Shown here: positions 1 to 64,000 of the stretch, piece by piece | Layout of the letters: every line of letters starts with the position of its first letter | Numbering within the stretch: position 1 is the first letter of the stretch | Source of the DNA: Cymbomonas tetramitiformis | Taxonomy: Eukaryota > Chlorophyta > Pyramimonadophyceae > Pyramimonadales > Pyramimonadaceae | Direction of reading: 5' to 3' | Length of the DNA: 64,000 nucleotides | Assembly: GCA_001247695.2 (NCBI GenBank) | Contig: LGRX02034436.1 | Span: 61,676-125,675 of the forward strand | The notes under the pieces: model-generated | What the model saw: only the letters and a program-made list of their open reading frames with translations | The model's database searches: none | What the model was told of the DNA's origin: nothing | Translations under genes and position numbers: made by a program

Positions 1-2
1 AG

Positions 3-473
3 AAGACATACTACCGAGGAAAGGTGCTCAAGAAAGGTGAGCACACGCCTATGAGCATTTTAGATGGATCCGCAGAAGAGGAAATTGATGAAGTGCCCGA
101 ATCGAGCACGACACAACCAGAGGCGGTTGGCACAGAAGAGGCACGTGGCGAGGATGATTCTATTGATCCAGATTTGCCAGAGTGGTGCTCGTCCGATTTT
201 ATCGCTCCACATGGATGGCTGGTAGTAGAGAAACCCCCGTCCGAGATTACACATAAAGTTCTTAAGAGAGCAACAAAAATTGCCCACAGATTTGCAGACA
301 AGTGGTACATTGGGAAATATAGGTACACCAGCCTAACAGGTGCCCAAGCAGGGTTGAAAGCAGTGTATTATGCTGATGATGGATTATTATATTTTCACGA
401 TCTTACTGCAGAGGAATATGGCGTGAAAGGAAAGTGGGTAATCCTTAAGAAAGAACCGCAGAAGAAGGAATAG
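3..473 (+). CDS. 3' end of unrecognised protein gene
   Basis: An open frame enters from the left edge and ends with TAG at 471-473; the true start lies outside the window. The visible part has an acidic low-complexity stretch (EEEIDEVPE, then DDSIDPDLPEW), then a compact C-terminal module with regularly spaced aromatics (WLVVEKPP, ADKWYIGKYRYTS, AVYYADDGLLYFHDL, KGKWVILKK). The pattern resembles a small beta-rich module, possibly from a transposon protein, but I do not recognise the family. An AT-rich spacer with no clear gene follows. Confidence 0.45.
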   Translation, partial: KTYYRGKVLKKGEHTPMSILDGSAEEEIDEVPESSTTQPEAVGTEEARGEDDSIDPDLPEWCSSDFIAPHGWLVVEKPPSEITHKVLKRATKIAHRFADKWYIGKYRYTSLTGAQAGLKAVYYADDGLLYFHDLTAEEYGVKGKWVILKKEPQKKE

Positions 474-480
474 ATGTTCA

Positions 481-695
481 CTAGCTCAAACAGTTTTTGA
501 TGTACGATTTAAGATTTATGTTTCTTTTGATTTTATATGATTTTTGTTTGTTATCTTTAACTTGCGACCAAGCATTGTAATTTAGCGGTAGAATTTCGAT
601 GGATCATGCTAATAATCTCTTACGCACTTCGAAAAAATTGTCAAGGGGGGAGTAATTAGATAATAGATTGATTAGTTGGATAGATTAATAGATGG
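481..695. other. AT-rich spacer, no gene seen
   Basis: The stretch is AT-rich, with TTAGATAATAGATTG-type repeats near its right end. No open frame or RNA gene could be supported. Confidence 0.4.
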
Positions 696-1057
696 CAGGG
701 TTTACTGATCGGGCCATAACATCGATACACATCACTTATCCAATCGTCCCGTAAGTTGGTGTCACACGTAGAGGGGTTCAATGCCGTCATTTCAAGCTCT
801 CGAACGTAGGCAAGCGGTCAGATTCGTACAACCCAATCGGAAATTTCCGGGAAACGCGCGATATGCCGAAAAAGCAAATTTTCATGTTGGCCGAAACCGG
901 GCCGTCAAACAAGTCTGGTCAACAGACCCGTAAATCGTTGGACAAGCCGGCCGAAGGCCGGCCGTGCATATTTCATGGCCTGACCGCGCTGGCCGAAACC
1001 GGGCCATCGAATTTTTGAATATCGGGCCGCAATGAATTTTGGAAGACTTCTACCCTG
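696..1057. mobile_element. hAT-MITE-like piece at the truncated 5' end of retroelement A
   Basis: The right end (GGAAGACTTCTACCCTG) matches the right terminus of the well-defined hAT MITE at 22237-22525, and both contain GGCCGAAACCGGGCC-type stretches. The left end starts CAGGGTTTACTGATCGGGCC, so only CAGGGT is shared between the two termini. The flanks (TAATAGATGG and CCAGAGCC) give no 8-bp target duplication. It therefore looks chimeric or rearranged, and it marks where A lost its gag end and 5' LTR. Confidence 0.5.
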
Positions 1058-3040
1058 CCAGAGCCGTCCCGCCCAACGTCCTCAGCAGGAAGTTCCACCT
1101 GCTGGCGTCCAACCTCCGCAGCTCCATGCGGACTTGCTCGCAGATTGCTGCGATTTTATTGTCCCAGCGCGCCATCGACCTTCCGAAGGACATCGAGAAC
1201 CTCCTGGCCCTGGAGGAGCTCGAGGGCAACGAGCCAGAGAGCGCGGTCGAGCAACCCACCGAGGTCAACGAACACGAGCTTGAGGACATGCTCGCCACGG
1301 TGGTGCAGGGAGTGGAAGAGGGAGCAGAAAGCGCAGAACGCCAGATGGACGAGGAGTTGCCACTGGATGAGATGCCCGACGGCGTGGTCGACAGTGTCAC
1401 CGCCCGATGTGCAGCCGCTGCCTGCGTGAGCGACCTGGGGGTGGTCGACTTCAGTGACCATGGGCATGTCCGGGCCGGCACCATCAAGACCCGTGCCTAC
1501 GACTCGCTGAGGGAGAAGATGAAGCAGCACCTGACTGAGGAGCAGGCGCTGCTGATGACACAGGTGCAGCCCATCTGCAAATTGCAGAATGCCACTCTGT
1601 ATGAGGGCTTGGCGTTGGTGTCATCCGGTGGTGAGCTCATGCTCTATCGGGCGATCCTCATGGACACCGGCGCCAACTGTAACATCATTTCCATCGCGGT
1701 CGTGAGGCGGCTGGCTGGGCCTCACGGTGTACGAGGCCAGCACCGGCACCAAGGTCACCAGGTGTGACAACAGCCCGACGGAGTTCACGCATTACTGTCA
1801 CGTGGACGTCATACTGGCTGCGGGCACACCGCACATGACTCTTCACCGGCTACACGCCTTCGTGACGTTCGAGCCCGAGAACTCTTGGGATCTGCTGATA
1901 GGCACTGGGCCGTTGAAGAACTCCCTCATGATTGACATCAAGCTTGGGAGTGGCGTGGCCGTGTCGCATGCGCCCTCGATTCTGGGTATGGACGCCCAGG
2001 TGGTGCTCCCGCTGGTGGACATGACGCCACCCAAGCGTCCCAACCTACCCAGGCGATTGGACCCGGCTGTGTGCTTGACGACGGAGATCTTTGGCCAGGA
2101 TGTGGTGTGCGAGTGGCCATCGCACCAACCTCCCAGCGCGAGGGAGGAGAGGATAGCTGCTTCTGGTGTACGCCCTGAGCACATTGATGACGGTGAGGTG
2201 TCGCCATTGCCGTCACCTTTGCCTTCGCCGAGAGAGCCTGGCGAACTCCCACGACCTCGTGTCAGCACGCACGCGGAGCTGCAGCGACGGAATCGCACGT
2301 GGACATGCCCTCTTGATAGCCGCCGAACGAGTTCCATGGAGCCACTGGCGCCTGCCGTCCAGGCAGAGTCGGAGCGCTTGCTCGAGCAATTTTATGGTGA
2401 CCCAATCCCTTGGAAGGGCGGAAGGGTCAGACGGTTCGTGGAGGACCGGGAGCATGATGTCCCTCCCGACTACAAATGGGGGGAACAGAGGCTGTACCGG
2501 GACAGGCACAATATCGCGCGCCTCTGCCACATCCTCCTGTATCCCGGCCAGGACATGCCAACCCGACCTTCCGACGAACATGTCTGCGTGGAGTTCGCTC
2601 GATGCCGTGAGCAGAAGTGGGTAACAAGAGACCAGCTGATGTTTCCCAGTTGGTTGTGCGTGGACCAGAAGCTGCAGTACGACGAGGAGAGTGACAGCTG
2701 GTCGTTCGGCGGCAGTTACTCCACGCACATACCGTCTACTGCCAGCAAGCATAGCGTCATCATGCCTCGAGAGAGGAGTGACTCGATGCTCGACTCCAGC
2801 ATGATCAAGAAGCTGCAGGACAAGGTCCAGGCGCTGCTTACGTACCCCAGCGGTGAGGTCACTGGAACCCTCATGTGGGATCTGGAGAAGCGCGCCTTCT
2901 GTGTTCAGCCGAGCACGGCCACGCAGTACCTCGACTTGATGCACTGCACGTTGGATCATGCAGCCGTGTTCAATGGCGAGGAGTTGCTGCAAGAGCGTCA
3001 GCTCCCTCACTGGTACGAGAGCACTGGTGTCTGGGCATAA
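1058..3040 (+). pseudogene. Retroelement A protease region (frameshifted)
   Basis: Two frames cover what is one continuous region in element B. The first (to 1767) contains an acidic stretch, ELPLDEMPDGVVD, a TEEQALLMTQVQPICKL segment and the aspartic protease motif MDTGANCNII near 1660-1690. A frameshift at about 1710-1730 moves the reading to the next frame (1727-3040), which continues with HVDVILAAGTPHMTLHRLHA and DLLIGTGPLKNSL, as in B. The retropepsin would process the polyprotein. Downstream come a proline- and acid-rich linker and the block SGEVTGTLMWD, also found in B. The frame closes at 3038-3040 and homology continues from about 3065 in another frame. Not functional as it stands. 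Confidence 0.8.
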
Positions 3041-3064
3041 CAGCTGCTCAGGTACCTTCACCCA

Positions 3065-4876
3065 GTGGATGTGGGATCCCTCACGGATGGTATCTTCCAG
3101 CGTTGGGCTAGGCACGGCGAGGAGTGGCTGCCCCTGGAGCTGGTCCCGTTGGATTCCAACACCAGATTCTACCCGGTGGAAGATGGCCTTGGTGGACCCG
3201 GCAGAGTGTTCGCCAACAACGCAGCTGCCCAGGAGTACCTACGCTTGGGGGAGAGCAGGAGGATGCTCAAGTGTGCGAACACTGAGCAGGTGGAGGGGTA
3301 CACTGCGATTAGAGCAGGTGCAGCACGCAGGCCACCACCACCCCACAGCACGACGGTCACCAAGCGCGTGACGACACAGCCATCTGCGCCTGCCGCGGGG
3401 GCAGGACCATCTCGAGCGACCGCTGGGCCGTCTCGGGCCAGGTCCCTCAGTCGTGAAAGGTTGGCACGTTCGAATTCGCCGCCGCGCGCAGTGTACTCGC
3501 CGACGCCATCACCTGTGTCCAGCGACAATGGGCTGGTGGGCAATGTTCGTGAGTCATCATCTCCACCCGCTCGCGCCACAGCAGCTGGACCCTCGAGTGC
3601 GGCCGCTGGCCCTTCTCGTGCCAGGTCGCCGCCCGCATCACCTGCTTTGACTAACGAGGGTTCGTGGGCGAAGTCGATCAGGGTCCCGCGTGGTGCCCGA
3701 GCACGTTCCCCGGGAGACGCGCCTTCCACACCTGCAAGTCCGCCATCTCCGGCTCGGACGCAGCAGCTGTCCCCGTCTCCAACGAGGGCACCTCCATCCC
3801 CATTGGGGTCGGATTGGAGTGCCGTACGGAACGCCACGAACGCGTCCGCCAGCTCATCGCACGAGTTTCTGACTGTGGAGGAGGTGGAGGCCTTGAAGAG
3901 CCGCAGCAACCTCACTGTTTTCATGGTGAAGTTTGGCGCGGACCGCTGCCGAAACCGCCAGGTCATGTATGAGCTGGGTGTGTGCTATAGTAGCGAACGA
4001 GGTCTCCGGCTGCGGGAACATCCAGGGATCTCCAGCAGTGTCGCAAAAAGGCACGACAAGACGATTTCCTGCGCGCAGCGGGGCTGGCGCCTCCCTCTGG
4101 GGGGACAGACAGCATCTTCCAGCTTGTTGGAGGCGGTGGTGTCGGCCTATGCCGACCTGGTGAATTATGGGTCGGTACGTGAGGATCAGCATGCAAGGAA
4201 TATCGTGGGGTCGCTGTGCGCTTACGTGGCGCAAGAGTCCGCGCATGTGTTGTGCTGCAGGGAGCACCCGCACGCCAAACCGGTTTACTACATCTTTGAA
4301 GAACATACGCGGTGTTTGCGATGGCACACTCAGTTTACGGATGAGTACCTCATGCGGGACGACCGCAAGTTCACGCAGATGCTGTGGGGGTCCAAGCAGG
4401 TGGCAACTCCATGGGTGCTGGCAGCGCTGGAATCCCTTGAGGCGCGCCTTTCTCCAGCGGCTGCGCCGCCCGCGCTTCAGGCTCGAGTGGCAGTGAGGCC
4501 TGAGCACATGGACGAGATGTGGACGAGAAATGTGGACGAGGTCCGCGACCGCCCTGCACGTCAGCAGCGCCAGCCGTCTGGCAGTGTGGCTGAACGAGGA
4601 CCGAGGGCGAGCACTGGTGCGCGCATAGCTGCTCCTTCTGCTGGCCGCCGTGGGGCTACCCCTCGTGTCGTTCCCGCGCCGCAAGCATCCCGGCCGCCGG
4701 CCAACCTCACCTCACGGTGTCCGCCTTCCCCGCGTTCGCCGCCTTCTCCGCATTCGATATGCAGTGCTGTGACGGAGACATTTGAGGACCACACGCAACG
4801 ACGACGCGAAACGCAACGACGACGAGCGCGTTTTCATCAGGGCTTCCCGGGCGCAGCGGGAGGGCGGCCCTGCTGA
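3065..4876 (+). CDS. Retroelement A unknown regions X1-X2
   Basis: A 603-codon open frame. It opens with the end of X1 (RFYPVEDGLGGPGRVFANNA, AAQEYLRLGESRRMLK), which matches element B at about 34500-34560. A long Ser/Pro/Arg-rich, probably disordered, linker follows (residues about 95-270). Then comes X2 (about 280-470), with GGQTASSSLLEAVVSAYADL and ARNIVGSLCAYVAQESAHVL; B has a counterpart at 33071-34003. A second Pro/Arg-rich tail ends the frame. No family recognised. The position between protease and RT, and conservation in both copies, suggest a genuine element-encoded product, perhaps structural. It lies just before the TTAA insertion. Confidence 0.7.
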   Translation: MDVGSLTDGIFQRWARHGEEWLPLELVPLDSNTRFYPVEDGLGGPGRVFANNAAAQEYLRLGESRRMLKCANTEQVEGYTAIRAGAARRPPPPHSTTVTKRVTTQPSAPAAGAGPSRATAGPSRARSLSRERLARSNSPPRAVYSPTPSPVSSDNGLVGNVRESSSPPARATAAGPSSAAAGPSRARSPPASPALTNEGSWAKSIRVPRGARARSPGDAPSTPASPPSPARTQQLSPSPTRAPPSPLGSDWSAVRNATNASASSSHEFLTVEEVEALKSRSNLTVFMVKFGADRCRNRQVMYELGVCYSSERGLRLREHPGISSSVAKRHDKTISCAQRGWRLPLGGQTASSSLLEAVVSAYADLVNYGSVREDQHARNIVGSLCAYVAQESAHVLCCREHPHAKPVYYIFEEHTRCLRWHTQFTDEYLMRDDRKFTQMLWGSKQVATPWVLAALESLEARLSPAAAPPALQARVAVRPEHMDEMWTRNVDEVRDRPARQQRQPSGSVAERGPRASTGARIAAPSAGRRGATPRVVPAPQASRPPANLTSRCPPSPRSPPSPHSICSAVTETFEDHTQRRRETQRRRARFHQGFPGAAGGRPC

Positions 4877-4962
4877 GCAACCGACGCTGTGGCCGTGGGC
4901 TGCCGGCACAGGCAGTCCGCATAAGGCCGGGTGTCCTGCGGGCGTTCTGGTAGGCTATTTAA

Positions 4963-5048
4963 TTTAGAATATTTTTTCATAATTTTAGAATAACCCATTT
5001 TCATCGTTAATTTAGAATAAGTTTTCTTTATGTCATCCGGCTATGACC
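4963..5048 (+). repeat. Left TIR of the TTAA element
   Basis: Near-complement of 7562-7653, with scattered mismatches and intact inner blocks ATAATTTTAGAATAACCC and CATCCGGCTATGACCGG. Confidence 0.85.
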
Positions 5049-5146
5049 GGTGCATGCATCCATGACGCTGTACTGTACCTGTTGAGCTATCCCCATGCCA
5101 TGCGAAATATTACACTGAAGAGTTGTCTTGCCGTGATGTCCATATG

Positions 5147-5204
5147 TCCGAATGGAACCAAAAACCGTTCGATTTTAATCGAACGGTTTTTGGTTCCATT
5201 CGGA
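5147..5204. repeat. Perfect 58-bp palindrome inside the TTAA element
   Basis: Two 28-base arms (TCCGAATGGAACCAAAAACC...) flank a 2-base centre and are fully complementary. A second palindrome, GATTCACGGCCGTGAATC, follows at 5207-5224. Possible cruciform or hairpin; role unknown. Confidence 0.9.
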
Positions 5205-5330
5205 AAGATTCACGGCCGTGAATCTAAAAGTCGCGGCCGTGAATAACGACTCTTTACGCATAATGACTTTTATTATTTGCCATCTTTGCCACAATAGACA
5301 CTCACGGCGTGTTCTGCTTGAAAAAAAGTA

Positions 5331-6995
5331 AGTAACTTGAAGCCTTGAGCTTCAAGTTACTGAAAGATATGTATCTTGGCAGTATGTGTGCCAAGTTTCG
5401 TGCTCTAGGACGCACGGGAAGCCCTCGGCTGTTTGGCATCTTTGGGTTTGGGTGTCACGTTCGAACCCAAACCCAAAACATCTGCCTTAGAAATAGATTG
5501 CGCGTTTCGCGCACAAGTAACTTGAAGCCTTGAGCTTCAAGTAACTCAAAGATATGTATCTTGGCAGTATTCGTGCCAAGTTTCGTGCTCTAGGACGCAC
5601 GGGAAGCCCTCGGCTGTTTGGCATCTTTGGGTTTGGGTGTCACGTTCGAACCCAAACCCAAAACATCTGCCTTAGAAATAGATTGCGCGTTTCGCGCACA
5701 AGTAACTTGAAGCCTTGAGCTTCTGGTAACTTAAATATATGTACCATGGTAGTATTCGCGCCAAGTTTCGTGCGTTAGGACGCACGGGAAGCCCTCGGCT
5801 GTTTGGCATCTTTGGGTTTGGGTGCCACGTTCGAACCCAAACCCAAAGCATCTGCCTTAGAAATAGATTGCGCGTTTCGCGCACAAGTAACTTGAAGCCT
5901 TGAGCTTCTGGTAACTTAAATATATGTACCATGGTAGTATTCGCGCCAAGTTTCGTGCTCTAGGACGCACGGGAAGCCCTCGGCTGTTTGGCATCTTTGG
6001 GTTTGGGTGTCACGTTCGAACCCAAACCCAAAGCATCTGCCTTAGAAATAGATTGCGCGTTTCGCGCACAAGTAACTTGAAGCCTTGAGCTTCTGGTAAC
6101 TTAAATATATGTATCTTGGCAGTATTCGTGCCAAGTTTCGTGCTCTAGGACGCACGGGAAGCCCTCGGCTGTTTGGCATCTTTGGGTTTGGGTGTCACGT
6201 TCGAACCCAAACCCAAAGCATCTGCCTTAGAAATAGATTGCGCGTTTCGCGCACAAGTAACTTGAAGCCTTGAGCTTCTGGTAACTTAAATATATGTACC
6301 ATGGTAGTATTCGTGCCAAGTTTCGTGCGTTAGGACGCACGGGAAGCCCTCGGCTGTTTGGCATCTTTGGGTTTGGGTGTCACGTTCGAACCCAAACCCA
6401 AAACATCTGCCTTAGAAATAGATTGCGCGTTTCGCGCACAAGTAACTTGAAGCCTTGAGCTTCTGGTAACTTAAATATATGTACCATGGTAGTATTCGTG
6501 CCAAGTTTCGTGCTCTAGGACGCACGGGAAGCCCTCGGCTGTTTGGCATCTTTGGGTTTGGGTGTCACGTTCGAACCCAAACCCAAAACATCTGCCTTAG
6601 AAATAAATTGCGCGTTTCGCGCACAAGCAACTTGAAGCCTTGAGCTTCAAGGTAACTTCGAAATATATGTATCTTGGCAGTATTCGTGCCAAGTTTCGTG
6701 CTCTAGGACGCACGGGAAGCCCTCGGCTGTTTGGCATCTTTGGGTTTGGGTGTCACGTTCGAACCCAAACCCAAAGCATCTGCCTTAGAAATAGATTGCG
6801 CGTTTCGCGCACAAGTAACTTGAAGCCTTGAGCTTCTGGTAACTTAAATATATGTACCATGGTAGTATTCGTGCCAAGTTTCGTGCGTTAGGACGCACGG
6901 GAAGCCCTCGGCTGTTTGGCATCTTTGGGTTTGGGTGTCACCTTCGAACCCAAACCCAAAGGCAAAGGCATAGGACAGTTTCGTAGATTCTGTCC
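5331..6995. repeat. 185-bp tandem satellite, nine copies
   Basis: Units begin AGTAACTTGAAGCC at 5331, 5516, 5701, 5886, 6071, 6256, 6441, 6626 (AGCAACTTGAAGCC) and 6814: seven intervals of 185 bp and one of 188. Each unit carries an inverted pair (TTTGGGTTTGGGTG / TTCGAACCCAAACCC). Copies differ at a few positions, such as CTTGGCAGT against CATGGTAGT. No protein is conserved across copies, so the array looks non-coding. Confidence 0.95.
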
Positions 6996-7370
6996 CGATG
7001 CCTTTGCAACCTCGCTTGCTAACTCATATTACAATGAATATTCAACATTCAAGCGTTGGATACCCCACGCCAACGGGAAGCGCTCGGCTGATTTGTTATT
7101 TGGGTATGCGCACCCAAATGACAAAAAACGCATCTTTGAAACTCGTTAGTTTCAAAGATGCGTGGCCGATGCCTTCGTGCTTATGTGTGTTAATCCATAT
7201 GAAATATTCCATGGAATAAATGTGAATATCCCGCACAAACGGGAAGCGCTCGGCCGAAGTTTTGTAAAATTAGGGTGCACCCAAAATACAAAACGCATCT
7301 TTGAAACTCGGAAGTTTCAAAGATGCTTGCCGGTCGCGTGCAGCGGTAAAAGGCAAGTCAAAGGGTTTAG
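6996..7370. repeat. Degenerate hairpin repeats beyond the 185-bp array
   Basis: Two diverged units share ACGGGAAGCGCTCGGC and a hairpin formed by GCATCTTTGAAACT and AGTTTCAAAGATGC (about 7130-7163 and 7294-7327). They look like an older form of the satellite. No gene seen. Confidence 0.7.
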
Positions 7371-7561
7371 GATCTAGAAGAAGTACAGGGGCCTTTTTTC
7401 AAGCAGGACACGCCGTGAGTGTCTATTACAACGGCGCCCACCATTATCACAAGCGAGACAACCCTTCTTAAAGCTTTTTGGAGGCTTCCTCATGATGGCA
7501 CCAGCGGGAACGAGAGCGTTTGACCTGTGTGCACATTATTTGAACACGAGTCGTGAAAAGG

Positions 7562-7653
7562 ACCACCGGTCATAGCCGGATGACATCAAGAAAACTTATT
7601 CTAAATTAACGACGAAAACGGGTTATTCTAAAATTATGAAAACTTATTCTATA
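7562..7653 (-). repeat. Right TIR of the TTAA element
   Basis: Reverse complement of the left TIR with scattered mismatches; TTAA follows at 7654-7657. Confidence 0.85.
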
Positions 7654-7657
7654 TTAA

Positions 7658-8808
7658 TTATTTTTCCGTGTATCTCGCTTGCAGGCAGTGCAGTGGTTTG
7701 GTGGTGGCTGGGACGAGGTCCCGTGCCCATGGTCGCCATTTGGGCGATGTTGGAAGCAGTGGCGTGGCACCTGTCGTGGTGCCCTTTTCAGGTCTGGTGG
7801 TGGCGCTGCGTAGCCTCGCTCTGGGACTCGCTGCAGATATGGTGGTCGATTGCTCGACGTTATCCCCGTCGTGCGCACTATGACGTTTGGGTCCTATGGG
7901 CCCTCGCCTATGTTTGGTACGTCGGGCTCCTTATCATGCGCACTACGGGTGTCTATGCCGGAGTACGCCGCGTTCATGCGAAAGATTGGACAGTGGTGCC
8001 CCTCAGGGGGGTGGTCATTTCCCTGGCGTGCTGGTCGCGTTGCGCTGAGGCCACCCTCCTCGTGATCCTCGCCTGGCTCTGGGTCTGCGCTGGTATTCAT
8101 GCCAAGGACATGGCGCACCACATTTCTCATGCCGTGGACATCCCTCTGGGCGTGCATGACGGCCGAGGTGGTCAGGGGTGGACTGTTCCATCCTTGCGCT
8201 GGTCCCAAGTTTTCTTTCTGGGCCGTGTACACCTGCCCGCTTTGCCGGCCAGGTTGGATGAGCCTCGCTTTGCGGCGCGCTGGGCGCAGCTTCGGCGCAA
8301 TCTTCAGCTGCATCGCGTCGCGCAAGCCGCCTACCTGGCGCTTGTCCTTGCGCTGGTGGTCTTTACTGCTGCTGGTGGGAGTTCTCGCTTAACGCACGGG
8401 GGGTGGAGAGTAATGGCGTGCTTCTTCGCTTCGGACCCGCCGGTAGCCGCAGTGCGGTTCAACAGAATTTTGCGATTTTTCCTGCTTTTGTGCGGAATCT
8501 TGTGGGTCGCTGGCAAGCTGGCGGAGAGTGTGCCTGCGCATGGTGCCATGCCACCCACACAGAGTGCCTGGGGTGCGTCGCCCTGCACTTCTTGGGAGGC
8601 TCAGCAGTCGTCGAGGCAATGGGAGCCGGGCTGGGAGGTCAACGTCGCGGAGCAGGATGAGGTCTTGCCGTACACCGTGCTGGACGAGCTTCAGCCTCTG
8701 GGTGACACGACTGTGACCAAGGACGAGGCAGCGTGGCTCGACACGGAGCTCAATGCCACGTTTGGAGGACATCCTGACTTCAAGAAGGAGCACTGGGAGG
8801 AAAAATAA
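7658..8808 (+). CDS. Retroelement A hydrophobic multi-span region before RT
   Basis: The open frame starts formally at 7636, but that ATG belongs to the TTAA element's TIR; retroelement sequence begins at about 7658. Hydrophobic segments can be picked out around AVVWWWLGRGPVPMVAIWAM, VLWALAYVWYVGLLIM, ATLLVILAWLWVCAGI, AAYLALVLALVVFTAAGG and RILRFFLLLCGILWVAG. The tail (ELQPLGDTTVTKDEAAWLD, ATFGGHPDFKKEHWEE) matches B just before RT. Its position upstream of RT is unlike classical env genes, which lie after integrase. In A it closes with TAA overlapping the next ATG (TAATG), where B reads straight through into RT, so A has a small insertion here. Membrane location is inferred from hydrophobicity only. 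Confidence 0.65.
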
Positions 8809-10880
8809 TGCGAGCTGTTCTTCGCAGATGCAAGAGCACTTTCGCCAACAGCCCTCACGACCTGACAGGCTACAAGGGCAAGGCAGAGCATAACACGTTC
8901 TCTATCCCTTTCATAGACGAGTCCAAGGCTGCTTACCAGAGACCCAGGAAGTACAGCCCGGGCGAACAGGAGATCATTGACATCCACTGCAAGGAATTGC
9001 TGGAGTATGGCTTCATAGAGCCTGCAGCCAAGCATTGCAGACATGCGAGCAACGTCGTCGTGGCTGGCAAGAAGGATCATGAGACTGGCATGTGGACCCA
9101 GACGCGCTTCTGCGTGGATCTCAGGGGCGTCAACCGACACTCTCTCAAGGACAACACTCTGCCACATCGGCCAGAGGAGCTTTATCAGAAGGTTGCGAAG
9201 GCCAAGTTCAAGACTACGCTGGATGCCACCAAAGCCTTCCACCCGATTCCTATGGCCACGGACGAGGACAGGAGCAAGACGGCGTTCTGGTGGAAGAACC
9301 AGTTGTACCAATACACCTCGATGCCCTTTGGGGCTGCTGGAGCAACATCTGCGTTTGTAAGGATCATGGACTACGAGTTACGTCACCTGCAGCATTGCAC
9401 GGTGGCATACGTCGATGGCGTAGTGGTCTACACGGACTCCACGCCTGAGCAGCATCTGAAGGACGTCGAGGACGTGTTGCGCACGTTGGGAGACGCTGGC
9501 ATAAGACTGCACGCAGGCAAGAGTACCTTCGGTGCAGCCACGGTGGACTTTCTGGGCTACCGCATTGGGCACAACTCCATTGGCGCGCAGGAAGCAAAGT
9601 GCAAGGCCATCCAGGAACTTCCGAGGCCCCAGGACAAGACTGGGCTCCGTTCCATCTTAGGCATGATGAACTACTATAAGGGCTTGGTGGGTGAGCCAGG
9701 GGGGCCGAATTATTCTGAGATGGCCCGCCCTCTCAACGACCTGCTCAAGAAAGAGATTACCGATATCAAGGGAGCTTGGGGGAAGGAGCAAGACCAAGCG
9801 CTTCAGGACCTGAAGGACTCGCTCTGCTCTGGGAGATGTCTGAGGCCTATCGATTATGACAGGCCCCTCATATTGTACACTGATTGGAGCACCTATGGCA
9901 TTGGCGCAGTGTTGGGCCAGAAGGACGACGATGGGAAGGAATACATCTGCATGGCAATCAGTCGTTCCTTGAGCAAGACAGAAAGGCAGTACGCTAGCTT
10001 CAAAGGTGAGATGCTTGCAGTGGTGTGGGCAGTGCGCACGCTGAGGCAGTACTTGCATGGCGTCCACTTCACGCTGGTGACGGACCACTCGCCACTCACC
10101 ACCTTGATGGAGAAAGCGGACCTTCAGGGACAGCACCTACGGTGGGCAATCAGCCTGCAGGAGTTCGACTTCACGGTGAAATATCGCCCGGGAGCTAAGA
10201 ACAGCAACGCCGACGTGCCATCTCGCTACCCACTACCATCCACGACAGACGAGACTGGAGCAAGGCATGAGAGGGAGAAGGTGACTGCGCTTCACGCAGG
10301 CGTGGGGGAAGTTTACACGAAGGAATTCTGCGACCACCTGTGCTTTATCCTGGCTGGAGACGCTTCCCCAGGGGAAGAGGCGATGCCAGAGGTGCAGGTT
10401 GCCAACTACTGCAAGATGGCCGCCATGGAGCAGCTGGGCACGGGACCAGTGCATCGCTTATTCGATTTGCACCATCAGGAGGAATTGGAGTGCAATCACG
10501 GGGACACGTTCGACACAGACCTACCCGAGCTGGTGATCGACTCTGGGAGGCTAGCGAGAGCGGCTTGGAAGGCGCTGAGCTTGGTGAGACCCACACGAGG
10601 CACGCATGTCGAAGGAAGTCCCGCTGTGTACAGCAATGAGTACTTTGAAGGCGAACGCATCTTGAAGCCTGAGAAGGTGGACACCAGGGTGCTGGGCAGG
10701 CAGTTCTTCTCGCAAGCTCGAGAGGAAGGCGTGGTGTGCTATGAGCCATGTGGAGGCCTCTGTGCTGGCCTAGAGATGTTGCTCCGCAATGGAATGAAGG
10801 TGGATCGGTACTTGTATCAAGACATACAGTTTCACCGAGCAGTCAGACAGTGGCCAGAGCCAGGTGCACGGCGTTACTGA
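8808..10880 (+). CDS. Retroelement A reverse transcriptase-RNase H, entering the DNA methyltransferase
   Basis: 690 codons. RT spans residues about 45-270, with YSPGEQEIIDIHCKELLEYG, FCVDLRGVN, TTLDATKAFHPIPM and MPFGAAGATSAF. The catalytic box reads AYVDGVVVYTD near residues 201-211 where B has AYVDDVCIYSD, so the second catalytic Asp is Gly. RNase H (about 355-480) has TDWSTYGIGAVLG, KGEMLAVVWA and VTDHSPLTTL. After a linker, the frame enters a C5 methyltransferase: VVCYEPCGGLCAGLEMLL (residues about 643-660, motif I-like) and YLYQDI. It then terminates because a frameshift near 10820 moves the rest to another frame. B shares this organisation. RT is probably inactive. Confidence 0.9.
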   Translation: MRAVLRRCKSTFANSPHDLTGYKGKAEHNTFSIPFIDESKAAYQRPRKYSPGEQEIIDIHCKELLEYGFIEPAAKHCRHASNVVVAGKKDHETGMWTQTRFCVDLRGVNRHSLKDNTLPHRPEELYQKVAKAKFKTTLDATKAFHPIPMATDEDRSKTAFWWKNQLYQYTSMPFGAAGATSAFVRIMDYELRHLQHCTVAYVDGVVVYTDSTPEQHLKDVEDVLRTLGDAGIRLHAGKSTFGAATVDFLGYRIGHNSIGAQEAKCKAIQELPRPQDKTGLRSILGMMNYYKGLVGEPGGPNYSEMARPLNDLLKKEITDIKGAWGKEQDQALQDLKDSLCSGRCLRPIDYDRPLILYTDWSTYGIGAVLGQKDDDGKEYICMAISRSLSKTERQYASFKGEMLAVVWAVRTLRQYLHGVHFTLVTDHSPLTTLMEKADLQGQHLRWAISLQEFDFTVKYRPGAKNSNADVPSRYPLPSTTDETGARHEREKVTALHAGVGEVYTKEFCDHLCFILAGDASPGEEAMPEVQVANYCKMAAMEQLGTGPVHRLFDLHHQEELECNHGDTFDTDLPELVIDSGRLARAAWKALSLVRPTRGTHVEGSPAVYSNEYFEGERILKPEKVDTRVLGRQFFSQAREEGVVCYEPCGGLCAGLEMLLRNGMKVDRYLYQDIQFHRAVRQWPEPGARRY

Positions 10881-12061
10881 GACGATATCCTGACCTTATC
10901 TCGCCCAGTGCGATAGAGTTTGGGGCCCTACCCCAAGATCTGCATGACACGACGAGCGCCGATTTCATACGAGCAGGAGCTCTTCAAGGACGCCAGTGGG
11001 TCATGGTGTGCGGGTTTCCATGCCAGGATCTCTCCCCTGCTGGAACGCTTACAGGCCTGGATGGCAGGCACAGCAAATTATTTTATGAAGTAGTTCGGCT
11101 TCTGTCCACGCTGCAGCAGCTACAGCAGCAGAGGCCCCCAGGCTATATCCTGGAGAACGTTTCCCCGTTGTCGCACAGACCCGGTACCAAGATCAGGGAC
11201 GAGGTGTTCCCGTACATTGCCAGCGTCATTGGCCGACCAGTGTCCTTTGATGCAGCACAAGCAGGCGCCTACGCACATCGATTGCGAGCGTACTGGAGTA
11301 ACCTGTTCCAGATCCACCAGTTTCGCTCTGTGATGAGCAAGGTGGCGAGACCAGAAGGACGAGTTGTATCGTCAATCTTATTATGCAAGGGCTGGCAGCC
11401 CAGACCAGTGATGAGAACAGACCGCGCGCCTCACTATGTGGTGAACGTGGTGGGAGAACCGCTGAGGGCTCTTCCCACCATCATGGCAACGCAAGGGTCG
11501 AGAGCATTCAGAAGAGCGAGAATGGGCACCGTGGTGCGCAACCATTCCGATGAGGACACCGAGGAAGAATCCCGAGAAGTGAACCTCGACGAGAAGGCGC
11601 GAGCCATGGGCTACAGCGCAAGTGAGCTACGCATGGCTGATGGCCTGAACGACGTAGAATTGGCGAGCATTCTGGGCCTGGCCATGGATCTTAGGGCTAT
11701 GGAACTGCTGATGTCAGTCGCAGAAGCAAGCAGGAAGGGGCTTCCTCACAGCGAGGAGTCCCCAGTGGCGGAGAATTCCCCAGGACAGCCTATCGCTGTA
11801 GACAACAACTGGGCAGACCACGCGAGGTCGGACCTTCAGCAGAGACAAGCTTTGCTGGCGGAATGGGTTGGAAATTCGAACGCATACACTCAGCAGGTGG
11901 CGAAGACCATGAGCCACCGTGACTGGGAAGAGAAGCTGCAGATAATGTGCTCGCAAGGGCAGAAAGGTGCAGAGGGAATTGGGGCTCAGCGGCAGAAGGC
12001 AGGCTGGAACCAAGAAGAAGAAGAAGAAGAAGAAGAAGGAGTGGCAGCTCTACGCCATTGA
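10748..12061 (+). CDS. Retroelement A cytosine-5 DNA methyltransferase (main part)
   Basis: Authentic coding begins at about 10830, after the frameshift out of the RT frame. Methyltransferase motifs in order: VMVCGFPCQDLSPAG (motif IV, catalytic PCQ cysteine), ILENVSPLSHR (motif VI, ENV), FDAAQAGAYAHRLRAYWSNL (motif VIII region, reminiscent of the HRxRxFWxN pattern of DNMT3/DRM-type enzymes), PLRALPTIMATQGSRAF and LDEKARAMGYSASELR (IX-X region). It would transfer a methyl group from SAM to C5 of cytosine in DNA. Cytosine methyltransferases in charophyte Ty3-like elements are known, as I recall; whether this is the same lineage is inference. The frame ends in a GAA microsatellite (about 12009-12042), where reading shifts into the integrase frame. 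Confidence 0.85.
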   Translation: MWRPLCWPRDVAPQWNEGGSVLVSRHTVSPSSQTVARARCTALLRRYPDLISPSAIEFGALPQDLHDTTSADFIRAGALQGRQWVMVCGFPCQDLSPAGTLTGLDGRHSKLFYEVVRLLSTLQQLQQQRPPGYILENVSPLSHRPGTKIRDEVFPYIASVIGRPVSFDAAQAGAYAHRLRAYWSNLFQIHQFRSVMSKVARPEGRVVSSILLCKGWQPRPVMRTDRAPHYVVNVVGEPLRALPTIMATQGSRAFRRARMGTVVRNHSDEDTEEESREVNLDEKARAMGYSASELRMADGLNDVELASILGLAMDLRAMELLMSVAEASRKGLPHSEESPVAENSPGQPIAVDNNWADHARSDLQQRQALLAEWVGNSNAYTQQVAKTMSHRDWEEKLQIMCSQGQKGAEGIGAQRQKAGWNQEEEEEEEEGVAALRH

Positions 12062-14327
12062 GCAGTATCGCCAGAGGCACAAGAGCCACTTCGTGAAGGA
12101 GGGCGCAACTCCAGCAGCACGCGCTAATGTGCCTGCTTGGAGTCCGCCTGGTAAAGATGAGGAGATGAGAGTTCCCAGGTTGGCATGTATCACCAGATTC
12201 GTGGACTTGATGGCCAGTGTTGCTGAACAGCAGGCTGACCGCGACAAGCATCGAGATGTGCATGACGATGCGTGGTGCCTCAGATGGCTGAAGTCCAATG
12301 GCAGTGTGAAATTGCCAGAGGATGAAGTTCGTCGAGTGAAGAGGCGTGCAGCACGGCATCGATGGGATGAGGCTACAGACGAGATCTACATGATTACGCT
12401 GTCGGGCAAGGAGGTGAGGATACCCAAGCCTGCTGACCGTCTTGCGTTGGTCAAGGAGTACCACTCCAGAACTGGCCATTGGGGAATAAGGCGTACGCAG
12501 CATCTTCTGTGGCAGCGTCATTGGTGGGCCGACCTGAAGAAGGACGTGGAGGCAGTGGTCACTCAGTGCGAGACCTGCCAGCGCGTGAAGACTCACTACG
12601 CGAGGGAGGAGGCGTGTTTGTCCCCCCTTGAGATCGTGTCGTTCATGTATCGTTGGTCACTGGACTTGGCATGGCCTTCGAGGAGGGAAACCAAGGCTGG
12701 TAACAACAGGGTGCTCATCATGACCGAGCACTACACCAGATTCATAGTCTGCGTGCCTATCCCCAACAAGGAGGCGAGCACCATTGCGGCAGCATTTCGC
12801 AGTCATGTGCTAGCCGTGTTCGGTGCGCCAGCAGAGTGCTTGGTGGATGGAGGCAAAGAGTTCGAGGGTGAGTTCGAGCAGCTATGCAGAGACTGTCTGA
12901 TAGACAGGAGGGTTACCTCGCCAGACTCGCCAGAAGGCAACGGTCTTACCGAGCGAGTGGTGCGTACAATGAAGTTTTGCTTCAAGAAGATCGCCTTGGA
13001 GAAGGGCCTCGATTATGAGTGGGATGAACAACTCTGGCCACTCGTGCTGAGCTACAATGCAGCACGCCAAGAGTCCACAGGAGTGGCGCCGTTTACCTTG
13101 CTGTTTGCCCAAGAGGCAGTGGTGCCGCCAGATTTGAAGCAGGCGCCCAGCATGGATTTCAGTCCAGAGGTCAATGATGACAAGGACGCCCGAGTTAAAG
13201 ACCTCCTCCTGAGAGCACAGGTAGTGAGGCGGTTGATGGTGCATGCTGGCTGCAGCTTAGAGGTTGCGCAGCATCGTGATACTTTACATTATGAAGGGAG
13301 AAGGGGTGGGGGCTATGAGCCTAAGCCACACCAATTTAAAGTGGGGGACTTCGTCTACATCAGACAGAAGCCTCGCAGCGGTATGGAAGTCGCAACCAAG
13401 TCCGCCATCCTGAAGCTGGTCAAGATACAGCGAGATGGTGTTGTGGTGCTTGAGGACGCCGCCAAGTTCAGGGAGAAGAGCACTGTTCAGAGCATCGCGC
13501 CATGTCACCTGCAGGTGAAGGACCAGTATGACTGTAGTGCAGCCGTGCCCAGCAGACATCTTGCATGTGAAGTGTGCAGGAAGACTGATGGAGAAGCAGA
13601 GATGTTGTTGTGCGACGCGTGCAACAAGGGGTACCATTTGTGGTGTCTTACCCCAGCATTGAATGAAGTACCAGAAGGCGAGTGGCTATGTCCTAGGTGC
13701 TCAGGCACGAGGATGCAAGCTGCTAACGCTGAGGTGCAGGCCCAGGAAACCAAGAGCTCTTGGGTCCTGGAGGACAGATTGGGAATGAAGGAGCAGCAAT
13801 TGAACGAGAAGCTGTCCTCGGACATGCGCCTGCTGCCAGCAGACGTGGGTTCCCGTCGTGTGGTGAAGGGAGATAAGTCACAGCCATGGCATGCTATCTC
13901 GTCAAGGGAGATGCTGCTGGAAGAGAAGGACATGTTCCTCTACATGCCAGATCAGATTGATTGGGGCAGGCAGGACAAGCTCTCAGAGGCTGTGCAGATC
14001 TTCATGCCAGGACACTGGAATGAGGGACATCGCACCGTGCTGAGCAAGAAGTACCGGGAACAGAAAGCAATGGCGAGGCAACTGAGGGATGCACCTCGTG
14101 TGCCTGCTTTGGCTGAAGAAGAAGTTGAGAAACGAGGAGAATTGAGACATATGACCAGGGCTCAGGTGCGCGAAGCTAGCGCACTGCAGTGGGGGCTTGA
14201 GCTGGTTATCACAGTGCCCTCCGAGGTGAGGCGCGTGGCGACAGAGGTGGACTGGAAGTCCATCGATGGCGTGTGGGACCCATGGGCAGGTACTGGGATC
14301 ATCAGTGAGGTGATGGTGGAGCAATAG
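11967..14327 (+). CDS. Retroelement A integrase with PHD finger and start of a second methyltransferase-like domain
   Basis: 786 codons; authentic sequence starts after the microsatellite. The H2C2 zinc finger (residues about 165-207) has HSRTGHWGIRR and CETCQR. The integrase core (about 228-345) has WSLDLAWP, CLVDGGKEFEGEF and GNGLTERVVRT, giving D, D and E. A basic segment (VGDFVYIRQKPRSGM) follows. A C4HC3 PHD finger (about 533-582) shows CEVCRKTDGEAEMLLCDACN, GYHLWCL and WLCPRC. PHD fingers read histone tails in many proteins, so it may steer integration to marked chromatin (inference). The C-terminus reaches VWDPWAGTGIISEVM, a SAM motif I-like sequence, then stops at TAG (14325-14327). 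The same frame continues as the next feature. Confidence 0.9.
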   Translation: MQRELGLSGRRQAGTKKKKKKKKKEWQLYAIEQYRQRHKSHFVKEGATPAARANVPAWSPPGKDEEMRVPRLACITRFVDLMASVAEQQADRDKHRDVHDDAWCLRWLKSNGSVKLPEDEVRRVKRRAARHRWDEATDEIYMITLSGKEVRIPKPADRLALVKEYHSRTGHWGIRRTQHLLWQRHWWADLKKDVEAVVTQCETCQRVKTHYAREEACLSPLEIVSFMYRWSLDLAWPSRRETKAGNNRVLIMTEHYTRFIVCVPIPNKEASTIAAAFRSHVLAVFGAPAECLVDGGKEFEGEFEQLCRDCLIDRRVTSPDSPEGNGLTERVVRTMKFCFKKIALEKGLDYEWDEQLWPLVLSYNAARQESTGVAPFTLLFAQEAVVPPDLKQAPSMDFSPEVNDDKDARVKDLLLRAQVVRRLMVHAGCSLEVAQHRDTLHYEGRRGGGYEPKPHQFKVGDFVYIRQKPRSGMEVATKSAILKLVKIQRDGVVVLEDAAKFREKSTVQSIAPCHLQVKDQYDCSAAVPSRHLACEVCRKTDGEAEMLLCDACNKGYHLWCLTPALNEVPEGEWLCPRCSGTRMQAANAEVQAQETKSSWVLEDRLGMKEQQLNEKLSSDMRLLPADVGSRRVVKGDKSQPWHAISSREMLLEEKDMFLYMPDQIDWGRQDKLSEAVQIFMPGHWNEGHRTVLSKKYREQKAMARQLRDAPRVPALAEEEVEKRGELRHMTRAQVREASALQWGLELVITVPSEVRRVATEVDWKSIDGVWDPWAGTGIISEVMVEQ
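12009..12042. repeat. GAA/AAG trinucleotide microsatellite at the methyltransferase-integrase junction
   Basis: About eleven GAA units encode poly-Glu in one frame and poly-Lys in the next. The methyltransferase and integrase frames overlap here. B has no such tract, so expansion may have broken the polyprotein in A. Confidence 0.8.
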
Positions 14328-14333
14328 CCGCAG

Positions 14334-14804
14334 TTGAGATTTATGAATAATGACTGGAACTCTCAGCTGGGTTGGTCTGAGGCGCATGATGCACTTCAGC
14401 CAGGTAACTATCGCATATGGAAGGAGAAGTATGGCGTCTGTGATGCGGTGGTGACTTCGCCCTGGTTTGCAGCGCTGGATATCGCGTTTCCGTTGGCAGT
14501 TATGGCCAGTCGTGTGGTGGCATGCGTGCATGTTCCCTCTTACTATTTGACAGACATGACCGAGAGCAGAGCCGCGTACTTCAGACGATTGAGTCAGTCT
14601 GGGCGCCTGCATGTGATTGGACATCTGGAACATGGACCTATTGGCCGCAGGCGTATGTGGGTCTTGGTGTTCAAGAACCCGCTGGTCAGAGCCAGGATGT
14701 TACAGGGTGGAGAAGGTGAAGGCGTTGGTATGTTCACTTTCAGTTTGGGCAAGTTCATGGCAGATGGTGATACGACCCAGTATGCTGAACAAGCCCATAT
14801 TTGA
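14334..14804 (+). pseudogene. Retroelement A second SAM-methyltransferase-like domain, C-terminal part
   Basis: This is in frame with the integrase ORF, separated from it by the single TAG at 14325-14327. It carries MNNDWNSQLGW, then YGVCDAVVTSPWFAALDIAF and CVHVPSYYLTDMT, and ends in RRRMWVLVFKNPL. With DPWAGTG upstream the motif order is I then IV, with SPWF where N6-adenine enzymes have NPPF/Y or DPPW. B carries the same block at 21663-22166 with high similarity, so it belongs to the element. Adenine methylation is a hypothesis: the changed motif could mean another acceptor or a non-catalytic domain. Confidence 0.65.
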
Positions 14805-14832
14805 GTCTGTGCTACTGCAGGCAGCAGCTACA

Positions 14833-14841
14833 GATGGGGGA
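14833..14841 (+). promoter_or_regulatory. Retroelement A polypurine tract
   Basis: GATGGGGGA directly precedes TGTTGG, the proposed LTR start. Element B has the same context (ACAAATGGGGGATGTTG on the minus strand). It would prime plus-strand DNA synthesis. Confidence 0.7.
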
Positions 14842-15638
14842 TGTTGGAAATCTGGGCTTGCATATAAGAGCTTAGCGTTCGATCTCAGAATATCAGAATT
14901 TCAAAAATTTTGTAGCTCTACGATCTTGTGCTGTGTTAAGATTGCCTGGATAATTACCGACACAAGTGAATGTTAAAGACGAGTTTATGTTTACCCGCGA
15001 GTTTTAAGATTACTCGGGTCCGGCAGTATTCGTCCCATCATGTGCATGCGTTTGCGACAGCTGTAACAAACGCCGGCTTCTCATGGTACCGCGCCGGGTT
15101 TGTCCAGCTGGTGACACACGTGACAGATATGACAAGTATGACAGGCTTCGCGTAAGATGACTGCTCGAGAGGTGTAGACCTGCCAGAGAAGATATGTTCA
15201 TTATCGGGTGACCATGAAGTGATAAGATGAGATGACAGTTACCACTTTGCCACTGACGTGTCAGTCAGAATGTGGTGAACGGTAACATTGTTAGAGCTGG
15301 CATGGAATGATGACTTTCCATTGGCTAGATGAAGATTTCAGGGCTGAAGCCCGTTACAGTTTTGGGAGATGTGACAGAGAATTGAGATATAAGTAAGCTC
15401 TGACTGTAGGTCAGAACTAGAGGACTCATTATTGTTTTGCTGCTCGCAAGTACTAGGTGGCTGTTCGCGTGCCAGTGCTAGACTGCTAAAACAGTTCTGC
15501 TCACAGTTTTTGTACAATAATTCGTACTTTTGGTTATTATACCGATCTTTTGATGAATATATTTTACTGCTGTTTTTATTCTTTTTCAAAAAGGTGTTTG
15601 AAATTGTAACATTCGTCAAGTCGTCAATCGTGCTGCAA
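14842..15638 (+). repeat. Retroelement A 3' LTR (interrupted)
   Basis: It starts TGTTGG after the polypurine tract. It resembles the start of B's LTR in the blocks GCTTGCATA and GCTTAG. A TATA-like GAGATATAAGTAAG lies near 15385. The far end cannot be set because the small LTR element inserts at 15638 and the 5' LTR is missing; the remainder may resume at 17479. Confidence 0.6.
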
Positions 15639-15881
15639 TCACGGGGAGCCCAATCTTGCCACCCCCACTGTAAGGGGGGGGCACAGTGGGTCTCCTGTCT
15701 GTCACCCCTCAGCCCGATGTGTCACCAGTGTCCGTTGTCACGGTTGTCACGGTGTGCTATAAAACACTCACCTAAGTATTTTATATCATCTTAGTATCCG
15801 AGAACACCTGCCCCTGCGAGACTGTTCTGCACACACGCATTCGACATATATATCGACATATATATATCTCACTTCTTGTCA
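15639..15881 (+). repeat. TRIM-like element, left LTR
   Basis: 243 bp, with two mismatches against the right LTR by eye (a C/G near 15740 and a C/T near 15824). GCTATAAAACAC near 15756 is a good TATA box, with a possible transcription start downstream. Confidence 0.88.
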
Positions 15882-16444
15882 GGTTATCGGCCACCACTTG
15901 TGGGTGTTCGTTGATTACTTTTGATCCCTGGAGGGCACGTCGAAACTCCTTGAAAACCGCCGCACGTCGCCGGCAGCTGTCGCACGTCGCCGACAGCAAC
16001 TACATCTCGACCTCGGCCACCGTTGAAGATCGCGGCCGCGTCAAAATTTTATCACCAAACCGTTGACAATTTGGGCTACAATTGTGCCCCGTTGTTTTTA
16101 CGCATTTCCGACCATTCCCAACTACGTGCCCTACACTCTGGACAGCAGCGCCCGAACTGTGGCAAAACTGGCTTACCGCACGTTATTTTTGACCTCACCG
16201 CCGTTTTCCTCGTCGAATTTCACCCCAATTTGGCTTTTACATCGCCCGATTTGGTTAATTTTACGAAGAGTTACGTTTTAGACACGCACCCAAACGCGCC
16301 CTCGCCTTTCTGGACAGCAGCACCGCTCCTGCAGGACAACTGGCTTGCCGCACGACTTGTTTGACGTCACCGGCGTCTTCCTCGTCAGAATCTACTCCAA
16401 TTTGACCCATCCATCGCTGGATTTGGTTCATTTTTCAGAAAGTT

Positions 16445-16936
16445 ATGTCTTCGCTTGGGAACCCTAACTTCGCGTTCGCGGAATTCTCCAGCCAGCGGTC
16501 AGCCACCATGTCCGCTGACCGCCAGAATGCGCGCATGCCAACTGTTCATTCGGCGTTTGCATCTTTTCGAGTCCATCGACGGCATCCTGCACCTGGCTAT
16601 GGTCTGGTGGTGTCTGGTGGTGCTTATGCACCAGACACCAACATCGAGTCTATCGCCTTCGCCAATGACGACAACTCTGAGCACGACGAGTTGCGTCCGC
16701 AGCATCCTCCGCTCTCCGCTCCACCCTTCGTGCCCCTTGGCCACTGTGTGGTGGTGTGCGGTGGTGTTACAACACCAACCCCACCGATTCTCCCCTCTGC
16801 TTGCGCGCTCATTGGCGGCAGAGTGGGGGCTCGCCGCATTTTTCACCTTCCATCCCCCTGCCCCCTCTTCGTTGACGCATCCGCCCTGGTGGTGCCAGGC
16901 CGCTTTTGGCTCTGGCATCGCACCGGCGTTGGTTGA
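16445..16936 (+). CDS. Unrecognised ORF inside the TRIM-like element
   Basis: A 163-codon open frame with no recognised domain; an overlapping frame (16455-16973) is equally open. The region is Pro/Ser/His-rich in translation and has diverged internal repeats (GTCTGGTGGTGTCTGGTGG near 16599, GTGTGGTGGTGTGCGGTGG near 16746). It could be captured host sequence, but coding status is doubtful. Confidence 0.2.
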   Translation: MSSLGNPNFAFAEFSSQRSATMSADRQNARMPTVHSAFASFRVHRRHPAPGYGLVVSGGAYAPDTNIESIAFANDDNSEHDELRPQHPPLSAPPFVPLGHCVVVCGGVTTPTPPILPSACALIGGRVGARRIFHLPSPCPLFVDASALVVPGRFWLWHRTGVG

Positions 16937-17230
16937 ACGTTGTAGGGGTGAGTATTGCCTCACTGGCGCTTGACGCATGCGATCGAGGGTGACGCCGCCG
17001 CCAGCAAGATTCCGACAACAAAGCACAGCTCAGCATTGACCCTTCTCCATGCCTGCACGGTGTGTGATGATCCTCGAGGGACCTGAGTTCTTTAGATTTA
17101 CTTAGCAACAGACTTTTGGACATCTTGGGATGGCACATGCCGGACTGCTCGAGCCAGTTTGGCTCCTAGACCCTGCAGTGCTCCTGCCTCTTTGCCTGGT
17201 GACACCTCAACCCCACGGGGTGAGGTGGTG

Positions 17231-17473
17231 TCACGGGGAGCCCAATCTTGCCACCCCCACTGTAAGGGGGGGGCACAGTGGGTCTCCTGTCTGTCACCCC
17301 TCAGCCCGATGTGTCACCAGTGTCCGTTGTGACGGTTGTCACGGTGTGCTATAAAACACTCACCTAAGTATTTTATATCATCTTAGTATCCGAGAACACC
17401 TGCCCCTGCGAGACTGTTTTGCACACACGCATTCGACATATATATCGACATATATATATCTCACTTCTTGTCA
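17231..17473 (+). repeat. TRIM-like element, right LTR
   Basis: Same 243-bp sequence as 15639-15881; the TGCAA target duplication follows at 17474-17478. Confidence 0.88.
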
Positions 17474-17478
17474 TGCAA

Positions 17479-18490
17479 ATCTCACATGCGGTGTCAACGT
17501 GGCACGCAGTGCGGACATGACATGCCCTGGCGGTCGTCTCGCGGGAATCACAAAATTTCGCGCACATACCCCCTATTTTTCGCGAAACCGCTTATCGATG
17601 GATTGCGAGTTTGCGACTGGATGTTTGGTACTCTCCTCCCCAGAGCTTATGGACGAAAATAAACATTTAGGGTTTGTAACTCTGTGGGGTCCATAAGCGA
17701 CACGCGAGGGTCGACGTTACAGTTGATCGAAGAGGCTCGGAGAAACTCTGGGAACAAGAGTAGGATGTTTGGAATCGAAATTTCGCGCGCAGAAGCCGCA
17801 GACCCCCTATTTTTCGCGAAATTGATCGATTTATTATGGCTACCCATTTTTCGCAAAAAAAACGCGAAATTTGGGGGAGACCCTTAGGGGGAGGGGTGAA
17901 AATAAAAAATCCAGCTTGTTATTATATGATCGTGGCTTGAATTGGACACGAATGGCCCTACCGTATGGATGGACAATGACGAATAAGCAAACTAAATTCC
18001 TTTGGCAAAATTGATTGATGATGACATTCTGTTTGAGTGTTGTGAAAGCGACCTTACTGAACTCGCAGTACAAGTACTTAATACCATTGTTATCGCCTCA
18101 GCCTACTACGAACGGTTACAGAATTAGTTGTAGCTTCAGATGATGCCTTCGGAGATTGCGCGGTGGATATTGTCATTCAGTGACACTTGTAATTATTTTC
18201 GTCGAGTCCGAAGAACTGCAACAGAGTCCCGCAAACTTTCAAGTTATAACTCTTCCTCCGAGTTACTACATGGCTGTCGCAGTTGTTAGCATGCAATTTC
18301 GTCAACAGTTAAGAACCGTGAAAAATGTCAGCATTGTAGCCCATTAGAATTGCTTCGAGCTTCGTCACTGAGCTTCGGAACTACTGATCTCTTTTAAACC
18401 TCACGGAGGTCATGTGTCTTCGCGCGGAACGCTATTTCTACGTATAGCTAAGATTTATGATTCCAACTTCCAACATTCAGGGATACCTCA
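17479..18490. other. Non-coding stretch, possibly the remainder of the A LTR
   Basis: No gene seen. It holds repeated CCCCTATTTTTCGCGAAA motifs (near 17569 and 17803) and a complementary CGCGAAATTTGGGGG near 17863, suggesting a small decayed inverted-repeat element. Confidence 0.4.
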
Positions 18491-19375
18491 TCATATTTGC
18501 GGCAGTCCCCGGCGTGGTGGTATGATGTCGCCAGAAGATCCTAATATAGCAGGCTGGTCGATTCCCACGGTTTTCCCGCCGGGAGGTAAAACCTCATCAG
18601 CAGTCTCAGAATGTGGCATAGCAACCAAACTTGGCGCTGTCTGAAAGTCAGAAACGCCGTGCGTAACAATAGCAGTAGCTGGAGTTATTCCGGTGGAAAC
18701 AATCTCACTTTGCGCTGACTCTGGTGCGTGAGTCGACAGACCTCTTACCTTCATTTGTGCGTGAAATCCAAGCGCACAACCGACCAAACGTTCCAAAAAC
18801 GTTATTAAGCTGGGAAAACCTAGAAGAGGTAAGAGAGACATCAACAAGCTCATAACAATGAGCTCGACAAGCGTGGACACACAGCTGAACCCGAAATGTA
18901 TTCCGGCTCGAGCTCGAAGTGGTTCGATGCCCATCACGCTGGTTTTCAAGCAGTAACCTCCGCCAAGGAAAAGTGCCGCTGAAAATATTTGAAGTATTCC
19001 AAAAACTAGCGAAACCGTTAGCAAACTAACATATAACTCGATGGCATCGTTGACGTCGTCATCAGAAGACAGATCAGAATCTCCTAAAGAACCAATATAT
19101 AACCAATATATGATGATACCAGCCAACAGTGCCAGGCAGAGGATGCCTTCCCACATAATTTGGCCGATTGTGAAGCATCTCTGCGGAATAAAGGGACGCC
19201 AGTACGTCACATCAAAGCCACTGTCACAACACGTACAACACGTGGCACACCATGAAAAGCAGCAAAATTCTCCCGGCGGTTGGCTAACTCCCGACGGTGG
19301 GATTTCAGATGCTGCCATGATAGCGAAGATACCTATAATAATCCTACAAAATGCTGCTGCTCGCCACTGCTTCAA
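18491..19375 (-). CDS. Predicted tetraspan membrane protein, unknown family
   Basis: An intact single-exon frame of 294 codons with an ATG start and no lesions, unlike nearly everything around it. Four hydrophobic stretches can be read: IIIGIFAIMAA (about 12-22), ILCLALLAGIIIYWLYIGSL (about 78-97), LLTVSLVFGILQIFSAALFL (about 117-136) and LVELIVMSLLMSLLPLLGF (about 172-190). A Cys-rich loop (CCFSWCATCCTCC) lies after the first, an acidic loop (DSDLSSDDDVNDAIE) after the second, and the C-terminal tail of about 100 residues is hydrophilic. This fits a four-span protein with the long tail on one side; I do not recognise the family. A TTTATAAG box lies upstream on the minus strand near 19440. 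It is the likeliest host gene here. Confidence 0.65.
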   Translation of the reverse strand: MKQWRAAAFCRIIIGIFAIMAASEIPPSGVSQPPGEFCCFSWCATCCTCCDSGFDVTYWRPFIPQRCFTIGQIMWEGILCLALLAGIIIYWLYIGSLGDSDLSSDDDVNDAIELYVSLLTVSLVFGILQIFSAALFLGGGYCLKTSVMGIEPLRARAGIHFGFSCVSTLVELIVMSLLMSLLPLLGFPSLITFLERLVGCALGFHAQMKVRGLSTHAPESAQSEIVSTGITPATAIVTHGVSDFQTAPSLVAMPHSETADEVLPPGGKTVGIDQPAILGSSGDIIPPRRGLPQI

Positions 19376-21300
19376 TGAGTTAAATTTAAACTAACTCTAA
19401 AAACCCGTTGGCCAATTACACTGTCTTCAGACGTGAGACTTATAAACGGTGTATGCTTGCCGCCTTAAAACAAGACCTTTATAAATTAACGTACGCTTCC
19501 CTGCGTGAATTCAATATATTCATATTATATTGAATGGCATTGTATATTTGACAGGAGGTCGAGACCAGAGGTGTGCACATATCGGTTTTTCGATCTCCGA
19601 TTTCATCTATTTCCCCCCCAATTCTGACGTCAGACAAAAACAGTGCAAACCCCGCGCCGGCTGCACCACAACTTCACACGCGTGGAAAATCAGACTGCTA
19701 ACATCTTACCCAGGAAGAATGCATTTCTATAATTACCAATAACAACGCGTGGAAAATCAGACCGAGAGTCAGAGTGTAACTCTTACCACTTAGGAACTAC
19801 GACTACAGTACGAAGGTGTTTCACAGCTCTCTCCCTTCGGCATATCCAGTCCAGCGAAGAATATTCCCCCCAAAAATTTCACGCCTGCGGCGGGCTCTTC
19901 AGTGTAGCTTCGCTCGGCACTGTTAAGACCTACGCGTATCCTACGTATGATACGACAAACCCGGATACGCGCGTATCTCGATACGTAGGATACGATGTCG
20001 TTTGACGTATGGGGCCACCTAAGGATACGCTACTTGTACTACCTATGACTGTTGTACAAATGACTGAATTCGATGGCGACAAATTTGGGAAAGATGACAC
20101 GGTGTTAACGGCAAAACCGATGGTACAAAAACCAGGAACAGACTTTCGAGATCGAACGATTTCGATCGCAGTGGGAAAATACCATGAAATATCCACCGTT
20201 GGATTCTGTGGCATGTACCCTTAACATTTACCTTCTGCTTTCCTTATGCTTCTCGCTTCCTGTTTTATAGTGCTTTGACCTGTATTTTGACTTCGGTTCG
20301 TGATATAATACACATAACGAAGTCAAAATATGTTCGGAAAGATAGTTGGGTACACACATGACTTCATCCCAGATTGGATCCCTTCATTGTGCGAATTTGG
20401 GGCGACCGCCTCAAAGGGAGCGCGGGGCGGTTTTGAACGGTGCGCGCGTTTGCTACAAACCACCATCCGAGGTTATGATTCTTTTCACGTATGAAAACGT
20501 GAAAAGAAACATCGAACCGTGAAGAATGCCATCTTAGGAGTACTGAGGCCGCAATGCATCGTGAGCGGTTGTAGGGCTTTCCGCAAAGCCATACGCATAA
20601 GCGCGTGAAAGCGCGGATCCCGCTCGCAAAAACTGGGGTTTTTGTCAACGGGATAAGTTCCTAATTTCCAAGGGATAAGTTCACATCTGGAACTTCATCA
20701 CCGTTGGAATACAGGCGGCGAAAAGGAATTGACTTTCGAACTTTCTTCGGAAGGGGAAGAGATGGTGGAAGAGATGGTGGAAGGCGACGGTGCCTACCTT
20801 CAAGGCATTACTCCGGAAGAAACGCGACGCAGACCTACACCTAGTAAAGTTTAACCTAAATCTGCTCCTTAAGTATGGTTACCTAATCGATTTCTTCACT
20901 GTTTGCGGGAGGGTAAGTGGGCAAAGTGATTGACACTGGCTACCTAAGCCCTCGCCGAAGCGACGGGACTTGAGGGTAAAAATTCAGTGAGGAATTCGCG
21001 CTCAAAGAGGCGGCCATAGCGTGCTTCGACCAACCTCAAGATCCGATGGGAAAATGCATTGTTCGAAGCTCTAACACTGTGGATAATTATAGATCGTGTC
21101 GCCATCGCATTCAGTCATTTGTGCAACAGTCACTACCTATGAGAAATAGTTTAGTAGACAACTTCGGGGACACAGATCGGGTCACGCTTCTGTAGCTCTT
21201 GTCGCCGAGCAAATGACCGAATCTCCAACTATAAATTCGAGAAACTCTCTACAGTACTCTGTGCAAAGCTATGGTGATTAAGCCGTCTGCAGACGCCTGC
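19376..21300. other. Intergenic region with small palindromes
   Basis: No gene supported. Visible items: an inverted pair TATCCTACGTAT/ATACGTAGGATA (about 19936-19992), a hairpin TTTTGACTTCG...CGAAGTCAAAA (about 20286-20329), a palindrome CTTTTCACGTATGAAAACGTGAAAAG-type near 20480-20505, and a repeated GCGTGGAAAATCAGAC (19680 and 19747). AAATTTCACGCCTGCGGCGG near 19874 resembles part of the hAT MITE at 22237. Confidence 0.5.
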
Positions 21301-21668
21301 AGACGCGGAACGTGATATAAAAATTTTTTACATGAATATTGGGGGGAAATCTTTATTCAGATTGTCCCCCTCTTTCAAAAATCCGCTTTTTTGTGTCACG
21401 CTTTATGACCGTGGCGCTTTTCGACTGTCACGCTTTTCGCGCTCACGCTGTCGCGAACGTATGCACGACGTGTCCCTACGAAGCGCGACTATCTAGTCCT
21501 ACTACTATATGTAGCCTTACTTATTGTCAGTATCTCTATAGCACCAGCTCAGTACTATATACATTGTCTTATGTTACTGCACAGTCAATCTCTCAACTGT
21601 AACCACACAAAGTTCAAATTGTTTTGATAACCACACTTAGCTTCCTATGCAAGCTCTTTTTCTCAACA
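21301..21668 (-). repeat. Retroelement B 3' LTR (left limit arbitrary)
   Basis: On the minus strand it begins TGTTGAGAAAAAGAGC right after the polypurine tract (AAATGGGGGA, 21669-21678). GCTTGCATA and GCTAAG blocks are shared with A's LTR start. The far boundary could not be found. Confidence 0.5.
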
Positions 21669-22166
21669 TCCCCCATTTGTAGCTGCCACTGGTAGCACAG
21701 CCATTAGATACGAGCTTGCTTCTGTCGTAGCACCATCCAACGCGAACTTGCCCATGCTGAAAGTGAACATGCCCACTACAGTAGCCTCTCCACCCCGTAG
21801 CATCCTTGCTCGCGTCAAAGGGTTTCGAAACACCATCACCCACATACATCTTCTTCCTATGGGCCCATGCTCCAGATGTCCAATTACATGCAAGCGTCCA
21901 GCATGACACAGTTTGCGAAAGTATTGCGCCCTGCTCTCCGTCATGTCTGTCATGTAGTGCGATGGCACATGGATGCAAGCCACCACTCTGCTGGCCAGCA
22001 CTGCCAATGGCAATGCAATATCCAGTACGGCAAACCAAGGTGACGTTATCACTGCATCACACACTCCATACTTCTCCTTCCAAGCACGATAATTGCCCGG
22101 CTGTAGTGCATTGAGGGCCTCAGGCCATCTCAACTGCGGGTTCCAATCGTTGCTCATGATCTCCAA
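21663..22166 (-). pseudogene. Retroelement B second SAM-methyltransferase-like domain, C-terminal part
   Basis: The frame shows MSNDWNPQLRW, YGVCDAVITSPWFAVLDIAL, CIHVPSHYMTDMT and RRCMWVMVFRNPL, closely matching A (14334-14804). Motif I (VWDPWAGTVVIGEVM) is upstream in another frame near 22180-22225, so a frameshift near 22170 separates it from SPWF. The last Gly of A's GTG reads Val here. Substitutions between copies look conservative (VVTSPWFAA/VITSPWFAV, HVPSYYLTDMT/HVPSHYMTDMT), suggesting past selection on the protein. Confidence 0.65.
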
Positions 22167-22236
22167 GTGAGGCCACTCCAGTGAGCAGTGACATCACCTC
22201 GCCAATCACAACTGTACCAGCCCACGGGTCCCAGAC

Positions 22237-22525
22237 CAGGGTAGAAGTCTTACCGTGGCGGGCCGGCCCGGGGCCGCAGAAGCTCGCTCCGGGCCGAAAC
22301 CGGGCCGAAGGGGCTTTCGCCCCCGGGCCGCACAAAAATATGAGCCGGCAAAACTTCGGCCAAAAATATAGGCATTTTATGCCACTTTTTATCAAACCCC
22401 CATACTTAATTTCAAAATTTCGCGCCTGCGGCGGGCATTGTTCTTCTTTGACCGTTTTGGCCGAAAGCGGGCCAGCGGAAATATAGTTTACGGGCCGTAA
22501 AGATTTTGGGAAGACTTCTACCCTG
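22237..22525. mobile_element. 289-bp hAT-type MITE inside retroelement B
   Basis: The ends CAGGGTAGAAGTCTT and AAGACTTCTACCCTG are perfect inverted repeats. They are flanked by the 8-bp duplication TCCCAGAC (22229-22236 and 22526-22533). An 8-bp duplication and CAGGG-type ends are hAT hallmarks. The interior is rich in GGGCCG. It splits the methyltransferase-like motif I region of B, duplicating the VWD codons. Confidence 0.95.
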
Positions 22526-23554
22526 TCCCAGACCTGTGTGATCTTCTTCCAACTCACCTCGTGCGCCAGGCGCCTGACTTCCTGAGGAACCGTCATAACC
22601 AGTTCCAAGCCCCAATCCAGCTGACTGGCAATCTTTACTTGGGCTCTGTTCAACTGGCTAACGTCCCCCCTCTTCTGCACCTCCTCCGGGCTCATGGCCT
22701 GCACTGTGGCGGCCTTCCGTAAGCTCCTCGCACGGGTGTGCTGCTCTGAACACTTTCGGCTCAGGATGGTGCGGTGACCATCATGCCAATGCCCTGGCAT
22801 CAAATCTGTGATCACCCTGCTCAGTTCTTCCTGGCTTCTCCATGCCACTCAGTCTTGGGAGATATCCCATGGTCCCCTCTTTCCTGGCAATCTGTCGCGA
22901 CGTAAGCGCCTGCCATGGATGCTCGCGTCCCAGCCTTACAGCCCGGTGTGGGCCCACGTCCGCAGGCAATAATATCGTGTTTGCTCCCAGTTTCTCCTTC
23001 AGCTGCAGCTCCATGGCAGCCATTCTCTCCACGATGGATACGCCCACCTCGGCGGAGGCTGCCACCATAGTCGCACCCAAGCATTTGGAGCATTGCCAGT
23101 CTCCTTCAGGCACTTTGTCCAGCGCCGGCTCCAGACACCAAATGTGATAACCACGATTACATGTGTCACATAACAGCATAGATGCCTCGCCATCCGTCCT
23201 CATGCACTTCTCACACGCAAGATGTTTGCTGGGAATGGCTGCGCTGCAGTCGTAATGGTCCTTCACCTGCAAGTGGCACGGCGCAATGTTTTGCACCGTA
23301 CTCTTTTCTCGAAGCTTGGCGCTGTCTTCCAACACCACCACCCCATCCGTCTGCACCTTGACCACCTTCAGAATGGCTGGCTTGGTGGCCATCTCCATGC
23401 TAGAGCGTGGTTGTTGTCTTATATACACGAAGTCACCCGCCTTGAACTGATGCGGCTTCGGCTCGTAGCTGCCACTCCTCCTATGTTCCTACAGCAGGGT
23501 GTCACGGTGTTGAGCGATTTCCAAGTTGCATCCTGCGTGCACCATGAGCTTCTT
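22526..23554 (-). pseudogene. Retroelement B PHD finger and linker before the terminal domain
   Basis: A frame from 23428 holds the integrase tail (MYIRQQPRSSMEM) and a C4HC3 PHD finger (CEKCMRTDGEASMLLCDTCN, GYHIWCL, WQCSKC), then a coiled linker. A second frame (from 22848) carries MPGHWHDGHRTILSRK and LDWGLELVMTVPQEVRRLAH, as in A, and reaches the MITE. At least one frameshift lies near 22790-22850 and another upstream near 23500. All PHD zinc ligands are present in both copies despite overall divergence. Confidence 0.8.
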
Positions 23555-24852
23555 CACGATAGCCGCTCCGGCTGCAGCAAATCCTCAGCCAGAGTTCGCT
23601 CGTCCTGCTTTTCAAAGTCCAGCTCAGGTCGCGCGCGAAGGTCTGGTGGCACAGTAGCCTCCTGGGCGAACAGCAGCGTAAAAGGTGCAATTCCAGTCGA
23701 CTGCTGCTTGGCTGCATTGTAGCTGAGCACAAGTGACCAGAGCATCTCGTCCCACTCGAAGTCCAGGCCCTTGTCGAGGGCCATCTTCTTGAAGCAATTA
23801 ATGGTGCGTACCACCCGCTCGGTCAGGCCATTGCTCTCTGAGGAACTTGGCGAGGTGACCCTCCGGTCGATGAGACACTGTCTGCACAGTGTAGCGAACT
23901 CACCCTCAAATTAGGTGCCCCCATCCACGAGGCATTCCGCTGGCGCCCCAAACACTGACAGGACGTGGTTGCGAAACGCGCTGGCGACGGTGGAGGCTTC
24001 CTTGTTGGGAATCGGAACGCACACGATGAAACGCGTGTAATGCTCTGTCATGACCAAGACGCGCTGGTTCCCAGCCTTCGTGACGCGTTTTGTGGGCCAA
24101 GCCAAGTCCAGGGACCAGCGATACATGAAGGACTTGATCTCCAGCGGTGTGAGCATCGCCTCCTCCCGAGCGTAGTGCGTGTTCGCCCTCTGGCAAGTTC
24201 CACACTGTGTAACCACTGCTCTAACATCCTGTTTCATGCCCACCCAATAATGGCGTTGCCACAACAGATTCAATGTCCGCCTGATGCCCCAATGGCCAGT
24301 CCTCTCGTGGTACTCGCGCACCAGCTGAAGCCTGTCACCGGGCTTGGGTACCAGAAGCTCCTTGCCGCTGATGGTGGCCATGTACAGCTCGCCCATGAGC
24401 TCGTCCCATCGATGACGAGCCGCTCTCTTCCTGACTCTGTGGTACTCCTCCTTGGGGACCTCCACTGAACCTCCGGTCTTTATCCACGCGAGACATAGTT
24501 CGTCCTCGTGTATGTCCGGGTACTTCTCCCGGAGCGACTCTTGTTGGGTCACACTAGCCACCATGGCGACCAGTCTTGTCGTGTCTGGCAGCCTAGGCAA
24601 CCTCATCTCTTTCTCCTTCGCCGCTGGTGCCCATTCTGGCGCTGAGTTCACTTCCACAGGTTTGTCCCCAGGCCTCGAGAAGGCTTGACAGTGCCGCGTC
24701 TTGTAACCCGCGAGCTCCATGGAGGTAAGCTTCCATTGTCGGCGACGTGGGACTGCGTCCGCTGTGCCCAGTCCTTGCGTACCTTTCTGCCCCTGACTGC
24801 ACATGTGCTCCCAGTCCTGGTGACTAAGGCGTCGGGCGACTTGCTGCAGCAC
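23554..24852 (-). pseudogene. Retroelement B integrase
   Basis: The frame from 24852 carries the H2C2 finger (HERTGHWGIRR, CGTCQR) and the integrase core with WSLDLAWP and CLVDGG. It then meets a TAA at 23911-23913, two residues past the second catalytic region (A has a Glu codon there). The same frame stays open beyond the stop, with EFATLCRQCLIDRRVT, NGLTERVVRT (catalytic Glu) and VLSYNAAKQQSTGIAPFTLL, to 23554. A single nonsense change therefore breaks an otherwise intact D,D,E integrase. The upstream methyltransferase tail joins through a frameshift near 24860. Confidence 0.88.
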
Positions 24853-24859
24853 TCATGAG

Positions 24860-26397
24860 TGTAGTCGCTGGATCTGGTGACCCACTCCGCCAGCTGCGCT
24901 TGCACCGGCTCCGGTGCCAATTCTGAAGCGGTTGTCATTTTGGCAGACCCCACAATGAGTATGGCAGCTAACGCGCCATGCTCCTCCTCCTCACTTTCCT
25001 GGCTCTTTGGCAGTTTGGTCGTACTGACCTCCGCAACTGCGTACAGCAGCTCCATAGCTCTGCGATCCATGGCGAGGCCAAGTATCCCAGCCAACTCCTC
25101 ATCACTCATGCCCCGAGCCATGCGCAACTCACTCGCGCTGTACCCCATGGCAATGGTCTTCTCGTCCAGGTTGACCTCTCTGGTCTCTCCTTCCGTCTTG
25201 ATGTCACCTCTCCACACCACCGTACCTGCACGTGGGGCACGAAAGGCTCGGGAGTTCTGCGTTGCCAAGATGGTTGGCAGTACTCGCATGGGTTCTCCCA
25301 CCACGTTAGCGATGTAATGAGGCTTCCTGTCCCCAGTGACTACCTTGCGCGGCTTCCAGCCTCGCTGTAGGATGTCACTCACGCATCTGGCTGGTGGCCT
25401 ATCCACCACCTCCATCACCAGGTTGAACTGGTGGTTCTGGAACAGGTTGCTCCAGTATGCTCGTAGGCGATGCGCATACGATCCTGCGCGCGCTGCGTCA
25501 AAGGATACCGACTGGCCCACCACACTGTTGATGATAGGGAACACCTCCTTCCTGATCTTCGAGTTCTCTCGGTGCGACAGTGGGGAGACATTCTCCAACA
25601 CATACGCTGGCGGTCGCTGAGGCTGCAGCTGTTGCAGCGTCGAAAGGATTCGCACTGCCTGGTAGAACAGCCTGCTGTGCTTGCCCTCCAAACCCGCCAG
25701 CTTGCCCGCTGGTGATAGGTCCTGACACGGGTAGCCACATGCCATGACCCACTGGTCTCCCTTCAATGCTCCTGCATGGACGAGGTCATCGAGGCTGGTC
25801 GGTGTCCTCGATGTTGCTGGGCAACTGCTCTAGGTGAAAATCCCCTGCGTGAAACAGGTCAGGATGTCGGCGACTGAGTGCCATGCACCTTGCCCTTGCT
25901 ACCGCCTGACTGGGCACTGAGATGTCCTGGTAGAGGTACTTGTTGACCTTGACGCCGCAGCGCAAGAGCATCTCCAACCCAGCACACAGACCCCCACAGG
26001 GCTCGTAGCAAACCACGCCTTCTTCTCTGGCTTCCTGAAAGAAGCTCCTGTCGACCACCCTCGTGTCGATTTTCTTAGGCACCCTCAGCTTGCCACCCTC
26101 CATGGTCTCGTCGCTGTAGACCGCTGGAGAGCCTCCAGAATGCATGCCTCTGACCGGCTGTACCTGGCTGAGGGCATCCCATGCGACTCGCATCAATCTG
26201 CCGGAACACCTGGCCACCTCTGGGTGGTCAGTATCAAACATGACACCCCTGCTGCACTCCAACTCCTCTTGGTAGTGCACATCAAACAGTCGGTGGACCG
26301 CACTGGTCCCCAGCTGCTCCCTGACCATCTTCTCACAGTAGTTGGCCATTTGCGCCTCTGGGTTCGCTTCTGGGCCAAGCGGTGGCTCCCTGGTCAC
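24860..26397 (-). pseudogene. Retroelement B cytosine-5 DNA methyltransferase
   Basis: The upstream frame (26397-25786) has a leader shared with A (REQLGTSAVHRLFDVHYQEE), motif I-like VVCYEPCGGLCAGLEMLL and YLYQDIS. After a frameshift near 25780, the next frame gives VMACGYPCQDLSPAG (catalytic Cys), VLENVSPLSHR, FDAARAGSYAHRLRAYWSNL, LPTILATQNSRAF and LDEKTIAMGYSASELR. Every signature of A's enzyme is kept. The frameshift is not at the same place as in A (near 10820), so each lesion is likely a private mutation. From the RT frame, entry also needs a shift near 26390. Expected activity is cytosine-5 methylation of DNA. Confidence 0.87.
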
Positions 26398-28351
26398 CTC
26401 TAACTAAGCAGATGGTGTCTGCGAAACAACGCGCCTGCCTCTCGGCGCACCCCGCTTCCCGCGCACAGTCACCTTCCCGGTCCAGGCGGGCACCAGTCTC
26501 GTCTGCTGTGCTGGGCAGCGGGTACCTGGAAGGCACGTCCGCGTTCTCGTTCTTTGGCCCTGGTCGATACTGGACCGTGAACTCAAACTCTTGCAGACTG
26601 ATGGCCCAGCGCAGGTGTTGGCCCTGCAGGTCCCCTTTCTCCATGAGGGTCGTGAGCGGTGAATGGTCGGTGACCAGCGTGAAGTGCACCCCATGCAGAT
26701 ATTGGCGCAGAGTGCGGATTGCCCACACCACTGCCAGCATCTCACCCTGAAAGCTCGCATACTGTCTCTCAGTTTTCGACAGCGAGCGAATGATCACCAC
26801 GCAGATGTGCTCCACGCCTTGCTCATCCTTTTGGCCCAACACTGCGCCAATGCCATGGTTGCTCCAGTCCGTGTAGAGGAAGATGGGCTTGCCATAGTCG
26901 ATGGGCTTCAAACACCTCCCCGAGCAGAGAGCGTCCTTGAGTGCTTGGAACGCTCGGTCCTGGTCCTTCCCCCAAGCCTCCTTGACGTCCACCACTTCCT
27001 TCCTGAGCAGGTCGTTCAGTGGTCGAGCCATCTCTGAGTAGTTGGGTCCCATGGGCTCACTCACCAAGCCCTTGTAGTAGTTCATGAGCCCGAGAATTGA
27101 GCGCACTCCAGTCTTGTCCTCGGGCTTGGGCAACTCTTGAATGGCCTTGCACTTGATGTCCTGTGCACCGATGGTGTTGTGACCGATGCGGTAGTCCAAG
27201 AAGTCCACGGTGACCGCCCCGAAGGTTGACTTGCCTGAGTGCAGCCGGATTCCTGCATCCCCCAAGGTGCGAAGCACGGCCTCCACATCCTTGATGTGTT
27301 GCTCAGCGGTGTCTGAGTATATGCACACGTCGTCAACGTACGCCACCGTGCAATGTTGCAGGTGGCGCAGCTCGTAGTCCATGATCCTGATGAATGCGGC
27401 GGTTGCTCCAGCCGCTCCAAATGGCATGGAAGTGTAACGATAGAGCTGATTGCCCCACCAGAACGCTGTCTTGTCCCTGTCCTCTTCAGTGGTCATGGGA
27501 ATCTGGTGAAAGGCTTTGGTCGCGTCCAGAGTTGTCTTGAACTTGGCCTTGGCCACGCGCTGATAGAGCTCCTCTGGTCTGTGTGGCAGCGTGTTGTCCT
27601 TCAGCGACAACCGGTTCGTGTTCCGGAGGTCGACGCAGAAGCGTGTAGAAGTCCACTGTCCAGTCTCATGGTCTTTCTTTCCTGCGACCACCACGTTGCT
27701 GGCATGTCGACAGTGCTGTGAAGCTGGCTCGATGAAGCCGTACTCCAATAGCTCTTTGCAGTGCAGGTCGATGATCTCCTGCTCTCCCGGGCTGTACTTC
27801 CTCGGTCGCTGGTAGGCCACCTTGGTCTCGTCCTTGAACGGGATGGCAAAAGTTGCATGCGCTGCCCCACCATGGTAGCCCTTGATGTCCTGCGGCCTGT
27901 TGGCGAAGCAATAATTGCACCTTCTCACCACGTTGCGCATCTCTTCCCAGTTCTCCTCGGTGAACTCAGGGTGACCTCCAAAGGTGGCATTGAGCTCCAT
28001 GTCCAACCACGCGGCCTCGTCCTTGGTGACTCTAGTGGTCCCCCCTGGCTGTAGCGTGTCCAGCACCGTGTGCGGAAGCACCTCGCCTCGTTCTGCCACC
28101 ATGGCTTCCCACCCAGTGTCCCACTGGCGCGAGGACTTCTGGTCGTCCCAGGCGGTTCTGGAGGAGCTCTGTAGCGGGTCAGAGAATGAACCCGTAGCAG
28201 GTACACCCTGAAACCCTCCAGGGGCCACGGCGGCCACCCAGGCGGCAGCCGCAAGCAGCAACAAAAGTTTTAAAATTCTGCTGGCTCCCATATTTGGCCA
28301 GTTTGCGAGCGTACCGTCAGGTAGAAGATGCATATAATTATGGAGAACCAA
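26333..28351 (-). CDS. Retroelement B reverse transcriptase-RNase H
   Basis: 672 codons; the formal start at 28351 lies in inserted sequence and authentic sequence begins near 28285. The N-terminus has a hydrophobic stretch (RILKLLLLLAAAAWVAAVAP) matching the last hydrophobic segment of A, then TKDEAAWLDMELNATFGGHP and EENWEEMRNVV running directly into RT. RT shows YSPGEQEIIDLHCKELLEYG, TTLDATKAFHQIPM and the intact catalytic AYVDDVCIYSD. RNase H has TDWSNHGIGAVLG, QGEMLAVVWA and VTDHSPLTTL. No frame break within RT or RNase H. B shows that the hydrophobic region and RT belong to one reading frame. Confidence 0.92.
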   Translation of the reverse strand: MVLHNYMHLLPDGTLANWPNMGASRILKLLLLLAAAAWVAAVAPGGFQGVPATGSFSDPLQSSSRTAWDDQKSSRQWDTGWEAMVAERGEVLPHTVLDTLQPGGTTRVTKDEAAWLDMELNATFGGHPEFTEENWEEMRNVVRRCNYCFANRPQDIKGYHGGAAHATFAIPFKDETKVAYQRPRKYSPGEQEIIDLHCKELLEYGFIEPASQHCRHASNVVVAGKKDHETGQWTSTRFCVDLRNTNRLSLKDNTLPHRPEELYQRVAKAKFKTTLDATKAFHQIPMTTEEDRDKTAFWWGNQLYRYTSMPFGAAGATAAFIRIMDYELRHLQHCTVAYVDDVCIYSDTAEQHIKDVEAVLRTLGDAGIRLHSGKSTFGAVTVDFLDYRIGHNTIGAQDIKCKAIQELPKPEDKTGVRSILGLMNYYKGLVSEPMGPNYSEMARPLNDLLRKEVVDVKEAWGKDQDRAFQALKDALCSGRCLKPIDYGKPIFLYTDWSNHGIGAVLGQKDEQGVEHICVVIIRSLSKTERQYASFQGEMLAVVWAIRTLRQYLHGVHFTLVTDHSPLTTLMEKGDLQGQHLRWAISLQEFEFTVQYRPGPKNENADVPSRYPLPSTADETGARLDREGDCAREAGCAERQARCFADTICLVRGDQGATAWPRSEPRGANGQLL

Positions 28352-29395
28352 GGAATCACTGTGCTCGCCAGAAATGATTACGTAGAGCTGCTACTGCCAT
28401 GTGCGCTCATCGGAACGAAGGCATTATTCGTTGAAACAAAGAATAAAGACACGGGCGACAACCTCTACCATGCGGTGCACCTGCTGCGTGAGATCCAAGG
28501 CATTCATTGATCCCCTTCCGCGCTTCGTTCAGGTAACAAGAATGTGAAATTTCCTGTGGTATCGTACGTGCCATTTTCTCATAGGCTGCTCGAAAAAGTC
28601 ACAAGCGGCAAGGGGTGTAAGTTACTGAGAATCTGGGGTGGGATGCGCAGCTTCCAGGCCTTCTCTCAACTGCAACAGCGAGCAGTCCCCGACGTTCCCA
28701 ACGGTGCTGCAGATCTATCTACGGCAGCAGAATCATTCGCCTGTCACTCTGCACGTGTATGTCACCAAGCCACGTGGGTTATACTAGATAGATAGATAGA
28801 TAGTTAGATCGTTAACTGGAAGCTGGATGGAATGGGTAGCATCCCATAGTAGTGTACGTACCCAGCTGCTGACTGCTTGATTGAAGGGTTTTAGGGTTCA
28901 GGGTTTAGACCCTAAATATGGAACCAGTCACAATGTTACATTTGTAAATATCTGTACGATGGGAAGCATTGTCCTGCCTGCACGTGTCTTCTTAACAGCC
29001 AATTACGTGGATGCATGTGTATACAATCTTTAAATATCCAACATATAGCTTTCTTACACGTGTGCATATCTCCTACATTCCAGCCAATCACGTGCTTACA
29101 TTTGGATAAGATTCTTCAGTTTTCTTAAGTTTCCTTAAGTGGCATTGGGTATGGAAGTTAAAGTGTTAAACCGGGTTTTGCCATGTGGACAATATCCTCC
29201 TACCAAGAAGCTTCCACGTACTTACATTTTCTTAAGTTCTCTTAAGTATAATTCTTAAGTATACTGTCGGCCAATAGCTAACTGTACCGATTTAAATATG
29301 CATAGTCTGGGTTTATATCGAAAACTTAAGAAAACTTAAGAAAAACTTAAGAAAAACTTAAGAAAGCTTAAGCAAACTTAAGAAATTACTTGCAG
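28290..29395. mobile_element. About 1.1 kb insertion of unknown type in retroelement B
   Basis: Comparison with A shows extra sequence between GGGTGGAGGATGCTGACTTG (B, near 29440) and the segment encoding RILKLLLL (near 28280). The insert holds a TAGATAGATAGA microsatellite (about 28786-28806), many CTTAAG motifs and no supported gene. No terminal repeats or clear target duplication were found, so its class is open and its edges are approximate. Confidence 0.5.
29310..29385. repeat. CTTAAG-rich simple repeat
   Basis: Repeated units of the kind GAAAACTTAA/GAAAAACTTAA near the right end of the 1.1 kb insert; each contains the palindrome CTTAAG. Further CTTAAG copies lie at 29120-29265. Confidence 0.8.
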
Positions 29396-29781
29396 AAGTG
29401 ATAGGTTTGACTGGAGAGCGAAGGGTCAGTATGCAAGTCAGCATCCTCCACCCCCCGTGTATACGGCCCAAGCCTTCTCCTGCAGAGACGTAGATTACCA
29501 GCGCCAAGACCAACGCCACGTAGGCGAAATGGGCAACCCGGTAGCAAGTGACTGTGCGCTGTAGGCGCTGAAGTCGGGCTGCAAAGCGTGGCTTCAGCAT
29601 GCGGCGTGGGATGGCCGCCAGCGTGGCCGGCCCTGCAGCAGAGACCCGCTGCGCTACTGAAAGTGCGCGACCCAAATGAGCTTTAAGCGCTGTGAGCCCC
29701 CACCTGTCGCGCGCCATGTGAGCGCCCAGAAGCCCATGTCTGCAAACGTGGATGGCCAACACCAAGACGAGCCCCAGTTGA
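29358..29781 (-). pseudogene. Retroelement B hydrophobic region, 3' half
   Basis: Contains MLKPRFAARLQRLQRTVTCY, VAHFAYVALVLALVIYVSAG and RIHGGWRMLTCIL, matching A's LDEPRFAARWAQLRRNLQ, AAYLALVLALVVFTAAGG and LTHGGWRVMACFF. The 5' half lies beyond the hAT element (from 31977). Two insertions thus bracket this fragment, and the protein cannot be made. Confidence 0.75.
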
Positions 29782-29789
29782 ATGATTGC

Positions 29790-31968
29790 TAAGGGGCGTA
29801 ACCAGTTAGGCCAGTTAACTAGTTAGACCCAGTTACTACCAGTTATTGTTACTAACTAGTAAATCAATTTCATTTTTATTAACTAACTGACCCTAGCTAG
29901 TAAATCAATTCGCACTAACCGTTTGTAGCTAGTAAATCAATTTTAATGATCGAATTAACTACTCAGTGGCGGTAACGAGCTGACCCCCCTTAAATTTCAT
30001 TAATTACCAGTTAATCACCCGTTTAAACGGCCCACGTGGGCGAAAAATCTGAAAATGACGAATTTCCGATTTTTCGATTTTTCGACCGGCAGACTCGAGA
30101 CAACACATACCGAAATTCACGGTCGCGATTATGAAATTCACGGCCGCGATACGATGTTGAGTCTCAGAGTCAGACTCGAGACAGCCGAAACGATGGACAT
30201 CGTCGGAGCGCGAGACGAGTGCGAGTGAATTACCATACGATAGCGGGTATGGTGAACTATGGTGAACTATAAGATATATAGTTCACTCATACTGATGTTG
30301 AACTGCAGAACTGGATGAAGGGTTTACAGTAAGGGTTTGACCACTGCATTCATTGTTAGGCGTACACTTTCTTAAAGGTTAAGGATGGGGCGTTCGAAGA
30401 AAATATTAACGTCTGCAACTTCCAACCAAGGGCGGTCCTAGAGGTGGGAGCGCGGTATGACAACTGGTTGGTATGCCACCAAGGAGCGGCCGTTATGCAG
30501 CCTATGACAGTGCTCACCAAGGAACTAGAGGTCACCAAGGAGCCTCAAGCAGGTGCAAATTACTCCGTATCCCCACTTTCAGTCAACCGCTCTTCCCCAG
30601 TGCAAGTGCGGTAGTGCGCAAAGCGTCTTTCGTCTCTCGCATGGTGTGTCAGTGTCATTAATCATTTATATCCTTTCGATCTAAATAACACACATGCTAA
30701 TGCGCAGGCATGGTTCTGCCTTTGGTGAACAAGGTGATCATCAAGCTCGAAGATACGATGGCGGTCAAAGTGGGCGACACCGTGGTGCCTGCGCACAAGT
30801 TGGCGAAGGCCGTGCGTGCTGGGAGGAAGAAGGTGCACGCCGATCTTTTTCAGCGGTGGGTCACGGACTTGCAAGCAGAGCCTGTGGAGGGAGCTACTGT
30901 TGCTGCGGAGACACGGACTGCACGCAAGACTGAGAGGCTGCGGAAGCTAGCTATTTCCACGGTGTTGGACCCCCGATTCAACAAGTTCAAGTTCAAGGGC
31001 TCTGGGAACTACGACAAGGAGAAGGTGATGCAGTGGGTGCGCGAGGAGTACATGGCGCACTACGTCGTCCCCGTCACCCAGAAGAAAGCCGCTGAGCATC
31101 CCAAGACCCCCGTGAGCGACAAGCGGAAGCATTCCTTGCTTTTCGACAGCGACGATGATGATGCGAGTGACGATGAGGCCCCTGAGCTGCTTCCAGAGTC
31201 CGATGACGAGGATGAGGATCCTCACAAGAAGAGCGTGAAGCAGTTGGAGAAGTACTTGGAGCTAAAGCAAGCGCCGCCGGACACTGCCATCCTTGACTGG
31301 TGGTTCCAGAACGAAGCCAAGTACCCGTGCGTGTGCAAGATGTGGCGCCAGTTCCATGGGCGCCCTGCATCTTCAGCCGGCGTGGAGCGGCTCTTCTCTG
31401 GTGCATGGAAGATGCATGGCAAGGATGCCCAGACCATGAAGTCCGAGACCATTCAGCAGACCTTAGGATGCTCTGTCAACTACAATCCTTGGTTCTCATC
31501 TGTTCCCGAGGAAGAGCCCAAAGAGGCAGAGGCACAAGCAGAGGAGCCTAAGGAGGCATAGATAGGCTACTTCATAGTATCTTACCCGACTTCAGATCTT
31601 GAATTAGGCCCTGTAAGTGCTTGTGGCAACAGTGGCGGACCAAGTGCGGTATAGGATATACTATTCCGATGAGAGGACATAATAACCAGGGATAACTTTC
31701 ATGTGTGGGGCATCATGTATATGCACACATATATGTATGGGCCGAGTCTGACCTCGAATAAACTGCATTTAATGCCACTGTATAGCCCATACTCAAAATC
31801 GGTAGTAACCCGTTATACCACCAGTTAATTAGTGCTGATATCGGAATTAATTCTTACTAACCAGTAAATCAATTTCATTTTTATCAACTAACTACCCCAA
31901 CCAGTAAATCAATTCGCACTAATCACTTCCAACCAGTTGGACCTCAGGTCAACCGGTTACGCCCCTTA
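29790..31968 (+). mobile_element. 2179-bp hAT element with partial transposase
   Basis: The ends TAAGGGGCGTAACCAGTT and AACCGGTTACGCCCCTTA are inverted repeats with one mismatch. They are flanked by the 8-bp duplication ATGATTGC (29782-29789 and 31969-31976). Near the ends lie about 70-bp repeats in direct orientation (29851-29920 and 31856-31925) containing AGTAAATCAATTTCATTTTT. Only the C-terminal part of a transposase remains, so it is probably non-autonomous. It splits B's hydrophobic region. Confidence 0.95.
30710..31561 (+). CDS. hAT transposase, C-terminal portion
   Basis: 283 codons, of a protein family usually 600-700 residues long. A splice acceptor (ATGCTAATGCGCAG) sits just before the frame, so this is probably the last exon; upstream exons with the zinc finger and the first catalytic residues are not visible. 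It shows VLDPRFNKFKF (about 85-95), an acidic spacer (DSDDDDASDDEAPELL) and the hAT dimerisation domain: ILDWWFQNEAKYPCVCKMWR, ASSAGVERLFSGAWKMHGKD. The domain is complete with its conserved Trp and Glu-Arg-x-Phe-Ser signature. It could act only as a partial or regulatory product. Confidence 0.88.
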   Translation: MVLPLVNKVIIKLEDTMAVKVGDTVVPAHKLAKAVRAGRKKVHADLFQRWVTDLQAEPVEGATVAAETRTARKTERLRKLAISTVLDPRFNKFKFKGSGNYDKEKVMQWVREEYMAHYVVPVTQKKAAEHPKTPVSDKRKHSLLFDSDDDDASDDEAPELLPESDDEDEDPHKKSVKQLEKYLELKQAPPDTAILDWWFQNEAKYPCVCKMWRQFHGRPASSAGVERLFSGAWKMHGKDAQTMKSETIQQTLGCSVNYNPWFSSVPEEEPKEAEAQAEEPKEA

Positions 31969-31976
31969 ATGATTGC

Positions 31977-32570
31977 CACCCCGAAGCGCATGGCGAAAGC
32001 GACGAGCCCAAGCCGGAGCAAAGGTACGTGCCACAGCCCGTTCTGGGCATGGTGAAACCCAGCGACCTGCCAGGCCACAACGTACAGCAGCAGCAAGTGC
32101 CTTGCCAACACAAATAGTACGTGAAGATGTAGGCTGTGGTGCGCCCACTGCTAGTGTGGGGCTGTGCGTATAGTCCACAATGTGCGTGCCATGGCTCTGC
32201 GAGCCAGGCTGGAACGGCACAGCACCCAGAGTGCTGCCATCTCCCCAAGGTACCTTGTGACCTCCAGGGCCGCCCATATCATTACCACTGCCAAGTGAGG
32301 CAGTTGCGGCCATTGCATGCGCACGAGTGCCCCCGTGAGGAGGAAGTACACCTGCATGTGCCTCGCCCACCATCTTGTGGCGGGCTGCGTGCCCGGCCTA
32401 TGGCCGGGGCCACTGCTCAGTAGCGGGCTCGCCGGGCTGCAGCTGGCCCGGTGCCCGATGGAAAAGGCGGCAGCACTGCATCCCTTTTCCTGTCCTCCAT
32501 CATACATCTCGTCGTGTCTTTGTCGTGCATTGGCTGCACGGACTACCCTCTGGCCTGCGCGTTCGCTGTG
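31977..32570 (-). pseudogene. Retroelement B hydrophobic region, 5' half (degenerate)
   Basis: No single frame is open throughout. Hydrophobic pieces are visible, such as MQVYFLLTGALVRMQWPQL, LAVVMIWAALEVTRYLGEMA and LWVLCRSS, in the place where A has its first membrane-like segments. Several frameshifts are likely. The hAT target duplication abuts at 31969-31976. Confidence 0.5.
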
Positions 32571-33058
32571 AGCGACTCCAGGACGCTGGGTTCTCTCTCC
32601 GGGGCTCGGTGACCTCCTCCTGCGCTGCCCGCTCCGTGGGGAGTGTTGGTGCGCCGGCCCAGGGGTCGAGCTCGTGTGATGTCTGTCACGACGGCTCCCA
32701 CTCTGGCCCCTGGTGCCTGCGACATGAACATTGGTTTCTCATGCACTGGACTGCGGTGCCCTGTGAGATCCTGGGCCTGCGGTGACCTGTACGATGCAGC
32801 TTCCTTGTCCTGCACGTCTGAAGGGAACACTTGGGTCTCCTGACTAGAGATGTCTTCTGAAACGGTGGGGGAACCCATGTTGATGACTGTGCGGTGCTCG
32901 GACCGCTGGGCGAGGTTGACCTCCAAGATGCCCCTGGAATGCAACCCACCGAAAGTGTTGCCGGCGACAACCTCGTTCACCGGCTGTTCGAGAGCGTCAT
33001 GGCGATCATTGTGAATGGCGTTGCTGGCGGTGTTCTTCCCTATCCTGGCTCCCCCCAC
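32543..33058 (-). CDS. Retroelement B linker ORF
   Basis: A 171-codon hydrophilic frame between X2 and the hydrophobic region, rich in Ser, Arg, Glu and Thr, with no recognised domain. It may be a polyprotein spacer; A's equivalent is not clearly identifiable. Confidence 0.35.
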   Translation of the reverse strand: MGGARIGKNTASNAIHNDRHDALEQPVNEVVAGNTFGGLHSRGILEVNLAQRSEHRTVINMGSPTVSEDISSQETQVFPSDVQDKEAASYRSPQAQDLTGHRSPVHEKPMFMSQAPGARVGAVVTDITRARPLGRRTNTPHGAGSAGGGHRAPEREPSVLESLTANAQARG

Positions 33059-33070
33059 GGAGGGACGCGG

Positions 33071-34003
33071 TCACCCCTGCAACTCCTTCAAGGCCTTTCT
33101 GTGCTCCCTGATGATGACATCCCTCCTCTCGATCATGGCATCACTCTCCACGATGGCGGCGCGAAGCATCCCTTCTGGCGTCTCGTCATCCCCTGCACCA
33201 TGCGCTACGTCATACCCTGCCGAAGCAGAGTGTTCCGACAATGGCGACGGTGTCCGCGTGTGGTGCGGGCTAGGAGTCGTTCGATCACCGCGTGCAGGGT
33301 CGCGCGAGCGCCTCGATGCGCTGTTCACCTCTTCATCGCCCCTTGCCTGTCTGTGGAGGGAGTTGTCACTCTCTCCTAACGATGGGGCGGGCGATGGCGG
33401 TGCACCCGGGGACGTTGGAGCACTCTCCTCTGCAGTTGTGGTCAAGTTGTTCATGAACTCGCCAGCCATATGTGCACGCAACTCAGTCCGTCGCTCTTCT
33501 TCAGCACGCAACGCAGGCCCTACGCGAGCTGCGAGTGCAGATAGAGGGGCCCTGTTCATCACTGCGGATTTTTCCCATGTCACCCAACAGCACTGCTCGA
33601 ACTTGCGCGTTCTGGAGGACAGGTACTCCATCGTGAACACGACGCCGTAGGAGCCTCGCACGTGATAAAATCCATGATCCTCGCAGAGATAGTACACTGC
33701 TTTGGAACGAGATGTGGCTCTAGTCTTGAGGACGTGTAGCGTGCCTCGCTGCGGGCCGTCAATCAGGTGGAGCTTGGCCAGCTCGATAAGCTCCTCGCCC
33801 GTGCAGAGGTCCGCCACGTGTTTCCGTATGGTGCCCAAGAGTCCGCCAGTGCAACCGACTGACTGCCCTCCCAGAGGCAAGTACTCACCTCGCTGTCCCA
33901 CCGCCGCAGAGGAGGCGTAGCGGTGCATCAGCTTGCTACTGAGCTCGCATGTGTGCAGCCCCTTCCCACGCTCCGCATAGGGCTTCCCCAGCATGAACTG
34001 CAT
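33071..34003 (-). CDS. Retroelement B unknown region X2
   Basis: 310 codons. The N-terminal two-thirds are related to X2 of A (about 3900-4480): MQFMLGKPYAERGKGLHTCE with A's QVMYELGVCYSSERGLRLRE, LPLGGQSVGCTGGLLGTIRK with A's LPLGGQTASSSLLEAVVS, and AVYYLCEDHG with A's PVYYIFEEHT. A Ser/Pro/Arg-rich region and a charged helix (IVESDAMIERRDVIIREHRK) finish it. Conservation of an otherwise unknown domain between two diverged copies argues for a real element protein. Function unknown. Confidence 0.65.
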   Translation of the reverse strand: MQFMLGKPYAERGKGLHTCELSSKLMHRYASSAAVGQRGEYLPLGGQSVGCTGGLLGTIRKHVADLCTGEELIELAKLHLIDGPQRGTLHVLKTRATSRSKAVYYLCEDHGFYHVRGSYGVVFTMEYLSSRTRKFEQCCWVTWEKSAVMNRAPLSALAARVGPALRAEEERRTELRAHMAGEFMNNLTTTAEESAPTSPGAPPSPAPSLGESDNSLHRQARGDEEVNSASRRSRDPARGDRTTPSPHHTRTPSPLSEHSASAGYDVAHGAGDDETPEGMLRAAIVESDAMIERRDVIIREHRKALKELQG

Positions 34004-34083
34004 CTTGCTTTTAAAGCATCGGTATGGGACGAGGAAGACAGTCTGCCCATCCCGTTGTACCAGCTCCGCGATCTGGGCCGGGT

Positions 34084-35217
34084 TCAGCCAAGTGGACTCC
34101 TGACGTCCTGAGTGGTGTTCTCGCTGTTGGTGTCAGACTCAGCTTGGTAAGTGCCATGGAACACCGACGGCTGATACTCCTGACTCTGAGGGTCAAAGTC
34201 CCCTTCGGGCCACGTCTGATGTCTCAGCCGCAGCGGAGCTAACACTGTTGCTGGTGGCGGCGCATGACCAGATGGTCCTGCAACATCCCTCCTCGCGGTC
34301 TTGTCTGCAGGAGCTGGCGGTCGAAGTGCTGGCGCATGACCAGATGGCCCTGCGCCATCCCTCCTCACAGTCTTGTGTGCAGGGGCTGGCGGTCGAGGTG
34401 GCGGCGCCCGCCTGACTCCATAGGTGTTCAGCTCGTCACGTGCCTCATCCTCAGACTTGCACGCAGAGAGCATCACCCTGCCCTCTCCCAAGTGCAGGAA
34501 CTCCTGGGCGGCGGCGTTGGTGTTGAACACTTCGCCATGTCCCCCTTCCGCATCCGTCACTGGGTAGAACTTCTCCACCTTGCACGTCACATCTGTCAGT
34601 GTCAACAAAGGAATGACCTGCTTGCCAGCCACCACCTCGTCATACTTTGTCTTCAGTCGCGCTCTGAGATTGGCAACATCCACCTTCTGGACGTACTTCA
34701 GAGGCTGATATCTCCAGCACTGGTCCTTCTCATAGTAAAACGGCAGCTGGAATTCACCAGTCACCCTGCCCATGGGGCTCATGCTGACGCCATCAGCCAT
34801 GGTGTGACGCACCATCATCTCCATCAGCTCCCATTGCACTCGGGTCTTCTCGCTGAGCACACAGAACTGACGCACCCTTTTGTCCCACATGAGGGTACCA
34901 GTTACGTCACCCGTGGGGTACACCTGCTGGGCGCTGAGGGCCTCCTGGACGTCCGCCATGGTGTAGCGCCCGGCGTCTCGGTGAGCTTGGCAGTCAGGAG
35001 GTGCAACCTGGTCGCCATCCTTTCTCCACCTCGCGCGCGTGACCCAGGTGTCTGAGACCACCTTGGTTTCCGTGTTGACCTTCTGGTCCACGAGCGTGAA
35101 GTCGGGCCACAGCAGCTCCGTCTCCAGGACGTCCCTCTCCTCTCCGCAGCGTGCGAACGTGACGCGACGAAACCTGCTTCGAGTTTCATCCTCCCGTCGT
35201 TCCCCCAGAGTTTGCAC
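34084..35217 (-). CDS. Retroelement B unknown region X1
   Basis: 377 codons. It holds LLWPDFTLVDQKVNTETKVV, YPTGDVTGTLMWDKRVRQFC, GEFQLPFYYEKDQCWRYQPL, KFYPVTDAEGGHGEVFNTNA and AAQEFLHLGEGRVMLSACKS. Each has a counterpart in A (2640-3290), including SGEVTGTLMWDLEKRAFCV. A Pro-rich tail contains two near-identical APADKTARRD/GPSGHAP units. No family is recognised. It overlaps the end of the protease frame by 32 bases in another frame, which marks a frameshift near 35200. Confidence 0.65.
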   Translation of the reverse strand: MQTLGERREDETRSRFRRVTFARCGEERDVLETELLWPDFTLVDQKVNTETKVVSDTWVTRARWRKDGDQVAPPDCQAHRDAGRYTMADVQEALSAQQVYPTGDVTGTLMWDKRVRQFCVLSEKTRVQWELMEMMVRHTMADGVSMSPMGRVTGEFQLPFYYEKDQCWRYQPLKYVQKVDVANLRARLKTKYDEVVAGKQVIPLLTLTDVTCKVEKFYPVTDAEGGHGEVFNTNAAAQEFLHLGEGRVMLSACKSEDEARDELNTYGVRRAPPPRPPAPAHKTVRRDGAGPSGHAPALRPPAPADKTARRDVAGPSGHAPPPATVLAPLRLRHQTWPEGDFDPQSQEYQPSVFHGTYQAESDTNSENTTQDVRSPLG

Positions 35218-36790
35218 AAACGGGCGTAGCCGGTACGGTCCACGAACAGGCGCTGCTGAGACCAGCTGCCCTCCTCGCTCTCACCACTCCATGGGTGCAC
35301 CGCCATGCCCTGCCACGGCTGCGTACTGGCCAGGACGTACACACGTACTCCTTGTCACTCGCAGCCTCTTGCTCCTGCGTCAGGTCAGGATGTCGGGGGT
35401 CGACCTGCGTAGCTGTCAGCCCTGCCGGTGCGATGGGTGCAGCGTCCACTGCTCCCTCGGGGCTGTCCCATTCACTCCTCATCATCATGTTCGCCTCACG
35501 TTGACTGCATGATGTAGCTTGCAGCAGGTTCAACATCTTGTCCGTGACGGACGTCCCAGGCGCAGGGGTTTTGAACCTGAGATCCTCAGCATGTAAGCTG
35601 ACTCGTCCAGTAAGTTCGGCTCGCATCAGTGAGCTGGGTCGCAGTGCTCCTGCTTCCGCCATGGCCTGGCAACGCGCGTCGAGCATCTCTCGTTCCTCCT
35701 CGTTGAACCTCTTCAGCCTGAGCTCATCCAGGAACGACTCCAGGAGGAGTGCTAGTTCAGAATGTCCTCGTGAGAACGCACATCGCTCCCCTGAGAGGGC
35801 CTGGCGGTCCTCTCCCACTGACCCAGCATGTGCAAACTCTTGCTGGTGCGAAGCGTGGTCGTCGAAGATCTCCGTCGCAAGGCATACTCTGGGGTCATCA
35901 TTCCTCTTGCACCTCACGTCGGTGGGTGGCGTCAGCTCAATAAGCGGCAACGTGACCTTCTCCCTCATGCCCAATGATACCGCAGCCTCAGAAGTGGCGA
36001 TGCCACGGTACAGGTCGATAGTGAGCTTCAACTCATTCTTCAGTGGCCCAGTGCCCACTAGGAAATCCCACGGGGTGTCGTCACTGGTGAATGTAACGAA
36101 AGCGTGAAGACGATGGAGCGTCTTGTAAGGGGTGCCTGCTGCGAGGATGACGTCCACGTAGCAGTACTTGGTGAACTCGGCGGGGCTGCCATCGCACCTG
36201 GCAACTCTGGCCCCTGTCTCTGCGTCAAAGATGGTCAGACCAAGCTGCTTGACTGTCCTGATGGGGATGATGTTGCAGTTTGCACCAGTGTCAAGAAGCA
36301 GGGCCTTGTACAACATCAGCAACCCGCCAGAGGCCACAAGGGCCATCCCTTGGGCAAGAGTCTCGTTCAAGAGCTTGCACACGGGCTGAACCTGTGCCAT
36401 AGCTGTGAGCTGCTCCTCCGTAAGACCACTGAGCATCTTCTTCTTCAGCAGCTCGTAGGCCTTGGCCTCCATGGTCCCCGCGTGCAGCTGGCCCCTCCCA
36501 CTGAAGTCCGTCACTCCGAACTTGTCTTGGATAGTAGGTGCCGCTGCGGTGACGCGCACTGTGTCTCTTTCTTTCCTGGGCTGATCCACCATGTCCTCAG
36601 GCATCTCGTCCAAAGGGATCTCCTCGTCGTCGCTGTCATCACCAGACTCCATCCCCGGGCAGTCACCATCTTCGTCGTCACTGTCATCACCATTACCTTC
36701 GCCGCAGCTCTGGCAGTCGTCGATGTCTGCTGCTAAGGCTGCTGGCATGGGGAGCTGACCGGCCTCGGCCAGCTCTACCAAAGTCTCCAC
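35186..36790 (-). CDS. Retroelement B aspartic protease region
   Basis: 534 codons. An acidic N-terminus (GDDSDDEDGDCPGMESGDDS, then EIPLDEMPEDMVDQ) precedes TEEQLTAMAQVQPVCKLLNE and the retropepsin motif LLLDTGANCNIIPIRTVKQL (about residues 175-194). VDVILAAGTPYKTLHRLHAF and DFLVGTGPLKNELKL follow. The protease would mature the polyprotein. The frame runs uninterrupted where A is frameshifted. Upstream it joins gag through a one-base shift near 36830. Confidence 0.85.
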   Translation of the reverse strand: METLVELAEAGQLPMPAALAADIDDCQSCGEGNGDDSDDEDGDCPGMESGDDSDDEEIPLDEMPEDMVDQPRKERDTVRVTAAAPTIQDKFGVTDFSGRGQLHAGTMEAKAYELLKKKMLSGLTEEQLTAMAQVQPVCKLLNETLAQGMALVASGGLLMLYKALLLDTGANCNIIPIRTVKQLGLTIFDAETGARVARCDGSPAEFTKYCYVDVILAAGTPYKTLHRLHAFVTFTSDDTPWDFLVGTGPLKNELKLTIDLYRGIATSEAAVSLGMREKVTLPLIELTPPTDVRCKRNDDPRVCLATEIFDDHASHQQEFAHAGSVGEDRQALSGERCAFSRGHSELALLLESFLDELRLKRFNEEEREMLDARCQAMAEAGALRPSSLMRAELTGRVSLHAEDLRFKTPAPGTSVTDKMLNLLQATSCSQREANMMMRSEWDSPEGAVDAAPIAPAGLTATQVDPRHPDLTQEQEAASDKEYVCTSWPVRSRGRAWRCTHGVVRARRAAGLSSACSWTVPATPVCANSGGTTGG

Positions 36791-36809
36791 ACCCCTGGGG
36801 GCTGTTATC

Positions 36810-38150
36810 CTACCCTCCGCTACGAGCCCAGCAGCCAGTTTGCGAAAGGCTGCACCCAGGCTCTTGCTTGATCACGGAGGCCATGAGCTGAACCTTCTTC
36901 TGCATCTGGTCCGCTGCTGGCGCCAATGGCAACTGCGCTTCGGCCTCGTACTCTTCAGGTGTCTTCATCGGGAATCCCCTCATGTGCTGAGTGCTGCCCA
37001 GCGCTACTGCCGGTGCAGCCGTGACTTCGGGATTGTCCTCCGTGCTCAGCGCTCCTGTGAGTCCCTCCAAGCCCAAGGTGGTGAGCGCGTCAGAGAGTAC
37101 CTCCACGCCCATCTCTTCAGCCAGCGCTGAGAGAACGCTGGGTGAGGAGACTGATGGCAGCCCTGGTCCAGGAACCTCGCGGTGGTTCACCTCGTGCGTG
37201 TCCGAGATGTACACCTCTCTTTCCGCAACGTGCGAGGCGACCAGTTCCTCGTCTGACCCCTCGTCCTCAGAGAGCACCTGGGACTTCACACTGCCAGCAC
37301 GACTGGCAGTTTTCCGTGCAGCCACCATGCCCTGGTACTCCGCCTTCAGTGAGTCCACTTTACCAGCTGGACTCTTCTGCTTGTCGGCTTGTGGAGGCTT
37401 CGCCCGATACTTGTCCTTCTCCTCGCTGGACAACTGCTGCCAATCGGTCACCAGGATGCCCCACTCGGAGTTCTTGAAGCGGTTTTTCAGGTTGTACATC
37501 CGCATGGCGGCGTTCTCGGCCTCCCACCACTTGCCGGACCCGAGCCTGCTCTCGCGATACGCTGCTGGTAGCTTGACGTGCTTGTAGCCGTTCTTGCACT
37601 GCTCGGGACTAGACTCGTGCCAGCCCCCTCCGAAGCAACGCAAGCACTTGGGCTTGTCGTTCGCGCGACTGCCCTCGGCTGGTGGAGAGATGTTGTTGTA
37701 CGTGGGCTTCTTAGCTCTCTCCGCAACGTTCACCTCCTTCTTCATCTTCTTAGAAGGTGAAGCGTCCACCTTCTTGCTGCCCTCAGGATCCCGCCCGGAC
37801 TGTCCGTCTATGGCTGACTCCGCCTTCCTGATCGAGTTCTTGATGGCCTTGAGGTCGAGGCCATGCTGTCTGGCTTCCCAGCAGGTAGAGTACTGGCAGC
37901 CGCATCGCCTTGACGTGATCTCCTGCAAGAACGTGAGGATCCAGGACTCGGCGTCGTTCTTAAGCTTGTCCTGAACCTCTACAATGGCCTCCAGGTTCTT
38001 CCAGGTTACCCTGTTGGGCGGCGGGTACTGAGCTCTCAACTGCTCTTTGACCCGCGTCTGGAAGATCTTGATGCGGAGGTTCTCCACGCAATCCTCGATG
38101 AAGGTGCGTAGAGTCTCGTCACTCACCACCTTCCCGGTGTTGAGCTGCAT
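36810..38150 (-). CDS. Retroelement B gag, C-terminal part with zinc knuckle
   Basis: 446 codons. The first part (TLRTFIEDCVENLRIKIFQT, RVTWKNLEAIVEVQDKL) is helical and gag-like. A basic stretch (SKKVDASPSKKMKKEVNVAE) precedes a CCHC-type knuckle with unusual spacing, CLRCFGGGWHESSPEQC, expected to bind nucleic acid. The rest is charged and Pro-rich. The frame is continuous with the upstream gag ORF except for one TAA at 38160-38162. A frameshift near 36830 leads into the protease frame. Confidence 0.75.
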   Translation of the reverse strand: MQLNTGKVVSDETLRTFIEDCVENLRIKIFQTRVKEQLRAQYPPPNRVTWKNLEAIVEVQDKLKNDAESWILTFLQEITSRRCGCQYSTCWEARQHGLDLKAIKNSIRKAESAIDGQSGRDPEGSKKVDASPSKKMKKEVNVAERAKKPTYNNISPPAEGSRANDKPKCLRCFGGGWHESSPEQCKNGYKHVKLPAAYRESRLGSGKWWEAENAAMRMYNLKNRFKNSEWGILVTDWQQLSSEEKDKYRAKPPQADKQKSPAGKVDSLKAEYQGMVAARKTASRAGSVKSQVLSEDEGSDEELVASHVAEREVYISDTHEVNHREVPGPGLPSVSSPSVLSALAEEMGVEVLSDALTTLGLEGLTGALSTEDNPEVTAAPAVALGSTQHMRGFPMKTPEEYEAEAQLPLAPAADQMQKKVQLMASVIKQEPGCSLSQTGCWARSGG

Positions 38151-38159
38151 CTCCCTGCG

Positions 38160-39065
38160 TTAGCACATTTTCATATACGTTACCCCGTCTTGCCCCGGTT
38201 CTTGGGGCTTCTGGGTCAAGAGATCAACTTTCTCCTGAGTACCCTTCATCATAAACTTTTTGTCAAGCGCAGCAATGAATCCCCTGAGGGCGGCGAAGAA
38301 GTACTGCGAGTCATGAGTGCCGTCGTGTCCCGTCAACCCTTTCAGCGAAGTCCCATCCGTTCTGTACTCGTTGGAAACCTCCCCGTGAGCGTCATGGGCC
38401 GTTGCTGGCCTCGCGACTATCCACGTTGCACCAGCGTTCATTTCGTTGAAAGGGGGCCTAGCACACGGAATGGAACCCTCAAGTGGGCCATGTACGCTGG
38501 TGTCCTTGAGCACCCTATCCATGTTGGAAGCCACAATGCCCCCGCTTTCATAGTTCTCACACCACCAGCTGTGCGCTGATGAATCCGTGCCATCTAAACA
38601 CGTGGGGACAATGTCCCACAGTGTTTGCCAGTCAGGAGGTGTGTCCCTCAGAGTTTGCTTTTGCTCGTCAGAGAGACTGGTACCCGTAACGGACCTGAGC
38701 CTCTTCCTGATGCTGGCGGCGTGCTGGCGCCTGAAGTTCTCGCACAAGAGGGCGAAGTCCCTCAAGAACTTCGGCCGGTCTTCCTCCTTCGTGCCCGTGT
38801 ACGTGGGCAGAGTGCCGAGGGGAAGACGAGAGGAATCGCTGTAGTCCATCTCGTCCTCGAATATCACCGTGGACTCCCGGGCTTCGGCCTCGGTCTGACC
38901 TTCGCCGGCTACTGATTGTTGTTCCAGCTCGGTGAAGTGCTGGCTCACGCGTGCTCTCTGAGTACGTCTCTCGGCTCGCTGCTGCTTCTGGAGGTCTGAA
39001 GTCGACTCCGTCGCTAATTTCCCAGTGGTGGGAAGGTGCCAAGGTGAAAGCCCTTTTCGCTCCAC
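38160..39065 (-). CDS. Retroelement B gag, N-terminal part
   Basis: About 300 codons of hydrophilic, gag-like sequence (QQRAERRTQRARVSQHFTEL, LPTYTGTKEEDRPKFLRDFA, HDSQYFFAALRGFIAALDKK). It closes with TAA in the context MKMC-stop-RREMQLN, and the next ORF is in the same frame. No good ATG is seen: the frame opens with GTG at 39065 and stays open upstream into the leader repeats, so start choice is uncertain. Gag would form the particle. Confidence 0.6.
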   Translation of the reverse strand: MERKGLSPWHLPTTGKLATESTSDLQKQQRAERRTQRARVSQHFTELEQQSVAGEGQTEAEARESTVIFEDEMDYSDSSRLPLGTLPTYTGTKEEDRPKFLRDFALLCENFRRQHAASIRKRLRSVTGTSLSDEQKQTLRDTPPDWQTLWDIVPTCLDGTDSSAHSWWCENYESGGIVASNMDRVLKDTSVHGPLEGSIPCARPPFNEMNAGATWIVARPATAHDAHGEVSNEYRTDGTSLKGLTGHDGTHDSQYFFAALRGFIAALDKKFMMKGTQEKVDLLTQKPQEPGQDGVTYMKMC

Positions 39066-39605
39066 ACCTTTCAGCTTACCAGTACGGAAATTCCGTTCCT
39101 GGCTTCACCTTCTAGTGCTTCGCTCTAAGAAGCAGTCACTGTAAGGCTATTCTCACTCATTCCTGAGGTAATGAATCCCATAAGTGATGAGACTCCTGCT
39201 TCACTCCACCCCTTCAGGTTTACCAGTACGGATAAATCCGTTCCTGGTCTCACCATTCAGTGCTTCGTTCCACCAGGGCACTGTCTCCCAGAGTGGTCCA
39301 GAACTCCATAATTGTCACGCTCGCTATAATGAACACTGAGACTCCTGTTTCGCTCTACGCCTTCAGGCGTACCAGTACGGATAAATCCGTTCCTGGCTTT
39401 ACCGTCCAGTGCTTCGCTCCATCAGGACACTGTCTCCCAGAATAGCCCAGAATCTCATAATTAACACTGTCGCTGTGTCTCAAATGACTGCTGAACCTCC
39501 AGTGTCACAACAGTCTGCTTCACTCGACCTCTCCAAGCTTACCAGTACGGAGATTCCGTTCCTGGCCTCACCCTTCGAAGGCTTCGCTCTTCAAGACTGC
39601 TTCAC
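39060..39605. repeat. Four tandem ~150-bp leader repeats with hairpins, 5' of gag in element B
   Basis: Copies of the block ACCAGTACGGA...TCCGTTCCTGG start at 39078, 39222, 39371 and 39541 (spacings 144, 149 and 170). Each can fold into a short stem (CCAG-ACGGA / TCCGT-CTGG). Shared blocks include CAGTGCTTCGCTC and GACTCCTG. They lie where the 5' leader or LTR of B should be. Confidence 0.85.
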
Positions 39606-39660
39606 CACGCTCGGAATTACAGACGACATGTCTGTAATAAAGCCCATTTTTGTTTTGTAA

Positions 39661-40209
39661 AAGACTGCAGAATACAGTTCTGACGCCAGTGGTTAAGTAC
39701 AACTTCACAGAATGCACAACTTCACAAGTAAAAGAATATCATAAATCATAAATTGCTATATCATAACACTGCTGTTTTCGCGGTCTGAGCAAGAACTCTC
39801 TTTTCAGGAACTCACTGTTACGAAGGCAAAACAAAAATGAGCGTCTGCTCTAACTTGGCAACGCCGCCCTATATCTTACAGTCACTACCTCCAGACAAGA
39901 TGTAACACCCAGCCGTACTTCCGTACTCTGTCTACCTCACTGTTGTAACTGCTCGCGCGTGTCATATGTTCGTCACAGGGACTACTGTCCCAGGTGTCAC
40001 AACCCGGCTAAGGTACACGACAAGCCGCAGTTTGTGACAACGCATGAATATGGGTACAGTGCATGCATCACTGAACTAATAAGTACTGAACTAATAACCT
40101 CTGCTCCTTATGATTTGGAACCGGGCCAAATTACTTTACCTTACTACCTCTGACCTTTATAGTCTTGGCATGAAGTAAATTACCTTACCTTACTTACCTT
40201 ACCTTAGTC
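39661..40209. other. Spacer, no gene seen
   Basis: AT-rich, with TTACCTTACC-type simple repeats near 40130-40205 and CACTGAACTAATAA near 40068, related to the palindromes at 42950-43110. Confidence 0.4.
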
Positions 40210-40862
40210 AATCAGCAGCAGCAGCAGCAGCAGCAAAGCTCGAATCCCAACGGGCGACGCAGTCGAATTTTCGATCTCACGATCGCCAGACGCCACCGAT
40301 GACAGTGCCACTGCAGTCGCGTACATTCATCGCGACGCCACCCACGCGTTATGGCATGGCATGCTGGGAAGCAAAAAGCAAAGCACTGTCGCGCACATGA
40401 TCCTACGGTCAGATATTAGTGGAAGCGTGGTGGGCCCACAACCTATCTACTGGAATATCCCGGTTCACGGATATCAGACAGTCCTGGAACCAATATAGAT
40501 AAACTCTTATAAGAAATAAACCCTAAGCTAGATATACCCGGAACGGTCACGGAGTCGGAACGGTCTCGGTCCTAGCTACCTGTGACACCTTGATGTGTCA
40601 CAGCACGGGCTTACGGATCAGTCACAGGTCCAGTGTTGGCTACCTAGGAATCTGTCATAGGGGCCTGCGCCGGGACTCCCGGTCAGGGCTGCCTATACAG
40701 ATTTCAGCAGATAGTGTAATGGCGAAAATTATTTAAACATCGCATGGCCGACGCGATGTTCGGATATCAGATAGATTCGCATGGTAATTAATCGTGCTGT
40801 CCAAAAAGATCGACGCCTAATGAAGATCGCATATTTGTGATCGACAGCGCCTAGTACTTAAT

Positions 40863-40895
<33 letters not shown>

Positions 40896-41073
40896 AGCGC
40901 GAATCCCAACGGGCGACGCAGACGAACTTCCGATCTCACGATCACCAGACGCTAACGATGACAGTGCCACTGCATTCGCGTACATTTACCACGACGCCAC
41001 CCACGCGTTATGGCATGGCATGTTGGGATGCAAAAAGCGAAGCACTGTCGCGGACATGATCCTACGGTCAGAT
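40210..41073. repeat. Pair of ~210-bp direct repeats headed by (CAG)n
   Basis: 40210-40414 and 40860-41073 share AATCAGCAG(CAG)n, CGAATCCCAACGGGCGACGC, CGACGCCACCCACGCGTTAT and GATCCTACGGTCAGAT at about 93% by eye. The intervening ~445 bp contains GTGACACCTTGATGTGTCAC. A GCCTAGTA-ended hairpin follows both (before 40859 and near 41100), so this may be a ~650-bp tandem duplication or a small LTR-like element. No gene. Confidence 0.75.
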
Positions 41074-41422
41074 GGCCTAGTGGAGATCTCTTTTTGAGAT
41101 CGATCCGCCTAGTATAGTATGATTTCAATCACGAGTCACATTATAAAATACTAGCCAATCGGAAACTCAAAAAACAGATTTCCAAGATCGTTCGAGTTTT
41201 CAGTCGTCTGTCATAGTAAAAAAGATACTGCCAATCAATGTCTAGAAAGCTGGATTTCTAAGATCGATGCTTCGAACTTCGAAATTAACCCAAAGGGGAG
41301 TTCTGATGCAATTTCAAGCTAATTTCTTGTTTGCATCTTCCCGTGCACCTCCTGCTGTGATCCTGCTGATATGACCCTGCCTGCTATGAATATCTTTGTG
41401 CATAATGTTTCTGCGACTGACG
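41074..41422. other. AT-rich spacer, no gene seen
   Basis: It contains the hairpin GAGATCTCTTTTTGAGATC (about 41084) and no supported coding sequence. Confidence 0.4.
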
Positions 41423-41426
41423 TTAA

Positions 41427-42032
41427 CACCCTAAGGGCGAATTCGTTTTTAGCAGTATGGGATCAGTATGGGCGCGGAAACATCCATACCTGCCACGGTA
41501 GTCAACTATTGGAGATATACGAAGTATTGGTGTCCATATTGGGGACTTGGGCGAGGTCCCTCAACCCTTCAATGCCCACCAAACTCGGTATATCGAGTGG
41601 GGGACTTTGTGGGAAATGCAGGGGTGTCCTGCTTGCAGGTGACAAAAGCGTGCTCCGTAAAGAGTACTCTAAATGCTTCAAATTAAGGATATGGTATTTT
41701 TTCATTGATATACACCATGATACGTCATCGCCCACTCATAACATCAAGTCAATAGTGGTGACATGTTCATGGCGCATGCCCAAAAATGCCCACAACAGCT
41801 GTTCAACAAAAAATCCTTAAGTATGGTGATGGTGGGTCACAAATATGCATGTGTGCACAAACGGTGTGCGTGATCATGAGGTGCCATATCATCCACCCAG
41901 TTCCATAGTATAAGGTATGCGAAGAATCGTGGCAAATGGATGTCTAGAACTTGAGTTATTGCCGAAAACGTGAAAATAAGTTCCTGGAAAACAGGATCAG
42001 TATGAGCAGTATGGCAATTCGCCCTTAAGGTG
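41427..42032. mobile_element. 606-bp TTAA-flanked MITE
   Basis: TTAA lies at 41423-41426 and 42033-42036. The ends are inverted: CACCCTAAGGGCGAATTC on the left against CACCTTAAGGGCGAATTG (complement of the right end), continuing into AGCAGTATGxxATCAG. This fits a piggyBac-like or Kolobok-like non-autonomous element. An open frame of 149 codons (41371-41820) crosses the left end and is unlikely to be real. Confidence 0.88.
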
Positions 42033-42036
42033 TTAA

Positions 42037-42660
42037 GCGTGTATCCATCGATATGTGTATGCATGACTAACCTTTTGCTTACATGCAGGATCAGTGCTCG
42101 ACCGCATGATGACCTTCGACTAGTCGACCCCTTTCCGCTTGTGTTCATCTTCGACCGACTCCACGCTCAACGCTCGCCTACGAGATCCTCGCTGCATCCT
42201 TGCATATCATTTTAGTTTCATATGCACTTCCGTGTGCGTGCCCCTCATGTCACTGTACCTTTTCAGATGACTTGTGTGTTTTCCCTAATTTTGCGATCCC
42301 CCCCGCCATATGCGCCCCATGTGCAATCCGCGTATGCCCCCTTGTGACACACGCGCCCAATGTGTTTGTTGCTCAACTGGTTGCGTGTGCCGCATTTTGT
42401 ATGCACTCGCTCACGTGTGTATATCGCATTCGTTTGTTGATCTTGTATGTTTTCGTTCCGACGTCTTGTGTGGGATCCGGGGGCTTTGGGTTTTCTCGCT
42501 CATCACCGCGCACCGGAGATCCCCGCCATGCTTTTATCCTGTGTGTTCTGTTTGCATAATATATTTGTCTGACACACGCATTAGAACATTTTTAGGCATC
42601 AGCACAGCATTTCGCAGGCACTGTCGGCTTTGACCTAATTTCGGGTCAAAGTCGTCAATG
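42037..42660. other. Spacer, no supported gene
   Basis: An open frame (42200-42559) is Cys-rich, without recognisable features. A TTTGACCtaatttcGGGTCAAA hairpin lies near 42629-42650. Confidence 0.35.
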
Positions 42661-42851
42661 CCACGTGTTCAGGGCTGGGTCACAGGGCATTGGCATTTTC
42701 CCAAGTTCGGAAGATCATTCCATTGAATAGTGGGGCTGTATGGCCCCAATATTCTGAATATTGGTGCCGATCAGCACCAATATTCAATGGAATCTTCCGA
42801 ACATTGGGAACACGTCAATGCACTGTGACCAGTCCAGTTCTGAACACGTGG
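42661..42851. mobile_element. 191-bp foldback (palindromic) element
   Basis: The two halves are complementary along almost their whole length: CCACGTGTTCAG...GTCACAG...TTCGGAAGAT...CCATTGAATA on the left, and the complement ending CTGAACACGTGG on the right. Only small bulges interrupt pairing. No clear target duplication. Confidence 0.8.
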
Positions 42852-42949
42852 CCGCCTCACTTCCACATCAGCATTTCATCACAATATAACTCAGAATTGC
42901 TGTCTGCGTGGCACGTTTTCATTGGTCCAAACCAGATGTGTCATACATA

Positions 42950-43110
42950 TAGCACTGAACTAATACGCGAATCGGTGCATCCACCAATAATCACTGAACT
43001 AATTAATTATTAGTTTTAAAAAAACCACTGAACTAATACGTTATTTGTTTAGTGAGAACTAATAAATTATTAGTTCAGTGCACTGAACTAATCAATTATT
43101 AGTTCCACGT
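42950..43110. repeat. Cluster of CACTGAACTAAT palindromes
   Basis: Several inverted copies of CACTGAACTAAT and ATTAGTTCAGTG occur within 160 bp (for example the adjacent pair near 43070-43092). They may be decayed ends of a foldback or Tigger-type element next to the transposase at 43210, but no matching right-hand end was found. Confidence 0.6.
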
Positions 43111-43209
43111 GTCGAAATCAGATGGATGTCAGCCGCAACCCTGCCGCCAGATTTCAAGCGTCAATATTGTCGCTTTCTTTAATTCCTTCATAAACTTTCA
43201 CCCGTCGTC

Positions 43210-44910
43210 ATGGGTCGCGGGGGAGTGCCTGGCACGTCTTGTAAGGGCTTGAAACACACAGCTTTATCGTGTGAGGCTAAACAGTCCATTCTAACATGGG
43301 CTTCAGAGAAGACCGAGCATGGCCAATGTCCGACTCAGGCAGAGCTAGCAAGGAGAGTACAAAATTTTTACAACTTGCCAAATAAAGCGCCCAGCCAAGC
43401 TACGATATCAGCAACTCTTAAGAAGCGAAAAGAGTTAGAATCAAAGTTCGAATCATATTCAAGCAAGGATAAGAAGGCTCTTAAGAAGGATAGGGGATCC
43501 TACGTTCCGGAACTAGAGAAGGCTTTGTACGCTTGGTTTCTTCAGCTCGAAAATGCCGCAGCCCCGATCAGCGACGAAATCCTATTGACAAAAGCGCGCG
43601 AGATCGGTGAAGAGTTGGTTGCTCAAGGCACCACCTTGTACGAGAAGTTCCGATTTTCGCAGACATGGCTCACAAAGTTCAAGGTCCGGTATGGCATCTC
43701 CTTTCTTGTGGAGCATGGAGAGGCAGATTCGACTGATATGGAAAGTGTTCAGAAGATTCGTGCTCTTTTCCCCAAACTTATTTCGCATTTCGGTATGGAT
43801 AAGGTTTGGAATATGGACGAGACTGGCTTGTATTATTGGCGTAGGTGCCCACCCGGAGCCTTCGGGAAAAGAAACGTTCTGGAAGAAAGCTATCAAAGGA
43901 TCGTATTACAGTAAGTATATTCACTCGCGCTGATGGTCAGAAGGGTAAACTGCATGTGACTGCTAGCGCCGCGAAACCTCGAGCATTTGGCCGCACCTGG
44001 AAGCCTGCAGATATCGGCGTTCATTACACGTCGAACGCAAAGGCCTGGCAGAATCAGATCAGTTTCGAGGACTCTTTGCGCGAGTTTCACTTGGTGAATT
44101 GTGCAATTGTCAGGATGCGTCTCAGGAGTTCATGTTGACTTGTGACAATGCCTCGTCACACAACAGGCCGCATGACGCACAGCCACTGCCGACCTGGATG
44201 CGTGAGTTAGGTGCCAAGGGGTACAAGTACAGGGGCAACTTGCTGCTCTTAGTATTATTCGAGCCCAATGCCACAGCGAAAACATAGTCCGCTGACCAAG
44301 GCATCATCGCAGCAATGAAAGTGTATTATAGGGGCAGCCTATCGCACTTCATAGTTGCGGAGGTTCAATCTATTCTCGACGCCGGTGATAACGCTAGGGC
44401 TGACAAAATACCTGTCAACGTGCGGCAAGCCCTCATCTGGTTGAAGCATTCATGGGACAGCGTTTCAGAAACAACGGTCCGCAACTGCTGGATGAAAAGT
44501 GGGATCCTCCCAATCCTGGAAAGTCACGATCAGGAGCAGGAGGGAAGGTGCCATATGGGACACGGGGAAAGGAAACCCACACATTACGTGGTTGGTAACA
44601 CAATGTTGCCAGTGGAGTGTGAGGGTGCAATGGCGGAGCTGCAACTGTTGATGGGTCAGATGGGCCTGGAGAGTTCAGACACGGAGACGGCAGAGGAGTT
44701 TGTGCTGACTCGGATGAGTTTGTGATTGAGGAACAGAAGGAGGTGAGCACGATTGTGGCAGAAGTGCTTCAAACTGAACCTGCGGAGCTTATGTCTTCTG
44801 CCGAGGAGGAGACAAAAGATCAGCGTGACAGTGGTGAAAGTGACCCTACTGTTTTGCTTGAGAAATGCGCAAAGAAGAAAGGCTTTGACATTAATGTCAA
44901 AACGCTCTGA
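43210..44910 (+). pseudogene. pogo/Tigger-like (DDE_1) transposase, broken
   Basis: The first frame (234 codons) opens MGRGGVPGTSCKGLKHTALS. It has a psq/CENP-B-like helix-turn-helix (CPTQAELARRVQNFYNLPNK), a second DNA-binding HTH (about residues 95-165, SDEILLTKAREIG) and the first catalytic Asp in KVWNMDETGLYYW. Frame shifts near 43880 to SKDRITVSIFTRADGQKGKL, then near 44100 to LTCDNASSHN (second Asp). An in-frame TAG at 44286-44288 breaks NATAKT-stop-SADQGIIAAMKVYYR, a hallmark Tigger segment, and VRNCWMKSGI follows. Shift and stop positions show decay. An acidic tail ends near the 68-bp repeats. Confidence 0.85.
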
Positions 44911-45187
44911 GATGTACTGTTTTGCTTAAGAAATGCGCAAAGAAGAAAGGCTTTGACATTAATGTCAAAACGCTCTGAGATGTACTGTTTTGCCTGAGAA
45001 ATGCGCAAAGAAGAAAGGTTTTGACATTAATGTCAAAACGCTCTGAGATGTACTGTTTTGCCTGAGAAATGCGCAAAGAAGAAAGGTTTTGGCATTAATG
45101 TCAAAACGCTCTGAGATGTATTGTTTTGCCTGAGAAATGCGCAAAGAAGAAAGGTTTTGACATTAATGTCAAAACGACTCGAGCTGA
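44848..45187. repeat. 68-bp tandem repeat, five copies
   Basis: Units beginning ACTGTTTTGC start at 44848, 44916, 44984, 45052 and 45120 (last one ATTGTTTTGC), exactly 68 bp apart. Each contains the palindrome TTTGACATTAATGTCAAA (one unit has GGCATTAATGTC). The last unit runs directly into the reading frame of the following gene. Confidence 0.95.
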
Positions 45188-48100
45188 AGAGTTTTGTTAG
45201 CAGGTCTGAAAGCATTGAGTCTTCAAAGAGTCTCGACTTTATTGTAGATCCATCCTCAGAAGACGAGTCAGATCTGTGCCAACCACGTGGTTGGTACAAC
45301 TTTGCCGACGCGGCGACAGCAAGTAGGCGACGCAAGAACAAGGCAGAGGCCGAACGCGCTGCGAAGAAGCGTAGGGGGATTTGTCCTCAGTGGATGCTAG
45401 ACTCGCAATGGTAAATATATGTGTAGCTAGAACATTAGAAAGAGTAAAAACATATAACATTTTATAGAATACTTTATACTCTAGCCTTGCCTTGATTTGC
45501 TGATGTTTTGTTTTGAAAAAAAGTTTTGTGCCTTTCAGTTACAAGTACGTGTGTGTGGACGGACACGGACGCAACGCATTCTACGCCCATGCCTTTGCGC
45601 ATGGCTGCCAGCTTCGGCAGAAAGCTGTGGAACCGGGACATGCAATGTTCCTCACACACAATGCAAACATCCTGGACGAGAACCTCACCCTGGATGAAAT
45701 CACCACCTTGGCTGTAGCCAAGATATCTGTAAACGATTCCGGGTCCAAGACCCGGAGGTTTTTTCAGGACTACTCGATGTTCAAGTGAGATCCTTTTCTA
45801 CTTGAATTCTAAACCCAAGTTTAAAATATTGCGAGTTTTGAGTTTGTTCGCATATTTTTTCAGATGGAACATCTTGGCTTTTCAAAAAAGCACCAAGAAG
45901 AAAGTTAAATCAACGGACCTCTTGGCTCAGTACCAAAGTGCTGAGTTCGATCAACGCTTTTTTACGAGGCTTCTCCGCATCGTGGAGTACCTCCAGGAGG
46001 ACAAGCTCAAGATCGAGGAGATCATCCACCAGTGCAGCAACGCTCTTGGCAAAGGTTGTTGCTTGAACTTTGACTCCTTGTACAGCAACAAGGAGTTGGA
46101 GAGGCTCAACGCGGTCCAGCAATTGCAAGTCTTCGAGGAGTGCTTGAAGAGCCTGCCTTTCGTTGAATGCACCCACCCAGGGTGGAGGTGTTAGAAAGAT
46201 CACTGACGCGAAGAAGTTGAAGGCCGTGGAGACAAGTCCGAAACCAACACGTGTGATTACATCTCCACGGTCCTTCACAGATTGCTGCACGGCGTTCTGG
46301 ATGAGGTCCCTCACAATCGATCACACCAATTCCATGGGCGGGAAGGTAATGGACTCTGAGAAAGCGGCCCAGTGGATGGAAAGCCTTAACCAGGGAAAGC
46401 TCGACCACATTCTCTTGGGAGAGGTACGTAGAGCTCTGAAATCTTGTTCTTCTTCTACTTCACTCTTGCAAGATGTTTCTTGAAAAAACACCCCACACTT
46501 CTTTCAGGCTGACAATCTGAAGGCGCCATCAGCGGTGAATGCTGGCCGTCTGGCTGGAAAGGAGGACCTTTACATGAAGAAGGCCGTGAAGAGGTACATC
46601 GATCACTGCCGGCGGAAGGAGGTCAGCGAGGTGTCGACAAAAGCCGAAGACGATGATGAGGTTGAAGATGAGGTTGATGGTGCGGGGGATGAAAGTGGTG
46701 AAGAGATGGAGGTGGATGACTTTGCTCTTTCTGAAGAAGAGGATGACGAACGGGACGCCCGACTCCAAAGGAAGGAGGAGCGTAAGAAACTCGAGGAGTT
46801 CGAGGCCCGCGCGGAAAAACTTACCAGGGTGGAGAAGCGGAATGAAGAGTTTAAAGAAGAGCGGTGAGTGCAATTGGGTGGAGCATTTCAGGGTTACCCC
46901 CTCTTTACATCTTGCTCACCTGTTTAACGTCTCACAGAAACAAGATGGACGAGTTAGCCGTTGAACTGGAAAAGAAGGAAGCCGAAGACCGGGAGGTGGA
47001 AGAGAAGCTCGAAGGTAAGTTGGCGGAGAAGGCCGCAGAGTTACGTGCGGCGAAGTTGCAGAAGAAGGCTGAGGTGGAAGAGGTAGGGAAGGAAGAGGAG
47101 GAAGAGGTTCCGGAGCCACTCGACCTGTCTAACGTGTCCGTGGACAAGGTTTTGGCCACGGGTCGGCCCTTTCGCAACGGTACGGAGCCTGTTTTTGATG
47201 AGGCACATGCTGAGGAACTCATGAGTTTCATCGCCTTGCGGTGGACTTCTCTTGAATATGAGAAGGATTACCCGGTGTACGTTGAAGTCAAGACAACAAC
47301 TGACATGAAAAAAGAGGCCAAAGGGGCGGCAAGAAAGAAGAAGCAGGCGCCGGAGCCGGAGGTTATGTTTCGCCTGCGCAAGCACACGATGGCGGGAGCT
47401 GTGCAAGACCCGATCGTATTGACTTCCCGTGCCATCATTGGTGCAGGTAAGCTCTTAATCATGTGTGGCTTAATTGCTTGTTGTTGGCCGGACATTGCGG
47501 CGGCTGAAAAGAGTTGAGTTCATGGCAGGAATTCCATTGTTGACTCTGGTCCTGGGGACGTACGAGGAGATTGCAAAGGACTTGCATGCCAAGTTGATGG
47601 AGGGAGTCAAGATCGCGGCGGTCATCACGGATGTCCCTTGGGGTGACGAGAAGGACACCGGGTACAACACGGAGGTTGATCGGGGTGCAGCATTGCAGGC
47701 AATCAGCACGGTATTTGATCTGAACGCGGCCCTGCCAGAGGACAGCAAGAAGCAGGACCTGGGGAAGGCGGATGGCGAGGCCATCGTGTTCGCAATGGGA
47801 GACATCACGGCATTGAACTGCATAAACCACGAGGCCTCAAAGAACCGTCTGAAGGTACAACACGGGATACTTCGCCGTTAGTTTGAGGGTGTGCTTGATG
47901 CCACGGGGACTGAAGTGGTATGTTTGCACAGGTCTACAAGAACATGCCAGGGTTCGTGCTATTATATGGTGTACGCCAAAGCGAGGTACGGGGGAACACA
48001 CCCACGGCTTCAGGGCACCTGTACACCACTCTGGCACGTTCCCTGAACAAGCCGAAGCTGGATTACAAGAAGGCGGTGCTGGCAAAGTTCGGTCCGGACT

Positions 48101-48453
48101 TGGAGGGTATAGCCGGTGTGCAGACCTTGACTAACTTTTTTTGCGGGAATGTCTTGGGCCCGTTGTCCATGACCGAGTACCATGCTTTGGAGGCGGTCCT
48201 TGAGAAGAATGTGAAGGAGTTCGGGGCGAAGGAGAACTGGACTGCCAAAAAGACCTCGGACATGGTGAAATATCTGTGTGAGATGGCAATGGAGCATTTC
48301 CAGGAGTACGCGGCGCCGTTCCAGGCTTTGCACTCTACTGGTACATTCAAGCATAACTGCCAGATCACGGGATGTGCGGCTTTGAAGAGCAGGTGTAGCG
48401 AGGACGGCAAGACTTTGGTGGTGGGACATAAGAGCCCTACGGTCCTTGAAAAC
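45166..48453 (+). CDS. Multi-exon gene with methyltransferase-like DVPW motif, truncated by the EnSpm-like element
   Basis: Proposed exons with GT-AG borders: 45166-45410, 45539-45784, 45864 to about 46180, about 46186-46421, 46509-46863, 46938-47446, 47513-47854, 47932-48453. Frames join cleanly except near 46180, where a one-base shift is needed. The ATG at 45166 lies in the last 68-bp repeat, so the true start may be lost. The middle is acidic and coiled-coil-like (DARLQRKEERKKLEEFEARA). The C-terminal part has LGTYEEIAKDLHAKLMEGVK, IAAVITDVPWGDEKDTGYN and GEAIVFAMGDITALNC, reminiscent of the motif IV region of N4/N6 DNA methyltransferases (DPPY/W). That family is a hypothesis. The gene meets the transposon's left TIR at 48435. 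Confidence 0.5.
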
Positions 48454-48465
48454 GTTAGTATGCTG
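48435..48465 (+). repeat. Left TIR of the EnSpm-like element
   Basis: Begins CCCTACGGTCCTTGAAAACG and continues TTAGTATGCTG. It contains a splice-donor-like GTTAGT at 48454. Confidence 0.92.
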
Positions 48466-49210
48466 ATAACGACATGCTAAACGCGTGCTAACGACATGTT
48501 AACGAATTATAACAATGCATGCTAACGACATATTAACGGTCGGTAGTATGTCGTTAGCATGCCGTTAGCACATGTCCTAAGTGGAATTTATATGCTAACG
48601 ACATGCTAACGACATACTACCGATATGTGCTAACGACACACTAACGCAACGTTAGCATGGCGTTAGCACGTTCTTAGTACGACATACTAACGGCATCATA
48701 ACGGCATATTAACGGCATACTACGGACATGCTAACAATGGCAAGCCAAGTGGTTTAGTATGCCAATATGATGTCCATAGCATTGCATTAGTATGTTTTTA
48801 GCATACTATGTACATGCTAACGCAACCATCATAAACGCATACTAAAAACATGCTATGGACGTGCTACGCGGATACTAACACTGATATGATAACTTATGTT
48901 AGCATGTTCATATAGTGTCATTAGCATGCCTTTAGCATGCTATGATCGTAATAACAAGTACATACTAAACGCATACTATCGACATGCTATTCACATGTTA
49001 ACGATACGATACTAACGACATGCTATGGACGTACTACATACATACTAATGCCGATATGATAACTGATGTTAGCATGTGCATATAATGTCATTAGTATTCC
49101 TTTAGTATGCTATGCTCGTGCTAATGATTACGTACTAAACGCATACTATCGATATGCTATTGACATGCTAACGACTTACTAATGGCATGCTAGCACCGGT
49201 GTTAGCATGC
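48447..49210. repeat. Left subterminal motif array (CATGCTAACG-type)
   Basis: Dozens of degenerate copies of CATGCTAACG, CATACTAACG and complements in both orientations, about every 15-25 bp. EnSpm elements characteristically bind their own proteins at short subterminal repeats; here the array is about 760 bp, unusually long. Confidence 0.88.
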
Positions 49211-49393
49211 ACTACACGCATAACACACGCGTATACGCGGGGAACAAAGTTGTGACCAGCATGCTCAACTAAGCAGGTTTGTACACAGGAAAGCAAGTGA
49301 AGACTATTAGCAATACAAACTGAATAAAAAAAGGTATTAATACAGACCATGGTCGATAAAGACCTTGGCCAATGTTCACGAATTCAAGTGATC

Positions 49394-51222
49394 CTACTTT
49401 GAGCCATGAAAGGCTTTTTCAACCGCCCCTTTGCGGATGTAGGAGGCGTCAACTACTAGCGCCACCGGCTGCTTCTCCAGGACGGCGTCCTTTTCCCCGC
49501 GGAATGCGGCGTAAAAGAACTTTTCAAATGCCTTGGCCTCCTTGGAATCCTTCGTCTCGAAAAAGACCTCGGGTTTTTTTATGATTGTGTTCAAAGCACC
49601 AATGGCTTTCCCACCGAACTCGTCAACGCCGACGGTTCCGGTCCGGTGGTTCACTTTTTTCACCTGAGGAAAAACACTATTCAAGTTAATTGGCAAGCAA
49701 GAAAAAACAAGGGAAACCGTATCGCTGTAATAATATGCTATGAGCATACTAAGGACGTGTTAAAGACGTACTAACTAATAAAAACTTACAGCGAGCAAGG
49801 GAAGAGTTTGCATACCTCTATGGCAAGGAAGAGGGGGGGGAGCTTGAGGGCCTTGGGGTCCTCCCAGTGCCCGACCGTCGCGGAGAGGTCACATGCGGTG
49901 ACCTCTCCCGCGAGGAGCGGGACCTCCGCCTTGAGGGACCCACTCGAGGTGAAGTAGCAATCCTCACCAAGGGGGGGATCCACCTCCTCGTCGTCATCGG
50001 TTTTCCGGCAGAACACCCATACGTGTGTTCCAACCGGGTACCTCTTCACGAGGTCGGCGTGATCCTCTTCGTCACTTTCGGAAGGCTCCCCCCCCTTCTC
50101 TTTTTTTCCATGCCTTGATCTTTTGGAGGGAGAGGCTACAACCGCTTGCTCCCCGCCCACCACCTCCTTGGTGGCCTCCTCCTTCTCCTCCTCCTCCTCA
50201 GCCACAGTATGGCTGAGTTGCTTGACCCAATGGTCTAAAAGATAATCGCCTGCAAAAAAGTATTGACATGTTCAGGTAGATATTACGTCGCTAATATGCT
50301 ATGAACGTGATATGCTATACTATGCACGTGCTAACGCGGACGTGCAACACGAAAGGTGCACTATGTTATGACAGACGCAGTATGATAAAGGAGTGATAAC
50401 GTGGTGCTAAGACAGTCCTAAGCGTTGCAAGAGGCAAGAAACTTACGTGCTTCCAGCAGCGTACCCTTGCCTTCCTCCCAATCCGTGGGAAGAGACAGGG
50501 TCTCGATCCCTGCTGCTTTGAAGGCGGCCATTTTCGCCTTCTCAGTGGGCTCCGATATTTTTAGCCCTTCCGCCCCGTCGACCTTGGAATACGGGTGGTT
50601 GGGACACGGCTTGTGTACCCATTCCTTCCCGTCCTTCAACCATCGCCCATATTTCCACGCGGTGCGGAAGTTATTAATGTCCGCGCGGACTTTGCCTTGA
50701 ATGTATGGAACGATTGTGGGGTCGGAGGCGGGGTCGAAACCCGCCTCCTTCGCGATAGTGGGGACCAACTTTGGGTAGAGGTCGGGTTGGCCCCCCACTA
50801 GGACCACCGGATTCCACTCCTTCGTGGCCACTGCGCGCGCAAAGGAAGAACAACAAGTTAATTAACGAATAACCCACAAGAAAAAAAAACGTGACTACAA
50901 GCGAGGTGCGTTCCTCAATGGGCGGGTCTATACCGATCACTTTCCTAATTGCGGTCCGCACCGCCCGCTCGTGGGGTTGGACAATCCCACGGACGCGCGT
51001 GACCGCTCCTTCTCTCCCCTTCCTTTTTTTGGTGGAGGCCAATCGTTTGAAGTTCCCCGCAGGTTTTGCGGCTTTGGCGGGGGCGGCCGCGCAATCGGGT
51101 GCGGAGTCTTTCGCCCTATGCCATGTTACATATTGGAGCAACCCCGCAAGGGATTGCTCCTCCCCCATACTTTCGCATAGGTCTTCGTATGCCTCGCGCT
51201 CATCTTTGGTTGGGTGACTCAT
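49394..51222 (-). CDS. Accessory gene of the EnSpm-like element, four exons
   Basis: Exons on the minus strand: 51222-50899, 50831 (approximate)-50447, 50249-49816 and 49663-49394, giving roughly 470 residues. The last two junctions keep frame; the first is uncertain. The N-terminus (MSHPTKDEREAYEDLCESMG) is helical. A middle part has NNFRTAWKYGRWLKDGKEWV. An acidic run with a basic nuclear-localisation-like KRSRHGKKEKG follows, then a globular part (DLVKRYPVGTHVWVFCRKTD). Its last exon is KKVNHRTGTVGVDEFGGKAI onward. No family recognised. By position it resembles the second (TnpA-like) product of EnSpm elements, which binds subterminal repeats (inference). Confidence 0.55.
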
Positions 51223-52310
51223 TTTTTCTTTGTACCTAAAGGTGTTGGTGTGGTGTTGGTAAAGTCGAACGAAGGTGTAGGTGTTGGTGTTAGGTGTTGT
51301 ACCTAAAGGGCTGCGCTGGAAGAACGAACTGTACGGAACTGCACGAACTTAGAGAGGAGTCCTTGGCGGCGTTAAGGTGCGTATAGCGCGACAGTAGTAT
51401 GTACTTAGCACTAGCCGTTTGCGTGTGGCACACTAGCCGATATCGTCTATAGCACATAGCCGTTTGCGTGTTCGGAATTTTGAATTTCGAGGTCTTTCTA
51501 CTGTGCGATTTTGACCATCGCTGATCGTATCGTAATCTTCAATTCTGCATCACCTACACCGATGTCACGACGTCACGCTCAATTTCTTTTTTTAATTTTC
51601 GCCAAGCCCTTCACTCGCGTCATCGTCTATCCTCATCGATCGATTCACTATCGTCATCGTCTCAGAATGCCCATCGTTATGGTCACGTGGTCGAGTGGAC
51701 ATGATGTGTGCTTTTGCGCGTGAGGTCACTGGATCGATGCCCCCTGAAAATTTTCAATTTATGTTGGTTTGGCTTTAGCGTGATAGGGAAATTTGTGAAA
51801 ACATTCTCCCCCCACATTATGTTAGCATGTCGTTAGCATGTCGTTATCACATCATGTGTTAACGACATGCTAACCGCATGCAAAAGACATACTAAAGAAG
51901 CGAATCTGTTAGGGAATATTCCTCAGGCCTGTTAGCACGTCCGTGTTTAGCATGCCTTTAGCATGGTTTTCAGTCCGTAGGGCGCCCGTAGGACGGCAGT
52001 AGCACGCCTGTAGCATATGTAATATGTAATATGTCCTTAGCACATGTCCTAACTGGAACGCCCATAGTTAAGGCCCATATATGCACGTGCTACCGACATT
52101 ACCGGAAATTATGACACATCTGAAGAAGATTCCTCAAAAGAATCTATTCCGTAGCATGTCGTTAGCATGTTATGCTCATCCTAATGACGTGCTACCTAAC
52201 GAAGGTCTTTCGGACCTCCTGTACTCCAATTACTATGAAGGTAGGGGGAGGGAGGAGGGGGGGTCGCGGGGTAATAGGGTTGCAATGCCCCGAAAATGAG
52301 AGCATTTCTC
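51223..52310. other. Divergent non-coding region between accessory gene and transposase gene
   Basis: GTGTTGGTGTGG/TAGGTGTTGG repeats (51241-51300) lie just upstream of the accessory gene's start. Further CGTTAGCATG motifs cluster at 51818-51960 and 52020-52190. It may hold both promoters; no coding sequence supported. Confidence 0.4.
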
Positions 52311-52567
52311 CGCGCTACGTGAAGAATCGGCTCGCCAAGTTCCCCCCAATGCATCCGAGGACGAGGTCGTGCTTGCGCCCGCAAGAACACCTCGTACGGC
52401 CCCGGGCCACCGTGGCCTTTCCCTCCAACGACCAGTCGACAAAAGCAATGTGCCACGACTATCCCGCCAGGCCATGCGTAGCCCAGCTCCTCACCCAGTA
52501 CCCTCGACACCACATCCAAGTTTGGTGAATGGTACCACCTCCCGCCCAAGTAGGCCGGCAGCGGCAC
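52196..52567 (-). CDS. Possible minus-strand ORF of unknown function
   Basis: A 123-codon minus frame reads plausibly as protein (PAYLGGRWYHSPNLDVVSRV, GEELGYAWPGGIVVAHCFCR). The plus strand has equally open frames here, one ending at a good donor (CCAAGGTGAGT, 52697) that could be an early transposase exon. I cannot decide between them. Confidence 0.25.
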   Translation of the reverse strand: MPLPAYLGGRWYHSPNLDVVSRVLGEELGYAWPGGIVVAHCFCRLVVGGKGHGGPGPYEVFLRAQARPRPRMHWGELGEPILHVARRNALIFGALQPYYPATPPPPSPYLHSNWSTGGPKDLR

Positions 52568-52949
52568 TTGTTGCCTGCGAGACCGTTGGTCGTCCGGAGG
52601 GTTTCCGGTTGGGTCACCTTTTCGAGAAGCACACGAAGGAGCTTCGAGTCAGCCAATGGGCGGAAACCACGGTGGCGTGTGTATATGATCCAAGGTGAGT
52701 GCTTTACCCTATAGTTTTAGCATTCCTTTCGAGATGTACGGGTCGCGTACAGGCAACCACGGCATGCATGTTTCAAAAAGTCGTACTATATGGTTTGTAG
52801 GATGCCGTATATAGTGCTCAGGAATATTGAAGGCCTATTTAAGGGCTCGCTTGTTGTTATAATACGACCTGTTGAAAGTATTTTAACCCGCCGCTTTCGA
52901 ACTTGGCAGGTGCCCGTCACTCGAGATGCAGCGTATTTTTAGGGCTCTT

Positions 52950-55499
52950 CATCCATGATGGAGGTCGATGCCGAGCCCCAGGTCGCCGACCTCTTCATGA
53001 GCCATAACGATGCCAAATTGGCGAGGTGCGTCCCTACTCGTGATGTTATCGCCGGGCGTTAGTATATTGTTAGCACGCCTGTAGCATACTAACGGCAGTA
53101 TAAATGCGTGCTATCTCCAGGCTCGGCCACGACTCCCCGCTGCCCGCCTCGCCTTCGCCACTCCCCGAGCCGATGGGCGACCTCACCGACGACACCACCC
53201 CTCCCGCGTCCTTGAGAGAGGACGACTCCGACTCCAGCACCGACCGTACCACTCCTCCCGCGTCTTTGAGAGAGGGCGACGACGAGCAGTATGACAATCG
53301 ACTTCGCAATCTTGTGCGAGGATGTACCGTGGAATATCGCAAAGCCTACCATGACCCTTGGGCATCGATACTTGTTGGTGACTTGGTGGACCAGATGCCT
53401 GAGCCCTCCTATACAACCTTTTGCGCGGATCGGTTACTAGAGGTGCGGTTCGCGGGCAAGGTTTTTCGATGTGAGGCAACGGACGGGGTCATGACGTTGG
53501 CTGCGATGGTCCACGTTTTCTACGACCTCTTTGATTGGGTTGATCATTGTATGTCCACGGGCTTCCAAGGGGCACCGGCAAATTGGAGTTACGCCCAAGA
53601 CGAAGGCAGTGATCATGAGCCTACCCGCGCACATCCCGAGACGACCGAGCTCCCCGACCACTCTCCGCGTCATGGGGATGTGAACCTGGCGAGGTGACCC
53701 CCCCCCCGCCCTTAGGAATGTTTGCATGTCGGCGTTAGGGTCCTTTGATACCCCGTTAGCATGCTAACGGCAGTATAAGTGCGTGCTATCTCCAGGCTCG
53801 GCCACGACTCCCCGCTGCCCGCCTCGCCTTCGCCACTCCCCGAGCCGATGGGCGACCCAATGCAGGACTCAACCCCTCCCGCGTCCTTAAGAGAGGACGA
53901 CGACGCCTCTCCAGCCGCCACGCTTTTGCCACACCCCGAGACGACCGAGCTCCCCGACCACTCTCCGCGTCATGGGGATGTGAACCTGGCGAGGTGGACC
54001 CCCCCCCCTTAGGAATGTTTGCATGTCGGCGTTAGGGTCCCTTTAGGACGCCGTCGGCATGCTAACGGCATAATAAGTGCGTGCTATCTCCAGGCTCGGC
54101 CACGACTCCCCGCTGCCCGCCTCGCCTTCGCCACTCCCCGAGCCGATGGGCGACCTCACCGACGACACCACCCCTCCCCCGTCCTTGAGAGAGGACGACG
54201 ACGCCTCTCCAGCCGCCACGCTTTTGCCACACCCCGAGACGACCGAGCTCCCCGACCACTCTCCGCGTCATGGGGATGTGAACCTGGCAGGAGTGACCCC
54301 GGGAATGTTTGCATGTCGGCGTTAGGGTCCCTTTAGGACGCCGTCGGCATGCTAACGGCATAATAAGTGCGTGCTATCTCCAGGCTCGGCCACGACTCCC
54401 CGCTGCCCGCCTCGCCTTCGCCACTCCCCGAGCCGATGGGCGAACTCACCGACGACACCACCCCCCCCGGTCCCCGTCCTTGAGAGAGGGCGAATCTGAC
54501 TCTTTATGCATGATGGAGGTCGATGCCGAGCCGCAGGTCGCCGACCTCTTCATGGGCCATAACGATGCCAAATTGGCGAGGTGCGTCCCTACTCGTGATG
54601 TTATCGCCGGGCGTTAGTATATTGTTAGCACGCCTGTAGCATACCAAACGTGTCCTAACGACATACTATCCGCAGGTCGGTGTCGACGGAGATCCAGGCC
54701 GAACATGTGTGCATGACGCCTTTAGAGATGGCATGGAAGCTGCGAGACGACGCACATGAAAAGGCAATACGGGAGGGAGAACTGCGAGAAGATAGATTCT
54801 TGCTATGTGATTGTGGCATGTGCTATGGCACGGCGACGTGGTGGGGTAAAACAACCGAGCGTATGGCGTCACCGGAAGCTATTTAAAAGGATTCGCCGCG
54901 CACGTGCCTACGTGGATGCGGTAGATGTCTCCGTACCGGATGTGCGTATGGACATGGCTTTGGACGATGACCCCGAGACGACCGAGCTCCCCGACCACTC
55001 TCCGCGTCATGGGGATGTGAACCTGGCGAGGTGACCCCCCTTCCCCCCCCTAGGAATGTTTGCATGTCGGCGTTAGGGTCCCTTTAAGACGCCGTCAGCA
55101 TGCCGGCTAACGGCAGTATAAGTGCGTGCTATCTCCAGGCTCGGCCACGACTCCCCGCTGCCCGCCTCGCCTTCGCCACTCCCCGAGCAGGTTCAAGTGG
55201 ACGATCGTGAGGTAGCGGATTCCGACCGCTCCGACGATCCGACGATCCACGAGGAGGATTTGGAAAGTTTCGACGATGACCGCTCCTATAGCGATGATTT
55301 CGCATCATGCCAAGGCGAAAACTTTGAGGAATGCGGGGATCCATTTGCCGAGGTTGAGGGTGATGACATTGGCGAAGCCGGATCTATGAAAGGCGACGAC
55401 GATCGGATGGATGCAGACGATGCGATCATGGACGACATGAGAACAGCGACGGCCGAGTTGACCGCAGGGATCAAGAGGTTGATGGCCGGGCAGCAAGAG
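52950..55499 (+). repeat. Tandem array of duplicated exons at the 5' end of the transposase gene
   Basis: A module opening with acceptor GTGCTATCTCCAG, then GGCTCGGCCACGACTCCCCG, occurs at 53121, 53796, 54094, 54394 and 55139. Four modules end GTGAACCTGGCGAG or a variant before a GTG donor; two end GATGCCAAATTGGCGAG (about 53022 and 54580). Modules 53121-53693 (573 bp) and 53796-53993 (198 bp) are multiples of three and could be added without shifting frame; others carry indels (the donor is altered at about 54290). They encode Pro/Asp/Glu-rich sequence (ETTELPDHSPRHGDVNLA). Confidence 0.85.
54674..55033 (+). CDS. Transposase exon with CxC-type Cys motif (frameshifted)
   Basis: After the acceptor CTATCCGCAG, the frame encodes EIQAEHVCMTPLEMAWKLRD and FLLCDCGMCYGTATWWGKTT, a CxCxxC pattern like the N-terminal zinc-binding region of EnSpm transposases. 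It hits TAA near 54884. The next frame continues KRIRRARAYVDAVDVSVPDV and ends in the same PETTELPDHSPRHGDVNLA tail as the duplicated exons. One indel near 54880 would explain this. Confidence 0.5.
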
Positions 55500-55631
55500 G
55501 TGAGCACATATGTGTTGGCATGCTGATAGCATACAGACAGTATGCCTTTAGCATGATCCAAGTGTGCTAGGGACGCACTGTGACACCGATTGTTATATAA
55601 TGGTCACGGCGTTCGATGGTGACCACACGCA

Positions 55632-58600
55632 GGAGATGGACGCGAAGCAACCCCGTGGCAGACCCGCGCCACCCACCGATTAACTTCTTCAAGATGCTTC
55701 TCGACCTCTTGGAATGGAACACCGAAGGCAAGATGTCGCGAGACTCGTTTGACAAGCTCCTCGCCATCATTCATGAACATTTCGGAAAACATTTGGGGAC
55801 CTTTCCAACGAACTTCAAAGCCGCATGGAAACAGTTCGAAGTGTTCGACGCCCCCTGCAACAGGGTTGACTTATGTGTGAAAGGATGCGTGTTCTTCGAG
55901 GGAGAGTACGCCACCGCCGACGTGTGCCCGAAGTGCAATGAGCCCCGGTGGGAGGCATTGGGCGAGATGGGGGAAGTGGACGCGGGGAAGGGCAAGAAAG
56001 CGCGATCACAATTCTTTTGGTGGAATGTTGCGGACTTGCTGAGACGTGTGTACGCAAATCCATACACCGCGGAGATGATGCTCGCTCACTCCAGGCACGT
56101 TCCACCGGCAGACGGATCGGTGCGCACTATCTGGGGCAAGTCTTCCACACAGTACCCCGTTATCATGTGGTTAGCATGTAAACGACGTCTTACGCCTGTC
56201 GTTAGCGTGTGTTTAGCATGTCTAACTCATATACACGTGTTCTATGCCTTCATCAGATGGTAAGGAATGGCAGGAGCGGAAGAACGTGCGACACGTCGAT
56301 TTTTTCAAGGAGGCCAGGAACGTGAGCATTCTGTTGAGTGCGGATGGGGCGGCTTTGTGGCAAAACAAAATGGGGGTGTTCCCTATCTACTTTCAAATCT
56401 TGAACCTACCTCCGGAGCTTCGTACCAAGTATGAGAACATGGAGGTATACGGAATCATTGAAGGACAGCACCCTGCGAACTCCCAATTACTGTATGGCAA
56501 GCTGGTGGATGAGCTCGTGGAGTTGTGGGACGAAGGCTGTGTGTGTTGGGACTCATACACCGACGAGCACGTGCGGTTGAAGGTCATGCTCTTTGCCATA
56601 CTCATGGACTATAAGGGAGCGGTTGATGCCGCACAAGTCATGGACGTCGGTTCGTACGCGGGGTGCCTAGTATGCAAGATCCGGGGGACATTCGCAACAT
56701 GTTTGCACAAGATGGTGTACATGTTCAGCAAGCAAGATCCACCAGGTATGTATGTAGCACGTTCTTAGCATACTATCGGTACCGTACGAACATGCTAAAG
56801 GCATGCTATCCGTATCATGAATGCATTCTGGACGTATGTTTGACGATTTCTTTGTTCTCACTTCGGCTTAGGCACTCAACCGTTGCGCACGGACGCCGAG
56901 TACATGCGTCATGGCGCAAGGCACGAAGATCTACGGGATAGTGGAGACCCAGAACTTTCGGGCGCGACCTTGGAGGAGAGCATGAGAAAGACGGGCGTGA
57001 AGTTCTTGAGCGTGTTTATTCGGTTGGTTTACTTCAAGCTCTACCGTGATTTCATCCTGGATGGCATGCATGACATCATGAACTTAGCGAACAGGATTGC
57101 CGCATCATTGCTCGGGGTCGACTTCACCGACGCCGTCCGCCAGCAAGCGAGAGAGGATGGTGTCCACCCCCCGTGGCATGCCACAACCAAGGTGAAGAAT
57201 AGTAAAGGTAGGCAACTATTCGCGTGTTAGCATGTTCATAGGGTTGTGTTAGGTTGTTGTGGCAATATTGCCGACAGCCTAAACGCATGCTAACAGTATT
57301 TTCATGTTTTTTTAATTGTGCCGCAGGGGCGGAGGTTTTGGTGTACAAGATGACGCATGGACCTTTCGCGATTCCACCCCGCCCTAACAAAACGTCCACC
57401 ACGAAGCGATGTTTGGAGACCGCGCGCTTGTTTTTGCGGAGCATCAGGGCGACGGAGGGATGGGGGCGTGGTCACTTACGATTGCTACAAACTACCGCCG
57501 ATAAGAAAGCCGCCAAGCACATTCGGGCTCATGACGGTTTGAAGCTCGTGCAGAACGGTACCATGGCGACAGTCTGCGCTTGGCCACGAGATTACGGGCA
57601 GCCCGCCAATCCATTGGCGAAGATAGTGGGCCGAATGACCATGATCGTGCGGGAGCTGACGACGAAACAAGTGCGGCCTCAGGTAATCTGTTAGCATGTC
57701 GTTAGTAGGTAAGCATGATACCGTTAGCACGTTAAGCACAATATATGGGCGTCCTAACATACTGCTATGTGCAGGATATGGGGCTACTTGCACGAGAAAT
57801 AGAGCTATTTTTCAAGGACTTGGAGGCGGCCGGACCAGCGTATATGTGGTGTGTTATTAACACTCACATGTTTTCTCACATGGTCACGCAACTTGAGAAG
57901 TATGGTCCAATGCGGGAAGTGTGGATGTACGTCTTTGAGTCCTTGAACGGCCACATCAAATCCCTAGCGAGGAGCAACTCCATGCCCGTTCCAGCCATAA
58001 TGAATTACTTCAGTCGCGTGAAGCTGTTGCGTCTGGTGCGTGGGATAATCACTTTCATTACGGCAGGCGTCTCCACCCGGGTGCCGGCGGCCGTGACCAT
58101 GGGGAGCCGCGGGGCGATTGCGGTTGAGGTATCGGCTAGGGGGAAGCGGGTGGTCTTGCGAGATGATGAAATCCAACACATTAAGGTTTGGATGCGCACT
58201 CACATTCCGGCGTATGGAGACCTGGTGGAGAGATGGGAGAAGTATGCGGAGGACGCGCGCAGGTGATCCCATCATTTCCTGAGCAGTTGTTGGCCCTGTA
58301 CGTTCTGACGCCGCTATTACGTCGCTAGTACGCCTTTAGCATACTAACGACAATATATGACTGTGCACAGATGGAATGCCAAGATGCGGGCGCGAAACAA
58401 AAAACACAGGCTCGCGGCTTGTACAAAGGAGGGTAAGCCTGAGCACATACGCGAACCCGTAGTTGGAGCATATGCGGATCCGACAGAATGGCTGGGCCGA
58501 AAGTTCACAAAGGACGAGATGTTGCTCATGGCGGGGCCGGCACCGGTTTGCTATAGTTTCGCGCACATTAAGATCGGCGACGCCCATTACCGCACGGCTA

Positions 58601-59198
58601 CGACCGATCGGAATAAGCGCACCGTGCATAGCTATTTTCGTACATTCTTCGTGAATGAGGAAATGGACAGTGATGGGAACGTAATCTTCAACGAGAAGGG
58701 TGAGCCAAAAACCGATGAAATCGACAGGTGAGGAAGCAACGACAATGTATCGTGCAGTTATGATGTCTTTAGTGTTTCGGTAGCATGTGATTAGCACAAG
58801 GATACCATTCTAACCGCATATTAAGGGCATTTGGACCAGCAATGGTGGTTTTCACAATCGTGGGCTTGGCGAAATGCAGGCACGGCCGCATTACCAAAAT
58901 ACTGCGAGTGGAGATTGCTGGAGAGTTGTACACCTTACTCAAGTGCGATTGGCTTGCAAAGCCGACCGAGAAACAGATCAAGGCCTACCGGCTACGAAAC
59001 TCCATTCTCGGCCCGGATGATTTGACTAGGACGGTCTACACCTTCAACCCGCACGTTGACCCAGCAGCCTTTGAGCATAAGGAGCCATTCATATTACCCA
59101 ATCGAGTAGAACAACAAGTTGTTATTGTGCCACATCCGTGCATGGAGACCGCCGTTATTCTCGACCCAACGGCCGACTTCTTTGAGTGCATAGGATGA
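55632..59198 (+). CDS. EnSpm/CACTA transposase, main exons
   Basis: Exons: 55632-56177, 56257-56745, 56872-57207, 57327-57682, 57775-58262, 58371-58727, 58826-59198; all junctions keep frame. Domains in order: N-terminal part with a Cys motif (ATADVCPKCNEPRW); Transposase_21-type core with LLRRVYANPYTAEMMLAHSR, NVSILLSADGAALWQ, FPIYFQILNLPPELR, LVDELVELWDEG and AGCLVCK; a middle with YRDFILDGMHDIMNLANRIA; a DUF4218-like stretch (THMFSHMVTQLEKYGPMREV, FESLNGHIKSLARS); and a C-terminal DUF4216-like segment (KILRVEIAGELYTLLKCDWL). It should cut and join the TIRs. The 5' exons lie in the duplicated array and the true start is unknown. No lesion seen in these seven exons. Confidence 0.85.
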
Positions 59199-59212
59199 CA
59201 TTAGAATGTTAA

Positions 59213-60055
59213 CCCTTAAGCCGGTGGTTAGAATTCGAGGGTTTTCTATATGTGTTGTGATAATGGATTTTGCGATGTATGCTTAGTCACTAAATGCCCG
59301 TTTGCTTTACCAATTATTGCATACCTATATTACCAACTATTTGTGACACTACATGTCGATATATGTCGAATATATCCACTCTTATATGCGCACATGGTTA
59401 GAATGTTTTCGATTTTACAGGCACGATTTAATTTCATCTTCATTGTTGACGACATCTGCTCGACATATTTTTGCACAATTTTGGAATTAAATCATCGACC
59501 TTGATGATACGTTCCAAGGATGATTCACTTGCACCGATGTGCGTTCATCTGCCTATCGTTTTCTGTGGATTTATGCCAAAAAAACACTAAAAATACATAT
59601 ATTTCACAATGTTTTCCATACTTAAGGAATGTTTTCCATACTTAAGGGACACATGTGGTGATTTTTGCGATACTATGGGTCATATTCCATGATGATAGCC
59701 ACCAATCACTTACATAATGATCGGGACATGGCCCATGATGCAACGCGTGCTTGTAGATGAGCCGTAGGTAAGTATAACGTTGCAGTTTAGGCGCGTTTTG
59801 TATGTTTTGCAAGATAAAATTACGCAAAAAAACGTACAAATGTGCAACTGATTCGCGACAAATATGCGGGTACGTGCGATATATATTATGCATACGTGCC
59901 CCGCACAAGTACGCTACGCTTACATATGCGCATAACGGTGTACGTGCAAATACCCAGTGCAAAAATCATGCAAGGTATGCAACCGCAATTGCCCAAGCAG
60001 CATATACTTTGCCATCGCTTCTGGGTCAGATCTGACCCAGATACCGGCTTAAGGG
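59213..60055. mobile_element. 843-bp TTAA-flanked MITE inside the EnSpm-like element
   Basis: TTAA at 59209-59212 and 60056-60059 flanks inverted ends CCCTTAAGCCGGTGGT and ATACCGGCTTAAGGG. It lies 14 bp after the transposase stop codon. The interior is AT-rich with TGGGTCAGATCTGACCCA (about 60022) and no supported gene. The ends differ from the 41427 MITE, so it is a separate family. Confidence 0.88.
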
Positions 60056-60060
60056 TTAAA

Positions 60061-60620
60061 TGTGTGATAATGACATGCTAACACTGACGTGCTATCGGCG
60101 TCCTAAGAACATGCTAGCGATATACTAACGTCCCTACCTTTCCGAGGAATTCCGCTCGCTTACCACCTGACCCGAATCGCATCATACTCCGTGACATATC
60201 CTTCCCCTGCCCTTCTAATCACCATATAACATGTTCCTGGTGATCTACGCACCCCCACATGCCTCAACACTCACTACCCCTCAAGTTGGCGCGAACACAT
60301 GCTTAAGGCGCAGTGGCGTTAGCATGCCTTTAGCATGTCTGATGTGTGATAATGACATGCTAACACTGACGTGCTATCGGCGTCCTAAGAACATGCTAGC
60401 GACATACTAACGTCCCTACCTTTCCGAGGAATTCCGCTCGCTTACCCCCTGACCCGAATCGCATCATACTCCGTGGCATATCCTTCCCCTGCCCTTCTAA
60501 TCACCATATAACATGTTCCTGGTGATCTACGCACCCCCACATGCCTCACCACTCACTACCCCTCAAGTTGGCGCGAACACATGCTTAAGGCGCAGTGGCG
60601 TTAGCATGCCTTTAGCATGG
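60061..60620. repeat. 282-bp tandem duplication in the right subterminal region
   Basis: 60061-60342 and 60343-60620 are nearly identical (TGTGTGATAATGACATGCTA..., CCTACCTTTCCGAGGAATTC). The few differences include GATATACTAAC/GACATACTAAC and CATGCCTCAACA/CATGCCTCACCA. Confidence 0.92.
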
Positions 60621-60731
60621 ACATGCTAACACACCTATGGGGCTTTAGCATGCCGTTAGCACGCATGCTAACACCTATCTGGCGTTAGCATGTCATAGCA
60701 TGTCCATGGCACGCGTTTAGCATGTCGTTAG
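60621..60731. repeat. Right subterminal motif array
   Basis: Dense CGTTAGCATG/CATGCTAAC copies up to the right TIR, mirroring 48447-49210. Confidence 0.85.
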
Positions 60732-60762
60732 CAGCATACTAACGTTTTCCAGGACCGTAGGG
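60732..60762 (-). repeat. Right TIR of the EnSpm-like element
   Basis: Complement of the left TIR with one mismatch. On the plus strand it reads CATACTAACGTTTTCCAG followed by GACCGTAGGG, i.e. a branch-point-like TACTAAC and an acceptor-like CAG. Confidence 0.92.
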
Positions 60763-61560
60763 ACATCAACATGCAGCACGCTATTCAATATCTGTGGCGT
60801 GCGCACATAGTATACAGAGATGATGTTTGTTCAATTACTGGCAAATGTACATACAAAGTTTGCAGTCGGACACATAATATAACATCAGACGAATATTTAT
60901 GCTGTGCAGTCATATGTGTATGTACCATGCAGCATACATCACATATGCAGCATGCACCATCCATACATTATATACCAAGTGTATGCAGCAATATCATGCA
61001 TCACAATACCATGCATCACAATACCAAGCTGCAGTATACTATACTTTTGTGCAGTCTGTGATTGTGTGCGCGATTGACAGCATACTATAATTCATCATAC
61101 AGAAATCATGTGTGCACGACATAATATTGTGTTTGATGAATATGCATTCATCCAGTATTTCTTGATACATATACACCCAGCCTGATCACGATAGCGGTTG
61201 GTATAGTAGCAATACACCCACATTACTATAACTATAATCCAGACATCATAAGATGCCAGCAGATTGTTAGACAGGAATTAGCTTAGATATCCATGACGAA
61301 GGATTTGGGATTGGATACCTATTCTCCTGTTTATGATACAATCATGCTGGAAGGCTCATCGGACCTGTCTGTGAAAATTCACTTGCATATCACCCAAAAT
61401 ATTACAACTGAGGTATATAATATATCATGCCATGTTTCACGCTGTCCAGTGGTATACAGACTTACATGGTTGATAAAGTTGATGTAACTTGACTCGTAAT
61501 TATATACTTCAGATGTATGTAATAAATGTGTGTAGCACACACACACAAAGAGCACAACTT
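60763..61560. other. AT-rich spacer, no supported gene
   Basis: Short repeats CATGCATCACAATAC and GCAGCATACATC occur near 60930-61030. The open frame 60771-61061 is low-complexity Cys/His/Tyr and unlikely to be coding. Confidence 0.4.
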
Positions 61561-61950
61561 GTTCATTGACATAAGGGCGTAATTGCAGTCGATGATCGTC
61601 CCCGTGAAGGGCAGCCTCGGGACGTCCTTCATATCGTTCATGCTGCCCTTGACGATCTTCCAACGAGGGAACATCGGCACGTTCGTCTCATGTGTGGGCT
61701 CGTCGTCCTCCTACCAGGCCTGCCTCTCCTGGAACCTTAGGCTCCGGCCCGTCGGTCCGCGCCTCCCGATAGAGTTTGATGTCGACTTTCACCTCGATCT
61801 GTTGCAAGCCTTGGATGTGAGCCGCGCGTGGCGCCTGCGCTTCTTTGAGATTCGCCCGCGCGTTCTCGACGTAATTCAAGATCGCGTGCGGAACTTCCCC
61901 AGACCCCCCCCGGCGCGCTCCCCCCTGAGTTGAAGGTAAGCAGCCGATCA
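61490..61950 (-). CDS. Possible downstream exons of unknown gene
   Basis: Minus frames here look protein-like: AILNYVENARANLKEAQAPR and HIQGLQQIEVKVDIKLYREA in one, and VPMFPRWKIVKGSMNDMKDV, PFTGTIIDCNYALMSMNKL in another. A shift or splice near 61690 would join them. It is unclear whether they belong to the gene ending at 61979 or to a separate one starting at the overlapping TAATG there. Confidence 0.3.
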
Positions 61951-61978
61951 ACGACTCGATTTTCTCTTGGGAGCTCCA

Positions 61979-63647
61979 TTAGGGGGTGAACTCGGCCTTG
62001 AATTCGTCCCAGGTTTGCAATCCCGCCGCGGACACCAAGTGCTTCTGCACCATGCGTTCCTTCTTGAACTGGCTTATCATCTGCCCCCCCTCTTTTACTG
62101 ACAACTCCTTGTTGATAATCTGGCGCAGATACGTGTCCACCTTGTCGAACTCCGCCTCCCCCGCCAAGCCGCCCAAGTTAATCCAGAACGTCATACCCAT
62201 GGATTTGGCATTGTGGAGAAACTGAGCTTCTTCCACCAAAATGCATGCCCCTTTAGACGAGCCCGCTCCGTGGTCCCCGCCTCCTCGTTGCACCTCGTCT
62301 TCCATCTGCAAGTAAAAAAACATTTTTAGCATGTCTTAAAATATAGAAAAGGATGCTTTGGGGGGTAAACACTGTTTGAAGCAGAAGTAAAAAGTAATTT
62401 ACCTGTCGGTTGGAGGTGCCCTTTTTGCCAGCTTTCTTGGCGGGTCCCTTAGCGGGCGAAGATGAGGCCTTGCGCTTTTTGGTCTTCGAAGCCAAAGGGT
62501 TTTTCATGCCCTTCAGGTCAAACCTTCTGTAAGCCTCCATGATGCTAACGCAGAGGTCCCACGTCTGCGGCCGGAAATTGGCAATTGTCCGGTGCATGAA
62601 GTAGTGGTTGATTTGCGTGCTGCCGAACACAGAATGCTTGGACATCGCTACTTGCTTCACATGCGTCTCCGTCGACTGGTTCAAGTGAGACATTACGGGG
62701 TACCAATCTGTGACCCGATCGAGGTGAGCGTTGATGTCATCGTCCAGCACCTTCACCGTCACCTCTACCTCAGGGAGGGTCTCAGGGTCTCCCTCGTGCT
62801 CAGACGTCTCCACATTCTCGATGTACTGGAATCCCTTGGGATATTTCTCGGGATCCGGGACTGAAAATCCATGCTGTGATTCGAACTCCGCCATTTTTTG
62901 CACCAGCCCTCCGACCTCGTAATACCCAGGTTGATAAGGGGTACCCTCTTCGGTGTCCTCGGGGACACCGGCGACGAACTCGGAGATCAACGCTTCTCGG
63001 TAAACCTTGTACACGACCCCATGCTTTTCGAAAAGGGTCGAACGAAGCCCTTGCATGAACTGAGTGTTGTCTTTGCCTTTTGTCTTCTGGTCGATTTGGT
63101 TCTGCATCTCGCCTAAGAACCGAATCATGTCAGGCGTGAGACCGATGTAGATCTTGCTCTCGAAGAACGCGAAGGCTATCTCCAACGGGATTTCCTCGTG
63201 ACACTCGTCGGTGGCTTGATAACAGTGCTGGTGCCCAAAAACCTTGCCTCTGTATTCTCACCTCAGAGCTTTTTTCAGGGAGAATTCGGCACGGGTTTTG
63301 ACATCGTCGATCGCAACAAGACCCGCATTGAAAGGGGCCCACGGGTTCTCCTTCCTGCTGGACTTGATCTCGTTCACCCAGCCCCTCTCTTGATCCCGGC
63401 AGGCCTCGTACCCCGTCGCGTGGTACAAGCATTCAATGGGGAGACGAAACACACTCCCTTGCTCCGCCGCCTCGTCGGTCGACATGGGATTCGGCCACCG
63501 GTGCTCCATCTCGATTTGCCTGCACAGCTCTGCTTTCTCCTCATATTCCATCTTTGCTGCATGCTCCACTTTCAGCTTAGCGTGCCACCCATGTGCAGCC
63601 ACCTCGGCTGCCTTCCTTGCCTCAGATGGGGTGGCCACTTGAGACAT
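61979..63647 (-). CDS. Three-exon gene of unknown function
   Basis: Proposed exons: 63647-63262 (ATG at 63647), about 63214-62404 and 62306-61979 (TAA), with GT-AG borders. The exon 1-2 phase is not resolved. Exon 1 is helical and charged (SEARKAAEVAAHGWHAKLKV, MEYEEKAELCRQIEMEHRW). Exon 2 has FAFFESKIYIGLTPDMIRFL, EVEVTVKVLDDDINAHLDRV, STQINHYFMHRTIANFRPQT and a basic Lys/Ser/Pro tail (KTKKRKASSSPAKGPAKKAG), suggesting a nuclear or DNA-binding protein. Exon 3 has FLHNAKSMGMTFWINLGGLA. No family recognised. The style resembles the gene at 45166-48453, so both could be mobile-element genes. Confidence 0.5.
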
Positions 63648-63775
63648 ATCCACATTAGCGCCCGCTCCAGTATACTGTACGTTCTGGAGCCACTAGGTCC
63701 TTGAAGGGCGCGTTCGGCAGCACGCTGCACATCCGTTCTCCTGGCAGCCTGGGACAAGACGAAACTGTTCATTAG

Positions 63776-64000
63776 CTAATGAACGCCTTCCGCACCGGTA
63801 CGGGCTAAAGGCGCGCGTTTCGAGGCGGAAAGCGTTCATTACTGTAGCTAATGAACGCCTTCCGCCCCGGTGCAGGCTCAGGGCGCGCGTTTCCAGGCGG
63901 AAAGCGTTCATTAGCTAATGAACGCCTTCCGCCCCGGTACAGGCTCAGGGCGCGCACTTCGAGGCGGAAAGCGTTCATTAGCTAATGAACGCCTTCCGCC
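63776..64000. repeat. Palindromic 67-72 bp satellite at the right edge
   Basis: Units starting CTAATGAACGCCTTCCGC begin at 63776, 63848, 63915 and 63982 (cut by the window end). Each is an inverted repeat: TAATGAACGCCTTCCGCC pairs with GGCGGAAAGCGTTCATTA around a GC-rich loop. The loop varies between units (GGTACGGGCTAAAGGCGCGC, GGTGCAGGCTCAGGGCGCGC) while the arms are nearly constant. Confidence 0.92.

Follow-up and report, generated by a model that had tools for sequence, protein, structure and literature searches.

Retrotransposons that have captured one methyltransferase are already known. Cytosine methyltransferases in charophyte and dinoflagellate retrotransposons, which a preliminary description of the DNA analysed here had mentioned, are indeed published, and de novo CG methylation activity has been reported for them (PMC5890265). 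As in the family described below, KnitGypsy-Dnmt3 from Klebsormidium nitens is, going by its description, an LTR element with a Gypsy Pol that carries a Dnmt3-type C5 methyltransferase, and SymbioDIRS-Dnmt3 and SymbioLINE-Dnmt from Symbiodinium likewise hold a C5 methyltransferase inside a retrotransposon (PMC5890265). A retrotransposon-encoded amino-type methyltransferase, the second trait of our family, is found in DIRS elements with a Dam-like adenine methyltransferase, as cited in PMC5890265 and PMC6338049. Similar enzymes occur in other settings: the ParB-methyltransferases of algal DNA transposons (Sola1-1_Ec32 and others) are also transposon-encoded and reported to be of the N4C/N6A type (PMC12477816), and N4CMT of bdelloid rotifers is presented as an amino-methyltransferase with an S-P-x-aromatic motif joined to a histone reader, in a “histone-read-DNA-write” arrangement (PMC8885841). 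For Cymbomonas itself, chromodomain Ty3/Gypsy elements with a histone reader in Pol have been described (PMC10675990), and the 2015 genome paper reports a scaffold of >10,000-fold coverage that holds a cytosine DNA methyltransferase (PMC5741210).

Results

All positions refer to the window, the whole 64,000-nt stretch of Cymbomonas tetramitiformis contig LGRX02034436.1 that was analysed (61,676 to 125,675, forward strand; GCA_001247695.2). Two copies of a retroelement, A on the plus strand (parts running from 8778 to 14801) and B on the minus strand (28390 down to 21666), have an identical order of Pol domains according to Pfam and motif positions: reverse transcriptase (RT), RNase H, a Dnmt3-like C5 methyltransferase (DNMT), a DDE integrase, a PHD finger and an amino-type methyltransferase. 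Pfam matches, motifs, relatives and structure models thus bear out the preliminary description, which had placed a C5 methyltransferase between RNase H and integrase and a second methyltransferase-type domain after the integrase in both copies. Between A and B, identity amounts to 79% for RT/RNase H, 64% for the DNMT and 77% for the terminal domain.

In copy A, RT (active site YVDG) and RNase H occupy 8778-10877 (RVT_1 1e-19, RT_RNaseH 1.9e-33, and RT_RNaseH_2), and the end of this frame also contains motif I of the C5 methyltransferase (10737-10775). From motif IV onward the Dnmt3-like enzyme is read in a different frame (10745-12058, PF00145 2.7e-10; motifs IV, VI and VIII at 11012-11305). 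Integrase, PHD finger, linker and motif I of the terminal methyltransferase share one frame at 11946-14324, comprising the integrase zinc domain (12477-12578, Integrase_H2C2 1.2e-16), the DDE core (12651-12968, rve 1.1e-7, 0.2 bits short of the curated cut-off) and the PHD finger (13566-13700, Pfam PHD 5.3e-12). The terminal methyltransferase spans 14277-14801, with motif I at 14277-14297; its remainder at 14328-14801, identified by homologue searches and the fold of the relative P0003, holds an NDW (14346-14360) and the motif IV TSPWF (14454-14468). This copy is broken: the DNMT is spread over two frames, a further frame change precedes the integrase, and an in-frame TAG (14325-14327) splits the terminal domain directly after motif I.

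Copy B is broken too, with several frame changes. RT (YVDD) and RNase H lie at 26336-28390 and are 79% identical to copy A. The N-terminal part of the C5 methyltransferase follows at 25789-26403 (67% identical to copy A over 152 codons; motif I at 25972-26010), and motifs IV to VIII and onward at 24651-25829 (PF00145 3.7e-11; 64% identical), so that PF00145 detects the C5 enzyme within Pol in both copies. The integrase zinc domain and DDE core are distributed over two frames (23557-24852), in which the stretch 23914-24852 matches Integrase_H2C2 at 3e-18 and rve at 4.4e-5, the latter below the cut-off. The C-terminal part of the integrase and the PHD finger (1.2e-10; the finger itself at 23081-23215) are located at 22784-23488, and the linker and terminal methyltransferase, again in two frames, at 21666-22848 (76.8% identical to copy A over 151 residues; motif I at 22213-22230, TSPWF at 22032-22046). 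Motif I of this domain is interrupted by a 289-bp insertion (22237-22525), which shows an 8-bp target-site duplication and has terminal inverted repeats of 15 bp.

The order RT, RNase H, integrase with an H2C2 domain and a DDE core is present in both copies as in Ty3/Gypsy (Metaviridae-type) elements. LTRs were found neither for copy A (1500-8600 against 14790-20500) nor for copy B (18500-21665 against 28380-36000) using blastn with word size 9 and E up to 0.5 on these old copies, nor by a scan for flanking repeats of at least 60 nt. Besides, a simple motif scan of these decayed copies in three frames (6900-8830 for A, 27900-31500 for B) gave no protease-like [DN][ST]GA motif and no zinc knuckle. 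The earlier label “Ty3-like” is therefore based on domain order and integrase type, no LTRs, protease or Gag having been detected in these searches.

Relatives bear on the question whether both enzymes belong to one polyprotein. The predicted polypeptides P0090 and the distant P0130 run without a stop from the DNMT to the terminal domain, and together with the fold they support a Ty3-type Pol that pairs two different methyltransferase-type domains with a PHD finger, as had been proposed. P0102 unites RNase H, DNMT and integrase on a single polypeptide, and the partial cases P0116 and P0125 contain the DNMT C-terminus, integrase, PHD finger and terminal domain. Conservation reaches distant relatives, and both enzymes retain their fold and motifs. 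Intact copies lacking the terminal domain would, according to the preliminary description, refute its claim, and on this point the outcome is mixed: at the protein level, the related P0121, P0122, P0126 and P0128, all from ENA or JGI records, stop right after the PHD finger. The terminal domain therefore looks modular, and the pairing is not undone where it is present. A host gene beside a dead element was rejected as an explanation, given that the terminal domain shares a polypeptide with integrase and PHD finger in P0090 and P0130, and a chance open frame was rejected on the basis of the identity of 76.8% and an omega of about 0.07 between the terminal domains of A and B. This omega shows that the terminal domain has been under purifying selection between the two subfamilies in the window; saturation of synonymous sites precludes a point estimate for the pieces of DNMT, integrase and PHD finger.

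For the DNMT family profile A3, the best PDB matches were DNMT3A and DNMT3B, and an IMG/VR scan with this alignment returned no confirmed relative. The identity of the terminal domain was drawn from relatives and models, as its window pieces match no Pfam family at E 0.1 or better. The structure model of P0003 has the Rossmann fold expected of a class I amino-methyltransferase, so that the domain falls within the SAM-methyltransferase fold, the point on which the preliminary description had wanted a structure search. A Foldseek comparison of this model with viral models produced 65 matches at E <= 0.001, many of them methyltransferases and none decisive. No confirmed relative emerged when IMG/VR was scanned with the alignments A1 and A2 of the terminal domain, when prokaryote genomes were scanned once with A1, or when phages and plasmids were searched by tblastn with P0060. 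PDB profile searches yielded two matches with A1, both at E > 0.3, and with A2 the best 60 of 178 matches fall in the PHD part. The Dam family domain (PF05869) was absent from scans of the window copies and relatives and from the 25 of 37 families listed. We infer that the terminal domain would methylate an exocyclic amine, with adenine N6 as the likeliest target and cytosine N4 as the alternative.

Discussion

The two window copies are probably decayed members of one Ty3-type retrotransposon family of green algae, a judgement that we make jointly with the following explanation as a whole: both enzymes of this Pol would act on the element's own cDNA and integration site, to which Pol would carry them, while the PHD finger would anchor the integrase complex to the histone H3 tail, presumably in its unmodified form, going by the finger's nearest relatives of solved structure. 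The Dnmt3-like domain would put on 5mC and the terminal domain would methylate the exocyclic amine. The likely benefit would be a new copy that comes pre-marked in a form tolerated by the host. Judged from its domains, the element family may thus place chemical marks on DNA and chromatin as well as read them. More tentatively, and with a chance that we put slightly below even, a living green-algal lineage exists in which one Pol writes 5mC together with 6mA or 4mC and reads H3 via its PHD finger, so that copies would label themselves epigenetically.

A different substrate is conceivable for the terminal domain. As an RNA methyltransferase of the m6A type acting on the element's RNA, it would combine an RNA mark that aids stability or escape from silencing with the 5mC mark on DNA. 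The fold neighbours are in line with this, as METTL5 (an 18S rRNA m6A enzyme) and the KsgA/Dim1/Erm rRNA enzymes rank alongside M.TaqI, and so are the compact build of the domain, which has no extra target-recognition domain, and the report from orchids of a Ty3 element whose domains include an RNA m6A demethylase (PMC9289625). However, the relatives are matched best by sequence profiles of DNA-methyltransferase families (phrog_799, 7 of 59; D12 and N6_N4_Mtase weakly), and the same polypeptide bears integrase, PHD finger and DNMT, all acting on DNA or chromatin, which leaves an RNA substrate rather unlikely.

We consider it still less likely that the domain is no longer catalytic and that its methyltransferase fold persists for a structural or binding role, such as sensing SAM, binding DNA or regulating the integrase. 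Motif IV reads TSPWF in 49 of 80 alignment rows and TSPPF in 4 of 80, compared with the amino-methyltransferase consensus [DNS]-P-P-[YFW], and in the Haematococcus protein P0115 the motif IV region looks degenerate in an otherwise open frame; both would suit a lost activity. Against this, motif I, the acidic residue and the S-P of motif IV are retained in nearly all rows covering them, whereas in a domain that had ceased to catalyse they would be expected to drift, and the low omega between A and B also speaks for constraint. That the two enzymes were paired by chance, through decay, nesting or mis-assembly of copies and with no living element behind the pairing, might be suspected from the broken state of both window copies and the further insertion in B, but it is highly improbable, since P0090 and the distant P0130 share the order seen in both copies and P0116 and P0125 are partial cases of it.

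If active, the family would offer a direct test of whether mobile elements mark DNA themselves in order to evade silencing by the host or to direct it. It would also give algae a further source of methylated adenine (or N4-methylated cytosine), at a time when eukaryotic 6mA is an active research subject (PMC12695648). Besides, such element domains could be tallied as host methyltransferases during annotation.

Among the matches listed from the open-licence PMC literature (titles and beginnings of abstracts), none describes a retrotransposon in which a C5 methyltransferase is combined with one of the amino type, and as far as our searches go, one polyprotein with two chemically different writers and a histone reader has not been described either. 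From the chromodomain Ty3/Gypsy elements of the same alga, the family described here differs in having a PHD finger instead of a chromodomain, and the main text on those elements does not use the word “methyltransferase” (PMC10675990). N4CMT is given as a host gene of the beta type with a chromodomain (PMC8885841), whereas our enzyme belongs to the Pol of a retroelement, has its motif I ahead of motif IV and is accompanied by a PHD reader and an additional C5 enzyme. The ParB-methyltransferases are presented as a separate gene of a DNA transposon, with a ParB domain and no C5 enzyme in their description (PMC12477816). As cited, the Dam-like DIRS elements use a tyrosine recombinase and are described with no C5 enzyme in the same polyprotein (PMC5890265; PMC6338049); in contrast, both Cymbomonas copies have a DDE core with H2C2 and a terminal domain with no Pfam match. 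SymbioDIRS-Dnmt3 and SymbioLINE-Dnmt are a DIRS element with a tyrosine recombinase and a LINE, respectively, while the Cymbomonas family has a DDE integrase in Ty3 order. KnitGypsy-Dnmt3, finally, resides in a charophyte and our family in a chlorophyte, and the main text on KnitGypsy-Dnmt3 (PMC5890265) mentions neither a PHD finger nor a second methyltransferase, both of which the Cymbomonas family possesses.

Architecture and decay of the two copies

Copy A (+ strand, ~8778-14801) and copy B (- strand, ~28390-21666) have a common domain order of reverse transcriptase (RT), RNase H, C5 DNA methyltransferase (DNMT), H2C2 integrase domain, DDE core, PHD finger and a terminal domain of predicted amino-methyltransferase type, and they match each other at ~70-72% nucleotide identity over 8593-11710, 12334-13690 and 14271-14864 of copy A. 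Both copies are broken. In copy A, the DNMT is split over two frames, another frame change lies within a purine-rich stretch that precedes the integrase, and a TAG stop splits the terminal domain. Copy B has several frame changes and, in motif I of its terminal domain, an insertion of 289 bp (22237-22525, - strand) that is flanked by a target-site duplication of 8 bp and has perfect 15-bp terminal inverted repeats, beginning with CAGGG, which we take to be something like a short hAT-type DNA transposon; part of it is similar (78.8%) to window 981-1062. The RT active site (9408-9419, + strand) reads YVDG in copy A versus YVDD in copy B.

Comparing copy A with copy B, we obtained a selection ratio (omega) of 0.07 for the terminal domain (bootstrap 0.04-0.15; pN 0.137, pS 0.709, 151 codons) and of 0.08 for RT/RNase H (523 codons), both values being rough because dS is about 2. 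In the DNMT, integrase and PHD pieces, synonymous sites are saturated (pN 0.22-0.32). During the divergence of the two subfamilies, the terminal domain was constrained about as tightly as the polymerase.

Upstream of the RT of copy A, in the position expected for Gag and protease, lies an open frame (7576-8808, + strand) with five membrane-segment-like stretches, part of which resembles, by eye, a frame upstream of copy B (29358-29822, - strand); this frame may be an unusual N-terminal part of the element or a gene of its own within it. A satellite array (5330-7112) lies immediately upstream of copy A; its nine registered copies follow a 185-bp period and diverge towards the end, and an inverted repeat of 97 bp with 92.8% identity (4956-5052 and 7564-7660) borders it. 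Downstream of copy A, 243-bp direct repeats with 99% identity and starts 1,592 bp apart (15639-15881 and 17231-17473, + strand) may belong to a further short element as its terminal repeats. Between the copies, a 299-aa open frame (18491-19390, - strand) contains several hydrophobic segments and may be a gene, or an exon, of a membrane protein of the host.

A Dnmt3-like C5 enzyme

Among named database entries, the relatives that come closest are predicted proteins from the prasinophyte green alga Cymbomonas tetramitiformis: P0003 shares 95% identity with copy A across 244 residues, and P0086 and P0089 show 96% identity to its integrase-PHD frame. The window probably derives from this alga or one very closely related to it. 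The C5 METHYLTRANSFERASE gave a PF00145 match in copy A (2.7e-10) and in copy B (3.7e-11). A DNMT profile built from six relatives, among them P0090, P0087, P0130 and P0134, matched DNMT3A/3B best among solved structures (2e-8), followed by 4onj (1e-5; named only 'DNA methyltransferase'), HhaI (3e-5) and DRM2 (1e-3), and the single piece of copy B gave weak matches to bacterial C5 enzymes only (HaeIII 0.004, HhaI 0.01). The DNMT of P0090 retains motifs I (CYEPCGGLCAGLE, just N-terminal to the matched span 76-386), IV (PCQ), VI (ENV) and VIII. From these sequence matches, we read the enzyme of the element as Dnmt3-like. The preliminary description gave cytosine methyltransferases of charophyte and dinoflagellate retrotransposons as published, and a charophyte retrotransposon with a Dnmt3-type enzyme is indeed reported (PMC5890265).

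Both methyltransferase-type domains in one predicted polypeptide

The pairing of a C5 enzyme with a second methyltransferase-like domain, proposed for the window copies, recurs in single predicted proteins of relatives. Our search returned 56 proteins (E up to 1e-20), among which a full Pol (~2,000 aa) could not appear because candidate length was limited to about 436-1,388 aa. P0090 from Cymbomonas (1,384 aa, 5 member sequences), a gene prediction that may be spliced, carries DNMT (76-386), integrase, PHD (985-1029) and terminal domain (1188-1368). P0130 is an ENA record (1,164 aa, 7,409-base contig, 6 member sequences) whose source suggests metagenomic DNA, in which case its gene call probably involved no splicing; it carries a DNMT at 1-320, an integrase, a PHD finger at 778-821 and a terminal domain at 990-1162. 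Identity between the two proteins is 31% for the DNMT, 38% for the integrase, 52% for the PHD finger and 41% for the terminal domain. Local profiles (domain E < 1e-5) found the DNMT in 27/56 proteins, where P0090, P0087, P0130 and P0134 match by construction since the profile was built from them, the terminal domain in 21/56 and both in 8/56 (P0087, P0090, P0100, P0103, P0116, P0125, P0130, P0132), in most of these only in part. P0102 has RNase H, then DNMT, then integrase. In a tree of 63 terminal domains, with weak deep branches and several long rows, P0130, P0116/P0117 and the Cymbomonas group stand in separate places. The pairing is thus either old or repeated, the tree favouring neither.

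The pairing does not appear to be universal. P0121, P0122, P0126 and P0128 stop shortly after the PHD finger, although in some of them the missing terminal domain may reflect a break in the frame or the end of the contig. P0121 has a DNMT; P0126 and P0128 leave no room for one, because 177 and 230 residues separate RNase H from the integrase zinc domain, versus 578 in P0102; P0122 begins just before the integrase and is uninformative on this point. The wider clade seems to consist of PHD-bearing Ty3-type elements, of which some carry a DNMT and some also the terminal domain.

Identity of the terminal domain

The terminal domain of the window copies matched no Pfam family at E 0.1, PHROGs gave no match for these copies or P0003, and NCBIfam returned nothing specific for the domain. 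Its relatives, 16 by the first search and 82 by profile search among 8,000 candidates scored, come from Cymbomonas, Chromochloris (Chrzof names, P0041, P0046), EukProt, JGI, ENA and other records. A Pfam scan at a loose limit of E 0.5 covered 59 of 83 proteins, the other 24 being short or partial; in it, D12 N6-adenine methyltransferase appeared in 15/59 (best 4.5e-5), N6_N4_Mtase in 4/59 and UPF0020 in 2/59; the D12 matches viewed singly, the best-scoring member not among them, reach at most 21.4 bits versus a cut-off of 22. The PHROGs family phrog_799 'DNA methyltransferase' matched 7/59 relatives at E up to 0.001 (best 1.1e-10, P0060), in P0130 at residues 990-1066, within the terminal domain. 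In P0115, an integrase-PHD protein of Haematococcus lacustris (875 aa, 4 member sequences), the terminal domain aligns with the family and the motif IV region looks degenerate, possibly reflecting a catalytically dead domain retained in an open frame.

Putative chromatin readers and a possible role

The best solved matches of the PHD finger include CHD4, WSTF, KMT2C/2D, KDM5 (lid), ATXR5, BAZ2B and PHF21A, several of which recognise H3 tails that are unmodified at K4. The model of P0029 (ENA record) has a small strand-rich segment between PHD and methyltransferase (residues ~95-165, pLDDT mostly 82-94), which is not evident in the Cymbomonas linker. Together with weak Pfam matches in relatives (DUF7141, 4.5e-4, P0039; PTM_DIR17_Tudor, 0.072, in 1/59), this suggests, as a lead only, a Tudor-like second reader in some relatives.

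With architecture, conservation, fold and motifs of the element established, we propose that Pol would take both enzymes into the nucleus along with the cDNA. There, the PHD finger would position the complex on chromatin, the terminal domain would write an amino-methyl mark and the Dnmt3-like domain would write 5mC, in line with other retrotransposon DNMTs (PMC5890265). In several eukaryotes 6mA is associated with permissive chromatin (PMC12695648), so that an enzyme writing it could allow a new copy to stay expressible.

Among the literature matches listed, none describes an element that combines a C5 methyltransferase with one of the amino type. Chromodomain Ty3/Gypsy elements of Cymbomonas have been described in a paper whose main text uses 'methyltransferase' 0 times (PMC10675990). 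A cytosine DNA methyltransferase is reported on a very high-copy scaffold (PMC5741210), and amino-methyltransferases are reported from algal DNA transposons (PMC12477816).
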